Shown here piece by piece: positions 1 to 55,651 of a stretch of 55,651 nucleotides of DNA. Position 1 is the first letter of the stretch. Every line of letters starts with the position of its first letter. Below the pieces are notes generated by a model. That model was not told the DNA's origin. It worked only from the letters and a program-made list of their open reading frames with translations, and searched no databases. This DNA comes from Clostridia bacterium. Its GTDB lineage: Bacteria > Bacillota > Clostridia > Christensenellales > Aristaeellaceae. The stretch spans positions 1 to 55,651 of the forward strand of contig JAFUCP010000245.1 in NCBI GenBank assembly GCA_017459565.1, written 5' to 3'. Position numbers and translations under genes: made by a program.

Positions 1-139
1 AACGCATGGCCTCCGCGCCGCCCACCTGCGCCAGCGCCATCGTGATGGCGGCCGTCAAAGTGGTCTTGCCGTGGTCGACATGACCGATCGTGCCGATGTT
101 TACATGCGGCTTCGTGCGCTCAAATTTTGCCTTTGCCAT
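1..139 (-). CDS. tuf: Elongation factor Tu, N-terminal fragment (runs off the window)
   Basis: EF-Tu is the GTPase that delivers aminoacyl-tRNA to the ribosomal A site. Only the first 46 codons are inside the window. The translation begins [20 protein letters not shown] and continues into the P-loop GHVDHGKT, which is diagnostic for EF-Tu. The ATG at 137-139 is preceded by a strong GGGAGGA ribosome binding site. The gene lies 42 bp downstream of a tRNA-Gly on the same strand. No promoter is obvious between the two, so they are probably co-transcribed from the promoter at 358-386. This resembles the tRNA-tufB arrangement of enterobacteria. Confidence 0.97.
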
Positions 140-181
140 TGGAAATTCCTCCCTACAAATATTATGGGGTTGTATTGCGCA

Positions 182-255
182 TGGAGCGGGTGATGGGAAT
201 CGAACCCACGTGATCAGCTTGGGAAGCTGGAGCTCTGCCATTGAGCTACACCCGC
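182..255 (-). tRNA. tRNA-Gly (anticodon CCC), CCA encoded
   Basis: On the minus strand the 74-nt sequence folds as a cloverleaf. It has acceptor GCGGGTG/CACCCGC, D stem GCTC/GAGC, anticodon loop TTCCCAA (anticodon CCC), T loop TTCGATT and an encoded 3' CCA. It closely resembles enterobacterial glyU tRNA. The outermost anticodon-stem pair is C27-A43, a mismatch, and the other four pairs are canonical. It lies between a strong promoter (358-386) and tuf, probably in the same transcript. Confidence 0.95.
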
Positions 256-357
256 GCGTTCCCGCATCCATCAGGCGATCCGGCGGACCCCCTATCCGTC
301 CGAATCGGCCGGTTTTGCCGGCCCGGGAGCCAAATAGACCCTTGGCCTACAAAGTTC

Positions 358-386
358 ATTTTACTTTAATCGGCTCCGTTTGTCAA
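358..386 (-). promoter_or_regulatory. Sigma-A-type promoter for tRNA-Gly and tuf
   Basis: Read on the minus strand there is TTGACA (381-386), a 17-nt spacer and TAAAAT (358-363). It is about 100 nt upstream of the tRNA. It is one of the best consensus promoters in the window, which suits a translation-factor transcript. Confidence 0.85.
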
Positions 387-493
387 CAATTATTTCCCAA
401 TTTCCCTGTAAATTCACCTGAATGGCACACTTTGTCCACAGGGATTTTCAAAACTTAACGTTTAACGCGACCCCCGGAAGAAGAAAGAGAGGC

Positions 494-581
494 GTGTGGA
501 GCGCGGCGCCATCGCGGGCTTTGAGCTTTGGGGCCGTCCCCATTCAATCAAAACATTCCCCCGCCGCTTCACGCTCCACAC
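494..581 (-). terminator. Possible ileS terminator: long-loop inverted repeat
   Basis: A perfect 10-bp inverted repeat (GTGTGGAGCG at 494-503, its complement at 572-581) lies just past the ileS stop codon. On the minus strand it is followed by a pyrimidine-rich stretch. The loop is long (about 68 nt), so this may be a weak terminator or simply a repeat. The rest of 256-593 holds only the tRNA-tuf promoter; I see no gene there. Confidence 0.35.
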
Positions 582-593
582 ACCTTTCTCATC

Positions 594-3500
594 TTATCCG
601 TTCCGCTTCACGCTGAGCATGGCCTTTTCGCCGTTGATGCTCCACTGCTTGGCATAAGCGTCCGCGGGCGCGTCTCCCGCCTCGATGGCGGTGGCCAGCA
701 CGGCCTGGGCGATGGCGGTGGCGTTCCTTTCGATGGCGCCGGCAAGGGTATCCGTGGTGCTGTAGGCGACGGTGATGCGGTCCACCACGTCAAAGCCCGC
801 CTCCTTGCGCATGGTTTGCAGCTTGGAGATCACCTCGCGCACAAAGCCCTTTTCGATCAGCGCGGGCGTGAGATTGGTGTCGATGACCACGGTCATGCCG
901 CCGTCCGTCTCGGCGGTAAAGCCGCTCTTCTGGGCCGGGGCGATCAGGCAGTCGTCGGCGCTCAGGGACACCTCGGTGCCGTCGATGTCAAACTTCACCG
1001 TGCCGTTCTGCTCCAGCGCGTCCACGAAGCTGTTGCCGTCAACCTCCTTGAGGTACGCGCCGATGCGCCCCAGCAGCTTGCCGTAGCGCGGGCCGAGGGT
1101 CTTCATCTGGGGCTTGATCTGGTAGCTGGTGAAGGCGCGGGCGTCGTCGATGAACTTCACCTCTTCGACGTTCAGCTCGTCGCGGATCAGCGCGGCGCAG
1201 GCGTCCGACAGCTGCGCGCCCTTCACGTACAGCGTGCCGAGGGCCTGGCGCACCTTGATGTTGGCGGTGTTGCGGCAGGCGCGGCCCAGCTGCACGGCCT
1301 GGGCGACCTCGTCCATCTCCGCCTCCAGCTGCTTGTCGATGCGCGCCTCGTCGCAGGTGGGATAGTCGCACAGGTGGACCGACTCCGGCGCGCCCGCGAT
1401 GCTGCCCACCACGAGGTTGCGGTACATGCTCTCGGTCATGAAGGGGATATAAGGCGCGGCCAGCTTGCACAGCGTAGTCAGCACCGTGTACAGCGTCTCA
1501 TAGGCCGCCTTCTTGTCGCCGGTCCACTCCTTGCCCCAGAAGCGGGACTTGGACAGGCGCACATACCAGTTGGACAGCTCCTCCACGAAGGCCTGGATGG
1601 CGCGGGCGGTCTCGGTGATTTTGTACTCGGCCAGGCCCTCGTCCACGTACTTCACCAGGCTGTTCAGCTTCGACAGCACCCACCTGTCCATCAGCGTCAG
1701 ATCGGAAGCCTGCGCCCTGTGGATCTCGGGCTGATAGCCGTCGATGGCGGCGTACATGCAGAAGAAGGCATAGGTGTTCCACAGCGTGCCCATGAATTTG
1801 CTCTGCATTTCGCTGACCAGCTCATGAGAGAAGCGGGTGGGCAGCCACGGCGCGCCGTTGGCGTAGAAGTACCAGCGCACGGCGTCCGCGCCCTGGCGGT
1901 CCAGCACATCCCAGGGGTCCACCACGTTGCCCTTGTGCTGGGACATCTTCTGGCCGTTGGCATCCTGCACGTGGCCCATGACCACGCAATTTTCGAAGGG
2001 ACTGCAGTCAAACAGCAGCGTGGAAATCGCCATGAGCGTATAGAACCAGCCGCGGGTCTGGTCGATGGCCTCGGAGATGAAGTTGGCCGGGAAATTGGCC
2101 TCGAAGATCTCCTTGTTTTCGAAGGGATAGTGCCACTGGGCGAAGGGCATGGAGCCGGAATCGTACCAGCAGTCGATGACTTCGGGGGTGCGCTTCATAT
2201 CGCCCCCGCAATCCGGGCAGGTGAGCGTCACGGCGTCGATATAGGGGCGGTGCAGCTCGATATCCTCGGGCACGTCCTTCCCCATCTCGCGCAGCTCCGC
2301 CCGGGAGCCGATCACATGGATCCTTCCGCAGTCCTTGCAGATCCACACCGGCAGCGGCGTGCCCCAGTAGCGCTCCCGGGACAGGCCCCAGTCGATCACG
2401 TTCTCCAGGAAGTTGCCGAAGCGCCCCTCCTTGATGTTGTCCGGGTACCAGTTCACGGTGCGGTTGTTGGCCACCAGCCTGTCGCGCACGGCGGTCATGC
2501 GGATGAACCAGGTACTGCGGGCATAGTAGATCAGCGGGGTATCGCAGCGCCAGCAGAAGGGATAGTCGTGGGTGAAGTAGGGCGCCTCCACCAGCTTGCC
2601 CTGCTTTTCCAGGTACTCCAGGATCATCGGGTCGGCCTTCTTCACGAACACGCCGGGCCACAGGGTCTGCTCCGTCATTTCGCCCTTGGCGTTCACCAGC
2701 TGTAAAAAGGGGATGTGGTTCTCCCGGCCCACGCGGGCATCGTCCTCGCCGAAGGCGGGCGCCTGGTGTACCACGCCGGTGCCGTCGGACATGGTGACAT
2801 AGTCATCGCAGACCACTGTCCAGGCGTTCTGCTCATTCTCCGCGCCGCGGATGGCGGCAAGCTGGAAATCGAACAACGGCTCATACCTCAGGCCCTTCAG
2901 CTCGATGCCGGGGAAGGTGATCTTGCCCGTCACCTTCGCGCCCTCGCCCAGTACCTTTTCGATCAGCGCGTCGCCCATGATGACCGTGCGGCCGTCATAG
3001 TCGAAACGGGCATAGGTCTCGTTGGGGTTCACGCACAGCGCCACGTTGCTGGGCAGCGTCCATGGGGTGGTGGTCCAGGCGTAGATCCAGGTGTTGTCCT
3101 GGTCCTTCACCTTGAAGCGCACCACGGCGGAGCGCTCCTTGACCTCCTTGTAGCCCTGGGAAACCTCATGGCTGGACAGCGCGGTGCCGCAGCGCGGGCA
3201 ATAGGGCACCACCTTGTGGCCCTTGTACAGAAGGCCCTTGTCGGCAATCTGCTTCAGACTCCACCATACGGACTCGATGTAGTTGTTGTCATAGGTGATA
3301 TAGGGATTTTCCATGTCGGCCCAGAAGCCCACGCGCTCGGACATGCGCTCCCATTCGCCCTTGTACTTCCAGACGGATTCCTTGCACTTTTTGATGAAGG
3401 GCTCGATGCCGTAGGCCTCGATCTGCTCCTTGCCGTCCAGGCCCAGCAGCTTTTCGACCTCCAGCTCCACCGGCAGGCCATGGGTGTCCCAGCCGGCCTT

Positions 3501-3743
3501 GCGGGTGACGGATTTGCCCTTCATGGTGTGGTAGCGGGGCAGCAGGTCCTTGATGGCGCGGGTCTCGATATGGCCGATGTGGGGCTTGCCGTTGGCTGTG
3601 GGCGGGCCGTCAAAGAAGGTGAACACCTGCTGCCCTTCCCGCAGCTTCATGGACTTTTTAAAGATGTCGTTCTCATTCCAGAACCTGATGACTTCCTTTT
3701 CGCGCGCCAGGAAATCCAGCGCCGTGGATACCTTTTCGATCAT
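594..3743 (-). CDS. ileS: Isoleucyl-tRNA synthetase
   Basis: This cytoplasmic class I synthetase charges tRNA-Ile with isoleucine. The 1049-residue protein starts at the ATG after GGGAGG (MIEKVSTALDFLAREKEV); upstream in-frame codons lie inside the T-box leader and are excluded. HIGH is at residues 55-58. The KMSKS loop reads KMSQH at about 599-603. Zinc-type cysteine pairs are visible (CPRC early; CKDC and CPDC in the middle). The length and these cysteine pairs fit the longer, archaeal/eukaryote-like IleRS type rather than the shorter 900-residue type. The gene is controlled by its own T-box leader. The ORF that covers most of it on the plus strand is a GC-rich shadow. Confidence 0.97.
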   Translation of the reverse strand: MIEKVSTALDFLAREKEVIRFWNENDIFKKSMKLREGQQVFTFFDGPPTANGKPHIGHIETRAIKDLLPRYHTMKGKSVTRKAGWDTHGLPVELEVEKLLGLDGKEQIEAYGIEPFIKKCKESVWKYKGEWERMSERVGFWADMENPYITYDNNYIESVWWSLKQIADKGLLYKGHKVVPYCPRCGTALSSHEVSQGYKEVKERSAVVRFKVKDQDNTWIYAWTTTPWTLPSNVALCVNPNETYARFDYDGRTVIMGDALIEKVLGEGAKVTGKITFPGIELKGLRYEPLFDFQLAAIRGAENEQNAWTVVCDDYVTMSDGTGVVHQAPAFGEDDARVGRENHIPFLQLVNAKGEMTEQTLWPGVFVKKADPMILEYLEKQGKLVEAPYFTHDYPFCWRCDTPLIYYARSTWFIRMTAVRDRLVANNRTVNWYPDNIKEGRFGNFLENVIDWGLSRERYWGTPLPVWICKDCGRIHVIGSRAELREMGKDVPEDIELHRPYIDAVTLTCPDCGGDMKRTPEVIDCWYDSGSMPFAQWHYPFENKEIFEANFPANFISEAIDQTRGWFYTLMAISTLLFDCSPFENCVVMGHVQDANGQKMSQHKGNVVDPWDVLDRQGADAVRWYFYANGAPWLPTRFSHELVSEMQSKFMGTLWNTYAFFCMYAAIDGYQPEIHRAQASDLTLMDRWVLSKLNSLVKYVDEGLAEYKITETARAIQAFVEELSNWYVRLSKSRFWGKEWTGDKKAAYETLYTVLTTLCKLAAPYIPFMTESMYRNLVVGSIAGAPESVHLCDYPTCDEARIDKQLEAEMDEVAQAVQLGRACRNTANIKVRQALGTLYVKGAQLSDACAALIRDELNVEEVKFIDDARAFTSYQIKPQMKTLGPRYGKLLGRIGAYLKEVDGNSFVDALEQNGTVKFDIDGTEVSLSADDCLIAPAQKSGFTAETDGGMTVVIDTNLTPALIEKGFVREVISKLQTMRKEAGFDVVDRITVAYSTTDTLAGAIERNATAIAQAVLATAIEAGDAPADAYAKQWSINGEKAMLSVKRNG

Positions 3744-3759
3744 CCGATGCAACCTCCCA

Positions 3760-4019
3760 ATAAAAAATAAACGTGCCGCCGTCCATGGGACGAAGACACT
3801 TCGCGGTACCACCCAAATTGACACATGCAGCGCACATGTCCGCTTGCTTGCGCTGTAACGGGCGCGCCCGGCAGAGTCTACTGACGCGAAAGGCCGCGCG
3901 TTCGATCCGCCGCTCCGGGAGGATACCCCTCTATGGCGGCCTCCGGACTTGCACCAACCTCCGGTTCGCTTTGCGCCGCTGAATAAAGGGCGGTTCCCAT
4001 CACAGCAGAATATGATACT
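3760..4019 (-). promoter_or_regulatory. T-box riboswitch leader of ileS (Ile specifier)
   Basis: The minus-strand leader contains the T-box core GGGTGGTACCGCG (3802-3814), which pairs with the NCCA end of uncharged tRNA. A terminator follows: stem 3773-3799 (GTGTCTTCGTCC / GGACGGCGGCAC) and a T-rich run at 3760-3772. Upstream there is a Stem I with the distal-loop-like GGTTGGTGCAAG and a candidate specifier codon ATC (complement of 3922-3924). T-box leaders read uncharged tRNA, and an Ile specifier ahead of ileS is the expected logic: starvation for isoleucine relieves termination. The T-box motif is certain; the exact specifier is inferred. Confidence 0.93.
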
Positions 4020-4025
4020 TTCATT

Positions 4026-4053
4026 ATTATACCCGATTTCCCGGATTTGTAAA
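4026..4053 (-). promoter_or_regulatory. Promoter of the ileS T-box transcript
   Basis: On the minus strand there is TTTACA (4048-4053), a 16-nt spacer and a perfect TATAAT (4026-4031). It lies immediately upstream of the T-box leader. Confidence 0.8.
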
Positions 4054-4125
4054 TGCCCCGCGGAAGGATTCAATATCGATTTTACCTGCATAAAACAAAA
4101 ACGCCCCCGCACCGGTGCTTCATTG

Positions 4126-4134
4126 TGTTATAAT
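4126..4134 (+). promoter_or_regulatory. Extended -10 promoter for the alpha-oxoamine synthase gene
   Basis: TGT-TATAAT at 4126-4134 is an extended -10 about 90 nt upstream of the GTG start. No good -35 is seen. It is divergent from the ileS promoter. The rest of 4054-4222 shows no gene. Confidence 0.5.
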
Positions 4135-4222
4135 AATAAAGTATCATGTGCGTGTTTTGGCGGTTCAGGGGGAACACCGCCTGTGAGATTCTGTAATCGA
4201 TACCATCGAGGGAGGTTAACAA

Positions 4223-5404
4223 GTGGATATTTTCAACAAATGCTACAACTATTCGCTGGCCAATGAGCTGCGCGAAAAGGGCATCTATCCCTATTTCCAC
4301 GCGCTGGAAACCCGGCAGGACACTGAGGTCGTCATGGAGGGCAAGCGCCGCATCATGCTGGGCAGCAACAATTACCTGGGGCTGACCACCTGCCCCGAGG
4401 TTCAGGAGGCCGGTCTGAAGGCGCTGGAGCAGTACGGCACCGGCTGCTCCGGCTCCCGCTTTCTGAACGGCACGCTGAAGCTGCACCTGGAGCTGGAGGA
4501 CGAGCTGGCAAGATTTTTGCACAAGGAGGCCTGCTGCACCTTCTCCACCGGCTTTCAGAGCAACCTGGGCATCATCAGCGCCATCGTGGGCCACGGCGAT
4601 TACGTGATCTGCGACAAGGAAAACCACGCCTCCATTTACGACGGCTGCAAGCTGAGCTACGGGCGGATGCTGACATACGCCCACAGCAACATGGAGGAGC
4701 TTGAGATCCAGCTGAAAAAGGTGCCCGAGAGCGCGGGCTGCCTGATCGTCACCGACGGCGTATTCAGCATGGGCGGCGATATCTGCAAGCTGCCCGAGAT
4801 CGTGAAGCTGGCCCGCCAGTACGGCGCGCGCGTCATGGTGGACGACGCCCACGGCCTGGGCGTGATCGGCGAGGGCGGCCGCGGCACTGCCTCCTACTTC
4901 GGTCTGGAGGATGAGGTGGACCTGATCATGGGCACCTTCTCCAAGTCCCTGGCCTCCCTGGGCGGCTACCTGGTGGCCAACGCCACGGTGGTGGACTTCG
5001 TGCGCCACAACTCCCGCCCGTTCATCTTCTCCGCCTCCATCACTCCGGCCAGCGCCGCCATCGCCCTGGCCTCCCTCAGATACATCGAGGCCCATCCCGA
5101 GCTGGTGAAGCGGCTGTCCGACCTGTCCGCCTACATGCGCAAGGGCTTGAAGGAGCGGGGTATACCGATCATCGAGGCTGAAACCCCCATCATCCCCATC
5201 TACACCTACTCCGCCGAGGCCACGCTGCTGCGCGCACGCCAGCTGTACGAGGAGGGCGTGTACGTCAATCCCGTGCTGCCCCCGGCCACCCCGCCGGATC
5301 TGTGCCTGCTGCGCACCAGCTACATGGCATCCCTGAACGAAAAGCTGCTGGACGAGGCGCTGGATATCTTCGGGCGCGTGTTCAGCAGGCCCGTGGACGC
5401 GTAA
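4223..5404 (+). CDS. PLP-dependent alpha-oxoamine synthase (serine palmitoyltransferase / glycine C-acetyltransferase type)
   Basis: Fold-type I PLP enzymes of this family condense an amino acid with an acyl-CoA and lose CO2 or form an aminoketone. The 393-residue protein is full length. DDAH at 207-210 is the PLP-ring aspartate/histidine region, and the Schiff-base lysine lies in GTFSKSLASLGG (Lys241). SGSRFLNGT is the family's substrate loop. The FSKS active-site context is closer to bacterial serine palmitoyltransferases than to BioF or KBL (usually LGKA). No threonine dehydrogenase or biotin gene is nearby to support those roles. The GTG start follows GGGAGG with 7-nt spacing. Monocistronic, divergent from ileS. 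The exact substrate is not settled. Confidence 0.85.
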   Translation: MDIFNKCYNYSLANELREKGIYPYFHALETRQDTEVVMEGKRRIMLGSNNYLGLTTCPEVQEAGLKALEQYGTGCSGSRFLNGTLKLHLELEDELARFLHKEACCTFSTGFQSNLGIISAIVGHGDYVICDKENHASIYDGCKLSYGRMLTYAHSNMEELEIQLKKVPESAGCLIVTDGVFSMGGDICKLPEIVKLARQYGARVMVDDAHGLGVIGEGGRGTASYFGLEDEVDLIMGTFSKSLASLGGYLVANATVVDFVRHNSRPFIFSASITPASAAIALASLRYIEAHPELVKRLSDLSAYMRKGLKERGIPIIEAETPIIPIYTYSAEATLLRARQLYEEGVYVNPVLPPATPPDLCLLRTSYMASLNEKLLDEALDIFGRVFSRPVDA

Positions 5405-5445
5405 CGGCGGGCCGCAATAAAGCAATACGATGGTTCCATCAATCA

Positions 5446-5695
5446 CGCAGGGGCGCCGACCGGCGCCCCTCAGTCTATTGACAAAGCCAATAGACTGACA
5501 GGCCGTTGAAAAAGCCTGCAAGACAAGGAAGGACAGCCTGCAAATGAGGGCGCTTACCCGGATGTAAGTAACCGAATTTGCAGGCTGTCCTGACACAGGA
5601 AGCAGAAATTTCAACCGTGCAAGCGCTGTTTCCGGAAATTTCTGCGTTTGCGGGCTGTGTCAGCGGTCTGAGGGGCGCCGTTGGGGGCCCCTGCG
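5446..5695. repeat. Nested palindromic element (REP/MITE-like), 250 bp
   Basis: Four inverted repeats are nested or adjacent. Outer 28-nt arms at 5446-5473 and 5668-5695 match with about three mismatches. A perfect 10-bp pair lies at 5471-5480/5488-5497. A perfect 16-bp pair (AGGACAGCCTGCAAAT) lies at 5530-5545/5576-5591. A split pair lies at 5590-5598/5655-5663, with inner arms at 5602-5612/5635-5645. No gene fits 5405-5783. The outer left arm alone folds as a GC hairpin right after the upstream stop and may terminate that gene. The whole resembles a non-coding palindromic repeat rather than a simple terminator. Confidence 0.7.
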
Positions 5696-5783
5696 CGTGG
5701 TTTTGGGCTTTCGTTTCAGATTATGGAGCAGCGCCTGCCGGCGCGGAAATCAACATATGTGCGCATGGGTATTGAGCCGGGCC

Positions 5784-6233
5784 TTATTTTGAGGGCGCTT
5801 CAAAGCGAATGAGCATGGTATCTATGCCCTCGTATCGAAGAGTCAGATAGTATCCCTCCTCATTGTAGGCGTAATAGAAGTCGTCACCATGCCGGTAATC
5901 GACTGTAAAGCCAAGCTCAATGCAGGATTGCATATATGAATTGAACATCTCGTCGGTAAACTGTCCGACGCGAACCGCAAAGCTGTCTTCATTGTCGAAA
6001 GCGATTTTGCCTGTCTCTGTTTCGGGCACGGGAATCATCTCAGCCAGCTTTGATACCGGCCAGTGAAATGTGCCCAGATAATCCTCTCTTGAAGCAAGCT
6101 CGTCCTTGATTGCGCTCTGCAAATCGAGGATTTCTTCGATGCTCATGGCGCTCAGGTCCAGGCCTTCCGCCAGGCAAACGGAGCATTGAAGCAGAAAACA
6201 CATTGCCACAAGAATCGCGAAGAGCTTTTTCAT
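5784..6233 (-). CDS. Small secreted protein, possibly DUF6591-like
   Basis: A 149-residue protein starts with a clear signal peptide (MKKLFAILVAMCFLLQCSVCLAEG; cleavage probably after the Ala-Glu region near residue 22). The ATG follows GGAGGAGAG. The mature part has a short acidic helix (residues 25-50), then a compact domain. In it, the patterns LAEMIPVPETETGKI and GFTVDYRHGDDFYYAYNEEG recall the DUF6591 family of uncharacterised Firmicute exported proteins; this is from memory of the pattern, not a search. It is probably monocistronic. Function unknown. Confidence 0.75.
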   Translation of the reverse strand: MKKLFAILVAMCFLLQCSVCLAEGLDLSAMSIEEILDLQSAIKDELASREDYLGTFHWPVSKLAEMIPVPETETGKIAFDNEDSFAVRVGQFTDEMFNSYMQSCIELGFTVDYRHGDDFYYAYNEEGYYLTLRYEGIDTMLIRFEAPSK

Positions 6234-6290
6234 GCCGTCTCTCCTCCTACTGTATGCATATATTGACGACTCAGGTACCCTGACTGTGAA

Positions 6291-6325
6291 GATTTCCCGG
6301 CCTTGAAGCTATGGGCCGGGAAATC
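6291..6325 (-). terminator. Hairpin between argS and the small secreted gene
   Basis: A perfect 12-bp stem (GATTTCCCGGCC at 6291-6302, complement at 6314-6325) with an 11-nt loop lies 80 nt past the argS stop. It lacks a clear T run on either strand, so termination is inferred from position only. Confidence 0.55.
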
Positions 6326-6404
6326 GTGTCTGCGCGGGCGGCAGCGATGGAAACGGAACGCCCCTCGTTCCGGGCGGCAGCAATTGACCGCCGGTTCCAC
6401 CGGC

Positions 6405-8114
6405 CTACATTCTTTCGGGCGCTTCCACGCCGATCAGGTACAGTGCCTGCTTGAGCGTCTGGCGCACGGCGTCGGTGAGCATCAGCCGCGCGGCGCGGGT
6501 GCCGGGCTCATCCACCATGACCTTGTTTTCATAGTAGAACTTATTGAACGCCTGGGCCAGGTCCACCGCGAAGCGGGTGACCATGGAGGGCTCGGAGCGG
6601 TTCACGGCGCTCTTGAGGATATCCGGGAATTGCTCGATCAGGCGCACCACGTCCTGGCTGAAGGGGTCGGACAGCGCGGCGAAGTCCGGCTCGGCGGCGT
6701 CCTCTCCCGCCCTGCGCAGCACGGAGCAGGCCCGGGCGTGGGTATACTGCACATAGGGGCCGGTCTCGCCGTCGAAGTTCAGCGCCCGCTCCCAGGTGAA
6801 GTCGATATCCTTGATACGATTGTTGTACAAATCGAAGAACACCACCGCGCCGATGCCCACCTGCCGGGCCACCTCGTCCTTGTTGTCCAGGTCGGGGCTC
6901 TTTTCCTCGATGATGGCCCGGGCCTTGTCGATGGCCTGGTGCAGCAAATCGTCCAGATAGACCACATGGCCCCCGCGGGTGGACAGCGCGCCGCCCTCAA
7001 AGGACACCATGCCGAAGGCGACGTGTTCGCAGTCCTTGTACCATTCGCAGCCCATCAGTTCCAGCACCTTGAACAGCTGCCGGAAGTGCAGGTCCTGCTG
7101 ATAGGCGACAACATACAGGCTCTTGTCGAAGTTGTAGGTCTCCTTGCGGTACCTGGCCGCAGCCAGGTCCCGGGTGATATACAAAGTCGCGCCGTCGCTG
7201 CGCAGGATCAGCGCCGGGGGCATACCGTAGTCCTGGAGGTCCACAATCTGCGCGCCCTTGTCCTCGATCAGCAGACCCTTTTGCTTCAGCTCATCGATGA
7301 CGGGCTGCATCTTGTCGTTGTAGAAGCTCTCGCCCGCATAGGAATCAAACGTCACGCCCAGCAGGTCATAGACCCGCTCCGCGTCCTTGAGGGTCACGGA
7401 CTTGAACCAGTTGAAGATCTCCAGCGCCTCGGCATCGCCGTCCTCAATCTTCTTGAACCAGGCGCGGCCCTCGTCGTTCAGGGCAGGGTCCTGCTTGGCC
7501 TCCTCGTTGAAGCGCACATACAGCTTCACCATCTCGTCCACGCCCCCCGCGGCCACGGTGTCGTGGTCGCCCCAGCGCTTGTAGGCCGCGATCATCTTGC
7601 CGAACTGGGTGCCCCAGTCGCCCAGATGGTTCACGCCCACCGCCCGCCAGCCGAAGAATTTGTGCAGCCGGTACAGGGAGTTGCCGATCATGGTGGTGGA
7701 AAGATGGCCGATGTGAAAGCGCTTGGCGATGTTGATGCTGGAATAGTCCAGCACCACGGTCTTCCCCGCGCCGGAATCGTCCGCGCCATAGCGCTCGCCC
7801 TGCTCCAGCGCCAGTCCCAGCACCTTTTCGGCGTACATGGCCTTGTCGATAAAGAAATTCAGATAGCCCTTCACCGACTCCACCTTGCCCAGAAAATCCG
7901 CGTGGATCGTCCCGGCCAGGGCGTCCGATATCATTATCGGGCTCTTGCGCAGGGCCTTGGACAGCTTGAAGCAGGGAAATGCATAGTCCCCCATGGCTGT
8001 GTCCGGCGGAATTTCCAGCGCGGCGGCGATGTCCGCGGCGGCAATATCCACCTCGCCGAAGGCGGCCCGGATGGCGGTCAGTATCTCGTTTGCGACGGCG
8101 GTTTTGAAATCCAT
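6405..8114 (-). CDS. argS: Arginyl-tRNA synthetase
   Basis: This cytoplasmic class I synthetase charges tRNA-Arg. The 569-residue protein has the ArgRS-specific N-terminal Add-1 domain (residues 1-115). HIGH follows at 134-137 in the typical context SSINIAKRFHIGHLSTT. The DALR-type anticodon domain is at the C-terminus. The KMSKS equivalent is weak (ALSTRGG), as in many ArgRS proteins. I chose the ATG at 8112-8114 because GAGGTG precedes it with 7-nt spacing; an upstream ATG at 8163-8165 has no such site. The gene is monocistronic, with no T-box seen upstream. Confidence 0.96.
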   Translation of the reverse strand: MDFKTAVANEILTAIRAAFGEVDIAAADIAAALEIPPDTAMGDYAFPCFKLSKALRKSPIMISDALAGTIHADFLGKVESVKGYLNFFIDKAMYAEKVLGLALEQGERYGADDSGAGKTVVLDYSSINIAKRFHIGHLSTTMIGNSLYRLHKFFGWRAVGVNHLGDWGTQFGKMIAAYKRWGDHDTVAAGGVDEMVKLYVRFNEEAKQDPALNDEGRAWFKKIEDGDAEALEIFNWFKSVTLKDAERVYDLLGVTFDSYAGESFYNDKMQPVIDELKQKGLLIEDKGAQIVDLQDYGMPPALILRSDGATLYITRDLAAARYRKETYNFDKSLYVVAYQQDLHFRQLFKVLELMGCEWYKDCEHVAFGMVSFEGGALSTRGGHVVYLDDLLHQAIDKARAIIEEKSPDLDNKDEVARQVGIGAVVFFDLYNNRIKDIDFTWERALNFDGETGPYVQYTHARACSVLRRAGEDAAEPDFAALSDPFSQDVVRLIEQFPDILKSAVNRSEPSMVTRFAVDLAQAFNKFYYENKVMVDEPGTRAARLMLTDAVRQTLKQALYLIGVEAPERM

Positions 8115-8160
8115 ATACACGCACCTCGTTGTCAATATCGGTAGAATTTCCAATATTATA

Positions 8161-8190
8161 CTCAAAAATCAAACCCGCTGCAAGCGGGTT
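8161..8190 (-). terminator. Intrinsic terminator of the MoxR-DUF58-DUF4129 operon
   Basis: On the minus strand the stem AACCCGCT/AGCGGGTT (arms 8172-8179 and 8183-8190, 3-nt loop) is followed by TGATTTTTGAG. It lies 31 nt after the stop codon of the membrane protein gene. Confidence 0.85.
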
Positions 8191-8221
8191 ATATTACGCG
8201 CGGGTAATGCTTCGGCGCGAA

Positions 8222-9436
8222 TTACGACTTGCGCAGGCGCTCATAGGCGTCCTTCGCCCGCCGCACGTCCTCCCGGCTGGCCCCGCGCCCGCCGTAGCGC
8301 ACGGGCAGGTAGATTTCCCGCAGCTCTGCCAGCGCGTCGGCGTCCACGGCGGCAGCGTTTTCCTCGTGGATTTGCAGTGTGTTCATGGTGGGCGCAACCC
8401 GCCCGCCACGCGCCCGAAGCAGCAAAAGCGCACGGCGGTACTGCTGGCGCACGCCGTCCTCCGGGGCACGGCGCAGCCGGATTCGGCCCGGTCCCTCGGG
8501 CGCGGCGTCGTCCAGCGCCTCCCGCTGTTCCTCGCCGGAGGAGGCATCGCTCCGGGCGACACGCCGGGACAACGCCCGCAGGATGACAAACGTCAGCGCC
8601 GCCAGCGCGGCAATGCCCGCCGCCTGTAGCAGAAAGCGCACCACGGGCGGAAACGCCCGCAAATCCTCGGCGGCCCTCGCCACCGTCGGCTGGTCCCCCG
8701 CCATGGGCGCGGCCAGCTGGGGCAGCTCGCCCGCGCCCATGCCCGTAAAGCCCAGCCAGGCCATCAGCCGCGCCACCAGGTACAGCACCAGCTGCAGCAC
8801 GTACATCACCAGGGCCAGCACATTCAGCACCACGTTGTCCAAAAACCACTGCCAGCCCGCCCTCAGCGCCGCCACGATCTGCGGCTGGGAGAGGCCGAAG
8901 CCCGCGGCGCAGACCAGCGCCACGCCGCCCAGGTTGATGGCCCGGAAGCGGAAGGTGCGCGCCACCCGGTCGTCGTGGCGCAAAAGCCGCAGCAGCGCCA
9001 TGCTCAGCGTGAAGTACATAAACAGCCAGGGCAGGCCATCCTTCCAGCGCTCCGCCTGGATCAGCAGCGCCACCAGCAGCGCCAGGCCGAATACGATCAG
9101 GCTGTGGCGAAAGCGGTCCGCCGCGTAATCGTAGTCCGGCGCGCGGCGGTTGTTGTAGACGTACAGCGGCAGATAGACCAGCATCGGCAGCGACACCAGC
9201 CGCCCCGCGGTGTTCCCCGCCACGATCATGCAGGGCACGATGGCCGCCATGGGCAGCCAGCGCAGATACGGCCTGCCCCGCCCCGTCAGCCTGCCGCTGA
9301 GCCAGCAGGCCGCCAGCAGCATGACCGGCACCCACACCAGGCCCGCCGCGCAAAAGCGCAGCAGCCCCAGGCAACCCAGAGCGCCGAAGTACAGCATGGC
9401 GTCGCAGAAGAAGGGCAGCGCATAGGCAAGGGACAT
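8222..9436 (-). CDS. Membrane protein with DUF4129-like C-terminus; third gene of a MoxR operon
   Basis: The 404-residue protein has about eight hydrophobic segments: a cluster in residues 1-160, more at 170-225, and one at about 270-290. A cytoplasmic C-terminal region follows, ending in a pattern (ELREIYLPVRYGGR then KDAYERLR) typical of DUF4129. In many bacteria the third gene of MoxR-DUF58 operons encodes a TgpA-like transglutaminase with this tail. Here no transglutaminase Cys-His-Asp region is visible, and the protein is several hundred residues shorter. It starts at the ATG after AGGAGG. It is the last gene of the operon. The role is probably tied to envelope assembly, but this is inference. 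Confidence 0.75.
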   Translation of the reverse strand: MSLAYALPFFCDAMLYFGALGCLGLLRFCAAGLVWVPVMLLAACWLSGRLTGRGRPYLRWLPMAAIVPCMIVAGNTAGRLVSLPMLVYLPLYVYNNRRAPDYDYAADRFRHSLIVFGLALLVALLIQAERWKDGLPWLFMYFTLSMALLRLLRHDDRVARTFRFRAINLGGVALVCAAGFGLSQPQIVAALRAGWQWFLDNVVLNVLALVMYVLQLVLYLVARLMAWLGFTGMGAGELPQLAAPMAGDQPTVARAAEDLRAFPPVVRFLLQAAGIAALAALTFVILRALSRRVARSDASSGEEQREALDDAAPEGPGRIRLRRAPEDGVRQQYRRALLLLRARGGRVAPTMNTLQIHEENAAAVDADALAELREIYLPVRYGGRGASREDVRRAKDAYERLRKS

Positions 9437-9496
9437 GGGACGGCCTCCTTTTTTGATGGGCGCTTCGATGGAGACATGCGGCGCGAGCCTGCCGCG

Positions 9497-10567
9497 CTAT
9501 TTTTCCATATCCTCCCCGGTGAGCGCCAGCGGCGCTTCTCCCGTGGCGACGCGCAGCCGCGCGAGCAGCTGCGGGTGCAGATCGTTGCGCACGGGGGTGA
9601 TGAATATGTGGCCCCGGCCCACCGAGGCCCGGGACAGAGCCCGATCGACCAGGCCCTCCAGCGTGTCCCGGCCGGCGCAGTCCGCGCGACCCAGGCCCTC
9701 CAGCACCGTGGCCAGGTGCGCTCGGCCCAGCCCGTCCCCCACCTCGCCAAAGCCGTCGGGCATACCCAGGCTGCTGTAATTTGAGATGAAGGCATAGGGG
9801 ATGCGCTCGTCCTCCAGCGCCTCGCACACGCCCCGGCACAGCGAAAACGCCGCCTCCAGCATCCGCGCGCCGTAGCTGCCGAAGGCGAAGGTATGAACGT
9901 TCAGCATCACGGTGACGGTGCGCTCCACCGTGTAGTCCTGGCAGCGCACCATCATGCGGCCCTGCCGGGCGGTCTGCGTCCAGGAGATCTGCTTCATGGG
10001 CTCCCTGCCGGTGTACTCCCGAAAGCCCAGGGTCAGCACCGGGTCCTCCATAATGAAGCGGTTCACGGACCGTTCGCCCATCCAGCCGCCCATCAGCTGC
10101 CGGACCTGATCGGCCGGGACCCTGCGCGGCAGGATCACCAGCTCCCGCAGCAGCTCCACCCGGACCGGGGCGGTACTCAGCCCCATGAAATCGCCGCCCT
10201 CCAGCGTCGCCCCCAGGAACAGATACCTTCCCCGCTCCGGCAGGGAAAAATCCGTCCGCCGGGTCAGCCGCTGGCGGGGCATCATATACACGGTGCTGCA
10301 CAGCGCGCCGCGGTGGTTCGATACGTCCCCCACCCTCAGCTCCACCGCCGCCTTCAGCGCGTCGGGCACGTTTTCATTGACGCGGATAAACGGCAGTATG
10401 CGCCGCCGCCGGTTGGTGATCACCGTGATCAGCTGCAACGCCTCGTCCGGCTCCGCCACGGGCTTTGAGGGCTTCACATCGTATTCCACGCCCTCCAGCC
10501 CCCGGCGAAGCGACCAGAATTCCACCCCGGCGATCATCGCCGCCAGCATCAGCAAAAAGGCAATCAC
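9497..10567 (-). CDS. DUF58 domain protein
   Basis: The 356-residue protein has one N-terminal hydrophobic segment (residues 1-18), a beta-rich region and then the DUF58 core. The core shows FREYTGREPMKQISWTQTAR, the conserved RxYxxGDxxRxIxWxxxAR-type signature. A VWA-like C-terminal half follows. DUF58 proteins accompany MoxR ATPases and are thought to present substrates or metal-dependent partners to them. It starts at GTG, overlapping the MoxR stop by 3 nt, so the two are translationally coupled. Function in this organism unknown. Confidence 0.88.
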   Translation of the reverse strand: MIAFLLMLAAMIAGVEFWSLRRGLEGVEYDVKPSKPVAEPDEALQLITVITNRRRRILPFIRVNENVPDALKAAVELRVGDVSNHRGALCSTVYMMPRQRLTRRTDFSLPERGRYLFLGATLEGGDFMGLSTAPVRVELLRELVILPRRVPADQVRQLMGGWMGERSVNRFIMEDPVLTLGFREYTGREPMKQISWTQTARQGRMMVRCQDYTVERTVTVMLNVHTFAFGSYGARMLEAAFSLCRGVCEALEDERIPYAFISNYSSLGMPDGFGEVGDGLGRAHLATVLEGLGRADCAGRDTLEGLVDRALSRASVGRGHIFITPVRNDLHPQLLARLRVATGEAPLALTGEDMEK

Positions 10568-11508
10568 GGCAGCGCCTCGACGGGCACGGGGATGCGGTCC
10601 ACCAGGTGCATCAGCCGCGCCTCCGCGTCCTCGCGCTTCAGGCCCGCCCCGGCGGTGACGCGGTGGGACAGCACGCAGGGCGCCATGCGGCGGATGTCCT
10701 CCGGCAGGGCATAATCCCGCCCGGAGAGCGCCGCGCAGGCCTGCACTGCCTTGTACAGCGCAATGGCGCCCCGGGTGGACACGCCGCAGCCGAAATCGCC
10801 CCCGCGGGTGCCCGTCACCAGCTCCATCAAATACCCGGCCACCGCGTCGGAAACCTGCACCCGGCGATAGTTTTCCCGGACCCAGGCGGTCTGCTCATCG
10901 GTCACGGCCCGCCCGATGCCGCCTATGATATCCACCGTGTCCTGCCGCCTGAGGACCGCCAGCTCGTCCTCCCGGTCCATGTAGCCCAGCGCCAGCCGCA
11001 TGAAAAAGCGGTCGATCTGGGCCTCCGGCAGCGGGAAGGTGCCGTAGGATTCCAGAGGGTTCTGGGTGGCCATGACCAGAAAGCGCTCCCCCAGCGGCCG
11101 GGTCTGGCCGTCCACGGTGATCTGCCGCTCCTCCATGGCCTCCAGCAGCGCCGCCTGCGTGCGCGGTGTGGCACGGTTGACCTCGTCCGCCAGGATCACA
11201 TCGTTGAACAGCGGGCCGGGCCGGAAGCGGAACTCGCCCTGCTTCTGGTCGTAAAAGTTGATGCCCGTCAGGTCCGAGGGCTGCAGATCCGGCGTGAACT
11301 GCACGCGGCTGAAGCTGCCCCCGATGGCGCGGGCAAAGGCGCGCAACAGCATGGTCTTTCCCGTGCCGGGCACATCCTCCAGCAGCACATGGCCGCCGCA
11401 GATATAGCAAATCAGCACCTTTTCAATCTGGTCCGCCTTGCCGACGATGGCCCGGGACACGGCGGAAACGACGCTGTCCCTGTATTCGACGAATTTTGGC
11501 ATCTCCAT
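10564..11508 (-). CDS. MoxR-family AAA+ ATPase
   Basis: MoxR ATPases act as chaperones that mature or remodel protein complexes. The 314-residue protein shows Walker A GTGKT at 48-52, Walker B ILADEVNR (Asp108-Glu109), sensor 1 MATQNP and the C-terminal lid domain. It starts at the first of two close ATG codons after GAGGTG. It heads the operon MoxR-DUF58-DUF4129. The promoter is not obvious in the gap 11509-11631. Confidence 0.95.
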   Translation of the reverse strand: MEMPKFVEYRDSVVSAVSRAIVGKADQIEKVLICYICGGHVLLEDVPGTGKTMLLRAFARAIGGSFSRVQFTPDLQPSDLTGINFYDQKQGEFRFRPGPLFNDVILADEVNRATPRTQAALLEAMEERQITVDGQTRPLGERFLVMATQNPLESYGTFPLPEAQIDRFFMRLALGYMDREDELAVLRRQDTVDIIGGIGRAVTDEQTAWVRENYRRVQVSDAVAGYLMELVTGTRGGDFGCGVSTRGAIALYKAVQACAALSGRDYALPEDIRRMAPCVLSHRVTAGAGLKREDAEARLMHLVDRIPVPVEALP

Positions 11509-11631
11509 GCAAGCACCTCTTTACGGTACGTTTTCCTGTTTGTAATACATTATAACCATTTCCCCTGCGCCGTGCAAGGGTTACGGCGCGATATCGGCCC
11601 ATAACCGCCGTGATTCCGTCCGGGCGGGGAC

Positions 11632-11661
11632 TTGTGGGCTTTGTGTTTTTCTGATATAATA
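11632..11661 (+). promoter_or_regulatory. Promoter of rhaB-mrnC-rlmB-yacP-sigH
   Basis: TTGTGG (11632-11637), an 18-nt spacer and TATAAT (11656-11661) with an upstream TG (extended -10). It lies about 60 nt before rhaB. No separate promoter was found ahead of mrnC. Confidence 0.7.
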
Positions 11662-11722
11662 GGTATAGTTGTAATGAGTGGCAGAATGTCCATTCACAAA
11701 ACGCATGACGAGGAGTGATACC

Positions 11723-13201
11723 GTGAAGACGCTGAACCTGTTGGGCTTTGACTTCGGCGCGTCCAGCGGCAGGGCCATGCTGGGCACGCTCAGCGACGGC
11801 AAGCTGGATATCCGCGAAATCCACCGCTTTTCCAACGACCCTGTGATGCTGTGCGGCCGGTTCGTGTGGGACGTGCCGCGCCTGGTATATGAGATGAAGC
11901 AGGCGCTCCTGAAGCTCTCCCACATGGACGTAAAGGTGGACGCCATCGGCATCGATACCTGGGGCGTGGACTACGGCCTGCTGGACAAAAACGGCCATCT
12001 GCTGGGCCTGCCGGTGAACTACCGCGATGACCGCACCCTCGGTATGCGGGAAAAGGTGCGCGAAATCATCCCGGACGCGGAACTGTTCGCCCGCACGGGC
12101 CTGGCCTACAACCAGTTCAACACGCTCTACCAGCTCTACGCCATGCGCCAGGAGGGCGACCCCACGCTGGACGCCGCGGAGGAGCTGCTGTTCATGCCGG
12201 ATCTGCTGGCCTATCTGCTCACAGGCAGCAAGGGCACGGAATACACCATCGCGTCCACCAGCGAAATGATCAACCCCTATACCCGCGACTGGGACCGGGA
12301 GCTGCTGGAAAGGCTGGGCATCCCCACGAAGATGCTGGGCGAGGTGAAGCTGCCGGGCACCGTGCGCGGCACGCTGCTCAAAGACATTGCCCGGGAGTGC
12401 GGCGTGGATGAGATCCCGGTCATCGCCGTGGGCGGCCACGACACCGCCAGCGCCGTGGCCGCCGTGCCCGCCAGGGACGCGGACTTTGCCTACATCAGCT
12501 CCGGCACTTGGTCGCTTCTGGGCGCGGAGCTGCCTAGGCCCCTGTGCGCGGAGGGCGTGATGAACGCCAACTACACCAACGAGGGCGGCGTGGACGGCTC
12601 CATCCGCCTGCTCAAGAACATCATGGGCCTGTGGATCATACAGGAGTGCAAGCGCGAATGGGACCGCCGCTCAGACGCCGTGGATTTCGCCGGGCTGGTG
12701 GAGCTGGCCATGGCCGCGCCCGCCTTCAAGGCCATCATCGATGTGGACGACCCTTGCTTTCTCGCTCCCGGGGACATGCCCGCCCGCATCCGGGAATACT
12801 GCCGCAAAACCGGCCAGGCCGTGCCCGAGGGCCGGGGCGAGATTTCCCGCGTGATTTACGAGGGGCTGGCCCTCAAGTACCGCTGGGCCATCGAGCGGCT
12901 GGAAAGGGACATGCTGGGCAGGCCCATCAAGAGCCTGAACATCGTGGGCGGCGGCAGCAAAAACGCGCTGCTCAACAAATTCACCGCCGAGGCCATCCGG
13001 CGCCCCGTCATCGCCGGCCCCAGCGAGGGCACCGTGATCGGCAACCTGCTGATGCAGGCCGTGGCTCTGGGCGAAATCGAGGATATCTGGGCGCTGCGCC
13101 GGGTGGTGGAGGCCTCCTTCCCCACAGAGACGTTCACGCCCGAAACCGACGGCGCGGCCTGGGACCAGGCCTACGCGAAGTACCTGAAGCTGTTTGCCTG
13201 A
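11723..13201 (+). CDS. rhaB: Rhamnulokinase
   Basis: RhaB phosphorylates L-rhamnulose to rhamnulose 1-phosphate in the cytoplasm. The 492-residue protein is the usual length for this FGGY-family kinase. It begins LGFDFGASSGRAMLGTL (phosphate-binding loop) and carries IDTWGVDYGLLD, GHDTASAVAAVP and the C-terminal NIVGGGSKNALLNKF adenosine motif. I chose GTG at 11723 because AGGAG sits 7 nt upstream; upstream in-frame codons lack a site. No rhaA or rhaD homologue is adjacent. The tandem class II aldolase at 25.1 kb is a distant candidate partner. Confidence 0.93.
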   Translation: MKTLNLLGFDFGASSGRAMLGTLSDGKLDIREIHRFSNDPVMLCGRFVWDVPRLVYEMKQALLKLSHMDVKVDAIGIDTWGVDYGLLDKNGHLLGLPVNYRDDRTLGMREKVREIIPDAELFARTGLAYNQFNTLYQLYAMRQEGDPTLDAAEELLFMPDLLAYLLTGSKGTEYTIASTSEMINPYTRDWDRELLERLGIPTKMLGEVKLPGTVRGTLLKDIARECGVDEIPVIAVGGHDTASAVAAVPARDADFAYISSGTWSLLGAELPRPLCAEGVMNANYTNEGGVDGSIRLLKNIMGLWIIQECKREWDRRSDAVDFAGLVELAMAAPAFKAIIDVDDPCFLAPGDMPARIREYCRKTGQAVPEGRGEISRVIYEGLALKYRWAIERLERDMLGRPIKSLNIVGGGSKNALLNKFTAEAIRRPVIAGPSEGTVIGNLLMQAVALGEIEDIWALRRVVEASFPTETFTPETDGAAWDQAYAKYLKLFA

Positions 13202-13207
13202 CGCGCC

Positions 13208-13606
13208 ATGATATTCAATTTTGAACACGGAGCGCTGCCCGGATCGCTGGAGCTGGCCTATCTGGGCGACAGCCTGTACGACCTGTACGTGCGGGAGCAT
13301 CTGATTGTCCGGGGCGGAAAGGTGCGCGCGCTGCACCGCCAGGCCATATCCCTGGTGTGCGCCCACGCCCAGAGCGAGGCGCTGGGGCGCGTGCTGGACA
13401 TGCTCACCGAAGCGGAGGCCGACGTGGTGCGCCGCGCCCGCAACGCCCATCAGAGCCCGCCCAAAAACGCCGATCCCGGCGAATACCACCGCGCCACCGC
13501 CCTGGAGGCGCTGGTGGGCTGGCTGTACGTCACCGGCCAGCGGGAGCGCATGAACGAAATTCTGGCAGCGGCGCTGCCCTTTGAACCACAGCCAAAGGAG
13601 CCTTGA
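13208..13606 (+). CDS. mrnC: Mini-ribonuclease III
   Basis: MrnC is a dsRNA-specific RNase III-like enzyme without a dsRNA-binding domain; it matures 23S rRNA ends in Bacilli and Clostridia. The 132-residue protein has ELAYLGDSLYDLYVRE near the start and EYHRATALEALVGWLYVTG near the end, the two halves of the acidic catalytic site. It starts 6 nt after the rhaB stop and no good Shine-Dalgarno is visible, so translation is probably coupled to rhaB. It is followed by rlmB, yacP and sigH, the order seen in Bacillus, where cysS rather than rhaB is upstream. Confidence 0.93.
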   Translation: MIFNFEHGALPGSLELAYLGDSLYDLYVREHLIVRGGKVRALHRQAISLVCAHAQSEALGRVLDMLTEAEADVVRRARNAHQSPPKNADPGEYHRATALEALVGWLYVTGQRERMNEILAAALPFEPQPKEP

Positions 13607-13608
13607 AC

Positions 13609-14631
13609 ATGAGCAACGATGACAATCGCCGCAAGCCCTATCCGGGCAATCGCGCTCAGGGGGCGGGACGGCGGGTTTATCCCGGCGCCACGGGCGGCGG
13701 GCCCCGGGTGGGCCGCGTGGAGCGCAACGTGCCCCGGGCACAGCAGGTGGACGATGTCCCCGATGCCCCTCAGTGGGAGGGCGACGCGCCTCGCGGGCCC
13801 CGCGCGGCGGTTCACCACGGCAGCGCCTATCGCGCCCCCGCCGGGCCCCGGCAGTACAAGCGCGCCCCTTCGGAGGCCGGCCAGGCTGCGGCCGACCCCA
13901 CGGACGACGGCCATCTGCTGGCCGGGCGCAACCCCATACGGGAGGCGCTCAGGGCCGGAAGGCCGGTGGAAAAGCTGCTGGTGGCCTCGGGCGATCTGTC
14001 CGGCGCGGCCCAGGAGCTGATCCGCATGGCCCGCGAATCCGGCGCCGTCGTGCAGCAGGTGGACCGATCCCGGCTGGATCAGATCTACCCCGCCCACCAG
14101 GGGATGCTGGCCTATGTGGCCGCTGTGCCCTACGCGCAGCTGGAGGACGTGCTGGCCGCGGCCCGCGAAAGGGGCGAGGCGCCCTTTTTGATCCTGCTGG
14201 ACGGCATCACCGATCCCCACAACCTGGGGGCCATCGTCCGCACGGCGGAGTGCGCCGGCGCCCACGGCGTGGTGATCCCGGAGCGCCGCGCGGCGGGGCT
14301 GACCCCGGCGGCGGCCAAGGCCGCGGCGGGCGCGCTGAGCCACATGCCCATCGTGCGGGTCAAGAACCTGAACCGCACCGTTGAGGAACTCAAGGCGCAA
14401 AACATCTGGGTCGTCGGCACCGCCATGGACGGGGAAAACGCCCTGGACGCCGATCTGAGCGGCCCCATAGCGCTGGTCATCGGCTCAGAGGGAGAGGGCA
14501 TCGCCCGTCTGACGCTGGAAAAGTGCGACCGCACCATCTCCCTGCCCATGCTGGGGCAGATCGAATCGCTGAACGCCTCTGTGGCGGCGGGCATCCTGAT
14601 GTATGAGGTCGTCCGCGCGAGGGCAAAGTGA
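13609..14631 (+). CDS. rlmB: 23S rRNA (guanosine 2'-O-)-methyltransferase RlmB family
   Basis: This is an SPOUT-fold enzyme that methylates a ribose in 23S rRNA (G2251 in E. coli). The 340-residue protein has an unusually long, basic and Pro/Gly-rich N-terminal extension (residues 1-95) before the substrate-binding domain (LLAGRNPIREALRAGRPVEK). The three SPOUT motifs follow: DGITDPHNLGAIVRTAE, LVIGSEGEGI and SLPMLGQIESLNASVAAGI. ATG at 13609 is preferred: AAGGAG lies 8 nt upstream, whereas the overlapping TTG at 13603 is too close. It sits directly behind mrnC. Confidence 0.93.
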   Translation: MSNDDNRRKPYPGNRAQGAGRRVYPGATGGGPRVGRVERNVPRAQQVDDVPDAPQWEGDAPRGPRAAVHHGSAYRAPAGPRQYKRAPSEAGQAAADPTDDGHLLAGRNPIREALRAGRPVEKLLVASGDLSGAAQELIRMARESGAVVQQVDRSRLDQIYPAHQGMLAYVAAVPYAQLEDVLAAARERGEAPFLILLDGITDPHNLGAIVRTAECAGAHGVVIPERRAAGLTPAAAKAAAGALSHMPIVRVKNLNRTVEELKAQNIWVVGTAMDGENALDADLSGPIALVIGSEGEGIARLTLEKCDRTISLPMLGQIESLNASVAAGILMYEVVRARAK

Positions 14632-15191
14632 GCGGGGCGCGCGCGGGCAGAGCGCCCCGGCGTATGCTGATCGTGGACGGCTACAACATCATCAACGCCC
14701 GGCGCGACGGCGGCGCGGGCATGTCCGCCAGCACCCTCGCGGACGCGCGGGAACACCTGGTGGCGGAGCTGATGGATTACGCGGGCTATTCCGAGCAGCA
14801 GGTGGTGCTGGTGTTCGACGCCTGGATGTCCGACAGGACCCAGCGCACCGAGGAGCAGCGCGGGGCGGTCACGGTGGTGTACACCCAGAAGGGCGAAATC
14901 GCCGACCGCTACATCGAAAGGCTGTGCGACAGCCTGGCAAACGACATCGAGCTTCGGCGCGTGGAGGTGCGGGTGGCGTCCTCGGACGGGCTGGAGCAGA
15001 CCATCATACTCGGGCGCGGGGCCAGCCGCATGTCTGCACGGGAGCTGATGCTGGAAATGCAGCAGCTGCGTGCGTCGGGCATACAGCAGGTCGCCCAAAG
15101 GCCGGCCTCGCGGCGAAACCCCATCGCGGAACATTTGCCGCCGGAGGTGCGCCAAAAGCTGGATGAAATGAGAAAGGGCCATCGAAAATAG
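14628..15191 (+). CDS. yacP: YacP/Rae1-like NYN-domain ribonuclease
   Basis: The B. subtilis homologue, Rae1, cleaves mRNA in the ribosomal A site. The 187-residue protein has the NYN/PIN signature MLIVDGYNIINARRD, then VVLVFDAWMSDRT, and Asp residues (EIADRYIERL, VASSDGLEQT) that form the acidic metal site. A short basic N-terminal stretch precedes the core. The GTG start overlaps the rlmB stop (GTGA), so the two are coupled. Gene order before sigH supports the assignment. Confidence 0.9.
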   Translation: MSGARAGRAPRRMLIVDGYNIINARRDGGAGMSASTLADAREHLVAELMDYAGYSEQQVVLVFDAWMSDRTQRTEEQRGAVTVVYTQKGEIADRYIERLCDSLANDIELRRVEVRVASSDGLEQTIILGRGASRMSARELMLEMQQLRASGIQQVAQRPASRRNPIAEHLPPEVRQKLDEMRKGHRK

Positions 15192-15201
15192 GGGACGACG
15201 C

Positions 15202-15822
15202 ATGTATACTACACAGGATTTTGAAGGCATGGCGGACGAGCAGATCGTCCTGCTGGCGCAGGATGCCAACGGCGCGGCGCTGGAATATTTGCTGAACAAA
15301 TACAAGAACTTCGTGCGCAGCAAGGCGCGAAGCTATTTCCTCATCGGCGCGGACCACGAGGACATTGTTCAGGAGGGCATGATCGGCCTGTACAAGGCCA
15401 TACGCGATTACCGGGCGGAAAAGCTGTCGTCCTTCCGGGCGTTCGCGGAGCTGTGCGTCACGCGGCAGATCATCACCGCCATCAAGACGGCCACCCGCCA
15501 GAAGCACATCCCCCTGAATAGCTATATTTCGCTGAACAAGCCCATTTATGAGGAGGACTCCGACCGCACGCTGCTGGACGTGATCACCGAGGAGGGCACC
15601 TCCAACCCGGAGGAGATGTTCATCGACCGGGAGGACCTCTCGCTGATCGAGGGCAAGATCGGCCAGATGCTCTCCGATCTGGAAAAGGACGTGCTGGTGC
15701 GCTACATGGAGGGCAAGAGCTATGTGGAAATCGCAGGGGAGATGGGCCGCCACGTCAAATCCATCGACAACGCGCTGCAAAGAATCAAGCGCAAGCTGCT
15801 GAAGTATTTGGAGGAAAAATAG
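15202..15822 (+). CDS. sigH: RNA polymerase sigma factor SigH
   Basis: A sigma-70-family factor; in spore formers SigH drives early stationary-phase and sporulation genes. The 206-residue length fits. Region 2 includes DHEDIVQEGMIGLYKAIRDY, and region 4 ends with SYVEIAGEMGRHVKSIDNAL (helix-turn-helix). It begins MYTTQDFEGMADEQIVLLAQ, close to other SigH proteins. It is the last gene of the rhaB-mrnC-rlmB-yacP-sigH cluster and is followed by a strong terminator. In Bacillus, sigH is followed by rpmG-secE-nusG; here the restriction island begins instead. Confidence 0.93.
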   Translation: MYTTQDFEGMADEQIVLLAQDANGAALEYLLNKYKNFVRSKARSYFLIGADHEDIVQEGMIGLYKAIRDYRAEKLSSFRAFAELCVTRQIITAIKTATRQKHIPLNSYISLNKPIYEEDSDRTLLDVITEEGTSNPEEMFIDREDLSLIEGKIGQMLSDLEKDVLVRYMEGKSYVEIAGEMGRHVKSIDNALQRIKRKLLKYLEEK

Positions 15823-15870
15823 TTTTCCAATATAAAGCGCCGCAGAAAGGCATATAACAGCTTTACGGAT

Positions 15871-15907
15871 ACGGCATAGCCCAAATCACAGCTATGCCGT
15901 TTTATCC
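15871..15907 (+). terminator. Intrinsic terminator after sigH
   Basis: A perfect 10-bp stem ACGGCATAGC/GCTATGCCGT (15871-15880, 15891-15900) with a 10-nt loop is followed by TTTAT. It closes the sigH operon and marks the left border of the lower-GC island. Confidence 0.88.
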
Positions 15908-15960
15908 CCAAAGCACGCATGGCATGAAGAATAGCGCCTGCTCCGTTTGGCCCTTTCGCA

Positions 15961-17238
15961 TTATGAACGAAGCCCCGCAGCGGCCGGCATTGCCATCGCC
16001 GCTATTTCGTCGGACAGTCTGCGACAGAAGGCAGTCAATTCTCCCTGTTTTGTAATAGAGCCAAGGGCAACTTTGACGGCCGAAACCGTCACATCTTCCA
16101 TTTCATAGCTTGAAACAATTTCAGCATGTCCGGATTCGATTTGTCCGCAAGCGAATGTCGGATAGGCAAGAAACAGCCTTTTCGCTCCCGCGGCATGGCA
16201 AAATGCAAACGCTTCATATAGATCGCTTCGATCGATTTCCGGGGATTCCTTTTCAGAAATGGATTTGTATTTCGCATCGACAAGAAAGACCGGCTCCGCA
16301 TAATCGTTGATTGCATAAATCGCCACGTCCGGGTAAACGTTAATCTGTGAGCTTCTTTCGCCGGTTCTCTTGCGCCCCCAGGGTATGGCGGCCTGAGGTA
16401 CGACGCGCAGCCTGCTTCCAAGTCCGACCCGGAACGCTACAGTAACGAGCCATTCCCATATTCTCCATGTGTCGACCATAAAGCCGGGAGACATGATTTC
16501 ACCATTTTCCAGAGAACCTCCCATGCCTGCGACAACATCAAGAGAAAGGTTATAGAGTTCCGTCCATTCCCGGTTTCTTGCGGGAACCTTCAGCCGGTGC
16601 AGGCTCCCTGCCGGCTGCCTGCCAAGCTCCTGTACCGCTCGAATCAGATTCAGCCGAATCGACGCATCCACAACATATGGAAGTACGATTTTCAATGCGG
16701 AGCTGATCGCGGCATTGTACGGATTTGCTCTGTCGAATGACACGCGCTCCTGCGGAACGCCGTCCGGATTTCTTTCAAATATACGTTCGAAATCGATCTC
16801 ACCGTCAACGGAATAATCATAAAACCCTTCGCGGCGGTATTGACGAATGGGTTTTCTGCGCAGGGCCGCATATTCCCGGGCCATGATTCGCCCGGCTATA
16901 TCATAGAGAGAATCTTTATAGGATGTGCCGGATCGAATATGCTCACTCGCAATAACGCTTCCATATTTCGAAAGGGCCGCGAGCAGAAATAACGACGCTC
17001 TCCAATCGCTTTCCACCTGAGGATCGAGCATCTTGGGTATGATCTCAAGCTCCGTGTCCCTGGAAAGGCGCATTTTCCCGGCTATTCCAAGCGCACGGAG
17101 CTTTCCGTCAGATATCACCAAGGCATTGCGGTTAATATGCAGAGCATGTCGAATGACACTGTTTGCCCGGTCTATCAATTGCCGACACGCTTCGGATATT
17201 TCTATGCCCTTGCCGTATTCAACAATCGACAGCTTCAC
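15961..17238 (-). CDS. McrC-like PD-(D/E)XK restriction nuclease subunit
   Basis: In McrBC-type systems McrC is the nuclease that is activated by the McrB motor. The 425-residue protein has a beta-rich N-terminal half and a C-terminal PD-(D/E)XK core. Asp304 lies in VYPDVAIYAI, and Asp321-Ala-Lys323 in VFLVDAKYKS. NREWTELYNLSLDVV is typical of the McrC/LlaJI family. The GTG start overlaps the McrB-like stop (GTGA) and follows GGAGGGAG. It is the last gene of the five-gene island. GC is visibly lower than in sigH upstream or the GH3 gene beyond. The family is well supported; the site specificity is unknown. Confidence 0.9.
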   Translation of the reverse strand: MKLSIVEYGKGIEISEACRQLIDRANSVIRHALHINRNALVISDGKLRALGIAGKMRLSRDTELEIIPKMLDPQVESDWRASLFLLAALSKYGSVIASEHIRSGTSYKDSLYDIAGRIMAREYAALRRKPIRQYRREGFYDYSVDGEIDFERIFERNPDGVPQERVSFDRANPYNAAISSALKIVLPYVVDASIRLNLIRAVQELGRQPAGSLHRLKVPARNREWTELYNLSLDVVAGMGGSLENGEIMSPGFMVDTWRIWEWLVTVAFRVGLGSRLRVVPQAAIPWGRKRTGERSSQINVYPDVAIYAINDYAEPVFLVDAKYKSISEKESPEIDRSDLYEAFAFCHAAGAKRLFLAYPTFACGQIESGHAEIVSSYEMEDVTVSAVKVALGSITKQGELTAFCRRLSDEIAAMAMPAAAGLRS

Positions 17239-18338
17239 GCGTCATCTCCCTCCAGAAGTGATCGATACAATCCATATACAGTGGAACGGTTGATAGCGGT
17301 ATGCGAAAGAACGAATTTTGTTTCCCCGGCAAAGTAAACTTCATTAAGAAAATACGGGGAATCTTCACGCTCCGAATTCAGGATGTATGCCATTGCAACC
17401 GGCTCCCCAAAGAACAGTTCTTCGATATGAGCATAGATCATCGACCAGACATCCAAAACAAAATCCAGCGCGTCATCAATCCCGCTTCCCCTCGGCAATA
17501 TCGAAAGCAGGATTCCCTGTCCCAACTGATATTCCGGGCCGCGGCCGATCACGATCTTCTTATTTATGGCCTCCAGCGCTTTAATCGCAGCGTTGTAAAC
17601 ATCCCGGGCGGACGGATTTTCATTGGGAATTACGTCATCTGGCCGACCCCCAAACCTGGCATAGGCGGGAGCATAATCCGGCGCAAGCTTTACGCTCATC
17701 CATCTGCGCATAAAAGCAACATCGAGCGGCGCAACAGAAACATCGGCCTGGTTCATCGCCGCGAGAATATAGAGATGCGGCGAAAACGCATATTCGATAT
17801 AGCCGTCCGTTTCAGGGCTTAAGATTTCAAAAAACTGTGTGTTCTCTGCCGGGGTATTATCGTCTCCGAGCCTCTTGTCGGGCTCTATCGTGACAATACT
17901 GCCCCCGAACACTTCAATCGCCGGCCCTCGATTAAGCTCGTCAATTATCAGCAGCGCCGCGCTGTCGGGTTGTTTGGCAAACTCGTTGGCGCGATAAAGG
18001 ATGCCTTCGCTGATTTGGTATCCTTCCGTTCCATCATATCGCGGCGTGATTCCAGTCAGGAAATCACGGTATTTTGAATTTTGATGAAGCGTCGTTCTAA
18101 AGACCTTCCTGCGCGGCCTTTGCAGCATGGGCAGCGCTCCCAAATTTTCGTTCTCAGGGATTGCCGGAATCGGGATTGCCGCGCCCGGATGGTGTGTCGG
18201 CATCGGATCGATGGCCACGCCGCGCTCAAACAAACGGGCAACATCGTTCATCAGCTTTGATTTCCCGGTTCCCGGCGCGCCCATGAGCAGAACGTTTTTC
18301 TTTTCCTGCAAATTCCTTAGAATGTCACACGCGTCCAT
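17235..18338 (-). CDS. McrB-like AAA+ NTPase lacking the N-terminal DNA-binding domain
   Basis: McrB-type motors use GTP in the characterised enzymes and drive translocation that triggers McrC. The 367-residue protein starts only 19 residues before Walker A GAPGTGKS (20-27). Walker B is LLIIDELNRG (129-138). The McrB-family signature MNxxD appears as MNQAD (195-199), followed by LDVAFMRRW with the arginine-finger pair. McrB and LlaJI R1 proteins usually carry an N-terminal recognition domain of 150 or more residues; it is absent here. The ATG follows AAGGAG. The start overlaps the end of the 180-residue upstream protein by 14 nt, suggesting a fixed stoichiometry. Confidence 0.9.
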   Translation of the reverse strand: MDACDILRNLQEKKNVLLMGAPGTGKSKLMNDVARLFERGVAIDPMPTHHPGAAIPIPAIPENENLGALPMLQRPRRKVFRTTLHQNSKYRDFLTGITPRYDGTEGYQISEGILYRANEFAKQPDSAALLIIDELNRGPAIEVFGGSIVTIEPDKRLGDDNTPAENTQFFEILSPETDGYIEYAFSPHLYILAAMNQADVSVAPLDVAFMRRWMSVKLAPDYAPAYARFGGRPDDVIPNENPSARDVYNAAIKALEAINKKIVIGRGPEYQLGQGILLSILPRGSGIDDALDFVLDVWSMIYAHIEELFFGEPVAMAYILNSEREDSPYFLNEVYFAGETKFVLSHTAINRSTVYGLYRSLLEGDDA

Positions 18339-18867
18339 TCGTATAACTCCTTCCGTTCTCTATATCGACATAGCCCATGGCCGTAATATTCGCATTGCGC
18401 CGCGCAGTCAGCCCTTCAATGATCGGGGCTTTTATCGCCGGATGCCATTTATCATGCAAAAGGGAGTCAAGACTGGTAAAGTACGGACAAGCTCTTCCAA
18501 AGTTATCGAGTACAATCAAAAGCACACAGTCTCCTGAATCCGTCGGTATTTCATCCTGAGGAAAACATTCGTGTATTCTCCCGATTCTCACTTCGTTGGG
18601 CCGCGAATTTGTCGGGGGATGGATTTCCGCCTGAGTGGGAGCATGTTTTGCCCAAATAAACTGTCCCCTGAGAACGCCATCGTCTTCCTGTATAAACATT
18701 CTTTGAAACACCGGGAAGAATTCCGAAGCAGGGCTGAAGCGCAGATCTCTCGCGCCGCCTCCGTTCTGTTTGACGTTGGAAGTTGCGGTGAATTTGCTCA
18801 AATCTCCCGCGACAATGCGCTTGTATACCACGAGCTTCACGCCCAGATTCTGTGTTTGCCGAGTCAT
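18325..18867 (-). CDS. Unrecognised 180-residue protein of the restriction island (candidate DNA-recognition subunit)
   Basis: I do not recognise this family with confidence. The ATG at 18865-18867 follows AAGGAGG exactly; the longer open frame to 18975 has no such site and overlaps the methylase. The N-terminal part shows VVYKRIVAGDLSKFTATSN and NGGGARDLRF, and the middle is rich in aromatic, Arg and Pro residues. There is no signal peptide or membrane segment. It sits between the gamma methylase (4-nt overlap) and the McrB-like gene (14-nt overlap). Because that McrB lacks its recognition domain, I infer that this protein supplies DNA recognition. A detached B3-type domain as in LlaJI R1/EcoRII is one possibility, based on weak resemblance only. 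Confidence 0.8.
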   Translation of the reverse strand: MTRQTQNLGVKLVVYKRIVAGDLSKFTATSNVKQNGGGARDLRFSPASEFFPVFQRMFIQEDDGVLRGQFIWAKHAPTQAEIHPPTNSRPNEVRIGRIHECFPQDEIPTDSGDCVLLIVLDNFGRACPYFTSLDSLLHDKWHPAIKAPIIEGLTARRNANITAMGYVDIENGRSYTNGRV

Positions 18868-21014
18868 TCTGCGCCTCCTTCTGACAATTCTGTCATTTCT
18901 GTCGGAATGTATGCTTTCGCGTTCTGCGCAAATCCCGCTCTTTCCCTTGTCGTATATGTGCCCTTGATTTTGCAAAAACGTTCCTCTGCAATTGAGAGAA
19001 ACAAATCCCGGGTATAGGTCGCGCGCGTCTCTCCCTTCAGCTTAGGCTGGCGCCGGTCAAGCAGAGGAAAATCGCGCATTAAAAGCTCAAGATCGGAAAA
19101 CGCAAGTCCGTATGCATCAGCGACGGCAGCATCAAGCTCGGCGCGCAGCTTTCCCATTTGTCTGTCGGTATAATATTCCGATCCCATGCATGAAAGCTCT
19201 TTGCTCAAAGATATAATCCTTTCCGCAAGCTCCCCTTGCAGGTCGATATCGGGCATGGGCAGGCTGAACAGCAAGAAATAGTTGACCGTCGTCGAAAGAA
19301 CCCTTCTCAACATCCAGTCAAACACAAAGCTGTTTGTCACGCCGACGAAAAAGAACAAGCGCCTTTGGCCAAATTCTCCCGGGAATACGATGGTCGGCAC
19401 CTTATTTCCGCAAACAACCCCGGCCGGGATGGCCGCGCTCATCATGGCGCGCTCATTTGTCTGCCCGGCAATATCGCAATAACCCGCCCTTTGCATATAA
19501 GCGCGCTTGAGAAGCCTCTCGTTAAGATCATCCGGGCCAACGAAATACTGTGGCTCAATGCTTCCGGCACTTGGAACCCATTTCGCGCTTCTTCCGCTTC
19601 CAGAAACATAGGCCTTCGCGCCGAAACGGAACTGTTGAACCATCCGGCCCTCGACGACAGGAAGATCATCTTCGGAGCGCCGCGCATGAAAGATCGGCCT
19701 GTCATTCGTCATATCAACCTCACGGGCAATATCGACGCGCCACGCATCCTTCCATTCCGTACCGTTGGCGCATATTTTGAAGAACAAATCCTTTTCCGCG
19801 ACGCTTCGACATTCGGGAACCGTCAGATCAGGGCGTATTTTTTCAAGCTCACCGGCAATAAAGTCTATCGCTTCGGTCCTTTTGACCGCGAGATTTTCGC
19901 CTTTACATATTTCGAATGAAAAACCGGCGCAACGGCGCTTTTCACAGTAAGCCTTTTTATGTGAGACAATCACAAACTTAAACCGGGTATCAATTTCAAA
20001 ATAGTTCGCCTTGTTGTCAAGAAGATAGTATTTGAGCCCTTCGCTGCGCTCCAGCAGAAATCGTCTGAGAGATTCCGTGCCAAGCGAACGAATAATCCCC
20101 GCCGGAACGATATACGATAGATGACCGCCGGGCTTCAATATGGAAATCGCCCGTTGAAGAAACGCCATGTACATGTCCGGCTCGGCGCTTCCGAGAAGCG
20201 AATAGCGTTCTTTCAGCGCTCTGCTGTAATTCAGAGTATCCTGTCTTTCCGCAAGAAACCGCTCATGATTAAACGAATCATATCCGGAACCATAGACATG
20301 GTAATTTTCGGTTGTCTTGTTGACAAAGGAATGAAGCGAAAGCTTTATCCTTCCCCATGGAGGATTGCCAACCACGATATCGAAAGCAGGAAATCCGGCG
20401 TCATCCGCAAGAAGGCTGTCACACGCCCGCCATTTCCCGCACATCCCGCGTATCGCATCAACGCTCGAGGCATGTACCGACAGCGCAATTCTCGCTCCCC
20501 TGAGAGCATATTCCGATAAATCGAAGGCGTATATGCACTCTGAAATCCATTGATTATAGCTGTCAGAATATTTTTTATAATAAAGCTCCGCAACCGCGGC
20601 AAGCAGTATTCCCGATCCCGCGGCAATGTCCACGATTTTGCTGTCGCGCTCAAGAACGCACCGACAGTCCTCCGCAACAAACTGCGCAAGCCGAAAATCG
20701 GTATAAAAGATACCGTTCTTCTTTTTCTCGGAAATCGTGGCCGGTTCACGGGACAGGCCGGACAAAATCAGCGAAGCGGGAATCGGTATCATGGATAAAA
20801 TCATCGAAAGCCGCTCAGCGGCGTCCAGTATTTTGGATGAATCGTCAACTTCGATTTCGAATACTTTCCAATATTCACATATATCAAACCCGCCGATCCT
20901 GGCCGCACACGCCTCAAGAATCAACAGTCTGTATTCGTAATCCGGGGACACCTCTATAAGCAATTGCTCGGCATTGTATAGGAGCGATTGTTCCAATGTG
21001 GATGGCCTGCTCAT
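18864..21014 (-). CDS. Large N6-adenine DNA methyltransferase (gamma class, Eco57I/type IIG-like)
   Basis: The 716-residue protein uses S-adenosylmethionine to methylate adenine. Motif X is KKNGIFYTDFRLAQF (98-112), motif I is VDIAAGSGILLA (128-139) and motif IV is VVGNPPWGR (NPPW at 217-220). The order X-I-IV and the NPPW tetrapeptide indicate a gamma-type N6-adenine enzyme. The region beyond about residue 400 is long enough to be a target-recognition domain. I see no nuclease motif at the N-terminus, so it is probably methylase only. It starts at ATG after GGAGGGG and overlaps both neighbours by 4 nt. Confidence 0.9.
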   Translation of the reverse strand: MSRPSTLEQSLLYNAEQLLIEVSPDYEYRLLILEACAARIGGFDICEYWKVFEIEVDDSSKILDAAERLSMILSMIPIPASLILSGLSREPATISEKKKNGIFYTDFRLAQFVAEDCRCVLERDSKIVDIAAGSGILLAAVAELYYKKYSDSYNQWISECIYAFDLSEYALRGARIALSVHASSVDAIRGMCGKWRACDSLLADDAGFPAFDIVVGNPPWGRIKLSLHSFVNKTTENYHVYGSGYDSFNHERFLAERQDTLNYSRALKERYSLLGSAEPDMYMAFLQRAISILKPGGHLSYIVPAGIIRSLGTESLRRFLLERSEGLKYYLLDNKANYFEIDTRFKFVIVSHKKAYCEKRRCAGFSFEICKGENLAVKRTEAIDFIAGELEKIRPDLTVPECRSVAEKDLFFKICANGTEWKDAWRVDIAREVDMTNDRPIFHARRSEDDLPVVEGRMVQQFRFGAKAYVSGSGRSAKWVPSAGSIEPQYFVGPDDLNERLLKRAYMQRAGYCDIAGQTNERAMMSAAIPAGVVCGNKVPTIVFPGEFGQRRLFFFVGVTNSFVFDWMLRRVLSTTVNYFLLFSLPMPDIDLQGELAERIISLSKELSCMGSEYYTDRQMGKLRAELDAAVADAYGLAFSDLELLMRDFPLLDRRQPKLKGETRATYTRDLFLSIAEERFCKIKGTYTTRERAGFAQNAKAYIPTEMTELSEGGAE

Positions 21015-22048
21015 TTTTCGTCCCCTCCGCCGCGCCGGTAATCTATCAGGTATTCATTGACCTCCGGCCTGTGTAAACGGGCAACCTGATTGGGACGATA
21101 GCGCCCAATGGCACCAAGGTTGAACATCTCGACCGTCCCGGTTTTTTTCAGCTCCCCGATCAGTTGGTCGAGCTGGACATGCCCATCGTTGCTGTATGAA
21201 ATCAGGACCCTTTTTGCCGTCTGCGAAGAAGCAAGGCTGACAAGCGCCCTGAGCGCCTTTGCCTTGTAGCAGAACACAGACGCCTTGCTTTTCCACGGTC
21301 TAAGTCCAGTCACGCCGCTGACGACAGGCTCGTCGCCAAGGGTAATGGTTTCCAAAATGTGATAATATGAAGCATACTGTCGCTTTGTATATGGCGGGTC
21401 AAGATAGACTACGTCCTCCTCTTCGCTCCTGATATCGAAAACATCATCGGTGGAAGCGGAATAACTGACTTTTTCCTTTCGCAAATCAAGCGGCATGAGA
21501 CATAGCGGCTCCAGAGCCTGAGGCTGCCAATTTGACAGGAAGCACCCATATGTCCCAGCGATATTCGCAATGTTGTTTACCGCATAGATGAGCGTAGACA
21601 TAAGCAGCACAAATTCCTTGTCGCTGATCGTTCCGTCCTTCTTCCACCGATGGACCGTCGCAACAGCGCCGTCAATCTTTCTGGCGTTTTCCTCTGTAAA
21701 ATATCCGCGTTCAATTCCGACCTGATTGAGCGAAGCGGGCGAATACTCTCTCCAGATAAAACCGCTTAGTTCGGCCTGATTGAGTATGTCCAGCGCTTTC
21801 TGATATCCTCCAAGCGCGGAAAACGGAACATCCTCTGTTGACAGAAGTCTCGCTTCCGACATAACAGCTGCACTGTACATCATATCATTGATCTTTATTT
21901 TCCAGCCCAAATCCGCGGCTTTGCTGGCTACAATGCCGGTTCCACAGAAGGCATCGATGAAGCACCCAGCCTTTTTGTCAGGAAAGCCGAGATGCCGAGC
22001 GATGTCGTCGGCAACTCTTGCCTTTGAGCCGATATATCTGTATCCCAT
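21011..22048 (-). CDS. D12-class N6-adenine DNA methyltransferase
   Basis: The 345-residue protein begins with the D12-class signature GYRYIGSKARVADDI. Motif I is FIDAFCGTGIVA (30-41) and motif IV is DPPYTKRQYASYYH (DPPY at 217-220). These are hallmarks of Dam/MboI-type adenine methylases. It is the first gene of the island, 82 nt downstream of the only visible promoter. Two adenine methylases in one operon suggest an asymmetric recognition site, with each enzyme protecting one strand; that is inference. The Shine-Dalgarno (GGAG) is about 10 nt from the start, weaker than for the other island genes. Confidence 0.92.
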   Translation of the reverse strand: MGYRYIGSKARVADDIARHLGFPDKKAGCFIDAFCGTGIVASKAADLGWKIKINDMMYSAAVMSEARLLSTEDVPFSALGGYQKALDILNQAELSGFIWREYSPASLNQVGIERGYFTEENARKIDGAVATVHRWKKDGTISDKEFVLLMSTLIYAVNNIANIAGTYGCFLSNWQPQALEPLCLMPLDLRKEKVSYSASTDDVFDIRSEEEDVVYLDPPYTKRQYASYYHILETITLGDEPVVSGVTGLRPWKSKASVFCYKAKALRALVSLASSQTAKRVLISYSNDGHVQLDQLIGELKKTGTVEMFNLGAIGRYRPNQVARLHRPEVNEYLIDYRRGGGDEK

Positions 22049-22129
22049 TTAAGCCCTGCTCCATAGGAATGATTTCCGCAAACCCGCAAAAGCAGTTCAG
22101 ATCCACGCAGGTTTTGCCGGTCCCCGCTT

Positions 22130-22158
22130 ATTTTATCATATAAAACCTGAATCAACAA
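22130..22158 (-). promoter_or_regulatory. Promoter of the restriction-modification island
   Basis: On the minus strand: TTGTTG (22153-22158), a 17-nt spacer and TAAAAT (22130-22135) with TGA just upstream (extended -10). It is 82 nt before the first methylase start and is the only convincing promoter for the five genes. Confidence 0.65.
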
Positions 22159-22159
22159 T

Positions 22160-22367
22160 ACAAATCGACCCGCACGCGAAATATAAACGCAAAGGCGCCG
22201 CGCAGCAAGGACCCTATTTCTGTTTTCGCAGGCTTTGGATGCATAATAACAGCGACCATATATGGATGCCTCCACATGGCCGCTGATACGGGTCTTTTCA
22301 CGTCTGCTGTCTGTATTCTTGTATCATGGCGCTCCCACGCGCGATTCCCGCGGCATTTTACTTTCTT
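22160..22367. other. Intergenic stretch right of the restriction island
   Basis: I see no gene, RNA or clear repeat here. Composition changes from the AT-richer island to the GC-rich YcxB-like gene, so this gap is a candidate boundary. No direct repeat, integrase or tRNA is visible. No clear terminator for the minus-strand gene at 22368 is found. Confidence 0.5.
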
Positions 22368-22892
22368 TTACAGTGCTTTGCACTTTTGCTGCATGTGCTT
22401 GACGAGGTATGCCCACAGCTCGTCATCGGGAACGTCAGCCTGGCCGTCCGGCAGCAAAAACGCCCGGGCGGGGTTCACATAGAGGTAGACGCAGCCCCTG
22501 TCGCGGTAGGCGGCGGACAGCTGGCCCCATTTGACCTCTACGCTCTCCTCCGCCTTGCGGTCGTTGGTCACGTGGATGCCCTCGAAGCTCATGCGCACGG
22601 TATACACCGCCTTGGGAGGCTTCAGCTCCGCCGCGCGCACGTTCAGCTGGGAAAAGTAGGTGCCGAAGTATACCAGCGGCAGACCCAGCCCGACGACCAG
22701 CAGCACCGCGGCAATCAGCCCCGCCTGCTCCCGGCCCGTCAAAAGCGCCGCCACGGAAAAGGCGATGAGGATCAGCGCGAACACCACCGGGCGGACCCAG
22801 CGCTTGCGCAGCCGGAGCATATCAAAGCTGCTGAACCGCCGGAAGGTCTTTGCGTCCAGCCTGACGCGGACCGTTATTTCCTTGCCCTTCAT
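22368..22892 (-). CDS. YcxB-like membrane protein
   Basis: The 174-residue protein has two adjacent hydrophobic segments (about residues 33-55 and 58-78). A C-terminal domain follows with VYTVRMSFEGIHVTNDRKAE and a stretch ending RAFLLPDGQAD. This two-helix plus beta domain layout is that of the YcxB-like family, whose function is unknown. It starts 1 nt after the GH3 stop codon and is probably co-transcribed with the GH3 gene. Confidence 0.75.
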   Translation of the reverse strand: MKGKEITVRVRLDAKTFRRFSSFDMLRLRKRWVRPVVFALILIAFSVAALLTGREQAGLIAAVLLVVGLGLPLVYFGTYFSQLNVRAAELKPPKAVYTVRMSFEGIHVTNDRKAEESVEVKWGQLSAAYRDRGCVYLYVNPARAFLLPDGQADVPDDELWAYLVKHMQQKCKAL

Positions 22893-22893
22893 C

Positions 22894-24963
22894 TCACACC
22901 TTCACGGCCGCGTGGCCCGTCAGTTCCTCAGTGCGCGCGTCCGGCTGGCCCAGGCCCACATAGAAGACGGGCACGCCCTCGTCCACCGGCGCGCCGGCGG
23001 CGTCCACCACCTTCAGCCGGTCCGCGGGAATGTCCAGGCAGACCTTCACGGTCTCGCCCGTGGGAACGCGGACGCGGGCGAAGGCGCAGAGCCTGGGGTT
23101 GCGGGGCGCGTTTTCAGAGCCCTCGTTCTGCACATAGACCTGTACGACCTCGTCGGTATCCACGCCGCCCGCGTTCACCACCTCGGCCTCGACGCCGCTT
23201 GCCGTGCGCTTCGCGGCGGCCACGCGGCAGTCGCCGTAGGTCAGGCCATAGCCGAAGGGATACAGCGGCGCTTCCTCGATGTAGCGATAGGTGCGGCCCC
23301 GCATGGCGTAGTCGGTAAACTCCGGCATCCGCTCAAGCTGCTCATTCTTATAGAAGGTCACGGGCAGCTTGCCGGAGGGGGAAATTTTGCCCAGCAGGAT
23401 ATCCGCCACGGCGCTGCCGCCCCGCGCGCCGGGGTACCAGGTCAGCAGCACGGCGTCCGCCTTTTCGGCGCCCGTTCCCAGATCGATGGCGCTGCCCGCC
23501 ATCAGCACGATGGCGGTGGGCTTGCCCACGGCCAGCACCGCGTCCATCAGCCTGCGCTGGCTTTCAGGCAGCAGCAGGTCCAGCTTGTCGCCGGAGGCGG
23601 CGGCATTGCCGGTGTCGCCCTCCTCGCCCTCCAGCGTCTCGTCCAGGCCCAGCACCAGCAGCACCGCGTCAGAACATTCCGCCACAGTCAGCGCCTCGGA
23701 GAGTCGGTCGTCCGCCACGGCCAGGTTTTCCTCCCGGTCCCTGAACAGGTGGCAGCCCTGGCTGTACAGCACGCGCACATCGTCGCCCAGCGCGTCCTGC
23801 AGGCCCTCCAGCACCGTGACGTACCGGGAGGACGTGCCATGATAGTTGCCGATGAGCGCGGCGCGGCTGTTGGCGTTGGGCCCGATGACGCCCAGGGTAT
23901 TCAGCTTCGCCCTGTCAAGGGGCAGCATACCGTCGTTCTTCAGCAGCACGCAGCTCTCCTCGCTGGCCCGGCGGGCCGCGTCCAGATGCTCCCGGCACTC
24001 CACCTTCTCATAGGGAATTTGATCAAATTCGCTGCCCTCCATCAAGCCCAGCAGATACCGGCAGGTGAACAGCCGCACGGCGCTGCGCCGAAGCTGCGCC
24101 TCGGAGACAAGTCCCTTTTCATAGGCCTTCATCAGATAGACATAGGTATTGCCGCAGTTCACATCACAGCCGTTTTCAATGGCCAGCGCGGCGGATTCCT
24201 CCGGCGTATCGGTGACCATGTGGCCGGTGTGGAAATCCCTGATAGCCCAGCAGTCGGACACGAAGTGGCCCTCAAAGCCCCATTCGTCCCGCAGGGTCCT
24301 TTGCAGCGCGGCGCTGCCGCAGCAGGGTTCGCCGTTGGTGCGGTTGTAGGCGCCCATCACGGCCTCCACCCCCGCGTCCACCAGCGCCTTGAAGGCGGGC
24401 AGATAGGTTTCGGCCATGTCCTTCTTTGTCGCCTCGGCGTTGAAGTGGTGGCGCAGCGCCTCCGGGCCCGAATGGACGGCGAAATGCTTGGCGCAGGCGG
24501 CGGACTTCATGACCTCGCCCTCGCCCTGCAAGCCCTTGACATAGTTTACGCCCAGCTGGGAGGTCAAAAACGGGTCCTCGCCATAGGTTTCGTGGCCACG
24601 GCCCCAGCGGGGGTCCCGGAAGATGTTCACATTGGGGGACCAGAAGGTCAGCCCCTTATAGATATCCCGGTCCCCATGGGCGGCGGCGGCGTTGAACTTC
24701 GCGCGGCCCTCGGTGGCCGCAACGTCGCCCAGCCTGCGCACCAGCGCGGGGTCGAAGGCCGCTGCGATGCCGATGGCCTGGGGGAAGGATGTGGCCGTGC
24801 CCGCGCGGGCCACGCCGTGAAGCGCCTCGTTCCACCAGTTGTAGGCGTCAATGCCCAGTCGTTCAATGGCGGGGGCGTCATAGCGCAGCTGGCTGGCAAC
24901 CTCCTCCACGGTCATGCGGTCCACCAGTGCCTGTGCCTTTATGCGAGCCTGCTCTCGGTTCAT
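22894..24963 (-). CDS. GH3 beta-glycosidase (beta-glucosidase/beta-xylosidase), intracellular
   Basis: GH3 enzymes release terminal beta-linked sugars. The 689-residue protein has no signal peptide, so it should act on imported oligosaccharides. It has the GH3 N-terminal barrel (YNWWNEALHGVARAGTATSF), the catalytic nucleophile Asp237 in FVSDCWAI, the second alpha/beta domain and a C-terminal Fn3-like domain (EVVQVYVQNEG). The opening motif and DPRWGRGHETYGEDP are common to plant-type beta-xylosidase and beta-glucosidase members, so the substrate is not settled. The start ATG follows GGGAGGG. A consensus promoter lies 46-74 nt upstream. Confidence 0.92.
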   Translation of the reverse strand: MNREQARIKAQALVDRMTVEEVASQLRYDAPAIERLGIDAYNWWNEALHGVARAGTATSFPQAIGIAAAFDPALVRRLGDVAATEGRAKFNAAAAHGDRDIYKGLTFWSPNVNIFRDPRWGRGHETYGEDPFLTSQLGVNYVKGLQGEGEVMKSAACAKHFAVHSGPEALRHHFNAEATKKDMAETYLPAFKALVDAGVEAVMGAYNRTNGEPCCGSAALQRTLRDEWGFEGHFVSDCWAIRDFHTGHMVTDTPEESAALAIENGCDVNCGNTYVYLMKAYEKGLVSEAQLRRSAVRLFTCRYLLGLMEGSEFDQIPYEKVECREHLDAARRASEESCVLLKNDGMLPLDRAKLNTLGVIGPNANSRAALIGNYHGTSSRYVTVLEGLQDALGDDVRVLYSQGCHLFRDREENLAVADDRLSEALTVAECSDAVLLVLGLDETLEGEEGDTGNAAASGDKLDLLLPESQRRLMDAVLAVGKPTAIVLMAGSAIDLGTGAEKADAVLLTWYPGARGGSAVADILLGKISPSGKLPVTFYKNEQLERMPEFTDYAMRGRTYRYIEEAPLYPFGYGLTYGDCRVAAAKRTASGVEAEVVNAGGVDTDEVVQVYVQNEGSENAPRNPRLCAFARVRVPTGETVKVCLDIPADRLKVVDAAGAPVDEGVPVFYVGLGQPDARTEELTGHAAVKV

Positions 24964-25008
24964 TGATATACCCTCCCGTCGCGTATTTTGTAAAATTACC
25001 ATGTAAAT

Positions 25009-25037
25009 ACAATACGATGAATTCGCTGGGTTGTCAA
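25009..25037 (-). promoter_or_regulatory. Promoter of the GH3-ycxB operon
   Basis: On the minus strand: TTGACA (25032-25037), a 17-nt spacer and TATTGT (25009-25014). Between it and the start lies an AT-rich dyad (ATTTTGTAAAAT, 24984-24995), which could be an operator; no regulator gene is adjacent. Confidence 0.75.
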
Positions 25038-25051
25038 GAATCAATATGCGG

Positions 25052-25095
25052 TCAAAACAAGCGGTGCGCAGGGTTTGATAAGCCCTGCGCACCGC
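25052..25095 (-). terminator. Intrinsic terminator of the tandem aldolase gene
   Basis: A perfect 13-bp stem GCGGTGCGCAGGG/CCCTGCGCACCGC (25061-25073, 25083-25095) is followed on the minus strand by TTGTTTTG. It lies 30 nt after the aldolase stop. Confidence 0.88.
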
Positions 25096-25124
25096 CTTGT
25101 CCCGAATTCGGGAGCGGCCGCAAA

Positions 25125-26414
25125 TCACTCCAGATGGAACGCCTTTTCGATTTCCTTGACTTCATCCGCGGTGATGTACACCACCTCGCCGATATCCCGG
25201 GCGGCGATCATGGCGGCGGCGGAATACTCCAGCACCTCCAGACGGTCGTAGGCGTTGAGCAGAGAGGCGCCCGTGACGATCACGCACTGGTTGTTCACGA
25301 TGATCACCGGGTGCTTCGCATCGAAGATCTTCGCGGTGCCCTGAATGTCCGTGCGGCTGGCGGCATAGGGCAGGCGCACCACGTCCCGCAGGCTGATGTA
25401 GCTTTCGGGGATCAGGCGGGAATCAAACTCCGCGTCCGTGACCGCGAAGCTCATGATGGCCGGCGGGTGGGCGATGATCACGGCGTTGATCTCCGGGTGG
25501 GTGGCGAAGATTTCATCCAACAGGCGGGCGGCGCGGCTGGGCTTCTTGCCCATCTCGCGCATACCGCGCTTGATGTGTACAATGTCCTCCGGCTCCAGAT
25601 ACTTTCTGTCCTTGTTGTAGGGGGTGGTCAGGAAGCTGCCGTCCGACAGGCGCACGGCGAAGGTGCCCTGGGTGGAGGTGAACAGCCGCTGGTCATAGCT
25701 GCGGTGGATGAACTCGCACAGGTCGCGCCGGGCGGCGTTCTCCTCGCTGGAATGGCCGCCGGGGATGAACTCGTCCAGGTTGGGGGAGGTGATGGAGCGG
25801 TCCAGATCGATCTGCTCCTCGGTCAGCGAACGGGGCGTGCCCAGTTTCTTGGCGTCGATCTCCAGCCGTCCGCAGAAATCCAGCGTCTCAAAGGCCATGA
25901 AGGCGGAAAACAGGTCCTTGTGGCCGATGACCACGCCGTGGTTCTCCATCATGACCGTGTTATAGCCCTTCTCGAACTCCGCGGCGATGTACTCGCCCAG
26001 CTTCTTGGAGCCGGGGACCTCATATTTGGCGTAGGTCACCTTGCCGCAGACCTCGCTGGCGTTGGGCACCAGGGAGGTATCGGGAATCTTGCGGGCCAGG
26101 GAGAAGGCCACCAGCGTGGGCGGATGGGCGTGCAGTATGCCCTTGAGGTCGGGCCTGCGGCGGTATATTTCACTGTGGAAGGGCAGCTCCACGGAGGGCT
26201 TGTGGGGGCCGATGACGGTGCCGTCGGGCTTGACCTGGCACATGTCCGCCCGGGTCAGGTTGCCCTTGTCGATGCCGGAGGGGGTGATCCAGATGTCGCC
26301 GTTGTCGTCCTTAATGGAGAGGTTGCCGCCGGAGGTCGTGGTCATGCCATAGTAATAGATGCGGTTCATGATCATCACCAGCTGGTCAGCGGGATGAAGC
26401 AGTTCAAAGCGCAT
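25125..26414 (-). CDS. Tandem class II (zinc) sugar-phosphate aldolase, second domain degenerate
   Basis: Class II aldolases of the fuculose/rhamnulose-phosphate family cleave ketose 1-phosphates using a zinc ion. The 429-residue protein is about twice the single-domain length. Domain 1 (residues 1-210) has TTSGGNLS, SGID, the catalytic Glu76 (SVELPFH), zinc ligands His95 and His97 (LHAHPP) and His159 (ENHG). Domain 2 (about 222-429) keeps the fold pattern but has Ala at the Glu position (SRAARL), IIAHPP with one His lost, and NNQ instead of NHG. Domain 1 should be active and domain 2 probably structural. The start follows AGGAGG. Substrate unknown; a rhamnose link through rhaB is possible. 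Confidence 0.87.
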   Translation of the reverse strand: MRFELLHPADQLVMIMNRIYYYGMTTTSGGNLSIKDDNGDIWITPSGIDKGNLTRADMCQVKPDGTVIGPHKPSVELPFHSEIYRRRPDLKGILHAHPPTLVAFSLARKIPDTSLVPNASEVCGKVTYAKYEVPGSKKLGEYIAAEFEKGYNTVMMENHGVVIGHKDLFSAFMAFETLDFCGRLEIDAKKLGTPRSLTEEQIDLDRSITSPNLDEFIPGGHSSEENAARRDLCEFIHRSYDQRLFTSTQGTFAVRLSDGSFLTTPYNKDRKYLEPEDIVHIKRGMREMGKKPSRAARLLDEIFATHPEINAVIIAHPPAIMSFAVTDAEFDSRLIPESYISLRDVVRLPYAASRTDIQGTAKIFDAKHPVIIVNNQCVIVTGASLLNAYDRLEVLEYSAAAMIAARDIGEVVYITADEVKEIEKAFHLE

Positions 26415-26469
26415 GGGAGTTCCTCCTTTTCATTGATCGATAATCTGGAAAGCAAGTGGCGCGTCGGGC

Positions 26470-27039
26470 TCAGATGACAGCCAGGGAGCCCACCGCCATC
26501 AGCGTCATGATCAGGCAGGCGGTGACGTTGCCCAGCAGGATGACCAGCCCCGCCTTGACCCTGGGCATGTTGAACAGGGAGGCGATGGCGCTGCCCGTCC
26601 ACACGCCGGTGCCCGGCAGCGGCAGGGCCACGAAGATATACAGCGCCAGCAGCTCCGCCGTGTCGGCGGAAAAATGGGCACGCAGGCCCTTTTTGTTCTT
26701 TTCGTTCATGGATTCCCGCTTCTTCGCGGCGTGCCGCTCAAGCCACGCGGCGAACTTCTGCACCGGCTTGATGGGCAGGGTATAGAACCAATCCAGCACC
26801 GGGCGCAGCAGCAGCAATATGAAGGGAATCGGGATGCTGGAGCAGACCAGCGCCAGCAGATATGAAAATACCGCCGGCATACCCATGCGCACCGCCACCG
26901 CCACGGCATAGCGCCCCTCGAAGGTGGGCACCATGCTCAACAGCGCCGCCGTAATGATCTCGCGGGTATGCTCCTGCCAGACAAAGGCGGTCTGCGCCGC
27001 GGCCAGAAGGTTGGAATTGTAAAGCAGCTTGTTCAGCAT
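26470..27039 (-). CDS. Small membrane exporter family protein (COG2426, Sm_multidrug_ex)
   Basis: The 189-residue integral membrane protein has hydrophobic segments near residues 28-40, 46-85 and 130-185. The first half carries LLSMVPTFEGRYAVAVAV and the second LYIFVALPLPGTGVWTGSAIASLF, the paired Pro/Gly-rich motifs of the COG2426 'putative small multidrug export' family. A basic cytoplasmic loop (about 95-115) separates them. It starts at ATG just after GGAGGT. It is upstream of the aldolase on the same strand with a 55-nt gap, so the two may be co-transcribed. The transport role is by family name only. Confidence 0.85.
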   Translation of the reverse strand: MLNKLLYNSNLLAAAQTAFVWQEHTREIITAALLSMVPTFEGRYAVAVAVRMGMPAVFSYLLALVCSSIPIPFILLLLRPVLDWFYTLPIKPVQKFAAWLERHAAKKRESMNEKNKKGLRAHFSADTAELLALYIFVALPLPGTGVWTGSAIASLFNMPRVKAGLVILLGNVTACLIMTLMAVGSLAVI

Positions 27040-27258
27040 ATGACCTCCGTAAATCGCAAGTTTTTGTCCTTCGCGCTTCCATTATACTATATCTATGCGC
27101 GTCCATCATATCATATCTTGGTAAAATCTGATTTGCGCGGCGGATAAATCGCATTTTTCATAGGTAGTTTCAACAACATGGCAGGAAAAGTCACATTCAT
27201 CTGCTACAATAAATATGAATATTTGTATTCAGACAAAAGCGTAAAAAGGAATAGATAC

Positions 27259-28542
27259 ATGGCTTTGAAATACGATTATTTTCTGTTTGACTTCGACGGC
27301 ACCATTGCCGACACCGGAGAAGGCATCCGCAAGAGCGTGGCCTGGTGCCTGGAGCAGCTGGGAAAGCCAGCCCTGGACACGTCGGTGCTGGACCGCTTCA
27401 TCGGCCCTCCGCTGCACGACAGCTTCGAAAAATACTGCGGCATGACGCAAGAGGAATCGGAGCGCGCCATCTCGGTCTATCGCCGACGCTATACGGATAT
27501 CGGGCTGTATGAATCCCGCCTGTACCCGGGCATCGCCATGCTGCTGCGCGCGCTGCATACCGGGGGAAGCTGGGTGGCCATCGCCTCGGCCAAGCCCCGG
27601 TTCATGCTTGAAAAGCTGGCCGCGTATTACGGCATAGACAAATACCTCGACGCCATCGTGGGCATCGGCGAAGGACGTCACTCATCCGACAAGCGCGACC
27701 TGATCCTCGCGGCGCTGCCGGAGGGCGCCCAGCCCGCCCGCGCCGTCATGGTCGGCGACAGGCTGTACGACATCGAGGCCGCCAGATCCCTCGGGCTCGG
27801 CTCCGTGGGCGCGGACTACGGCTACAGCCTGCCGGGAGAGCTGGCGGACGCCGGGGCCGACGCGGTTTTTGACGACGTGCCCGCCCTGGCCGCCCATCTG
27901 CTGGGGGGCGATGGGCCCCGGGGGCTTTTCATCTCCATGGAGGGCAGCGACGGCTGCGGCAAGTCCACCCAGATCGCGCTGCTCAGGGATTACCTTGAGC
28001 GCCGGGGCTTTGAGGTCGTGCTGACCCGGGAGCCGGGCGGCTGCCCCATCTCCGAGCGCGTCCGCGAGGTCATTCTCAGCCTGGACTCCAAGGGCATGTC
28101 CAGCGAGTGCGAGGCGCTGCTGTATGCCGCCAGCCGGGTGGAGCATGTGCGAAAGGTTATCGAGCCCGCCCTTAAATGCGGCAAAATTGTGATATGTGAT
28201 CGATTTTTGGATTCCAGCATCGCCTATCAGGCCTACGGGCGTGAACTCGGCGAAGATTTTGTGCGTCAAATAAACGCACCGGCCGTCCGCCACGCGGCCC
28301 CGCAGCTGACGCTGCTGTTGGAGCTGGATCGCGCGGAATCCCGACGGCGCATGGCCCAGGGCGCGCCGCTGGACCGGCTGGAGATTGAGAAAGAGGACTT
28401 TTTCGCCAGGGTGCAGGCGGGCTACGACGCGCTGGCCCAGGCAGAGCCCGGGCGCATACGGCGCATCGACGCCTCAAAGAGCATCGAGGCGGTGTTTGAT
28501 GAGATCGCGCGCGAGGTGGAGCGGCTGCTGGCGGGCCGGTGA
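27259..28542 (+). CDS. Fusion of a HAD phosphatase and thymidylate kinase
   Basis: Residues 1-210 form a HAD hydrolase of the phosphoglycolate phosphatase type: motif I FDFDGTIADT, motif II around AIASAKPRF, and motif III-IV MVGDRLYDIEAA. Residues 220-427 form thymidylate kinase: P-loop EGSDGCGKST (about 227-236), TREPGGCPISERVR and CDRFLDSSIAYQAYGRELG. TMK makes dTDP from dTMP. Both halves keep their catalytic motifs and are joined by a short linker with no stop or restart site. I chose ATG at 27259 because AAAGGA lies 8 nt upstream. An extended -10 (TGC-TACAAT) lies near 27205. The fusion could couple dNMP turnover to kinase activity; this is inference. Confidence 0.9.
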   Translation: MALKYDYFLFDFDGTIADTGEGIRKSVAWCLEQLGKPALDTSVLDRFIGPPLHDSFEKYCGMTQEESERAISVYRRRYTDIGLYESRLYPGIAMLLRALHTGGSWVAIASAKPRFMLEKLAAYYGIDKYLDAIVGIGEGRHSSDKRDLILAALPEGAQPARAVMVGDRLYDIEAARSLGLGSVGADYGYSLPGELADAGADAVFDDVPALAAHLLGGDGPRGLFISMEGSDGCGKSTQIALLRDYLERRGFEVVLTREPGGCPISERVREVILSLDSKGMSSECEALLYAASRVEHVRKVIEPALKCGKIVICDRFLDSSIAYQAYGRELGEDFVRQINAPAVRHAAPQLTLLLELDRAESRRRMAQGAPLDRLEIEKEDFFARVQAGYDALAQAEPGRIRRIDASKSIEAVFDEIAREVERLLAGR

Positions 28543-28591
28543 CGGCTGCGCGCCGTGACGCGAAAGCGCTTCCAAACAAGAGGTGAAAGCA

Positions 28592-31500
28592 ATGGCATAT
28601 GAAAATCTGTGCATGTACTGCTTTGAGGATATGCATGGGCAAACCACCTGTCCCCACTGCGGCAGGGATTCCCGGGCCGCGGTGCCCCAGGTGCAGATGC
28701 TGCCCGGCTCAACCGTCTACCACGACCGGTTTCTGATCGGGCGCGCGCTGGGACAGGACGCCGCGGGCATCGTGTACGCGGCCTTTGATACCAAAAAGGA
28801 AAACCGGCTGCGCATCCGCGAATATCTGCCCCGGGACTGCGCCGAGCGCCTGAACGACGGCGCGGTGGTACCCGTGGCCGGCATGGAGGACCAGTTCGAG
28901 GCAGGTATCAAAAAGCTGCGCGCCAGCGTTGAGAGCATGGAGGACCCCCGGAAGCGGCATTTTTTCTTTGAGGAAAACGGCACGGCTTACATCGCCCAGC
29001 GCAAGTCCCCCGCCGCAGCGGAGGCCGGGGCGGAGCAGGATGACGAAGAAGAGGAGGCCTCCGGCGGCGGCCGCCGCATGCTGCTGTTCGCGGGCATCGC
29101 GGTGGCGGTGCTGCTCGTGGCGGCGATCCTGCTGATCACCGTGTTCAACGGCGCCATCAGCACCGGCCGCGACATCACCCAGAGCCCCACCCTGGATCCC
29201 GGACAGGTCTGGATCCCCGCCACCACGCCCACGGCCACGCCCTACGTGGCCCCCACCTTCGCGGCGCTGGTGGACCCGGAGCTTTCATGGATGGAATACA
29301 CCTACGACGGCGATGTGGAGCAGGAATACCAGCAGGCCCAGCGGGCCTCCGCCACCCCCACGCCCACACCCGTCCCCGCGGCCACCGTGTCCGGCAGCGC
29401 CAGCAAATACAGGCTGATCAACGGCAATTCCTCCCGGGAGGATATCCGCGCGCTGCAACAGAGGCTGGCGGAGCTTGGCTGGCTGGACAGCGCCCTGATC
29501 ACCGGCAAATATGACAGCGCCACCCGGCAGGCGGTGCGCGAATTCCAGAGCTATGTCAATCAGCGTTACAATCCCAACGAAAAGCTGAGTGTGGACGGCG
29601 CGGCGGGCCCCAAGACGCTGCAATGGCTGTATGAGGCCAGCGCAACCCGGCCCACGCCCACGCCCTCGCCACGGGTCACCCCCGCGGCGGACAGCCAGGG
29701 CGTGGACGAGAACTCCCCCGCCTCCCAGGTGCGCCCGGTTCAGGAAAAGCTGATCGCCCTGGGTCTGCTGCCGGAGGGCTCCGCCGACGGCAGCTATGGC
29801 GCGACCACCGCCGCCGCGGTGCGCCGCTTCCAGCAGCGCGTCAACCAGCTGTCGGATTACGACGCGCTGGAGGTCACAGGTCGGATGGACGCCCTGAGCA
29901 TGGCGTTTTTGGACTACTACGCCGAGGAATGGACGCGCTTGCGCCAGGCCACAGCCCTGCCCACGGCCACGCCCGCGCCCACGCCCCTGCCCACACCCAC
30001 GCCCACGACCCGCCCTGTAGAGAGCTTTGACGGCGTGATCAACGCGAATTCCACCGCCCAGGCCATCCGCGAGGTGCAGCAGCTGCTCATCGACATCGGC
30101 ATGATGCCCGCAGGCTCCGCCGACGGCAGCTACGGCACCGGCACGATCTCCGCCGTGGCGGACTTCCAGCAGTGGGTGAACATGCAGCGCGACGAGCAGA
30201 CCCTGCCCGTCAACGGCGAAGTGGATCAGCTCACGCTGGCCTATCTGCAATACTGCGTGGACCACGGGATGCGGCCCTACGGCACGCCCGTGCCCCTGAT
30301 GACCGCAACGCCCACCCCGACCCCCACCGCCGCGCCCACCGAGGCACCCGTGGAGGCGGAGCCCGAGCCTGCGGAGGGAAATGAGGAAATCACCGTCGGC
30401 GCGGACTCCGATCCCGACTCCATACGCTATATCCAGCAGATGCTCAGCGCCGTCGGCGCGATGGACGAGGGCGGCGTGGACGGCGTATACGGCAGCGGCA
30501 CCCGCCGCGCCGTGGAGCGCTTCCAGCAGTGGGTGAACAGCGTGCAGGGCGAGGGCGCCCTCGCCGTCACCGGCCAGGTGGACAATGCGACGCGGCTGGC
30601 GCTGGAATACGCCTTCGACCACGACCTGGTGCTGGCCCAGCCCACCGAAGCGCCCACCCCTGTGCCCACGGAGGTTCCCACACCCGTGCCCACGGAGGTT
30701 CCCACACCCGTGCCCACGGAGGCGCCCACCCCCGAACCCACGGAGGTTCCCACACCCGTGCCCACCGAAGTCCCCCCGGAGGAAGGGCCGGAGTCCGGCG
30801 CCATCAGCGTCGGCGCAAATTCCGATCCCGAATCCATACGCTATATCCAGCAGATGCTCAGCGCCATCGGCGCGATGGACGAGATCGGCGTGAACGGCGT
30901 CTATGACGACAACACCGCCAACGCCGTGCATCGCTTCCAGCTGTGGGTGAACACCGTGCAGGGCGAGGGCACGCTGCCCATCACCGGCCAGGTGGACGAC
31001 CGCACGCGCCAGGCACTGGAATACGCCTTCGACCACGAGCTGAAGTTCAACCAGAGCCCCTCGGAGCCGGGGCCGGAGCCCATGGGCATCGGCGCGGTGG
31101 GCGACGTGCGCGTCGCCTTCGGGGATATCCTGGCGGGCGAGGACGAGGACGTGGTCACCGTGCCCGAGGGCGCGCTCAGCGTGCGCTGGAACGCCGAGGG
31201 CGATGTGGAAGGCTACTACGTGTACGTGGAGGACGGCACCGGGCAGACCATCGCCTCCCGGGACGGGACGGCGGAAACCAGCTTCAACATCAACACGGCC
31301 CTGATGAACCCGGGCGAGGTGTATACCCTGCGGCTGGGCGTGCTGCCCGCGCGGGGCCAGCGCAATGACATCGTATGGCGCACGGTTCGGTTCATGCTGC
31401 CCGTGCAGATCACCCCCACGCCCGAACCGCAGCCCACCGTGGGCAGCGTCTCGGCGCCCTATATCACCATCGCCGGCATCCCGGCGGGGGGCGATGTCAT

Positions 31501-32410
31501 CACCGTGGAGGGCGACAGCTTCCAGATCGACTGGACTGCCGAGGGTGACGTGGACAGCTACTATGTGCGCGTCACCGACGCCTCGGGCAACGACGTGTCC
31601 TCCCCCCAGCGCACAACGCAGACCGGCCTGAGCCTGCGCTCCGACAACATGCAGGCCGGCACGGTGTATACGCTCACCGTGGGCGTGCTGCCGGTAAACG
31701 GCTCCGAACCGGACATGCAGATCAGCCGGGCTCAGTTCATGCGCCCCGTGCTGGAGACGCCGACCCCCGAGCCCACGCCCCAGCCCGTCGTGGCCAACAT
31801 CGGCAAGCCCGTCATCACCGTGGGCGGCTCCGCCTATCAGCGGGACGGCGTGCCCTATATGACGGACAACGCCATCATACTCAGCTGGGCCGCGGACGGC
31901 GACGTGAAAAGCTATACCATCTACGTCGAGAACCAGGCCGGGGAGCGCCAGGAGCTGGGCACCACCACCGATACCAGCCGCACCGTGAGCGCCTCCAGCC
32001 TGCCGGCGGGCATTTACACCATCTATGTGGGCGCGCTGCCCCAGGGCGGCAGCGCCGACGACATGCAGTGGAGCAGCGCGCGCTTCGGCATCCCCGCCCC
32101 CGAGGCGGAGACTGCCCAGACCGCCCCCGAGGGCGACACCGGCTCCGGCACGCCGGCCTTCAGCGGGCCCGTTACAGTCAGCTCCGATTCCGATACGATC
32201 CAGCAGCTGCAAATGCGGCTGTACAGCCTGGGGCTGCTGTCCACGGACGGGCTGCAGCCGGGCGTGCTGGACGCGCCGACGCTGCAGGCCGTGGCCGAGT
32301 TCCAGACGCGCATGAACGAGCAGTACGGCGCGGGCCTGCCGGTGATCGATCCCGGCGATCCCAACGCCATCATCGACGAGGTTACGCTGCAGGCGCTGTT
32401 TGCCAATTAA
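28592..32410 (+). CDS. Large zinc-ribbon/pseudokinase membrane protein with peptidoglycan-binding and Fn3-like repeats
   Basis: The 1272-residue protein has the following order. A zinc ribbon CMYCFEDMHGQTTCPHCG (7-25). A kinase N-lobe remnant (about 37-110) with a degenerate Gly-rich loop GRALGQDAAGIVY and RIREYLP, where kinases have an AIKEY-type lysine. An acidic linker. One membrane helix (about 161-186). Thr/Pro-rich linkers separating five peptidoglycan-binding (PGB_1) domains at about 280-350, 378-446, 480-557, 600-680 and 740-820. Three Fn3/Ig-like repeats at about 832-940, 950-1053 and 1067-1167. A sixth PGB domain at 1197-1272. There is no catalytic HRD or DFG. The N-terminus should be cytoplasmic and the rest outside, so a wall-sensing or scaffold role is inferred. 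ATG at 28592 follows AAGAGGTG. Confidence 0.85.
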   Translation: MAYENLCMYCFEDMHGQTTCPHCGRDSRAAVPQVQMLPGSTVYHDRFLIGRALGQDAAGIVYAAFDTKKENRLRIREYLPRDCAERLNDGAVVPVAGMEDQFEAGIKKLRASVESMEDPRKRHFFFEENGTAYIAQRKSPAAAEAGAEQDDEEEEASGGGRRMLLFAGIAVAVLLVAAILLITVFNGAISTGRDITQSPTLDPGQVWIPATTPTATPYVAPTFAALVDPELSWMEYTYDGDVEQEYQQAQRASATPTPTPVPAATVSGSASKYRLINGNSSREDIRALQQRLAELGWLDSALITGKYDSATRQAVREFQSYVNQRYNPNEKLSVDGAAGPKTLQWLYEASATRPTPTPSPRVTPAADSQGVDENSPASQVRPVQEKLIALGLLPEGSADGSYGATTAAAVRRFQQRVNQLSDYDALEVTGRMDALSMAFLDYYAEEWTRLRQATALPTATPAPTPLPTPTPTTRPVESFDGVINANSTAQAIREVQQLLIDIGMMPAGSADGSYGTGTISAVADFQQWVNMQRDEQTLPVNGEVDQLTLAYLQYCVDHGMRPYGTPVPLMTATPTPTPTAAPTEAPVEAEPEPAEGNEEITVGADSDPDSIRYIQQMLSAVGAMDEGGVDGVYGSGTRRAVERFQQWVNSVQGEGALAVTGQVDNATRLALEYAFDHDLVLAQPTEAPTPVPTEVPTPVPTEVPTPVPTEAPTPEPTEVPTPVPTEVPPEEGPESGAISVGANSDPESIRYIQQMLSAIGAMDEIGVNGVYDDNTANAVHRFQLWVNTVQGEGTLPITGQVDDRTRQALEYAFDHELKFNQSPSEPGPEPMGIGAVGDVRVAFGDILAGEDEDVVTVPEGALSVRWNAEGDVEGYYVYVEDGTGQTIASRDGTAETSFNINTALMNPGEVYTLRLGVLPARGQRNDIVWRTVRFMLPVQITPTPEPQPTVGSVSAPYITIAGIPAGGDVITVEGDSFQIDWTAEGDVDSYYVRVTDASGNDVSSPQRTTQTGLSLRSDNMQAGTVYTLTVGVLPVNGSEPDMQISRAQFMRPVLETPTPEPTPQPVVANIGKPVITVGGSAYQRDGVPYMTDNAIILSWAADGDVKSYTIYVENQAGERQELGTTTDTSRTVSASSLPAGIYTIYVGALPQGGSADDMQWSSARFGIPAPEAETAQTAPEGDTGSGTPAFSGPVTVSSDSDTIQQLQMRLYSLGLLSTDGLQPGVLDAPTLQAVAEFQTRMNEQYGAGLPVIDPGDPNAIIDEVTLQALFAN
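30659..30770 (+). repeat. Coding minisatellite (about 24-bp unit) in the PGB linker
   Basis: Units of the type GTGCCCACGGAGGTTCCCAC repeat in tandem about four times, with one diverged copy. They encode (V/A)PTPxPTE and lie between the fourth and fifth PGB domains. The reading frame is preserved. Such arrays vary in copy number by slippage. Confidence 0.85.
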
Positions 32411-32487
32411 GGCAAGTCAAGTTTTTCCAGACGCAGCAGCTGCATAAAGAGCAGCCCTTGATTGGTGTAATTTCTATTGAGAAGAGT

Positions 32488-32545
32488 ATACCCCATAAAA
32501 AGCCCGGACGGTTGCGAAAACCGCCCGGGACTTCTTATGGGGTAT
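32488..32545. terminator. Long inverted repeat, terminator of trpB2 (and possibly of the upstream PGB gene)
   Basis: An imperfect stem runs from ATACCCCATAA to TTATGGGGTAT with an inner core CCCGGaCGGTT/AACCGcCCGGG. On the minus strand the core is followed by CTTTTTAT, a good intrinsic terminator right after trpB2. It may act on both strands because the genes converge. Confidence 0.85.
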
Positions 32546-32549
32546 GGGA

Positions 32550-33929
32550 TTACAGGTCCACCTTCGGCAGTCCGTCGAAGCCCTTTTGCAGCTCCTCGTC
32601 GGTGGGGATATAATCGCTCATCTTGCCGTCGTGGTACTTCTCATAGGCTACCAGGTCGAAGTAGCCGGTGCCGGTCAGGCCGAAGAGGATGGTCTTTTCC
32701 TCACCCGTCTCCTTGCACTTGAGCGCCTCGTCGATGGCGACGCGGATGGCGTGGCTGCTCTCCGGCGCGGGCAGTATGCCCTCCACCCGGGCGAAGTCCT
32801 CCGCCGCCTCGAACACCTTGGTCTGCTCCACGGACCGGGCCTCCATATAGCCGTCGTGGTAGAGCTGGGAGAGGATGCCGCTCATGCCGTGATAGCGCAG
32901 GCCGCCCGCGTGGTTCGGCGCGGGAATGAAGCCGCTGCCCAGCGTGTACATCTTGGCCATGGGGCACACCATGCCGGTATCGCAGAAGTCATAGGCGAAT
33001 TTGCCGCGGGTGAGGGACGGGCAGGAGGCAGGCTCCACGGCGATGAACTGATAGTCCGCCTCGCCGCGCAGCTTTTCGCCCATGAACGGGGCGATCAGAC
33101 CGCCCAGGTTCGATCCGCCGCCGGCACAACCGATGATGACATCGGGCTTGATGCCATACTTGTCCATGGCGATCTTGGTCTCCACGCCGATGACGGACTG
33201 GTGCAGCAGCACCTGGTTCAGCACGCTGCCCAGCACATAGCGGTATCCGGGATTGCTCACGGCCACCTCCACGGCCTCGGAGATCGCGCAGCCCAGGCTG
33301 CCGGTGGTGCCGGGGAACTGCTCCAGTATCTTCCGGCCCACGGCGGTGGTATCGGAGGGAGAGGGCACCACGGACGCGCCATAGGTGCGCATGACCTCCC
33401 GCCGGAAGGGCTTTTGCTCATAGGATACCTTGACCATGTAAACCTTGCAGTCCAGGTCAAAATAGGAGCAGGCCATGGACAGCGCCGTACCCCACTGCCC
33501 CGCGCCCGTCTCGGTGGTGACGCCCTTGAGCCCCTGCTGCTTGGCGTAGTAGGCCTGGGCAATGGCGGAGTTCAGCTTGTGGCTGCCGGAGGTGTTGTTG
33601 CCCTCGAACTTATAATAAATCTTCGCCGGGGTTTGCAGCTTCTGCTCCAGACAGTAGGCGCGCACCAGCGGGGAGGGACGGTACATCTTGTAAAAGTCCA
33701 GTATGGGCTGGGGAATGGGATATTCCCGGGTGTCGTTGTCCAGCTCCTGCTTGATCAGCTCCTCGCAGAACACGGGGGCCAGGTCCTCGGCGGTCATGGG
33801 CTTGAGGGTGCCGGGGTTCAGAAGCGGCGCGGGCTTGTTCTTCATATCCGCGCGCACGTTGTACCAATACTTCGGCAGCTCGCTTTCCTCCAGGTAGATC
33901 TTGTAGGGGATGTTCTTCTTTTCGCTCAT
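32550..33929 (-). CDS. trpB2: Tryptophan synthase beta-like protein, TrpB2 type
   Basis: TrpB makes tryptophan from indole and serine with PLP. The 459-residue length and the N-terminal extension before the core mark the TrpB2 subgroup. The PLP lysine is Lys118 in NTSGSHKLNSA, the catalytic Glu is Glu140 in TETGAGQWG, and the phosphate loop is GCAGGGSNLGG. No trpA is nearby, so it may salvage free indole. The ATG follows AAAGGAG with 7-nt spacing. The upstream T-box with a Trp specifier supports a true role in tryptophan supply. Confidence 0.93.
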   Translation of the reverse strand: MSEKKNIPYKIYLEESELPKYWYNVRADMKNKPAPLLNPGTLKPMTAEDLAPVFCEELIKQELDNDTREYPIPQPILDFYKMYRPSPLVRAYCLEQKLQTPAKIYYKFEGNNTSGSHKLNSAIAQAYYAKQQGLKGVTTETGAGQWGTALSMACSYFDLDCKVYMVKVSYEQKPFRREVMRTYGASVVPSPSDTTAVGRKILEQFPGTTGSLGCAISEAVEVAVSNPGYRYVLGSVLNQVLLHQSVIGVETKIAMDKYGIKPDVIIGCAGGGSNLGGLIAPFMGEKLRGEADYQFIAVEPASCPSLTRGKFAYDFCDTGMVCPMAKMYTLGSGFIPAPNHAGGLRYHGMSGILSQLYHDGYMEARSVEQTKVFEAAEDFARVEGILPAPESSHAIRVAIDEALKCKETGEEKTILFGLTGTGYFDLVAYEKYHDGKMSDYIPTDEELQKGFDGLPKVDL

Positions 33930-33970
33930 GGGGATGCTCCTTTCCGATTTCGGTCTCTCGGGACAGGCGC

Positions 33971-34246
33971 AAAAAAATCTGTCCCAGTGTTGTTTGCTGG
34001 GACAGGGATCATTTCATTTTCACCCTGCGGTGCCACCCGGCTTGGCGCTTGCGCGCCCGCTCGATACCGTACCGTCATACGGCAACCTTTGATAACGGAG
34101 GGAACTCCGTCTTGCCTACTTGGGGCGCGGCCCCGTTCAGTTCGCCCTCGGAAGGCCATTCAGCTTCGCCGCCCGTACCGCGATCCCACCGCCCGCGACT
34201 CTCTTGAACGCTTGGAATGAAGCCTACTCTTCTTCCTCATCGGTTG
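33971..34246 (-). promoter_or_regulatory. T-box riboswitch leader of trpB2 (Trp specifier)
   Basis: On the minus strand the T-box core reads GGGTGGCACCGCA (34026-34038). A 9-bp terminator stem (CTGTCCCAG/CTGGGACAG, 33979-34005) with a seven-T run (33971-33977) follows, 42 nt from the start codon. Stem I begins with GAAGAAGAGTAGG. The probable specifier is TGG in GCTGAATGGCC (complement of 34156-34158), that is Trp. Uncharged tRNA-Trp would switch the gene on. Confidence 0.92.
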
Positions 34247-34252
34247 ATGCCA

Positions 34253-34281
34253 TTATAGCATGGTAAAGCGATGGTGTCAAG
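34253..34281 (-). promoter_or_regulatory. Consensus promoter of the trpB2 T-box transcript
   Basis: On the minus strand: TTGACA (34276-34281), a 17-nt spacer and TATAAT (34253-34258) preceded by TGC. Both hexamers are perfect. It sits immediately after the addB stop codon. Confidence 0.92.
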
Positions 34282-34283
34282 CC

Positions 34284-37200
34284 CTATTTACCCAATTTTA
34301 ATTTTTCCAGCACCTCGTCGCTGCGCATGGGCCTGAAGCGGCGCGCACAGGCGGCGTCCATGCGCTCATCGTACAGGCATATGCCCCGCCAGTCGCAATA
34401 CTGGCAGGGGTTCTGCTGCCTGAACCGAATGGGGGCGATCTCCGCCCGCCCGGAGCGGATACCGTCCAGGTGCGCCCCGGCCATCGCCAGCGCGCGCTCT
34501 GTCAGCGCCTTGAAGCCGCCGGCATCAGTGGCCAGCGCGCCCTTGTACAGCGCGCCGTCCTTCGTGGCCTTCACGCCCAGCACCTCCGTGAAGTTGGGGG
34601 ACTGGGCCTTAAGCAGCGCCAGATCGTCGGGGGCAAGCCCCGACAACCGAAATACGCCGCGCCGCTTTTTCTCCACCTCGTTGGGGTCGATGCTCTGGGT
34701 CGCCAGTATGCCCTCGTCCAGCGGAAAGTAGTATACACCGGCGCTCTGCTGGCCGCGCTTCTTCATCGCCGCGGCCAGGTACACAGGCAGCTGCAGGCTC
34801 AGGCCATGGTACACGGCGTCCAGCGCCAGCTCCCGCCCGCCGCGCTTGTAGTCGATCACCCGCAGATAGCCGCCCTCGGCCCAGTCGTCGATGCGGTCGA
34901 TGCGCCCCTCCAGGGTACATTCGCCGCTGACGGCGTTCACCGTCAGCCGCGCCGCGCCGTCCTCCACGCCGAAGTCCGTCTCCAATGCGGCGGGCTCAAA
35001 GCAGCTTTGGCGCATATGCTCCGCCAGCACCGCCGCGCAGGTGCGGGCCGTGGCCTTCAGCCTGCGCTTTTCCGCCAGCGCCACGGCGCTGTCCCCCAGC
35101 GGCCCCTGCTCCGCCATGGCGCTGAGCAGCCGGTCCGCAATGGCGTCCATGCGCCGTCCGGCGGCCTCCTCGTCCAGTGTATTCAGATCGTCCATGCTGG
35201 CCAGCAGGAATTCATGCACCGCCTCGTGAAAGAAGGTGCCCTCGTCCTCCACATTGAGCCGATAGGGCTCCACACGCTCCGGGCACAGGCCATACTGGAC
35301 GTAGTACGCGAAGGGACACTGGGCAAAGCGCTCCAGGCGCGTGACGCTCTGCCGCCGCAACGCGCCGTACAGCGCCCTGGCCGTCCGGGGCGTCAGCCGG
35401 TCCACGCTTTCGCCGTGGTTCAGCGCCATGCGCACCTGCGCCAGCGCTGCCGCCCAGTCGGACGCCTCCGCCGCGTCGCCCGAAGCCATTTGCCGCAGCC
35501 CTGCCAGCGCTGCCGCGTCGAAGGGACGGAGGGGCTCCCCCGCCGCAATGCCCGACAGCGCCTGGGCCGCGCAGGTCGCCGCCGCCCGGGGCGCGGCACG
35601 CAGCATCCGCTGTACGCCCTCGTCCCCCATGACGCCGCCCCGGGCATCCAGAGCCGGAAAGACCGCCCGGAGCTGCCCGATCAGCGCTCCCGGGTGCCGG
35701 GCCCCGTTGTCCATGCCGCTGATGGGGCAGGTGACGCACAGGTAATCGGAGACCATTTCCAGAGCGGATTTCAGATAAAACCTGCGCATACGGGAAACCT
35801 CCGCCTCGTCGGAGCCCAGGTAGGCGTTCGCGGCGCGGGAAAAGTCCCGCAGCTGGGACGCGTTCAAAAGGCCGTCCATGCCCCCCGCCGGCTGGTCGGT
35901 CTCGCCCAGTATGATGAGCGCCTTGACCCGCTGGGCGGTGATCCTGTCGGTGGTCTGGGCATACACGGCGTCGTCGGACTGGGGCAGCGGCTTGATGATG
36001 GCGGCATCCAGGGATTCCGCCAGCATCTGGCCCAATTCGCCCACTGGCAGCGGCGCGTCGCCCATCAGCCCCGCCATCTGATCCAGCGCGCCGATGATGC
36101 CATTCCAAACCTGGCTCTCCTCGCCCGCCTGCTCCCGCAGCCCCGCCTCGATCAGCGCATCCAGCCGCGCCTGAAGCCGGGACGCGGCCTCGATGTCCGT
36201 CAAAAAGTCAAACAGCGCCGTCAGCTGCGCCGTCAGGTCCTTTGCCTGCTTCATGCGCCTTTTCAGGGCGTTGACGGGCGCGGCGAAGCGCGCCCGCAGC
36301 GGCTCCAGCGCCGTAAGCTCCGCCTCGCCGCCCCGCCGGAGCGGGCGCAGCAGCGCCTTTGGACGCAGGCCGTACTTCGCGGCATGGTTGGCCAGCCTGT
36401 CCGCCTCGTCCGCGTCCAGGGGCATACAGCCCGTGCGCAGCAGCGCCAGCGCATCCTCCATGCGGGGATTTGCGTCGATCAGGCGCAGCGCCGAAATCAG
36501 GCTCTCCGCCATCGGGTGCCGGGAGGCGGCCCGGCTGTTGGACAAAAACAGCGGCACATCGCAGGCGCGGAAGGCCTCCTTCAGGCTCTGGCGGTAGCTG
36601 TCCAAATCCCGGCACAGTATGAGCATATCCGCCCAGCGCCAGCCGTGCTTCATCGCCAGGCGGCGGCAGAGCGCCGCGGCAAAGCGGCACTCCTCCATGG
36701 GATTGCGCAGCGTGACCAACTGCACGCGCGCCGGCGGCCTTTTTGCCGCGGAGGATCTGGCGGGAAAGGCAAACAGCTCCCCGGCCAGAAGCGCCAGCTC
36801 CGGCGACTGCGCCGGTGCGTTTACGACCAGTGTCTCCGCGTCCCGGCCGTCCGTCTCCACGCGGACGCGCTCCGGCCACACGCCCGCCTTCCGGGCAGCC
36901 AGCCAGAGTCGCTTCATGCAGCCCTGCAGGGGAAGATAGGCGTCAAAATCCCGGGCCGCGTCGTCGTTTGCCAGGGGCAGAAAGACATGGGTATTCGGGC
37001 AGATGGCCCCCACGGCGGCGATCAGCGCGTGCAGCGTGGGCGGCGTCAGATCGAAGCCGTAAAAGTACACGTCGGATCGCCGCAAAAAGGACGCCTCCGG
37101 CGCGCGCGCCACGGCGCAGGCAAATTCCGATTCCCCGTCCTGAAAGCGTCCCTCCAGCAGGCCCTCATAGGCCTCCAGTATGACGCCAAGGTCCTCCAGC

Positions 37201-37646
37201 TTCATGCGCAGCAGGCCCTCGCTGCCCTCGGCGCACTCAAACAGCTTTTCCGGCGTCAGCCCTGCCTGACGGATCAGCTCCAGCTGGCGGGCACAGCGCT
37301 CCGCAAAGCCCCTGCGCCGCGCGCCGCCCCGGTACAGCTTGAGCCGCTCGTCCACGCTGCGTACGGCGGCCCGGGCCAGCATCACGCGCCCTCGCTCATC
37401 CACGCGCACGCCCCCGGGCTGGCCCGCTGCTTCGAAGATGCGCCCGCACAGGCGCTCCGGGCTCAAAACCTGGAGCTGAAAAGAGCCCCTCAGCTTGAGC
37501 GCCGAAAGCAGCGTGCGCTCCGTCAGCAGGGTGAGCTGCTTCGGCACCACCACCACATGCAGCTCTGCCTGCCCCGCCATGCCCCGGCGAAGGGTTTCGA
37601 CAAGGGCGCTCTCCATCAGGCAACTGCGACCGGTATAGACGCGCAT
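34284..37646 (-). CDS. addB: ATP-dependent nuclease subunit AddB
   Basis: AddAB resects double-strand breaks for recombination, and AddB carries one nuclease and the Chi-recognition scaffold. The 1120-residue protein has an inactivated helicase-like N-terminal part: the usual P-loop GRSGSGKT reads GRSCLMES. The C-terminal PD-(D/E)XK nuclease has GRIDRIDDW and VIDYKRGG (about residue 930). The iron-sulfur cysteines lie in FAQCPFAYYV (about 777) and NPCQYCDWRGIC (about 1082). The start ATG follows GGAGG. No addA adjoins it on either side, although addB-addA is the usual order. An extended -10 lies upstream at 37717. Confidence 0.92.
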   Translation of the reverse strand: MRVYTGRSCLMESALVETLRRGMAGQAELHVVVVPKQLTLLTERTLLSALKLRGSFQLQVLSPERLCGRIFEAAGQPGGVRVDERGRVMLARAAVRSVDERLKLYRGGARRRGFAERCARQLELIRQAGLTPEKLFECAEGSEGLLRMKLEDLGVILEAYEGLLEGRFQDGESEFACAVARAPEASFLRRSDVYFYGFDLTPPTLHALIAAVGAICPNTHVFLPLANDDAARDFDAYLPLQGCMKRLWLAARKAGVWPERVRVETDGRDAETLVVNAPAQSPELALLAGELFAFPARSSAAKRPPARVQLVTLRNPMEECRFAAALCRRLAMKHGWRWADMLILCRDLDSYRQSLKEAFRACDVPLFLSNSRAASRHPMAESLISALRLIDANPRMEDALALLRTGCMPLDADEADRLANHAAKYGLRPKALLRPLRRGGEAELTALEPLRARFAAPVNALKRRMKQAKDLTAQLTALFDFLTDIEAASRLQARLDALIEAGLREQAGEESQVWNGIIGALDQMAGLMGDAPLPVGELGQMLAESLDAAIIKPLPQSDDAVYAQTTDRITAQRVKALIILGETDQPAGGMDGLLNASQLRDFSRAANAYLGSDEAEVSRMRRFYLKSALEMVSDYLCVTCPISGMDNGARHPGALIGQLRAVFPALDARGGVMGDEGVQRMLRAAPRAAATCAAQALSGIAAGEPLRPFDAAALAGLRQMASGDAAEASDWAAALAQVRMALNHGESVDRLTPRTARALYGALRRQSVTRLERFAQCPFAYYVQYGLCPERVEPYRLNVEDEGTFFHEAVHEFLLASMDDLNTLDEEAAGRRMDAIADRLLSAMAEQGPLGDSAVALAEKRRLKATARTCAAVLAEHMRQSCFEPAALETDFGVEDGAARLTVNAVSGECTLEGRIDRIDDWAEGGYLRVIDYKRGGRELALDAVYHGLSLQLPVYLAAAMKKRGQQSAGVYYFPLDEGILATQSIDPNEVEKKRRGVFRLSGLAPDDLALLKAQSPNFTEVLGVKATKDGALYKGALATDAGGFKALTERALAMAGAHLDGIRSGRAEIAPIRFRQQNPCQYCDWRGICLYDERMDAACARRFRPMRSDEVLEKLKLGK

Positions 37647-37716
37647 GGCATTTCCTCCAACAATATCGCATAAACATCTGAAAGGACGGACCCATGCGGG
37701 CAGGCGTCCCAAATTC

Positions 37717-37725
37717 ATTATAGCA
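37717..37725 (-). promoter_or_regulatory. Extended -10 promoter of addB
   Basis: TGC-TATAAT on the minus strand (TATAAT at 37717-37722), about 70 nt from the start. No clear -35. Confidence 0.55.
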
Positions 37726-37783
37726 CAGCGGCCATTCGACCCCATCCACGAATTGTGACAAAAATGTAATATTTGATGTACTC

Positions 37784-37948
37784 AAAATGTATTATAATGA
37801 TAGAAACAATAGCCGCGCCCGGAACGGGGCGCAACAGGACATGCGCCAGGTCCGTCCCTGCTCCGCGCAAGGGCGGGTCGGCGCACATCCGGCGCCCCCC
37901 TTGCGGACGGCTGTTTGAAACGACTGACAGGGCAAAGGGGGAATATTC
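37784..37948 (+). promoter_or_regulatory. Promoter and structured leader of the SH3b gene
   Basis: A TATAAT lies at about 37793-37798 without a good -35. The transcribed leader of about 140 nt is GC-rich and folds into a strong stem (CCGCGCAAGGG near 37861 with CCCTTGCGG near 37907, plus an inner GGCGC stem). I do not recognise a known riboswitch class in it. No gene is seen in the rest of the 37647-37948 gap. Confidence 0.45.
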
Positions 37949-38830
37949 ATGAAGAGAATTCTGTCCATCATGCTGGCGCTGCTGTTGCTGGCCGCCATGC
38001 TGCCGTCCACCGCGTTCGCCGCAAGCAGCAGGACCATCTATGTCAGCTCCACCGGCAAGGGCACGCTGAACCTGCGCGAGGGCCCCGGCTATGAGTATGA
38101 CGTGCTGGGCTATGTCCACCACAACAACAAGGTCAAGGTCTACGAAAGCTCCGGCGTGTGGAGCAGGATCAAATACGGCAAGCTGTCCGGCTGGATCAGG
38201 ACCATGTATATCGACGGCACCACCAAGGCGCTGGGCACCGGCTTCAAGGCGGTCGCCGTGCCCACCTATGTCTACAACAGCGCCTGGTCCGGCGCGGTCA
38301 TCGGCTCGGTTTCCACCGCGGACACCGTGAAGGTCTATTACACCGAAAACGACTTTGCCAGCGTCCACGTCACCGATTCCGGCCTGTCCGGCTGGATCCC
38401 GATCAGCTGCATCGGCGGCACCGTGAAGCTGACGGCGGACGAGCCGCCCATCGGCTCCGACGTGGTGTACCGCACCACCGCCTCCACGCTGAACGTGCGC
38501 TCCGGCCCCGGCACCGGCTTCGGCGTGGTCGCCAGGCTGCCCCGCAACACGGGCTGCACCGTGCTGGAGACCTCCGGCAGCTGGTACAGGATCAAGACCT
38601 TCGGCGGCGTCATCGGCTGGGCCTCCAGGAACTATCTGAAGATCACCAGCACTGCGAAAGTCACCGCCAGCGCGCTGAACGTGCGCAAGGGCGCGGGCAC
38701 CTCCTCCGCCATCCTGGGCAGCCTGAAGCGCGGCACCAAGGTCACGGTGAAGTACACCTCCGGAAACTGGGCCTACATCACCAGCGGCCGGCTGACCGGC
38801 TATGTCTCCCTGAACTACCTGCAATTCTGA
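37949..38830 (+). CDS. Secreted protein with four SH3b domains
   Basis: The 293-residue protein has a signal peptide (residues 1-24, cleavage near AFA-ASS) and four bacterial SH3 (SH3b) repeats at about 28-90, 95-160, 168-235 and 238-293. The repeats show LNLREGPGYEYDVLG, LNVRSGPGTGFGVVA and LNVRKGAGTSSAILG. The second repeat is degenerate. There is no catalytic domain, so it probably binds the cell wall. The start follows AAAGGGGGA. It is monocistronic, with a long structured leader. Confidence 0.9.
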   Translation: MKRILSIMLALLLLAAMLPSTAFAASSRTIYVSSTGKGTLNLREGPGYEYDVLGYVHHNNKVKVYESSGVWSRIKYGKLSGWIRTMYIDGTTKALGTGFKAVAVPTYVYNSAWSGAVIGSVSTADTVKVYYTENDFASVHVTDSGLSGWIPISCIGGTVKLTADEPPIGSDVVYRTTASTLNVRSGPGTGFGVVARLPRNTGCTVLETSGSWYRIKTFGGVIGWASRNYLKITSTAKVTASALNVRKGAGTSSAILGSLKRGTKVTVKYTSGNWAYITSGRLTGYVSLNYLQF

Positions 38831-38876
38831 CAAAACCGCGGCGGTCCATCCACTAATCATATTGAATCAAACCATC

Positions 38877-38903
38877 GTAGGGACGGCGATGCGCCGCCCC
38901 TAC
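38877..38903. repeat. Short GC palindrome (REP-like or terminator hairpin)
   Basis: The arms GTAGGGACGGCG (38877-38888) and its complement CGCCGCCCCTAC (38892-38903) have one mismatch and a tight loop. There is no T run on the plus strand. It lies 47 nt after the SH3b stop. Similar GTAGGG-GGCG palindromes are common non-coding repeats in Clostridia genomes. Confidence 0.6.
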
Positions 38904-38968
38904 TGTTGGCTTTACCGGGGGCAATGCCGCGGCGCGGCACCGCCGGTTTCACATCCGGGAGGCAGCAC

Positions 38969-39961
38969 ATGCGCAACTGCATCGTCATGGGCGATTCCAC
39001 CGACGCCTGGCACAATCTGGCGGTGGAGGAGCTGTTGTTTGACACCGTTTCGCCAGACTGCGCGGTTTTCTACCTTTGGCAGAATCGGAACACGGTGGTT
39101 GTCGGGCGGCACCAGAACGCCTGGCGGGAATGCCGCGTTGGGCTGCTGGAGAGCGAGGGCGGGTACCTGGCCCGGCGCAGCAGCGGCGGAGGCGCGGTGT
39201 TCCATGACCTCGGCAACCTGAATTTCAGCTTCGTCCTTCCCCGGGTCGCATATGACGTGCGCCGCCAGCTGGGCGTCGTTCAGCGGGCCGTCGCGACCTT
39301 CGGCATACAGGCCGAATTCACCGGGCGGAACGACCTTGTGATCCGGGGCAGCGGGGCAAAGTTTTCCGGCAGCGCCTATCGCTTTTCCCGCGACGCGGCG
39401 CTGCACCACGGCACGATCATGGTGGACGTGGCGCTGGAAAAGCTAGGGCGCTACCTCGCCCCGGACGAGGGCAAGCTCAGGGCCAAGGGCATCGACAGCG
39501 TGCGCTCCCGCGTGATCAACCTGCGAAGCCTCAACCCGGATATCAGCGTCAGCGCGCTCACCGAGGCGCTGAAGCAGGGCTTTGCGGCCGAATACGGCCC
39601 GGCGGAGGCGCTTGAAATCGCCGATTTGGACCCGGAGCGGCTTCGCGGGCTGGAGCGCAAATACGACGCCTGGGACTTTCGGCTGGGCCGCGCCCTGCCC
39701 TTTGACGCCACGCTGGAGCATCGCTTCGACTGGGGCGGGGTAATGCTGCAGCTGAGCCTGAAGCAGGGCGCGGTGTGCGCCGCGAGAGCGTTTTCAGACG
39801 CCATGGACGAAGCCATGATCGGCCAAATCGCCCCGGCGCTGGCAAACGTCCGATACGAAAACGAGGCGCTGGCAAACGCCCTGCGCGCTCTGGCGCACCC
39901 ACAGGCAGACGAGTTGGCACAATGGCTATCGACGACAGATTTAGGAGGGCACAATTCATGA
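38969..39961 (+). CDS. lplA: Lipoate-protein ligase
   Basis: LplA activates lipoate with ATP and attaches it to lipoyl domains of dehydrogenases or GcvH. The 330-residue length fits. Motifs are RSSGGGAVFHDLGNLNFSF (lipoate binding), FTGRNDLVIRGSGAKFSGSAYR (catalytic Lys) and HHGTIMVDV. A C-terminal accessory domain (about 250-330) is present. ATG at 38969 follows GGGAGG with 6-nt spacing. The stop overlaps the next gene's start (ATGA). No lipoyl-enzyme gene is in the window. Confidence 0.93.
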   Translation: MRNCIVMGDSTDAWHNLAVEELLFDTVSPDCAVFYLWQNRNTVVVGRHQNAWRECRVGLLESEGGYLARRSSGGGAVFHDLGNLNFSFVLPRVAYDVRRQLGVVQRAVATFGIQAEFTGRNDLVIRGSGAKFSGSAYRFSRDAALHHGTIMVDVALEKLGRYLAPDEGKLRAKGIDSVRSRVINLRSLNPDISVSALTEALKQGFAAEYGPAEALEIADLDPERLRGLERKYDAWDFRLGRALPFDATLEHRFDWGGVMLQLSLKQGAVCAARAFSDAMDEAMIGQIAPALANVRYENEALANALRALAHPQADELAQWLSTTDLGGHNS

Positions 39962-40974
39962 AGGCACTGTTCATCGGAGGTACCGGCACCATCAGCACCG
40001 CCATCGTCAAAAGACTTGTCAACGAGCTGGGCTGGGAGGTCTGGCTGCTGAACCGGGGCAACCGCCCCGAGGCCGTCCCCGTCGGCGCGCACAGCATCGT
40101 CGCGGATGTGAGCGACGAGGCGGACGTCGCCCGGAAGCTGGGCGACGCGAGCTTTGACTGCGTATGTGAATTCATCGGCTTCACCCGCGATCAGGTGGAG
40201 CGGGATTACCGGCTGTTCAAGGGCCGCACCCGCCAGTACATTTACATCAGCTCCGCCTCCGCCTATCACAAGCCCGCGGCAAACTACATCATCACCGAGG
40301 GCACCACCCTGGCCAACCCCTACTGGCAGTATTCCCGGGACAAGATCGCCTGCGAGGAATTCCTGATGGAAAAATACCGCACGGAGGGCTTCCCCATCAC
40401 CATCGTCCGCCCCAGCCACACCTATGACGAGCGCAACGTGCCCCTGGGCGTACACGGCAAAAAGGGCTTCTGGCAGGTAATCGACCGTATGCGCCAGGGC
40501 AAGCCGGTGATCATCCAGGGCGACGGCACCAGCCTGTGGACGCTGACCTTCAACACGGATTTCGCCATCGGCTATACCGGGCTCATGGGCAACCGCCATG
40601 CCATCGGCGAGGCCTTCCAGATCACCGGGGACGAGACGCTGACCTGGAACCAAATCTATGAAACCATCGCCGACGCTCTGGGCGTGAAGCTGAACGCCTA
40701 TCACGTTTCCAGCGAATACCTGGCCGCCGTGGGCGACCCCCTCGGCTACGACTTCACGGGCAGCCTGATCGGGGACAAGGCGGTCTCCGTGGTGTTTGAC
40801 AACAGCAAGCTCAAGCGGGTCGTGCCCGACATGCGCACCACCGTACGCTTCGACCAGGGCGTGCGCATTGCCCTTGACTATGTGCTGTCCCACCCGGAAT
40901 GTCAGGTGCCGGACCCGGAGTACGACGCCTGGTGCGACCGCGTCATCGCGGCGCTGGAGGCCTCCAAATTCTGA
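39958..40974 (+). CDS. NAD(P)-dependent epimerase/dehydratase (extended SDR)
   Basis: The 338-residue protein starts MKALFIGGTGTISTAIVKRL, a Rossmann GGxGxxx loop, and has YISSASAYHKP and YSRDKIACEEF (YxxxK catalytic pair). It then has the substrate-binding region ending in the C-terminal helix. The family includes sugar-nucleotide epimerases and plant-type RNA-binding CSP41-like members; the substrate cannot be told. The ATG overlaps the lplA stop and follows AGGAGGG inside lplA. It is followed after 26 nt by rsmG. Confidence 0.87.
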   Translation: MKALFIGGTGTISTAIVKRLVNELGWEVWLLNRGNRPEAVPVGAHSIVADVSDEADVARKLGDASFDCVCEFIGFTRDQVERDYRLFKGRTRQYIYISSASAYHKPAANYIITEGTTLANPYWQYSRDKIACEEFLMEKYRTEGFPITIVRPSHTYDERNVPLGVHGKKGFWQVIDRMRQGKPVIIQGDGTSLWTLTFNTDFAIGYTGLMGNRHAIGEAFQITGDETLTWNQIYETIADALGVKLNAYHVSSEYLAAVGDPLGYDFTGSLIGDKAVSVVFDNSKLKRVVPDMRTTVRFDQGVRIALDYVLSHPECQVPDPEYDAWCDRVIAALEASKF

Positions 40975-41000
40975 TAGCCGGACACACCGGCGAGGTACAC

Positions 41001-41711
41001 ATGCTCAAATCCATCCTCATCGAAGGCGCGAAGGCCCTGGGCCTCGACATGACAGAGCCGCAGGCCAAAAAGCTTGAGCGCTACCACCAAATGCTGGCCC
41101 AGGCCAACGCCCGCATGAACCTGACGCGGGTGCCGGACGACGTCCGGGAGGCCGCCGACCGCAATTACCTGGACTGCATCGCCCCGCTTTCGGGCGGCTT
41201 TCCCAAGATCGCCACCGCCGTGGACGTGGGCTCCGGCGCGGGCTTTCCGGGCATCCCTCTGGCCATCATGCTGCCAGAGGTGCGCTTTACGCTGATCGAC
41301 GCGCTGGGCAAGCGGGTGGACTTTCTGAATGAAGTGATCGGCCAGCTGGGCCTGAACGCCGAAGCGCTGCACTTGCGGGCGGAGGACGCCGCCCGCAGCC
41401 CGGCGCTCCGGGAAGGCTTCGACCTGGCCACGGCCAGGGCCGTCGCGCCCATGAACGTGCTGTGCGAATATCTGCTGCCCTTTGTGCGCGTCGGCGGCCA
41501 TGTCCTGGCGCTCAAGGGACCGGGGCTGGAAGCGGAGCTGGCCGGGGCCGAAAACGCCCTGGCGCTGCTGGGCGGCGAGCTGGAGCGCGCCTGCCCCGTC
41601 CAAATCCCCGGGCGCGACTGGGACCACCGCGCGGTGTGGCTGCGCAAGGTATCTCCCACGCCCGACAGGTATCCCCGGCGGGCGGGGCTGGCGGAAAAGC
41701 GGCCGCTGTAA
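41001..41711 (+). CDS. rsmG: 16S rRNA (guanine-N7) methyltransferase RsmG
   Basis: RsmG methylates G527 (E. coli numbering) of 16S rRNA; loss gives low-level streptomycin resistance. The 236-residue protein has NARMNLTRVPD, the SAM motif VDVGSGAGFPGIPLAI, LIDALGKRVDFLNEV and TARAVAPMNVLCEYLLP. ATG at 41001 follows GAGGT; the longer open frame runs back into the SDR gene and is rejected. It is probably co-transcribed with lplA and the SDR gene. Confidence 0.95.
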   Translation: MLKSILIEGAKALGLDMTEPQAKKLERYHQMLAQANARMNLTRVPDDVREAADRNYLDCIAPLSGGFPKIATAVDVGSGAGFPGIPLAIMLPEVRFTLIDALGKRVDFLNEVIGQLGLNAEALHLRAEDAARSPALREGFDLATARAVAPMNVLCEYLLPFVRVGGHVLALKGPGLEAELAGAENALALLGGELERACPVQIPGRDWDHRAVWLRKVSPTPDRYPRRAGLAEKRPL

Positions 41712-41729
41712 TTTGGTATTTTTCTCTCC

Positions 41730-41779
41730 CCTCCTGAATATCCTATGTCTTGTACAAAACAACTTTGAAATTCAGGAGG
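41730..41779 (+). promoter_or_regulatory. Inverted repeat that would hide the lipoprotein ribosome binding site
   Basis: CCTCCTGAAT (41730-41739) and its perfect complement ATTCAGGAGG (41770-41779) are separated by 30 nt. The right arm contains the Shine-Dalgarno AGGAGG of the next gene. If folded in the mRNA, it would block initiation, so a translational switch is possible. Confidence 0.6.
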
Positions 41780-41787
41780 ACAACCCC

Positions 41788-42000
41788 ATGAAAAAGGCAA
41801 TCGCGCTGCTGATCACCCTCTCCGCTCTGACGCTGGCCCTGGCCGCCTGCGACGGCAGGACGACCACGACCACCACCACGGCCACCGAGGCCCCCGTCCA
41901 GGCGACGGAGGCGCCCCAGCCCACCGCCGAACCCACGGCGCAGGCCACGGCAGAGGCCACGCAGGCGCCCGCCGCGGAGGACGCGACGCAGGCCGGCTGA
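41788..42000 (+). CDS. Small Thr/Ala-rich lipoprotein
   Basis: The 70-residue protein has a lipoprotein signal peptide ending in the lipobox LAAC (Cys near residue 21). A run of threonines and a low-complexity tail of Ala, Thr, Pro and Glu (ATEAPVQATEAPQPTAEPTA) follow, with no folded domain. The RBS AGGAGG lies in a potential hairpin. Function unknown; the tail may be a wall spacer, or the gene may be the remnant of a longer lipoprotein. A strong terminator follows. Confidence 0.8.
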   Translation: MKKAIALLITLSALTLALAACDGRTTTTTTTATEAPVQATEAPQPTAEPTAQATAEATQAPAAEDATQAG

Positions 42001-42012
42001 CGCGGCGCAGGC

Positions 42013-42056
42013 GCGGGGCGCAGGATCCGATTTGGGTCCTGCGCCCCGTGTTTTTT
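42013..42056 (+). terminator. Strong intrinsic terminator after the lipoprotein gene
   Basis: Stem CGGGGCGCAGGA/TCCTGCGCCCCG with a short loop, then TGTTTTTT. This is a textbook intrinsic terminator. Confidence 0.95.
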
Positions 42057-42137
42057 CACAAACATAACCCACCCGGGGAAAATCGCGGATATAATGGACC
42101 TGATATTCCAAATATCATTCAACGAAAGGGCGATTCC

Positions 42138-43511
42138 ATGCGCCAGACAAAGGCTGAAAACCCGGGGATGTACGCCCGGATCGCAAAGCTGACCGTTCCC
42201 ATCGTGCTGCAAAACCTGCTGAGCGCGGCGGTCAATTCCGCCGACGTGGTGATGCTGAACTTCGTGGGGCAGGCACACATATCGGCGGTTTCGCTGGCGG
42301 CGCAGTATGCCAGCATACTGTTCATGGTGTTTTACGGGCTGGGCACGGGGGCGACCATGCTCTGCTCCCAATACTACGGCAAGGGCGACCTGCGCGCCAT
42401 AGAGGTGGTGGAGGGCATCGCGCTGCGCTTCTCCATGGCGGTGTCCTGTGTGTTCGCGCTGGCGGCGCTGGCCATCCCCCGGCAGCTGATGCGCGTATTC
42501 ACCCCCGACGCGGATCTGATCGAAATCGGCGCGCAGTACCTGCGCAATATCTCCGCGGCCTATCTGTGCTGGGGCGTCATAGAGGTCTATCTGGCGGTGC
42601 TGCGCAGCATCGGGCGCGTGGCCGTCAGCACGGCCCTGAACACGGTGGCCTTCACGCTGAACATCCTGCTGAACGCGGTGTTCATATTCGGGCTGTTCGG
42701 CGCGCCGAAGCTGGGCGCGGCGGGCGTGGCGCTGGCCACCTCGATCTCCCGGGGCGTGGAGCTGATACTGGTGCTGGCGGTTTCGGCCAAAAGCAAGGAT
42801 GTCAAGCTGAAGCCCTCGCTGCTGCTGGTGCGCAACAGGCTGCTGTTCCGGGACTTTTTGCGCATGGCCATGCCCGCCATGGCCAACGACGTGATATGGG
42901 GCCTGGCCTTCTCCATGTATTCGGTGATCATCGGCCAGTTCCTGGGCACCGACATGGTGGCGGCCAACAGCTTCGCCTCCCTGGCCCGCAACTTCGGCAC
43001 GATCCTGTGCTTCGGCGTGGCCAGCGCGGGCGGCATACTGCTGGGCCAGCTGATCGGCGACAACCGCATGGCCGAGGCGGTGGACGCCGCCAAAAAGCTG
43101 ATGAAGCTGACCGTGCTGTCCGGGGCCATCGGTGGCGCGATCATACTGGCCGCCATGCCCGTGGTGCTGCGCTTTGCGGACATGACCGAGACGGGCAAGG
43201 GCTATCTGAAGGTCATGCTGCTGATCAATTCCTACTATGTGATGGGCGCGGCGGTGAACACCACGCTGATCGCGGGCGTTTTCCGCGCCGGCGGCGACAG
43301 CCGCTTCGGCTTCATCTGCGATACCATCGACATGTGGTGCTATGCCGTGCCCCTGGGGTTCCTGGCCGCGGCGGTCCTCAAGCTGCCGCCGCTGTGGGTA
43401 TACTTCCTGCTCTGCACCGACGAGTTCGTGAAGTGGCCCTGGGTCATCGGGCACTACAGAAGCCGCAAGTGGCTCAAGAACATCACCCGGGACGGGCTGT
43501 TCGAAAGCTGA
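42138..43511 (+). CDS. MATE-family efflux transporter
   Basis: MATE proteins export drugs or metabolites using Na+ or H+ gradients. The 457-residue protein has about 12 hydrophobic segments in two pseudo-symmetric halves, with the family pattern TVPIVLQNLLSAAVNSADVV near the start and PAMANDVIWGLAFSMYSVI in the second half. The start ATG follows GAAAGGG. A TATAAT lies at about 42095, after the preceding terminator, so it has its own promoter. Substrate unknown. Confidence 0.92.
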   Translation: MRQTKAENPGMYARIAKLTVPIVLQNLLSAAVNSADVVMLNFVGQAHISAVSLAAQYASILFMVFYGLGTGATMLCSQYYGKGDLRAIEVVEGIALRFSMAVSCVFALAALAIPRQLMRVFTPDADLIEIGAQYLRNISAAYLCWGVIEVYLAVLRSIGRVAVSTALNTVAFTLNILLNAVFIFGLFGAPKLGAAGVALATSISRGVELILVLAVSAKSKDVKLKPSLLLVRNRLLFRDFLRMAMPAMANDVIWGLAFSMYSVIIGQFLGTDMVAANSFASLARNFGTILCFGVASAGGILLGQLIGDNRMAEAVDAAKKLMKLTVLSGAIGGAIILAAMPVVLRFADMTETGKGYLKVMLLINSYYVMGAAVNTTLIAGVFRAGGDSRFGFICDTIDMWCYAVPLGFLAAAVLKLPPLWVYFLLCTDEFVKWPWVIGHYRSRKWLKNITRDGLFES

Positions 43512-43523
43512 ACAACCGCAAAA

Positions 43524-43562
43524 GGGACGGCCCGCGCGAAATCATTCCGCGCGGGCCGTCCC
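43524..43562. terminator. GC hairpin between convergent MATE and GH3 genes
   Basis: A perfect 15-bp stem GGGACGGCCCGCGCG (43524-43538) with its complement at 43548-43562. No strong T run on either strand, but it sits between two convergent stop codons. Confidence 0.7.
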
Positions 43563-43586
43563 CGTCCTGTCAGGGCTTCGGCGCGG

Positions 43587-46052
43587 TCATTCGAACCACG
43601 CCTCGCAGAAATCGGGGGTATCGACAAGGTAGCCCCTGCACTGCGCTTCAATGACGCAGATCAGGTTGTCGTCGAGCCTTCTGGCATAATAGGACACGGC
43701 AATCATATCCCCGGGACTGCCCAGCTTCCACAATTCCCGCACATATTCATGGCCGCCGAGGGTTCTGGTTTCCCGGTCCTCGTAGACCAGGGCGGCCCCC
43801 GACGAACCGTAATCCTTCAAATCGGACGCCTTGCAGTAATCCAGGTATTCATCTGCGGTACATTGCGGATTGTCCGGCATCCCTATGCCGGTGTTCACAA
43901 ACTTGACCACAAAGATGGCGTTCTGGCCCTCGTTGACGCTGTCCCAGATCACCGAATGATAATATCGCCTGCCCTCCTCGCTGTCGCTTTCCGAAGCCAT
44001 GCCCGAAATTCTCGACAGGATGCCGCTGTCGCTGACCGGGAACAGGTCGCCCGGAATTCTTACGGCGATATCCGCGTATTCATTGGTATACAAGCCGTCC
44101 TCAAATTTGCCCTTGGTATATCTTGTGCCGGCGGCAATGGCTTCAAAGTCGATCTCCTCCGATTCGGAATCGGCATCGTGTTCAGCCCCGCCGTCAACAG
44201 CCGGCTCCTCACGGGGCGCGAAGCCTTCGCCATAGGACAGGCCGTACCCGGTTTCAAGAAAGCACTCGTCCGTCCCGATTTGATCCACGGACCCGTACCA
44301 CGGCTCGGGAAGCCTGCCGGTAAAGTCGGCGCAGCCGCAGAGTACATCCGAAATTCCCTTGCCCTCGGAGCCTGGCAGGTAGCACATGACGACGCTGTCC
44401 CAACTCTCATAATCATCCGGGTCGAGTATGACCTGCCTGCCCGCGATGATGCAGGTCGCGGTAGGCTTGTCCAGCTTTTTCGCCTTGTCGATCATCAACC
44501 TGTTATAGTCGAGGCCGAGCTTCCCGCACAGTTCAAGATCCTCCGTATCGCCGTACCATTCGGCATAGGCGTCCTCGCCGACGCAGAGCAGCACGACATC
44601 GGCCTCCTCCGCGCGGGCGGCGTCCGTAATGACCTCGATGCCGTAGTCGTCGGCGTACCGCTCGAAGGCCTGGAGTATGGTCGTGACCCCTGATATCCTG
44701 TCATAGGGGCTGGCGTTCCAACCCATCGTCCAGCCACCGCACTGCGCGCGCGCGTTGTCCGCCGCCGTTCCCAGGATATAGACCTTTTGGCCCTTGCGGA
44801 TCGGCAGCGTCCCGCCTTCGTTCCTGATGAGGACGAGGCTTTCTTCAACCAGCCTTTCGGCAACGGCCCGGTATGCGGCGGAGCCGGTTTCCGACTGGAC
44901 CGTTGCCAGGCTTTCGCAGAGCGGATCCTCAAAGACGCCCGCGTTTTGCTTGACACGGATGATCCTCGTCACAGCGTCGTCGATCCGCTCCATGGAGAGC
45001 CGCCCGTCCCTGGCAGCGTCGATGATGATGCCCATAGCCTCGTCGTATCGCTCCCCCTCCATGAGCATGTCTATGCCGCAATTGATCGCGCTGACGACCT
45101 GCTCCTCATAGGTCTCCAGGGAAGTATTTCGGATGGCCATACTGTCGCTGACGACGAAGCCTTCAAAGCCCATCCCGTTCTTGAGCTTCCATATGTATTC
45201 GCCGTTTTCATGCATCTTCAGGCCGTTCAGGGAGGAATAGCTGACCATGATCGTCTGGACGCCCGCGTCGATCTGCGCCTGGTAGACCTTCAAAAGCGCT
45301 TCGATTTTTTCATCGGAAAGTATGGCGTCGCCCCTGTCAATGAGGCGGGGATAATCGCTCTGTTCGCCCGTTCCGTAAGCGACGTTGCCATCGCCGAAAT
45401 AGTGCTTTGCGCAGGCGATCACGCCGCCGTCCACAAGGCCCCGGGTATAGGCTGTGCTGAGCCTGGTGATGGCGTCGAGGTCCGATCCGTAGCACTCGTA
45501 GTTCCTTCCCCACCTCGGATCGTTGGACTGGGCGACGCAGGGATACAGGTTCCACAGCATGTGGCAGAGCCGCGCCTCGTCCGCGGTGATCCGTCCGACC
45601 TGATAGGCAAGCTCCTCGTCGCCAGCCGCGCCCTGGCCGATGTTGTGGGGAAAGTAGACGGCGTCGGTGCAATAGCCCACGCCGTGAACGTCGTCCTGGG
45701 CCAGAAGGAAGGGGATCCCCGATTCGGAGGCGATCGCCGCCCGCTGGTAATCGTCGACCACCGCGCGCCATGAGGCGGCGCTGCGCATCCCTTCATCCCC
45801 GTAAATGCTCCCGTAGCCGTCATCCAACATGGCATCTTCCCTGACCCTGTTCAGGAGGGGCTGCACCATCTGGGCGGCCTTCTGTTCCAATGTCAGCTCC
45901 GCGACGATCTCCTCCGGGGTCATCGCCGCGTATTTCAGATACCTGTATTCCGCCGGTTCAGAGGGCGATGACAATGTCTCGGCACTTGCGACGCTGGCCA
46001 TAATCGGCAAGAGCAGGGCCAATGAAAGCAAGAAAACCAGCGCTCTTTTCAT
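43587..46052 (-). CDS. Secreted GH3 beta-glucosidase-like enzyme with extra C-terminal domain
   Basis: The 821-residue protein has a signal peptide (MKRALVFLLSLALLLPIMASVASA). The GH3 barrel has LLAQDDVHGVGY and KHYFGDG, and the nucleophile is Asp303 in VVSDSMAI. The second GH3 domain includes VLLCVGEDAYAEW and SGVTTIL and ends about residue 600. After an acidic linker (DADSESEEIDFE) there is an added domain of about 200 residues (about 620-821), which may bind carbohydrate or the cell wall; I do not recognise it. The architecture differs from the cytoplasmic GH3 at 22.9 kb. The start follows GGGAGGA. It has a consensus promoter. Confidence 0.9.
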   Translation of the reverse strand: MKRALVFLLSLALLLPIMASVASAETLSSPSEPAEYRYLKYAAMTPEEIVAELTLEQKAAQMVQPLLNRVREDAMLDDGYGSIYGDEGMRSAASWRAVVDDYQRAAIASESGIPFLLAQDDVHGVGYCTDAVYFPHNIGQGAAGDEELAYQVGRITADEARLCHMLWNLYPCVAQSNDPRWGRNYECYGSDLDAITRLSTAYTRGLVDGGVIACAKHYFGDGNVAYGTGEQSDYPRLIDRGDAILSDEKIEALLKVYQAQIDAGVQTIMVSYSSLNGLKMHENGEYIWKLKNGMGFEGFVVSDSMAIRNTSLETYEEQVVSAINCGIDMLMEGERYDEAMGIIIDAARDGRLSMERIDDAVTRIIRVKQNAGVFEDPLCESLATVQSETGSAAYRAVAERLVEESLVLIRNEGGTLPIRKGQKVYILGTAADNARAQCGGWTMGWNASPYDRISGVTTILQAFERYADDYGIEVITDAARAEEADVVLLCVGEDAYAEWYGDTEDLELCGKLGLDYNRLMIDKAKKLDKPTATCIIAGRQVILDPDDYESWDSVVMCYLPGSEGKGISDVLCGCADFTGRLPEPWYGSVDQIGTDECFLETGYGLSYGEGFAPREEPAVDGGAEHDADSESEEIDFEAIAAGTRYTKGKFEDGLYTNEYADIAVRIPGDLFPVSDSGILSRISGMASESDSEEGRRYYHSVIWDSVNEGQNAIFVVKFVNTGIGMPDNPQCTADEYLDYCKASDLKDYGSSGAALVYEDRETRTLGGHEYVRELWKLGSPGDMIAVSYYARRLDDNLICVIEAQCRGYLVDTPDFCEAWFE

Positions 46053-46137
46053 GTGAAGCTTCCTCCCGTCGGCAAGCCGCGTTCCTTTCGAGGCGTTTCG
46101 ATCGGACCGGACTTTCGTTAAGCTGCGTTTAATTCCT

Positions 46138-46166
46138 ATTATAACCGAAGGGCAATATTCCGTCAA
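46138..46166 (-). promoter_or_regulatory. Promoter of the secreted GH3 gene
   Basis: On the minus strand: TTGACG (46161-46166), a 17-nt spacer and TATAAT (46138-46143), about 90 nt before the start. Confidence 0.88.
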
Positions 46167-46174
46167 TACCGTCC

Positions 46175-47062
46175 TCAGTGCGCCCAATTGTACGCCTTGT
46201 TGATAGCCGACTGATGCTCCTCGTTCACGCTTTCGCTGCCGTGGGTCAGGCTGTTCACCATGTGCAGGCAGAATTGGCCGTCATAGCCGTTGGAGGTAAT
46301 GGTCTGGTCGCCGTGAGGCTTGGTGTTAATGGAGCAGGCCACATATTTGCCGCCGGCATAGAGGATCACCGGGATGCAGTCCCAGGAAAAGCTGCCGCCG
46401 GCCATCTTCTTCAACTTGGCGGTATCAGAGGCCGTGGCGGGCTCCACATCCGCGTGGTTGTGGCCGCCCATGCGCTTGATGCGCACCGTGATGCCCTTGT
46501 CGATATCGTAGATATAGCCATAGCTGCCGGTGTGCAGCACGCTGCTGCCGCCCTTGAACCAGTCCAGTCTGACCACCTTGGACTTCCACGATTTGCCGCC
46601 GGAGGCGGACTCGGAGGATCTGTCGCGGGACACGCAGGAAGCGGGCACATAACCCGTCGCCGAGCCGCTGGCGTTCTGCACCCGCAGATAGTCGCCGCTC
46701 ACGCCCACGACGTAGACCTTCGTGTTGACGCCCACCGACGCCCGCTCAGACGAGGATGAGGCGCTTTTGTAGATATAGGTGTCCTTGCTGATATAGGCCG
46801 AATAGCGCTGCTCGCTGTTCAGGTATTTCAGAGGCACATAGCCCGTCACGCCCCTGTAGCTGACCTTCGCCCAGTCGCCGGAGGTATCCTTGAGGGAGAG
46901 CGTCGTCCCCTTTTCCAGGGATACGCTGCTGCTGGAGGTGGACTTTTCGCTGTAAAAGCGGGCGGAGCCGCTGTTCACCTTCACGTCGGAGGCCTGCGCG
47001 GCGCAGCACAGCGCCAGCAGCGCCGCAAGCACCCCACAGAGGTATTTTCTGAAATATTTCAT
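46175..47062 (-). CDS. Secreted SH3b protein with a Cys/His C-terminal domain
   Basis: The 295-residue protein has a signal peptide (residues 1-24) and two SH3b domains (about 25-85 and 90-150). The C-terminal domain (about 160-295) contains GGHNHADVEP and NGYDGQFCLHMVNSLTHG. This Cys/His-rich pattern recurs in clostridial exported proteins and loosely resembles the SHGC-type L,D-transpeptidase core. I infer a possible cell-wall enzyme but cannot prove it. The start follows AGGAGA. It is separated from the GH3 gene by 122 nt containing that gene's own promoter. Confidence 0.82.
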   Translation of the reverse strand: MKYFRKYLCGVLAALLALCCAAQASDVKVNSGSARFYSEKSTSSSSVSLEKGTTLSLKDTSGDWAKVSYRGVTGYVPLKYLNSEQRYSAYISKDTYIYKSASSSSERASVGVNTKVYVVGVSGDYLRVQNASGSATGYVPASCVSRDRSSESASGGKSWKSKVVRLDWFKGGSSVLHTGSYGYIYDIDKGITVRIKRMGGHNHADVEPATASDTAKLKKMAGGSFSWDCIPVILYAGGKYVACSINTKPHGDQTITSNGYDGQFCLHMVNSLTHGSESVNEEHQSAINKAYNWAH

Positions 47063-47248
47063 AATATAAATCTCCTGTTGTTTGATATTACCATTCATAT
47101 GTATTATATTTCAAACATATTGGTTTTTGTGTAAAAGCCCTGAAACAAGGCCCGGTTTGACACAAAAACACCATATACCGCGCCCGTGAACAGCCAAAAT
47201 TTACGCTGACGTGCTACAATGATCGAAAAAAGCAAGGGAGCAATGGCC

Positions 47249-48082
47249 ATGGCCCGGGAATTCAACTATGTTCAGCAGATGGAGCAGCGGCTGCTGACCG
47301 ACCTGCGCAAGCCCATCTGGCGGCCCTTCATGCGCGCCATCCGGGACTACGCGCTGATTCAGCCGTGGGATAAAATCGCTGTGTGCGTCTCCGGCGGCAA
47401 GGATTCCATGCTGCTGGCCAAGCTGATGCAGCTGCTGGCCAGGCACAGCGAAACGCCCTTTGAGGCCGTGAATCTGATCATGGACCCGGGCTACAGCGCC
47501 GACAACCGCCGTCAGGTGGAGGCAAACGCCCGGCGGCTTGGGCTGGAATATGTGCTGTTTGAAAGCGACGTATTCGAGGTGGCCCAGGCGCAGGACGAGC
47601 ATCCCTGCTTTTTGTGCGCCCGTATGCGGCGGGGCTGCCTGTACGGCAAGGCCCGGGACTTGGGCTGTAACAAGCTGGCGCTGGGGCACCATTTCGACGA
47701 CGTGACAGAGACCACGGTGATGGCCATGCTCTACGGCGGGCAGATCCAGGCCATGCCGCCCAAGCTGCGGGCAAAGAATTTTCCGGGCATGGAGCTGATC
47801 CGCCCGCTGTACCGCGTGCGCGAGGCGGATATCTGCGCCTGGCGGGACGAGTTTGACCTGCATTTTATACAATGCGCCTGCAAGCTGACCGAAAACGCCG
47901 CCCGTGATGGGGACGCCTCCAAGCGCCAGCGCGTCAAGCAGCTGCTGGCCCAGCTGAATAACGAGCATCCCAAGGTGGCGCAAAACGTGTTCAACAGCAT
48001 CCACCGCGTCCAGCTGGACACCCTGGTGGGATGGAAGTACCGGGGTGAGGAACACTCCTTCCTCGAAAATTACGATGACTGA
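47249..48082 (+). CDS. TtcA-like PP-loop tRNA-thiolation ATPase
   Basis: TtcA enzymes adenylate a tRNA base for sulfur insertion (2-thiocytidine at position 32) and carry an iron-sulfur cluster. The 277-residue protein has the PP-loop SGGKDSMLLAKL, a CFLCARMRRGCLYGKA cysteine motif and LALGHHFDDVTETTVM. I take ATG at 47249 because the GGGAG site lies 8 nt upstream; ATG codons at 47219 and 47243 are in frame but poorly placed. Gram-positive members of this family are less studied, so the exact base is uncertain. It is followed by a strong terminator. Confidence 0.87.
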   Translation: MAREFNYVQQMEQRLLTDLRKPIWRPFMRAIRDYALIQPWDKIAVCVSGGKDSMLLAKLMQLLARHSETPFEAVNLIMDPGYSADNRRQVEANARRLGLEYVLFESDVFEVAQAQDEHPCFLCARMRRGCLYGKARDLGCNKLALGHHFDDVTETTVMAMLYGGQIQAMPPKLRAKNFPGMELIRPLYRVREADICAWRDEFDLHFIQCACKLTENAARDGDASKRQRVKQLLAQLNNEHPKVAQNVFNSIHRVQLDTLVGWKYRGEEHSFLENYDD

Positions 48083-48090
48083 CGAACCCA

Positions 48091-48148
48091 TGAAAAGCGC
48101 CTGCCGCAAACAGACCCCTTCCGGTCGCTTTGCGGCAGGCGCTTTTCA
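48091..48148. terminator. Bidirectional terminator
   Basis: A perfect 20-bp stem runs from TGAAAAGCGCCTGCCGCAAA (48091-48110) to its complement at 48129-48148. An A run and a T run flank the GC core, so it can act on both strands. The rest of 48149-48250 shows no gene. Confidence 0.93.
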
Positions 48149-48250
48149 TCGCTGTTTTACGAAAGGCAAAGCTGCTTGACGCAGCCAGAGCCAAAAAGAT
48201 GCCCGCAGAATCGCTGGATTAAACGCAAAGAAATATTGCGACACAGGCGC

Positions 48251-49162
48251 TTATTCCACATCCTCGCCGTCCTCCAGGCCCCCGCGCATGGGAATGTCCA
48301 GCGGCACGAACTTTCCCCGGCGGCGGTGCGCGCGCTGCACCTGCTCCGCGTGGCGGAGCGTCAGCTCATGGGAAGCGCGTATGCGGCGCATCAGCATGGT
48401 GACGACCTGCTCGATCTCACTGCCTTCGGAATAGTCCGCTTCCACGGAAAAGTCCACCCGGCCCTGGAGCAGCATGTCGTCGGCCACCTCGGTGGACCCG
48501 GGCGCGTGTACGGCAATGGAATAGCCGCCTTTTTGCTTGGTCATCTTCATGCAGGGCACATCCGTCAGGCCGTCCCCCACATAGATCATATTGGAAAAGG
48601 GCACGCGGCGCATATATTCCGGGGTAAAGGCGTTCAAATCGCGGTCGTTGGTCACGTCCAGTATGCCCTTGTTGATCCTGAACAGATATTGGGTCTTGCT
48701 GGTATAGTTCACGGCTGTGGAGGGCCACACGGCACGGCCGTCCCCGTCATAGCAAAAGGAGGCGGCGAAGATCGCCTTGAAGTGCCTGCCGATATCAGAG
48801 CCGCGAATGATCTCCGTCAGGCCGGAGGAGATGATATAATGCTCCACCGTCACGCCGCACGCACGCCCGATGGCGTTGATGCGGTCAAACCAGCTTTGCA
48901 CGCCGGGAAAGAAGGCCACGTCCCTGCCCAGGGCGATCAGTTTTTCCTTCGTCAGCTCCATCTCTCCGCTGGCCATCTTCTTCATCAGGTACATATAGGT
49001 GAGGATGCCGTCCATATCGTGTTCCCGGGCAAATTCGGCGCACTTGCCCCAAAATATATCCGGCTCCACCTTTATGCCCGGCAGGAAGGAATACTCCTCC
49101 ATGTCCCGAGGGGAGAGCGTCTTGTCAAAATCATAGATCAGCGCGACGATGGGCGTCTGCAC
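48251..49162 (-). CDS. HAD-family phosphatase
   Basis: The 303-residue protein shows motif I DFDKTLSPRDM (nucleophile Asp and acid Asp), motif II around IISSGLTEII and motif III-IV YVGDGLTDVPCMKMTK. This is the phosphoserine-phosphatase-like branch of the HAD superfamily. The C-terminal 50 residues are charged. The GTG start follows AAGGAGGG with 6-nt spacing (an upstream ATG at 49189 lies before that site). Substrate unknown. It has no operon partner closer than the PGB gene upstream, whose stop is 76 nt away. Confidence 0.88.
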   Translation of the reverse strand: MQTPIVALIYDFDKTLSPRDMEEYSFLPGIKVEPDIFWGKCAEFAREHDMDGILTYMYLMKKMASGEMELTKEKLIALGRDVAFFPGVQSWFDRINAIGRACGVTVEHYIISSGLTEIIRGSDIGRHFKAIFAASFCYDGDGRAVWPSTAVNYTSKTQYLFRINKGILDVTNDRDLNAFTPEYMRRVPFSNMIYVGDGLTDVPCMKMTKQKGGYSIAVHAPGSTEVADDMLLQGRVDFSVEADYSEGSEIEQVVTMLMRRIRASHELTLRHAEQVQRAHRRRGKFVPLDIPMRGGLEDGEDVE

Positions 49163-49237
49163 GCAAATCCCTCCTTGCGCGAAAAGCACACGAATTGGGC
49201 GGTTGCGAACAGCCGCCCAATGAAGTCGGTATGAAAA

Positions 49238-50815
49238 CTATGTCGCCGGCTCCGCCACCTGAACCTCCCCGGCGGGCGCCTCCGCGGCGGGTGCGGGCGC
49301 GGGCTCCGGCGTCGGGGCGGGCGTGGGCGTGACCTGCGCGTATTCCGTGCGCGGCGCGTTTTCGGAATACAGCAGCGTCAGGGTCTGGTTGTCGGCAATG
49401 CCGGTGGCCTCCAGCCCCGCGGCCTGCTGGAACAGCTTCACTGCCGTCTGGGTCTTGCTGCCGTAAGCGCCGTCGCGGTCATCCAGCAGGAAGCCGAGCA
49501 TGAACAGCCGGTTTTGCAGCTCCAGCACCTCGTCGCTCTTGTCGCCCTTGGACAGCGTGTTATAGGTGACCTCCGGCACGGGCGTGGGCGTGGGCGTGGG
49601 CGAGGTGGCCACGGTCACGCGCTCGCCGTTGAGGACGGCGGTCAGCTCCTGGGCGGTGGTGGCGTTTTCAACCTGCGCGATGGCCGCGCGGACGATATCC
49701 CACCTGGCGTTGGAATCCTGCTCCGGGTTCAGCGTGCCCTGTTCAAGCTCCATCATGTCCATCAGTATGGCGTTGTCCAGGTTGCCCTGTATGTTTTGCA
49801 GCACCGATATGAACAGCGGGTCGTTCACGGCGGGCTCCTCGGGCATCAGCGCGTCGAAGGAGGCGGTGTTTTCGCCCGCGCGCTGCGTAAAGGCCAGCAG
49901 GCCGCTGCCGCTGTAGACCGTGGCCATCTGGTCGATATAATCCGTGCTGGCATGGGCATACATCAGCTGTATACCGTTGTCATACAGCGTCTGGGTGACG
50001 CCCTCGATCTTCGAGGCGTTCTGCGTGCCCCGGATGTGACGGAACCACAGCACGCCGCCCACGATCAGCGCGGCGGCGGCGATCATGATCAGCGCCACGC
50101 GCAGAATATCCTTGACGCCGATGGTGCGGCCGTAGCGGATTTCGTCGAACTCCTCCTCGTCGATATCGTTGAATACCTCGCTCTGCTCGGTATCGATATC
50201 GGGGTTGGCAGCGGCATTGTCGTCATAGACCACGCCGGCCTGGGGCGTCGCATAGCTGTCGTCGTTTTCATCATAGGCGCGGCGGCGGCGGGCGGCGCGG
50301 CGGCTCTGGGTCGCCTCCAGGCGCTGGATGTAATCCTCCACCTCCGTGCTGATGCCCGCGCGGCCCGTGGATTCAATGGGCCGGGAGTGCAGCTCGGAAA
50401 CATCCATGCTCTCCATTTTCAGCTCTTCGTCCACAGCGCTGAGGGTGTTGAGCGCGTCCTCCGACAGCGGCTCCTGAGGCGCGGCGGGCGCGGCGTCGTT
50501 TTCATCGCCTTCGCCCTCTATAGCGGCGCGCATATCCTTGCGAATTTCCTCTGGGGCGGAAGCGCCGTCGTACACGGGCCGGTAGGTCGTCCGGCTGTCC
50601 ACCGCGCCCTCCTCCCGCTGCTGCTCAGACATGGTCGTATAGGTGGTGCGGGTATATGTCGCAACCGTCTGCCCGGCGGGTGTATCGGGCAGTATATGCG
50701 CCTGTGCAGATGTATAGGGCGTCCCCTCAAAACGGCTTTCCCCCACGGGGGTTCCGCAATGCGGGCATTTTGTGTCTTCCGGCATCAGGGTTTTGCCGCA
50801 TTTGGAGCAAAACAT
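49238..50815 (-). CDS. Zinc-ribbon membrane protein with C-terminal peptidoglycan-binding domain
   Basis: The 525-residue protein starts with a zinc ribbon MFCSKCGKTLMPEDTKCPHC. An acidic, disordered cytoplasmic region (about 25-235) includes a basic patch SRRAARRRRAY. One membrane helix lies at about 245-265. An extracellular helical domain (about 275-405) follows, then a TPTPTPVP linker, one PGB_1 domain (about 420-485) and a Pro/Ala-rich tail. The order zinc ribbon, single TM, Pro-rich linker, PGB matches the large 28.6-kb protein, so they are architectural paralogues. The start follows GAGGAGG. Role inferred: linking cytoplasm to wall. Confidence 0.85.
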   Translation of the reverse strand: MFCSKCGKTLMPEDTKCPHCGTPVGESRFEGTPYTSAQAHILPDTPAGQTVATYTRTTYTTMSEQQREEGAVDSRTTYRPVYDGASAPEEIRKDMRAAIEGEGDENDAAPAAPQEPLSEDALNTLSAVDEELKMESMDVSELHSRPIESTGRAGISTEVEDYIQRLEATQSRRAARRRRAYDENDDSYATPQAGVVYDDNAAANPDIDTEQSEVFNDIDEEEFDEIRYGRTIGVKDILRVALIMIAAAALIVGGVLWFRHIRGTQNASKIEGVTQTLYDNGIQLMYAHASTDYIDQMATVYSGSGLLAFTQRAGENTASFDALMPEEPAVNDPLFISVLQNIQGNLDNAILMDMMELEQGTLNPEQDSNARWDIVRAAIAQVENATTAQELTAVLNGERVTVATSPTPTPTPVPEVTYNTLSKGDKSDEVLELQNRLFMLGFLLDDRDGAYGSKTQTAVKLFQQAAGLEATGIADNQTLTLLYSENAPRTEYAQVTPTPAPTPEPAPAPAAEAPAGEVQVAEPAT

Positions 50816-50860
50816 GGCTCGGCCTCCTCTGCGTCTTGTTCGCCCGCCTCCGCGGGTCCA

Positions 50861-50900
50861 TAGAAAAACCGCCCAAAACGCGCCTGCGCGCGCGGCGGTT
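50861..50900 (-). terminator. Hairpin with T run upstream of the zinc-ribbon gene
   Basis: On the minus strand AACCGCC/GGCGGTT (50867-50873, 50894-50900) with a GC-rich inner part is followed by TTTTC. It is about 45 nt before the next start codon. It may terminate the gene at 51070 or attenuate the zinc-ribbon gene. Confidence 0.55.
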
Positions 50901-50968
50901 CAATTCGACATTTTTTGGTCGATGGTCCGGGAAACCGGCGCTCTCCCAATCGTACCAAAATCCAATAG

Positions 50969-50998
50969 AACCATCCTATCATATATGATAGGATGGTT
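50969..50998. repeat. Perfect 30-bp palindrome
   Basis: AACCATCCTATCATATATGA and the following 10 nt read identically on both strands. AATA and TATT continue the symmetry outside, with one bulged base. It is AT-rich, with no loop and no T run, so it suits a dimeric repressor operator or cruciform better than a terminator. It lies in a 254-bp gap without genes. Confidence 0.8.
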
Positions 50999-51069
50999 TA
51001 TTCGGTAAATCAAGGATATAAATATGACTTTAATTAGGTATTTTATCCCAATTGCGCCATAATCATGCG

Positions 51070-51681
51070 CTACAGCGTGACCGTGGGCGGATTGCAGTAG
51101 GGGCAGGGCTGCATCCCCTCGCGCAGCGCGTCGCGCACCGTCAGCTCGCGCCCGTTGGTCTGGGTGCGGCAGACCTTGGTGGCGTGATAGTATATGGCGT
51201 TGGAAAAGACGCTGTACACAGTGGTCTCATAGGCCTCCTCGTTCTGGGCGTTGACTGCCTCCAGCTTCTGTTCCTCGGTCAAAAGGTCGCTGGCCGTGCC
51301 GCCCGCATCCAAAACCTGGGCCAGCTGCTGCTCATAGAGCAGCTGTTCGATGTTGTACAGCGCGTTGAGCGTCTCTCCCTGGGGCGCGGCCGTCACCTGC
51401 GGCGGCGCGACAGGCACCGGCAGGCTGACGCTCAGCTCCTGGTGCGGCGTCAGCCACACGACAAGCAGCGTCATTTCAACCGTGGCCAGCGCGGTCAGCA
51501 GCAATCGGCCCCGGCTGCGGAACACGCCCTGGCGCCAAAGATACAATAGGCCCACCGGCGGCAAAAGCAGCGTCAGCAGCAGTCCTATCGTACCGCGCCC
51601 GGAAATGGCCCGCTGCCTGGAGGGGCGCTCCACATGGGCGGTATAAGCCGCGCTGGTTCCTCGGTTGTATCGGTTGCTCAT
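51070..51681 (-). CDS. Membrane protein with C-terminal Cys/His metal-binding-like motif
   Basis: The 203-residue protein has a basic N-terminus (residues 1-30) and hydrophobic segments at about 31-48 and 58-78. An acidic helical stretch rich in Gln, Leu and Glu (100-145) follows, then the C-terminal motif YYHATKVCRTQ...CPYCNPP. The spacing HxxxxC...CxxC resembles small zinc sites of the Ada-like kind. I do not recognise the family as a whole. The start follows AAAGGA. A perfect promoter lies upstream. The gene is divergent from galM. Confidence 0.75.
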   Translation of the reverse strand: MSNRYNRGTSAAYTAHVERPSRQRAISGRGTIGLLLTLLLPPVGLLYLWRQGVFRSRGRLLLTALATVEMTLLVVWLTPHQELSVSLPVPVAPPQVTAAPQGETLNALYNIEQLLYEQQLAQVLDAGGTASDLLTEEQKLEAVNAQNEEAYETTVYSVFSNAIYYHATKVCRTQTNGRELTVRDALREGMQPCPYCNPPTVTL

Positions 51682-51731
51682 GATCTGTCCTTTCCCGACA
51701 ATCAGGCGATCGCATTGAATCTGTTGTCATC

Positions 51732-51760
51732 ATTATACTTTTTGGCGGTAAAGCTGTCAA
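51732..51760 (-). promoter_or_regulatory. Consensus promoter of the membrane protein gene
   Basis: On the minus strand: TTGACA (51755-51760), a 17-nt spacer and TATAAT (51732-51737). Both hexamers are perfect. Confidence 0.92.
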
Positions 51761-51800
51761 GCGCAGGGGAAAAGGCTGTGTGAAGCGAACCTCTTCCCCC

Positions 51801-51829
51801 TTGAATTTCCCGCGCAAACGATGTATTAT
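51801..51829 (+). promoter_or_regulatory. Promoter of galM (and probably gltX)
   Basis: TTGAAT (51801-51806), a 17-nt spacer and TATTAT (51824-51829), 54 nt before the galM start. It is divergent from the promoter at 51732-51760. Confidence 0.75.
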
Positions 51830-51883
51830 ATATAATATGAGATTATGGCCCGTCAGGGCCTTCACAGAAAGGCGGTTATTTGC

Positions 51884-52960
51884 ATGAGCATTGTGAAAAA
51901 GAGCTTCGGCAGGCTTCCCGACGGTCGGGAGGCGGACCTGTACATCCTGACCAACGCCACCGGCGCTTCGGTGGAGATCACGAACTACGGCGGCATCGTC
52001 CGCGCCATCACCGTGCCGGACAAGGCCGGCAGGCTGGGCAACGTGGTGCTGGGCTACAACGACGCGGCGGGCTATGTGCCCACCTGCGGCTATCTGGGCG
52101 CGCTGATCGGGCGCGTGGGCAACCGCATCGCCAAGGGCGAGTGCGAACTGAACGGCCAGAAGCTGACCCTGGCCAAAAACGAGCGGGGCGTGACCCACCT
52201 GCACGGCGGCAACGTGGGCTTCAACGAAAAGCTGTGGGACGTGACCCCTGTCGAGGGCATCTGTGAGGACATGCTGATCCTGTGCTACACCAGCCCCGAC
52301 GGCGAAGAAGGCTATCCCGGCACGCTGCGCGTGATGGTCACCTACACCTGGACCGATGAAAACGAGCTGCTGATCCGCTACGAGGCCGTTTCCGACAAGG
52401 ACACCCTGTGCAACCTGACCAACCACACCTACTTCAACCTGAACGGCGAGGCGGGCGGAAAGAAGATCGAGGACCACATCTTCGAAATGAATTGCGATAC
52501 CTTCACCGTGGTGGACGCCGACTGCATCCCCACCGGCGAGCAGCGGGACGTGGCCGGCACACCCTTTGACCTGCGCCAGCCCAAGCGCGTGGGCGACAGC
52601 CTGGCGCTGACCGACAGCGACGAGCAGCTGGGCTTCGGCGGCGGCATCGACCACAACTTCAACATCAACGACTTTGAGGCCGGCCTGCGCTTCGCCGCGG
52701 AGGTCACCGACCCCGAATCCGGCCGCGTGATGGACGTCTTTACCGATATGCCCGCCATCCAGCTGTATTGCGGCAACGCCCTGGAGGGCATCAATCCCGG
52801 CTCCTCCGGGCGCGTCTACGGCAAGCGGGAGGGCTTCTGTCTGGAAACCCAGTTCGCCCCGGATTCCATCAATCACCCGGAATTCATCGACAGCGTGCTG
52901 CGCGCGGGTGAAAAATACGATTTCACCACGATCTTCGCATTCGATATCGTCGAAGAGTAA
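51884..52960 (+). CDS. galM: Aldose 1-epimerase
   Basis: Mutarotase interconverts alpha and beta anomers of aldoses such as galactose and glucose. The 358-residue protein has TNYGGIVRAITVPD, GRVGNRIAKG, the catalytic histidines in THLHGG and NHTYFNLNGE, and the catalytic Glu in CLETQFAPDSINHP. The ATG at 51884 follows AGAAAGGCGG. The gene lies 32 nt upstream of gltX and is probably co-transcribed with it. Confidence 0.95.
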   Translation: MSIVKKSFGRLPDGREADLYILTNATGASVEITNYGGIVRAITVPDKAGRLGNVVLGYNDAAGYVPTCGYLGALIGRVGNRIAKGECELNGQKLTLAKNERGVTHLHGGNVGFNEKLWDVTPVEGICEDMLILCYTSPDGEEGYPGTLRVMVTYTWTDENELLIRYEAVSDKDTLCNLTNHTYFNLNGEAGGKKIEDHIFEMNCDTFTVVDADCIPTGEQRDVAGTPFDLRQPKRVGDSLALTDSDEQLGFGGGIDHNFNINDFEAGLRFAAEVTDPESGRVMDVFTDMPAIQLYCGNALEGINPGSSGRVYGKREGFCLETQFAPDSINHPEFIDSVLRAGEKYDFTTIFAFDIVEE

Positions 52961-52992
52961 CCCCCCACATTCTATCGAAGGAGACAACATTC

Positions 52993-54495
52993 ATGGAAGT
53001 TCGCACCCGTTTTGCCCCCAGCCCCACGGGATACATGCACCTGGGCAACCTGCGCACCGCGCTGTATACCTACCTCTACGCTCGCCGCAAGGGCGGCAAG
53101 TTCATACTGCGCATTGAGGACACGGACCAGGAGCGCGAGGTTCCCGGCGCGGTGGAGGTCATCTACAAGTCCATGCAGACCGCCGGACTCAGCCACGACG
53201 AGGGCCCGGACGTGGGCGGCCCCTGCGGCCCCTATGTGCAGTCTCAGCGCCGGGATACCTACATGCCCTACGCAAAGCAGCTGATCGAATCCGGTCACGC
53301 CTACTATTGCTTCTGCACCAAGGAGCGGCTGGACGAGGCCCGCGAGGCCGCGGAAAAGCGGGGCGAAACCTTCAAGTATGACAAGCACTGCCTGCACCTT
53401 TCCAAGGAGGAGATCCAGCGCAAGCTGGACGCGGGCGTGCCCTTTGTCATCCGGCAGAACATCCCCACCGAGGGCAAGGCAGGCTTTGACGATGTGATTT
53501 ACGGCCATGTGGAGGTGGATTGCAGCACGCTGGACGACAATGTGCTGATCAAGGCCGACGGCCTGCCCACCTACAACTTCGCCAACGTCATCGACGACCA
53601 CCTGATGGGCATTTCCCATGTGATGCGCGGCAACGAATACCTGTCCAGCGCCCCGAAGTACAACCTGCTTTATGAGGCGCTGGGCTGGACGCCGCCCACC
53701 TATGTCCACCTGACTCCCGTCATGGTGGAAGCCCCCGCGCTTAACGAGGACGGCACGCCCGTTCTTGATGAGGCCGGCAACCCTGTCATGTCCAAGCGCA
53801 AGATGTCCAAGCGCAAGGGCGACCCCTCCTTCGAGGATCTGCTCAGCCAGGGCTATCTCACCGAGGCCGTCATCAACTACCTGGTGCTGCTGGGCTGGAG
53901 CCCGCGGGGAGAGCGGGAGTTTTTCACGCTGAAGGAGTTGGAGGAGGTCTTTGATCTTGAGGGGCTGAGCAAGTCCCCCTCCGTGTTCGATATCCAAAAA
54001 ATGAACTGGTTCAACACCGAATACATCCGCAAGCTCTCTCCCGAAGCCTACCTGGCACTGGCGACGCCCTGGCTTGAAAAGACGCTGGATCCGGCAAAGT
54101 TCGATTTCAAGCGCCTGGCGGAGCTGCTGCAGGGCCGCACCGAGGTGTTCAACCAGCTGCCGGACATGGTCCGCTTCCTGGCGGAGCAGCCGGATTTCTC
54201 CAACGACCTGTACCTCAACAAGAAGCAGAAATCCACGCCGGAAAGCGCCAGGGCCGCGCTGACGGCGGCGCTGCCGCTATTGGAGGGCATCGGCGAATGG
54301 ACGGAGCAGGAGCTGCACGACCGCGTCATGGATGCCATTCCGAATCTGGGCATGAAGAACGGACAGTTCCTGTGGCCGCTGCGCATCGCCATCTCCGGCC
54401 AGTCCTCCACCCCCGGCGGGGCCTTTGAAATCGCCTATCTGCTGGGCAGGGAGGAGACCCTGCGGCGCTTGAAACGTTCACTGGAACGACTGTAA
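52993..54495 (+). CDS. gltX: Glutamyl-tRNA synthetase
   Basis: GltX charges tRNA-Glu (and tRNA-Gln in organisms using the transamidation route). The 500-residue class I enzyme has RFAPSPTGYMHLGN (HIGH equivalent 16-19), the class I insert, YNFANVIDDHLM and a KMSKR loop at 270-274. That loop is preceded by a duplicated MSKR (266-269) and by an insertion LNEDGTPVLDEAGNPV absent from most GltX proteins. The C-terminal helical anticodon-binding domain is intact. The start follows AAGGAG. It follows galM and is followed by a hairpin. Confidence 0.95.
   Translation: MEVRTRFAPSPTGYMHLGNLRTALYTYLYARRKGGKFILRIEDTDQEREVPGAVEVIYKSMQTAGLSHDEGPDVGGPCGPYVQSQRRDTYMPYAKQLIESGHAYYCFCTKERLDEAREAAEKRGETFKYDKHCLHLSKEEIQRKLDAGVPFVIRQNIPTEGKAGFDDVIYGHVEVDCSTLDDNVLIKADGLPTYNFANVIDDHLMGISHVMRGNEYLSSAPKYNLLYEALGWTPPTYVHLTPVMVEAPALNEDGTPVLDEAGNPVMSKRKMSKRKGDPSFEDLLSQGYLTEAVINYLVLLGWSPRGEREFFTLKELEEVFDLEGLSKSPSVFDIQKMNWFNTEYIRKLSPEAYLALATPWLEKTLDPAKFDFKRLAELLQGRTEVFNQLPDMVRFLAEQPDFSNDLYLNKKQKSTPESARAALTAALPLLEGIGEWTEQELHDRVMDAIPNLGMKNGQFLWPLRIAISGQSSTPGGAFEIAYLLGREETLRRLKRSLERL
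53788..53817 (+). repeat. 15-bp tandem duplication in the gltX KMSKS loop
   Basis: ATGTCCAAGCGCAAG occurs twice without a gap (53788-53802 and 53803-53817), giving MSKRK twice in frame. It lies in the signature loop that contacts ATP. Confidence 0.9.
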
Positions 54496-54505
54496 CCCCC
54501 CTCGA

Positions 54506-54540
54506 TGACGCAGGAGCGCTACAACAGCGCCCCTGCGTCA
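54506..54540 (+). terminator. Hairpin after gltX
   Basis: Stem TGACGCAGGaGCGCT/AGCGCcCCTGCGTCA with a 5-nt loop and one mismatch. Only a weak TAATC tail follows, so termination may be partial. Confidence 0.65.
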
Positions 54541-54566
54541 TAATCTGTCAGGACAAGGAGTTCGGC

Positions 54567-54758
54567 ATGAAGAATACCTATATGAATACCAGCCTCAAGG
54601 CCTGCATCGGCTATCTGCGCGCCTTCGAGCAATCCATGAAGCTGGCGGCCATGAAGGACGACGGCCAGGTAGACAAAGTGGAGGAAAAGCAGCTGAAGCA
54701 GCTGAACAAGGCAACCGATAAGTATATCCGGGAGCTGGAGGGTCTGGTGGACGACTGA
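54567..54758 (+). CDS. Small helical hypothetical protein
   Basis: The 63-residue protein is preceded by a perfect AAGGAG with 6-nt spacing, which supports it as a gene. The sequence is charged and helical (SMKLAAMKDDGQVDKVEEKQ), with no signal peptide or metal site. It sits between gltX and an rRNA methyltransferase. Function unknown. Confidence 0.7.
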   Translation: MKNTYMNTSLKACIGYLRAFEQSMKLAAMKDDGQVDKVEEKQLKQLNKATDKYIRELEGLVDD

Positions 54759-54820
54759 ACCGGAGGGAGGCAGGCTGTGCTTAAGCCCGGACAATTGCCC
54801 ACCGCTCTCTTTTATTGAAT

Positions 54821-55645
54821 ATGACAAACATCATAGAGATTGCTGATATACATTCCCCCCGGCTGGACGCCTACGTCCGACTCACGGAGGCACAGCTGAA
54901 AAACCGGCTTCACCCTGAAAACGGCCTTTTCATCGCGGAGAGCCCGAAGGTGATCGCCTGCGCCCTGGACGCGGGCTTTGAACCCGTCTCCTTCCTCATG
55001 GAGCGCAAGCACATCACGGGAAAGGCCGCGGACCTGATCGCGCGCTGTCCCTCCGCGCCCGTCTATACCGCTGACAGCGAAATCCTTGAGACCCTGACGG
55101 GCTACCCGCTCACCCGGGGCGTGCTTTGCGCCATGCGGCGCAGGCCGCTGCCCTCTCTGGAGGACGTCTGCACGGGCGCTCGGCGCATCGCCGTGCTGGA
55201 GGGCATCGTGGACACCACCAACATCGGCGCGATTTTTCGCTCCGCGGCGGCGCTGGGCATGGATGCCGTGCTGCTGACACCCACCTGCTGCGACCCTCTG
55301 AACCGCAGGGCCGTGCGCGTGAGCATGGGCACGGTGTTTCAGGTGCCCTGGGCGCACATCGGAGAAACCGCCGCGGATTGGCCTGAAAGGGGCCTTGAAC
55401 GGCTCGCGGCGCTGGGCTTTAAGACCGCGGCGCTGGCCCTGACCGATGATTCACTGTCCATTGACAATCCAGCGCTGGCCCAACAGCCGCGCCTGGCCCT
55501 CATTCTCGGCACCGAGGGAGACGGCCTCGCCGCGTCCACCATCGCCCAATGTGATTACACCGTCAAAATTCCCATGTACCACGGCGTGGATTCGCTGAAC
55601 GTCGCCGCGGCCAGCGCCGTGGCCTTCTATGCGCTGCGCCCATGA
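54821..55645 (+). CDS. TrmH-family (SPOUT) RNA 2'-O-methyltransferase
   Basis: The 274-residue protein has the substrate-binding N-terminal domain (VRLTEAQLKNRLHPENGLFIAESPKV) and the SPOUT motifs LEGIVDTTNIGAIFRSA, LILGTEGDG and VKIPMYHGVDSLNVAAASAV. It resembles ribose methyltransferases acting on 23S rRNA or tRNA; the site is unknown. ATG at 54821 is used, although an in-frame TTG lies 6 nt upstream and there is no clear Shine-Dalgarno for either. It is a second SPOUT enzyme besides rlmB. The stop overlaps an ATG that could start a gene outside the window. Confidence 0.85.
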   Translation: MTNIIEIADIHSPRLDAYVRLTEAQLKNRLHPENGLFIAESPKVIACALDAGFEPVSFLMERKHITGKAADLIARCPSAPVYTADSEILETLTGYPLTRGVLCAMRRRPLPSLEDVCTGARRIAVLEGIVDTTNIGAIFRSAAALGMDAVLLTPTCCDPLNRRAVRVSMGTVFQVPWAHIGETAADWPERGLERLAALGFKTAALALTDDSLSIDNPALAQQPRLALILGTEGDGLAASTIAQCDYTVKIPMYHGVDSLNVAAASAVAFYALRP

Positions 55646-55651
55646 TATATG

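What the first reader, a model, noticed from the sequence alone, without database searches (positions are those of the whole stretch)
15961..22048. Five-gene McrBC-type restriction island with two N6-adenine methylases
Seen: a minus-strand operon of a D12 adenine methylase, a gamma-type adenine methylase (NPPW), an unknown 180-residue protein, a McrB-like AAA+ protein and a McrC-like nuclease. Overlaps are 4, 4, 14 and 4 nt; one promoter is visible. Known: BsuMI of Bacillus subtilis and LlaJI of Lactococcus combine two DNA methylases with McrB/McrC-like proteins, but those methylases are 5-methylcytosine enzymes. Inference: this is a Type II-like system with a McrBC motor nuclease that protects an asymmetric site by N6-adenine methylation, and so may be an undescribed variant.
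Basis: partly seen in the sequence, partly recalled or inferred. Interest (0 to 1): 0.88.

Follow-up and report, generated by a model that had tools for sequence, protein, structure and literature searches.

The report
Mobile adenine-methylating McrBC restriction cassette
A five-gene bacterial defence cassette probably marks its own DNA with two adenine methylases and cuts unmarked foreign DNA with a motor-driven nuclease aimed by a separate small DNA-reading protein; the same cassette occurs in unrelated bacteria, often on mobile elements, and in a few E. coli strains.

Summary
In detail: five open minus-strand genes with overlaps of 4, 4, 14 and 4 nt. The order D12 methylase, gamma methylase, X, short McrB, McrC recurs in all 13 genome-contig loci found with X (one cut by its contig end), in five opened plasmid records of six and in 5 of 5,426 complete E. 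coli genomes (two opened). The new result is X, the 'unknown 180-residue protein': AlphaFold models of two relatives 29% identical (pLDDT 87, 89) match B3 DNA-reading domains far better than anything else, LlaJI.R1's N-terminal domain included. The McrB has no N-terminal DNA-binding domain. Best reading: a Type II-like system in which a separate B3 subunit aims a McrB motor and McrC nuclease at an unmethylated asymmetric site. The gamma-class partner, the PF10117 nuclease and the stand-alone B3 subunit make it a new variant. Activity and target site are untested.

The parts
21011..22048 (-). D12-class N6-adenine DNA methylase, 345 aa; resembles the first half of a two-domain methylase model
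   Evidence: Pfam PF02086 99 bits; PADLOC PDLC03287 matched over positions 2-334 of 646; 34% identity to phage 'LlaI methylase'; FCGTG and DPPY
18864..21014 (-). Gamma-class N6-adenine DNA methylase, 716 aa, Eco57I / Alw26I-Eco31I-Esp3I-like
   Evidence: PF07669 54.9 bits; TIGR02987 117.3 bits over residues 98-648, below that model's cut-off of 353.5; NPPW
18325..18867 (-). X, 180 aa: predicted stand-alone B3-fold DNA-recognition protein; conserved stretch 21-44 (S30, GGGARD, R43) as candidate N-arm, T86/R89/E92 as candidate C-arm
   Evidence: AlphaFold2 pLDDT 87.1, pTM 0.85; best PDB matches are B3 domains; a second relative agrees; conservation
17235..18338 (-). Short McrB-like AAA+ motor, 367 aa, Walker A at residue 20, no N-terminal DNA-binding domain
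   Evidence: PDB match to '5-methylcytosine-specific restriction enzyme B' 6hz4, E 2e-16; 37 of 39 other matches in 398 genomes lie in longer open frames
15961..17238 (-). McrC-family PD-(D/E)xK nuclease, 425 aa, GTG start
   Evidence: PF10117 68.8 bits, cut-off 23.9; PDVAI..LVDAKYK
22135..22163 (-). Possible weak promoter TTGTAT-17-TATGAT upstream of the D12 start
   Evidence: by eye; not listed by the threshold scan

Best explanation
It is a mobile, Type II-like restriction-modification system with a McrBC engine. Two unrelated N6-adenine methylases (D12 and gamma) each mark one strand of an asymmetric target site. X is a detached B3 DNA-recognition subunit that binds the unmethylated site and recruits or loads the short McrB ring; GTP-driven McrB with the McrC PD-(D/E)xK nuclease then cuts foreign DNA. 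Shown here: gene content, motifs, conserved order, B3 fold of X at model level, absence of a DNA-binding domain on McrB, presence on mobile elements. Inferred: DNA binding, specificity, GTP use, cleavage, which methylase serves which strand, protection by methylation.
Confidence: 0.78

Rival explanations
1. Type IV (modification-dependent) McrBC: X reads a foreign modification and the two methylases are merely neighbours or make an immunity mark.
For: McrC belongs to PF10117 and shows no match to the LlaI-type nuclease; McrB matches solved McrB of the methyl-dependent kind, though no LlaI or LlaJI motor was found there to compare with.
Against: Both methylases are present in each locus examined whose contig covers the place; LlaJI's B3 domain reads unmodified DNA (PMC12707154; other B3 restriction enzymes recalled); no SRA, YTH or EVE family hit for X.
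Confidence: 0.1
2. Methylation-based exclusion without cleavage (BREX/DISARM/MADS-like), with McrBC acting as a motor that blocks replication.
For: The gamma methylase has matches to MAD2 models (E 5e-20 in PADLOC, 3e-7 in NCBIfam, far below the NCBIfam cut-off) and a marginal one to PglX; McrB-like GTPases are reported linked to a DISARM-like system and to methyltransferases (PMC11090510, passages).
Against: No other BREX, DISARM or MADS component in the cassette; McrC keeps its nuclease motif in 18 of 18.
Confidence: 0.06
3. Two independent modules side by side: a two-methylase set and an unrelated McrBC set, with X serving regulation or another purpose.
For: Defence genes cluster (general knowledge); the function of X is inferred from a predicted fold.
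Against: Constant order across distant taxa, at most 133 nt from one stop to the next gene's homologous start in the loci measured, overlaps in the window, and congruent distances of all five proteins.
Confidence: 0.05

Closest known systems
LlaJI (Lactococcus pNP40)
   Same: Two methylases plus McrB-like GTPase and McrC-like nuclease, asymmetric unmodified site; B3 domain for recognition, solved for the H. pylori relative (PMC1459862, PMC7680126, PMC12707154, passages)
   Different: 5mC methylases; recognition domain is part of R1; four genes
LlaI (Lactococcus pTR2030)
   Same: Adenine methylase related to the D12 enzyme (34% identity to a phage 'LlaI methylase'); short 337-aa McrB and three-ORF restriction cassette. 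L007, taken here to be a LlaI locus, has a separate ORF before the short McrB
   Different: As recalled, one two-domain methylase instead of D12 plus gamma; in L007 the 252-aa ORF shows no match to X, and the nuclease shows none to this McrC nor to any Pfam family at E 0.01
BsuMI (Bacillus subtilis)
   Same: Short McrB (343 aa), three-ORF restriction cassette, paired methylases (PMC1459862, PMC2614495, passages)
   Different: m5C methylases (recalled); its third restriction ORF was not compared here
E. coli McrBC (Type IV)
   Same: McrB motor and McrC nuclease
   Different: Cuts modified DNA, recognition domain is the N-terminus of McrB (PMC12707154), no methylases (recalled)
CglI/NgoAVII
   Same: B3 domain reads an asymmetric site, a separate NTPase drives cleavage (PMC4267653, passages)
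   Different: SF2 ATPase, PLD nuclease fused to the B3 domain, C5 methylase
Alw26I/Eco31I/Esp3I methylase family
   Same: Gamma methylase scores on TIGR02987
   Different: Below that model's cut-off; those systems pair it with an m5C enzyme and a Type IIS nuclease (recalled)

Membership tests
McrBC-related Type II group (LlaJI/LlaI/BsuMI) | McrB-like NTPase and McrC-like nuclease encoded with dedicated DNA methylases | tested here: met
McrBC-related Type II group (LlaJI/LlaI/BsuMI) | Recognition and cleavage of unmethylated DNA | not testable with these tools
   only inferred from the B3 fold, motifs and two methylase classes
LlaJI | B3-type recognition domain | tested here: met
LlaJI | 5mC methylases | tested here: not met
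   both methylases belong to N6-adenine families by Pfam
B3 DNA-binding fold | B3 fold | tested here: met
   two models; B3-type entries fill ranks 1-25 and 1-24
B3 DNA-binding fold | Sequence similarity to a known B3 restriction enzyme (EcoRII-N) | tested here: inconclusive
   hhalign E 0.23, conserved stretch in register; HMM -1.8 bits against shuffles up to 5.9
Type IV McrBC | PF10117 McrC | tested here: met
Type IV McrBC | No cognate methylase (E. coli type, recalled) | tested here: not met
   two methylases in the window and in the loci
D12 methylases | MethyltransfD12 domain with DPPY | tested here: met
Alw26I-type A-methylase (TIGR02987) | Score over the curated cut-off | tested here: not met
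   117.3 of 353.5 bits

The most novel reading that the evidence does not exclude
A GTP-motor restriction system with a detachable B3 specificity subunit in trans, comparable in logic to the S subunit of Type I enzymes: X alone selects the site, McrB/McrC is a generic motor-nuclease, and two adenine methylases of different classes protect the two strands. The invariant candidate N-arm suggests that the members, from three phyla (the window's own phylum being inferred), read the same or nearly the same site.
Probability: 0.4. Interest if true: 0.65.

Novelty: new variant of a known kind. Interest (0 to 1): 0.52.

Why it matters
McrBC-like machines that cut unmethylated DNA are few, and the CoCoNuT census left the methylase-associated McrBC branches to a later paper (PMC11090510, passages). 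Here recognition, motor, nuclease and protection appear to sit on five separate proteins, so each can be deleted or swapped alone. Copies in E. coli chromosomes make target site, phage range and the role of the B3 subunit directly testable in laboratory strains.

Tried and rejected
Sequence homology of X to EcoRII-N: a suggestive register of the conserved stretch but no significance. X versus the 252-aa protein of the LlaI-type locus: nothing; a viral-contig scan and a plasmid search for relatives of that protein found none and only itself, so whether LlaI also has a detached B3 subunit stays open. D12 in viral contigs: no relative. X in viral contigs: one locus, L024, whose contig length and range equal those of L022. 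X in phages: no match. X in PADLOC and NCBIfam: none; in Pfam only sub-threshold matches. X is rare near the host: 1 of 200 family genomes and 1 of 398 phylum genomes, both times the window's own. The genome-contig scan used one peptide pattern, so 13 loci is a lower bound. Short McrB elsewhere: two of 39 other matches have open frames under 400 aa; both places were read (L069, L070) and the ORFs of 110 aa or more listed there include no methylase that I recognise by eye. No tree of McrB was built. Literature: full-text word searches listed no paper that I recognised as describing this five-gene adenine version, but I saw passages of nine papers only (PMC1459862, PMC11779793, PMC11090510, PMC3990576, PMC5417603, PMC7680126, PMC2614495, PMC12707154, PMC4267653), the original LlaI, BsuMI and LlaJI.R1 papers are not held, and REBASE was not available; absence from print is not claimed.

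Full report
The observation. Pfam supports four of them over the curated cut-offs (PF02086; PF07669 and PF02384; PF07728; PF10117) and gives X nothing above threshold. Catalytic motifs are intact. The island has 49-51% GC (16000-21999) against 57-70% before it (10000-15999) and 58-68% after it (23000-27999). It lies tail to tail with sigH. Of 27 genus relatives searched, 23 have a close SigH; the neighbourhood was read in 17 of these, and no cassette gene was found, though in 6 of the 17 the contig ends less than 1 kb after sigH. X occurs in no other of 200 family and of 398 phylum genomes. So the island is probably a recent arrival.

Conservation elsewhere. tblastn of X in 72,556 plasmid records gives six records. 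The same six head the separate searches with McrB, D12 and the gamma methylase, followed by a drop: McrB from 33% to 27% identity, D12 from 49% to 39%, gamma from 37% at 98-99% coverage to 30% at 58%. Five of the six were opened; the sixth, a second Pimelobacter plasmid, was not, and its McrC was not looked for. A scan of one genome for each of 84,980 species with X returned 13 loci, all with D12, gamma, X and McrB in this order on one strand and 12 with McrC after them, L017 being cut by its contig end in McrB. They come from Acetobacter, Pseudomonas, Alloalcanivorax, Kluyvera, Enterobacter, Microbulbifer, a Rhodobacteraceae, another gammaproteobacterium, three sphingomonad genera and two Blastococcus. 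Some look like near copies by their scores: L002, L014 and L015; L005 with L019-L021; L022 with L023 and the viral-collection contig L024. Five of 5,426 complete E. coli genomes carry it: four 99.9-100% identical to the Citrobacter copy and one 88% identical over 93%. Of the two opened, one lies among genes of an integrating conjugative element and one about 8 kb from an intA integrase gene. Distances among the five proteins over 11 chosen representatives of 17 loci, near copies dropped, correlate (Mantel r 0.86-0.99, p 0.004 or less), as expected if the five travel as a unit.

Why X matters. This McrB begins with its Walker A motif at residue 20 and has no room for an N-terminal domain. In 398 phylum genomes, 37 of 39 other McrB matches at E 1e-10 lie in open frames of 419-952 aa. 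LlaJI.R1 carries a B3 domain fused to its motor (PMC7680126 and PMC12707154, passages). The cassette therefore looks like a LlaJI.R1 split into reader and motor, with the two genes overlapping by 14 nt in the window.

The methylases. The D12 enzyme matches only the first half of a 646-aa methylase model and a phage protein annotated 'LlaI methylase' at 34% identity. M.FokI has two N6-adenine domains, one for each strand of an asymmetric site (PMC3990576, passage). Here the second, unrelated gamma enzyme would serve the other strand. Both are present in each of the 18 loci. That they methylate adenine follows from family membership; the site is unknown.

Comparison with known systems. A group of McrBC-related Type II systems that cut unmethylated DNA and carry paired methylases (LlaI, BsuMI, LlaJI) was recognised in 2008 (PMC2614495, passage), and PMC1459862 notes the short McrB and three-ORF restriction cassettes of LlaI and BsuMI. 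The locus works like this group and is filed with it as a new variant. What differs is the pair of methylase classes, the stand-alone B3 reader, and a McrC of the PF10117 family with no match to the nuclease of the LlaI-type locus. The McrB scores 63 bits against solved McrB (phmmer) and 52 bits against the LlaI-type motor (BLASTP); the programs differ, so this does not settle the descent. That the variant arose separately from the methyl-dependent branch is possible and untested.

Noticed in passing
L002, L003, L011-L015, L054, L055, just before the D12 gene: A conserved small ORF (about 77-88 aa by start choice, MRFTD.KSETLNLRVS..FK) ends 4 nt inside the D12 start in these nine proteobacterial loci (some near copies); sub-threshold RHH_5 matches in 4 of 4 scanned suggest a ribbon-helix-helix regulator. 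Not found in the window, L004, L005, L016-L018, L022 or L023.
   Followed up: partly
L005, L019-L021, before the D12 gene: A 243-aa ORF that looks like a serine resolvase (recalled) overlaps the D12 start by 4 nt in the sphingomonad group.
   Followed up: no
L004:10928-11689: The Pimelobacter copy has a further gene overlapping McrC by 8 nt, with an Endonuclease_7 domain (E 4e-11).
   Followed up: no
L007:6538-7611: A Lactococcus plasmid carries what looks like a LlaI locus beside an AbiA gene, with its adenine methylase gene annotated in fragments while the short McrB and the nuclease are open.
   Followed up: no
L069:4964-7374: In another genome of the phylum a 302-aa McrB is preceded by a separate 492-aa gene whose C-terminus looks EVE-like (recalled): possibly another reader split from its motor.
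   Followed up: no
window 182-255 and L027, L042, L044, L046: In four genus relatives a tRNA-Gly(CCC) lies 134-485 nt downstream of sigH; in the window that place holds the island, and a tRNA-Gly(CCC) sits 15 kb away on the other strand.
   Followed up: no
L006 and L010: In Sphingobium baderi pDE3 an IS66 element splits the cassette between the gamma methylase and X, across the record's start.
   Followed up: no
L005:10097-11200: The McrC frame of Sphingomonas sp. MEA3-1 ends earlier than in its near copies (L019-L021), next to transposase-like ORFs (recalled); the PD..DAK motif is kept.
   Followed up: no
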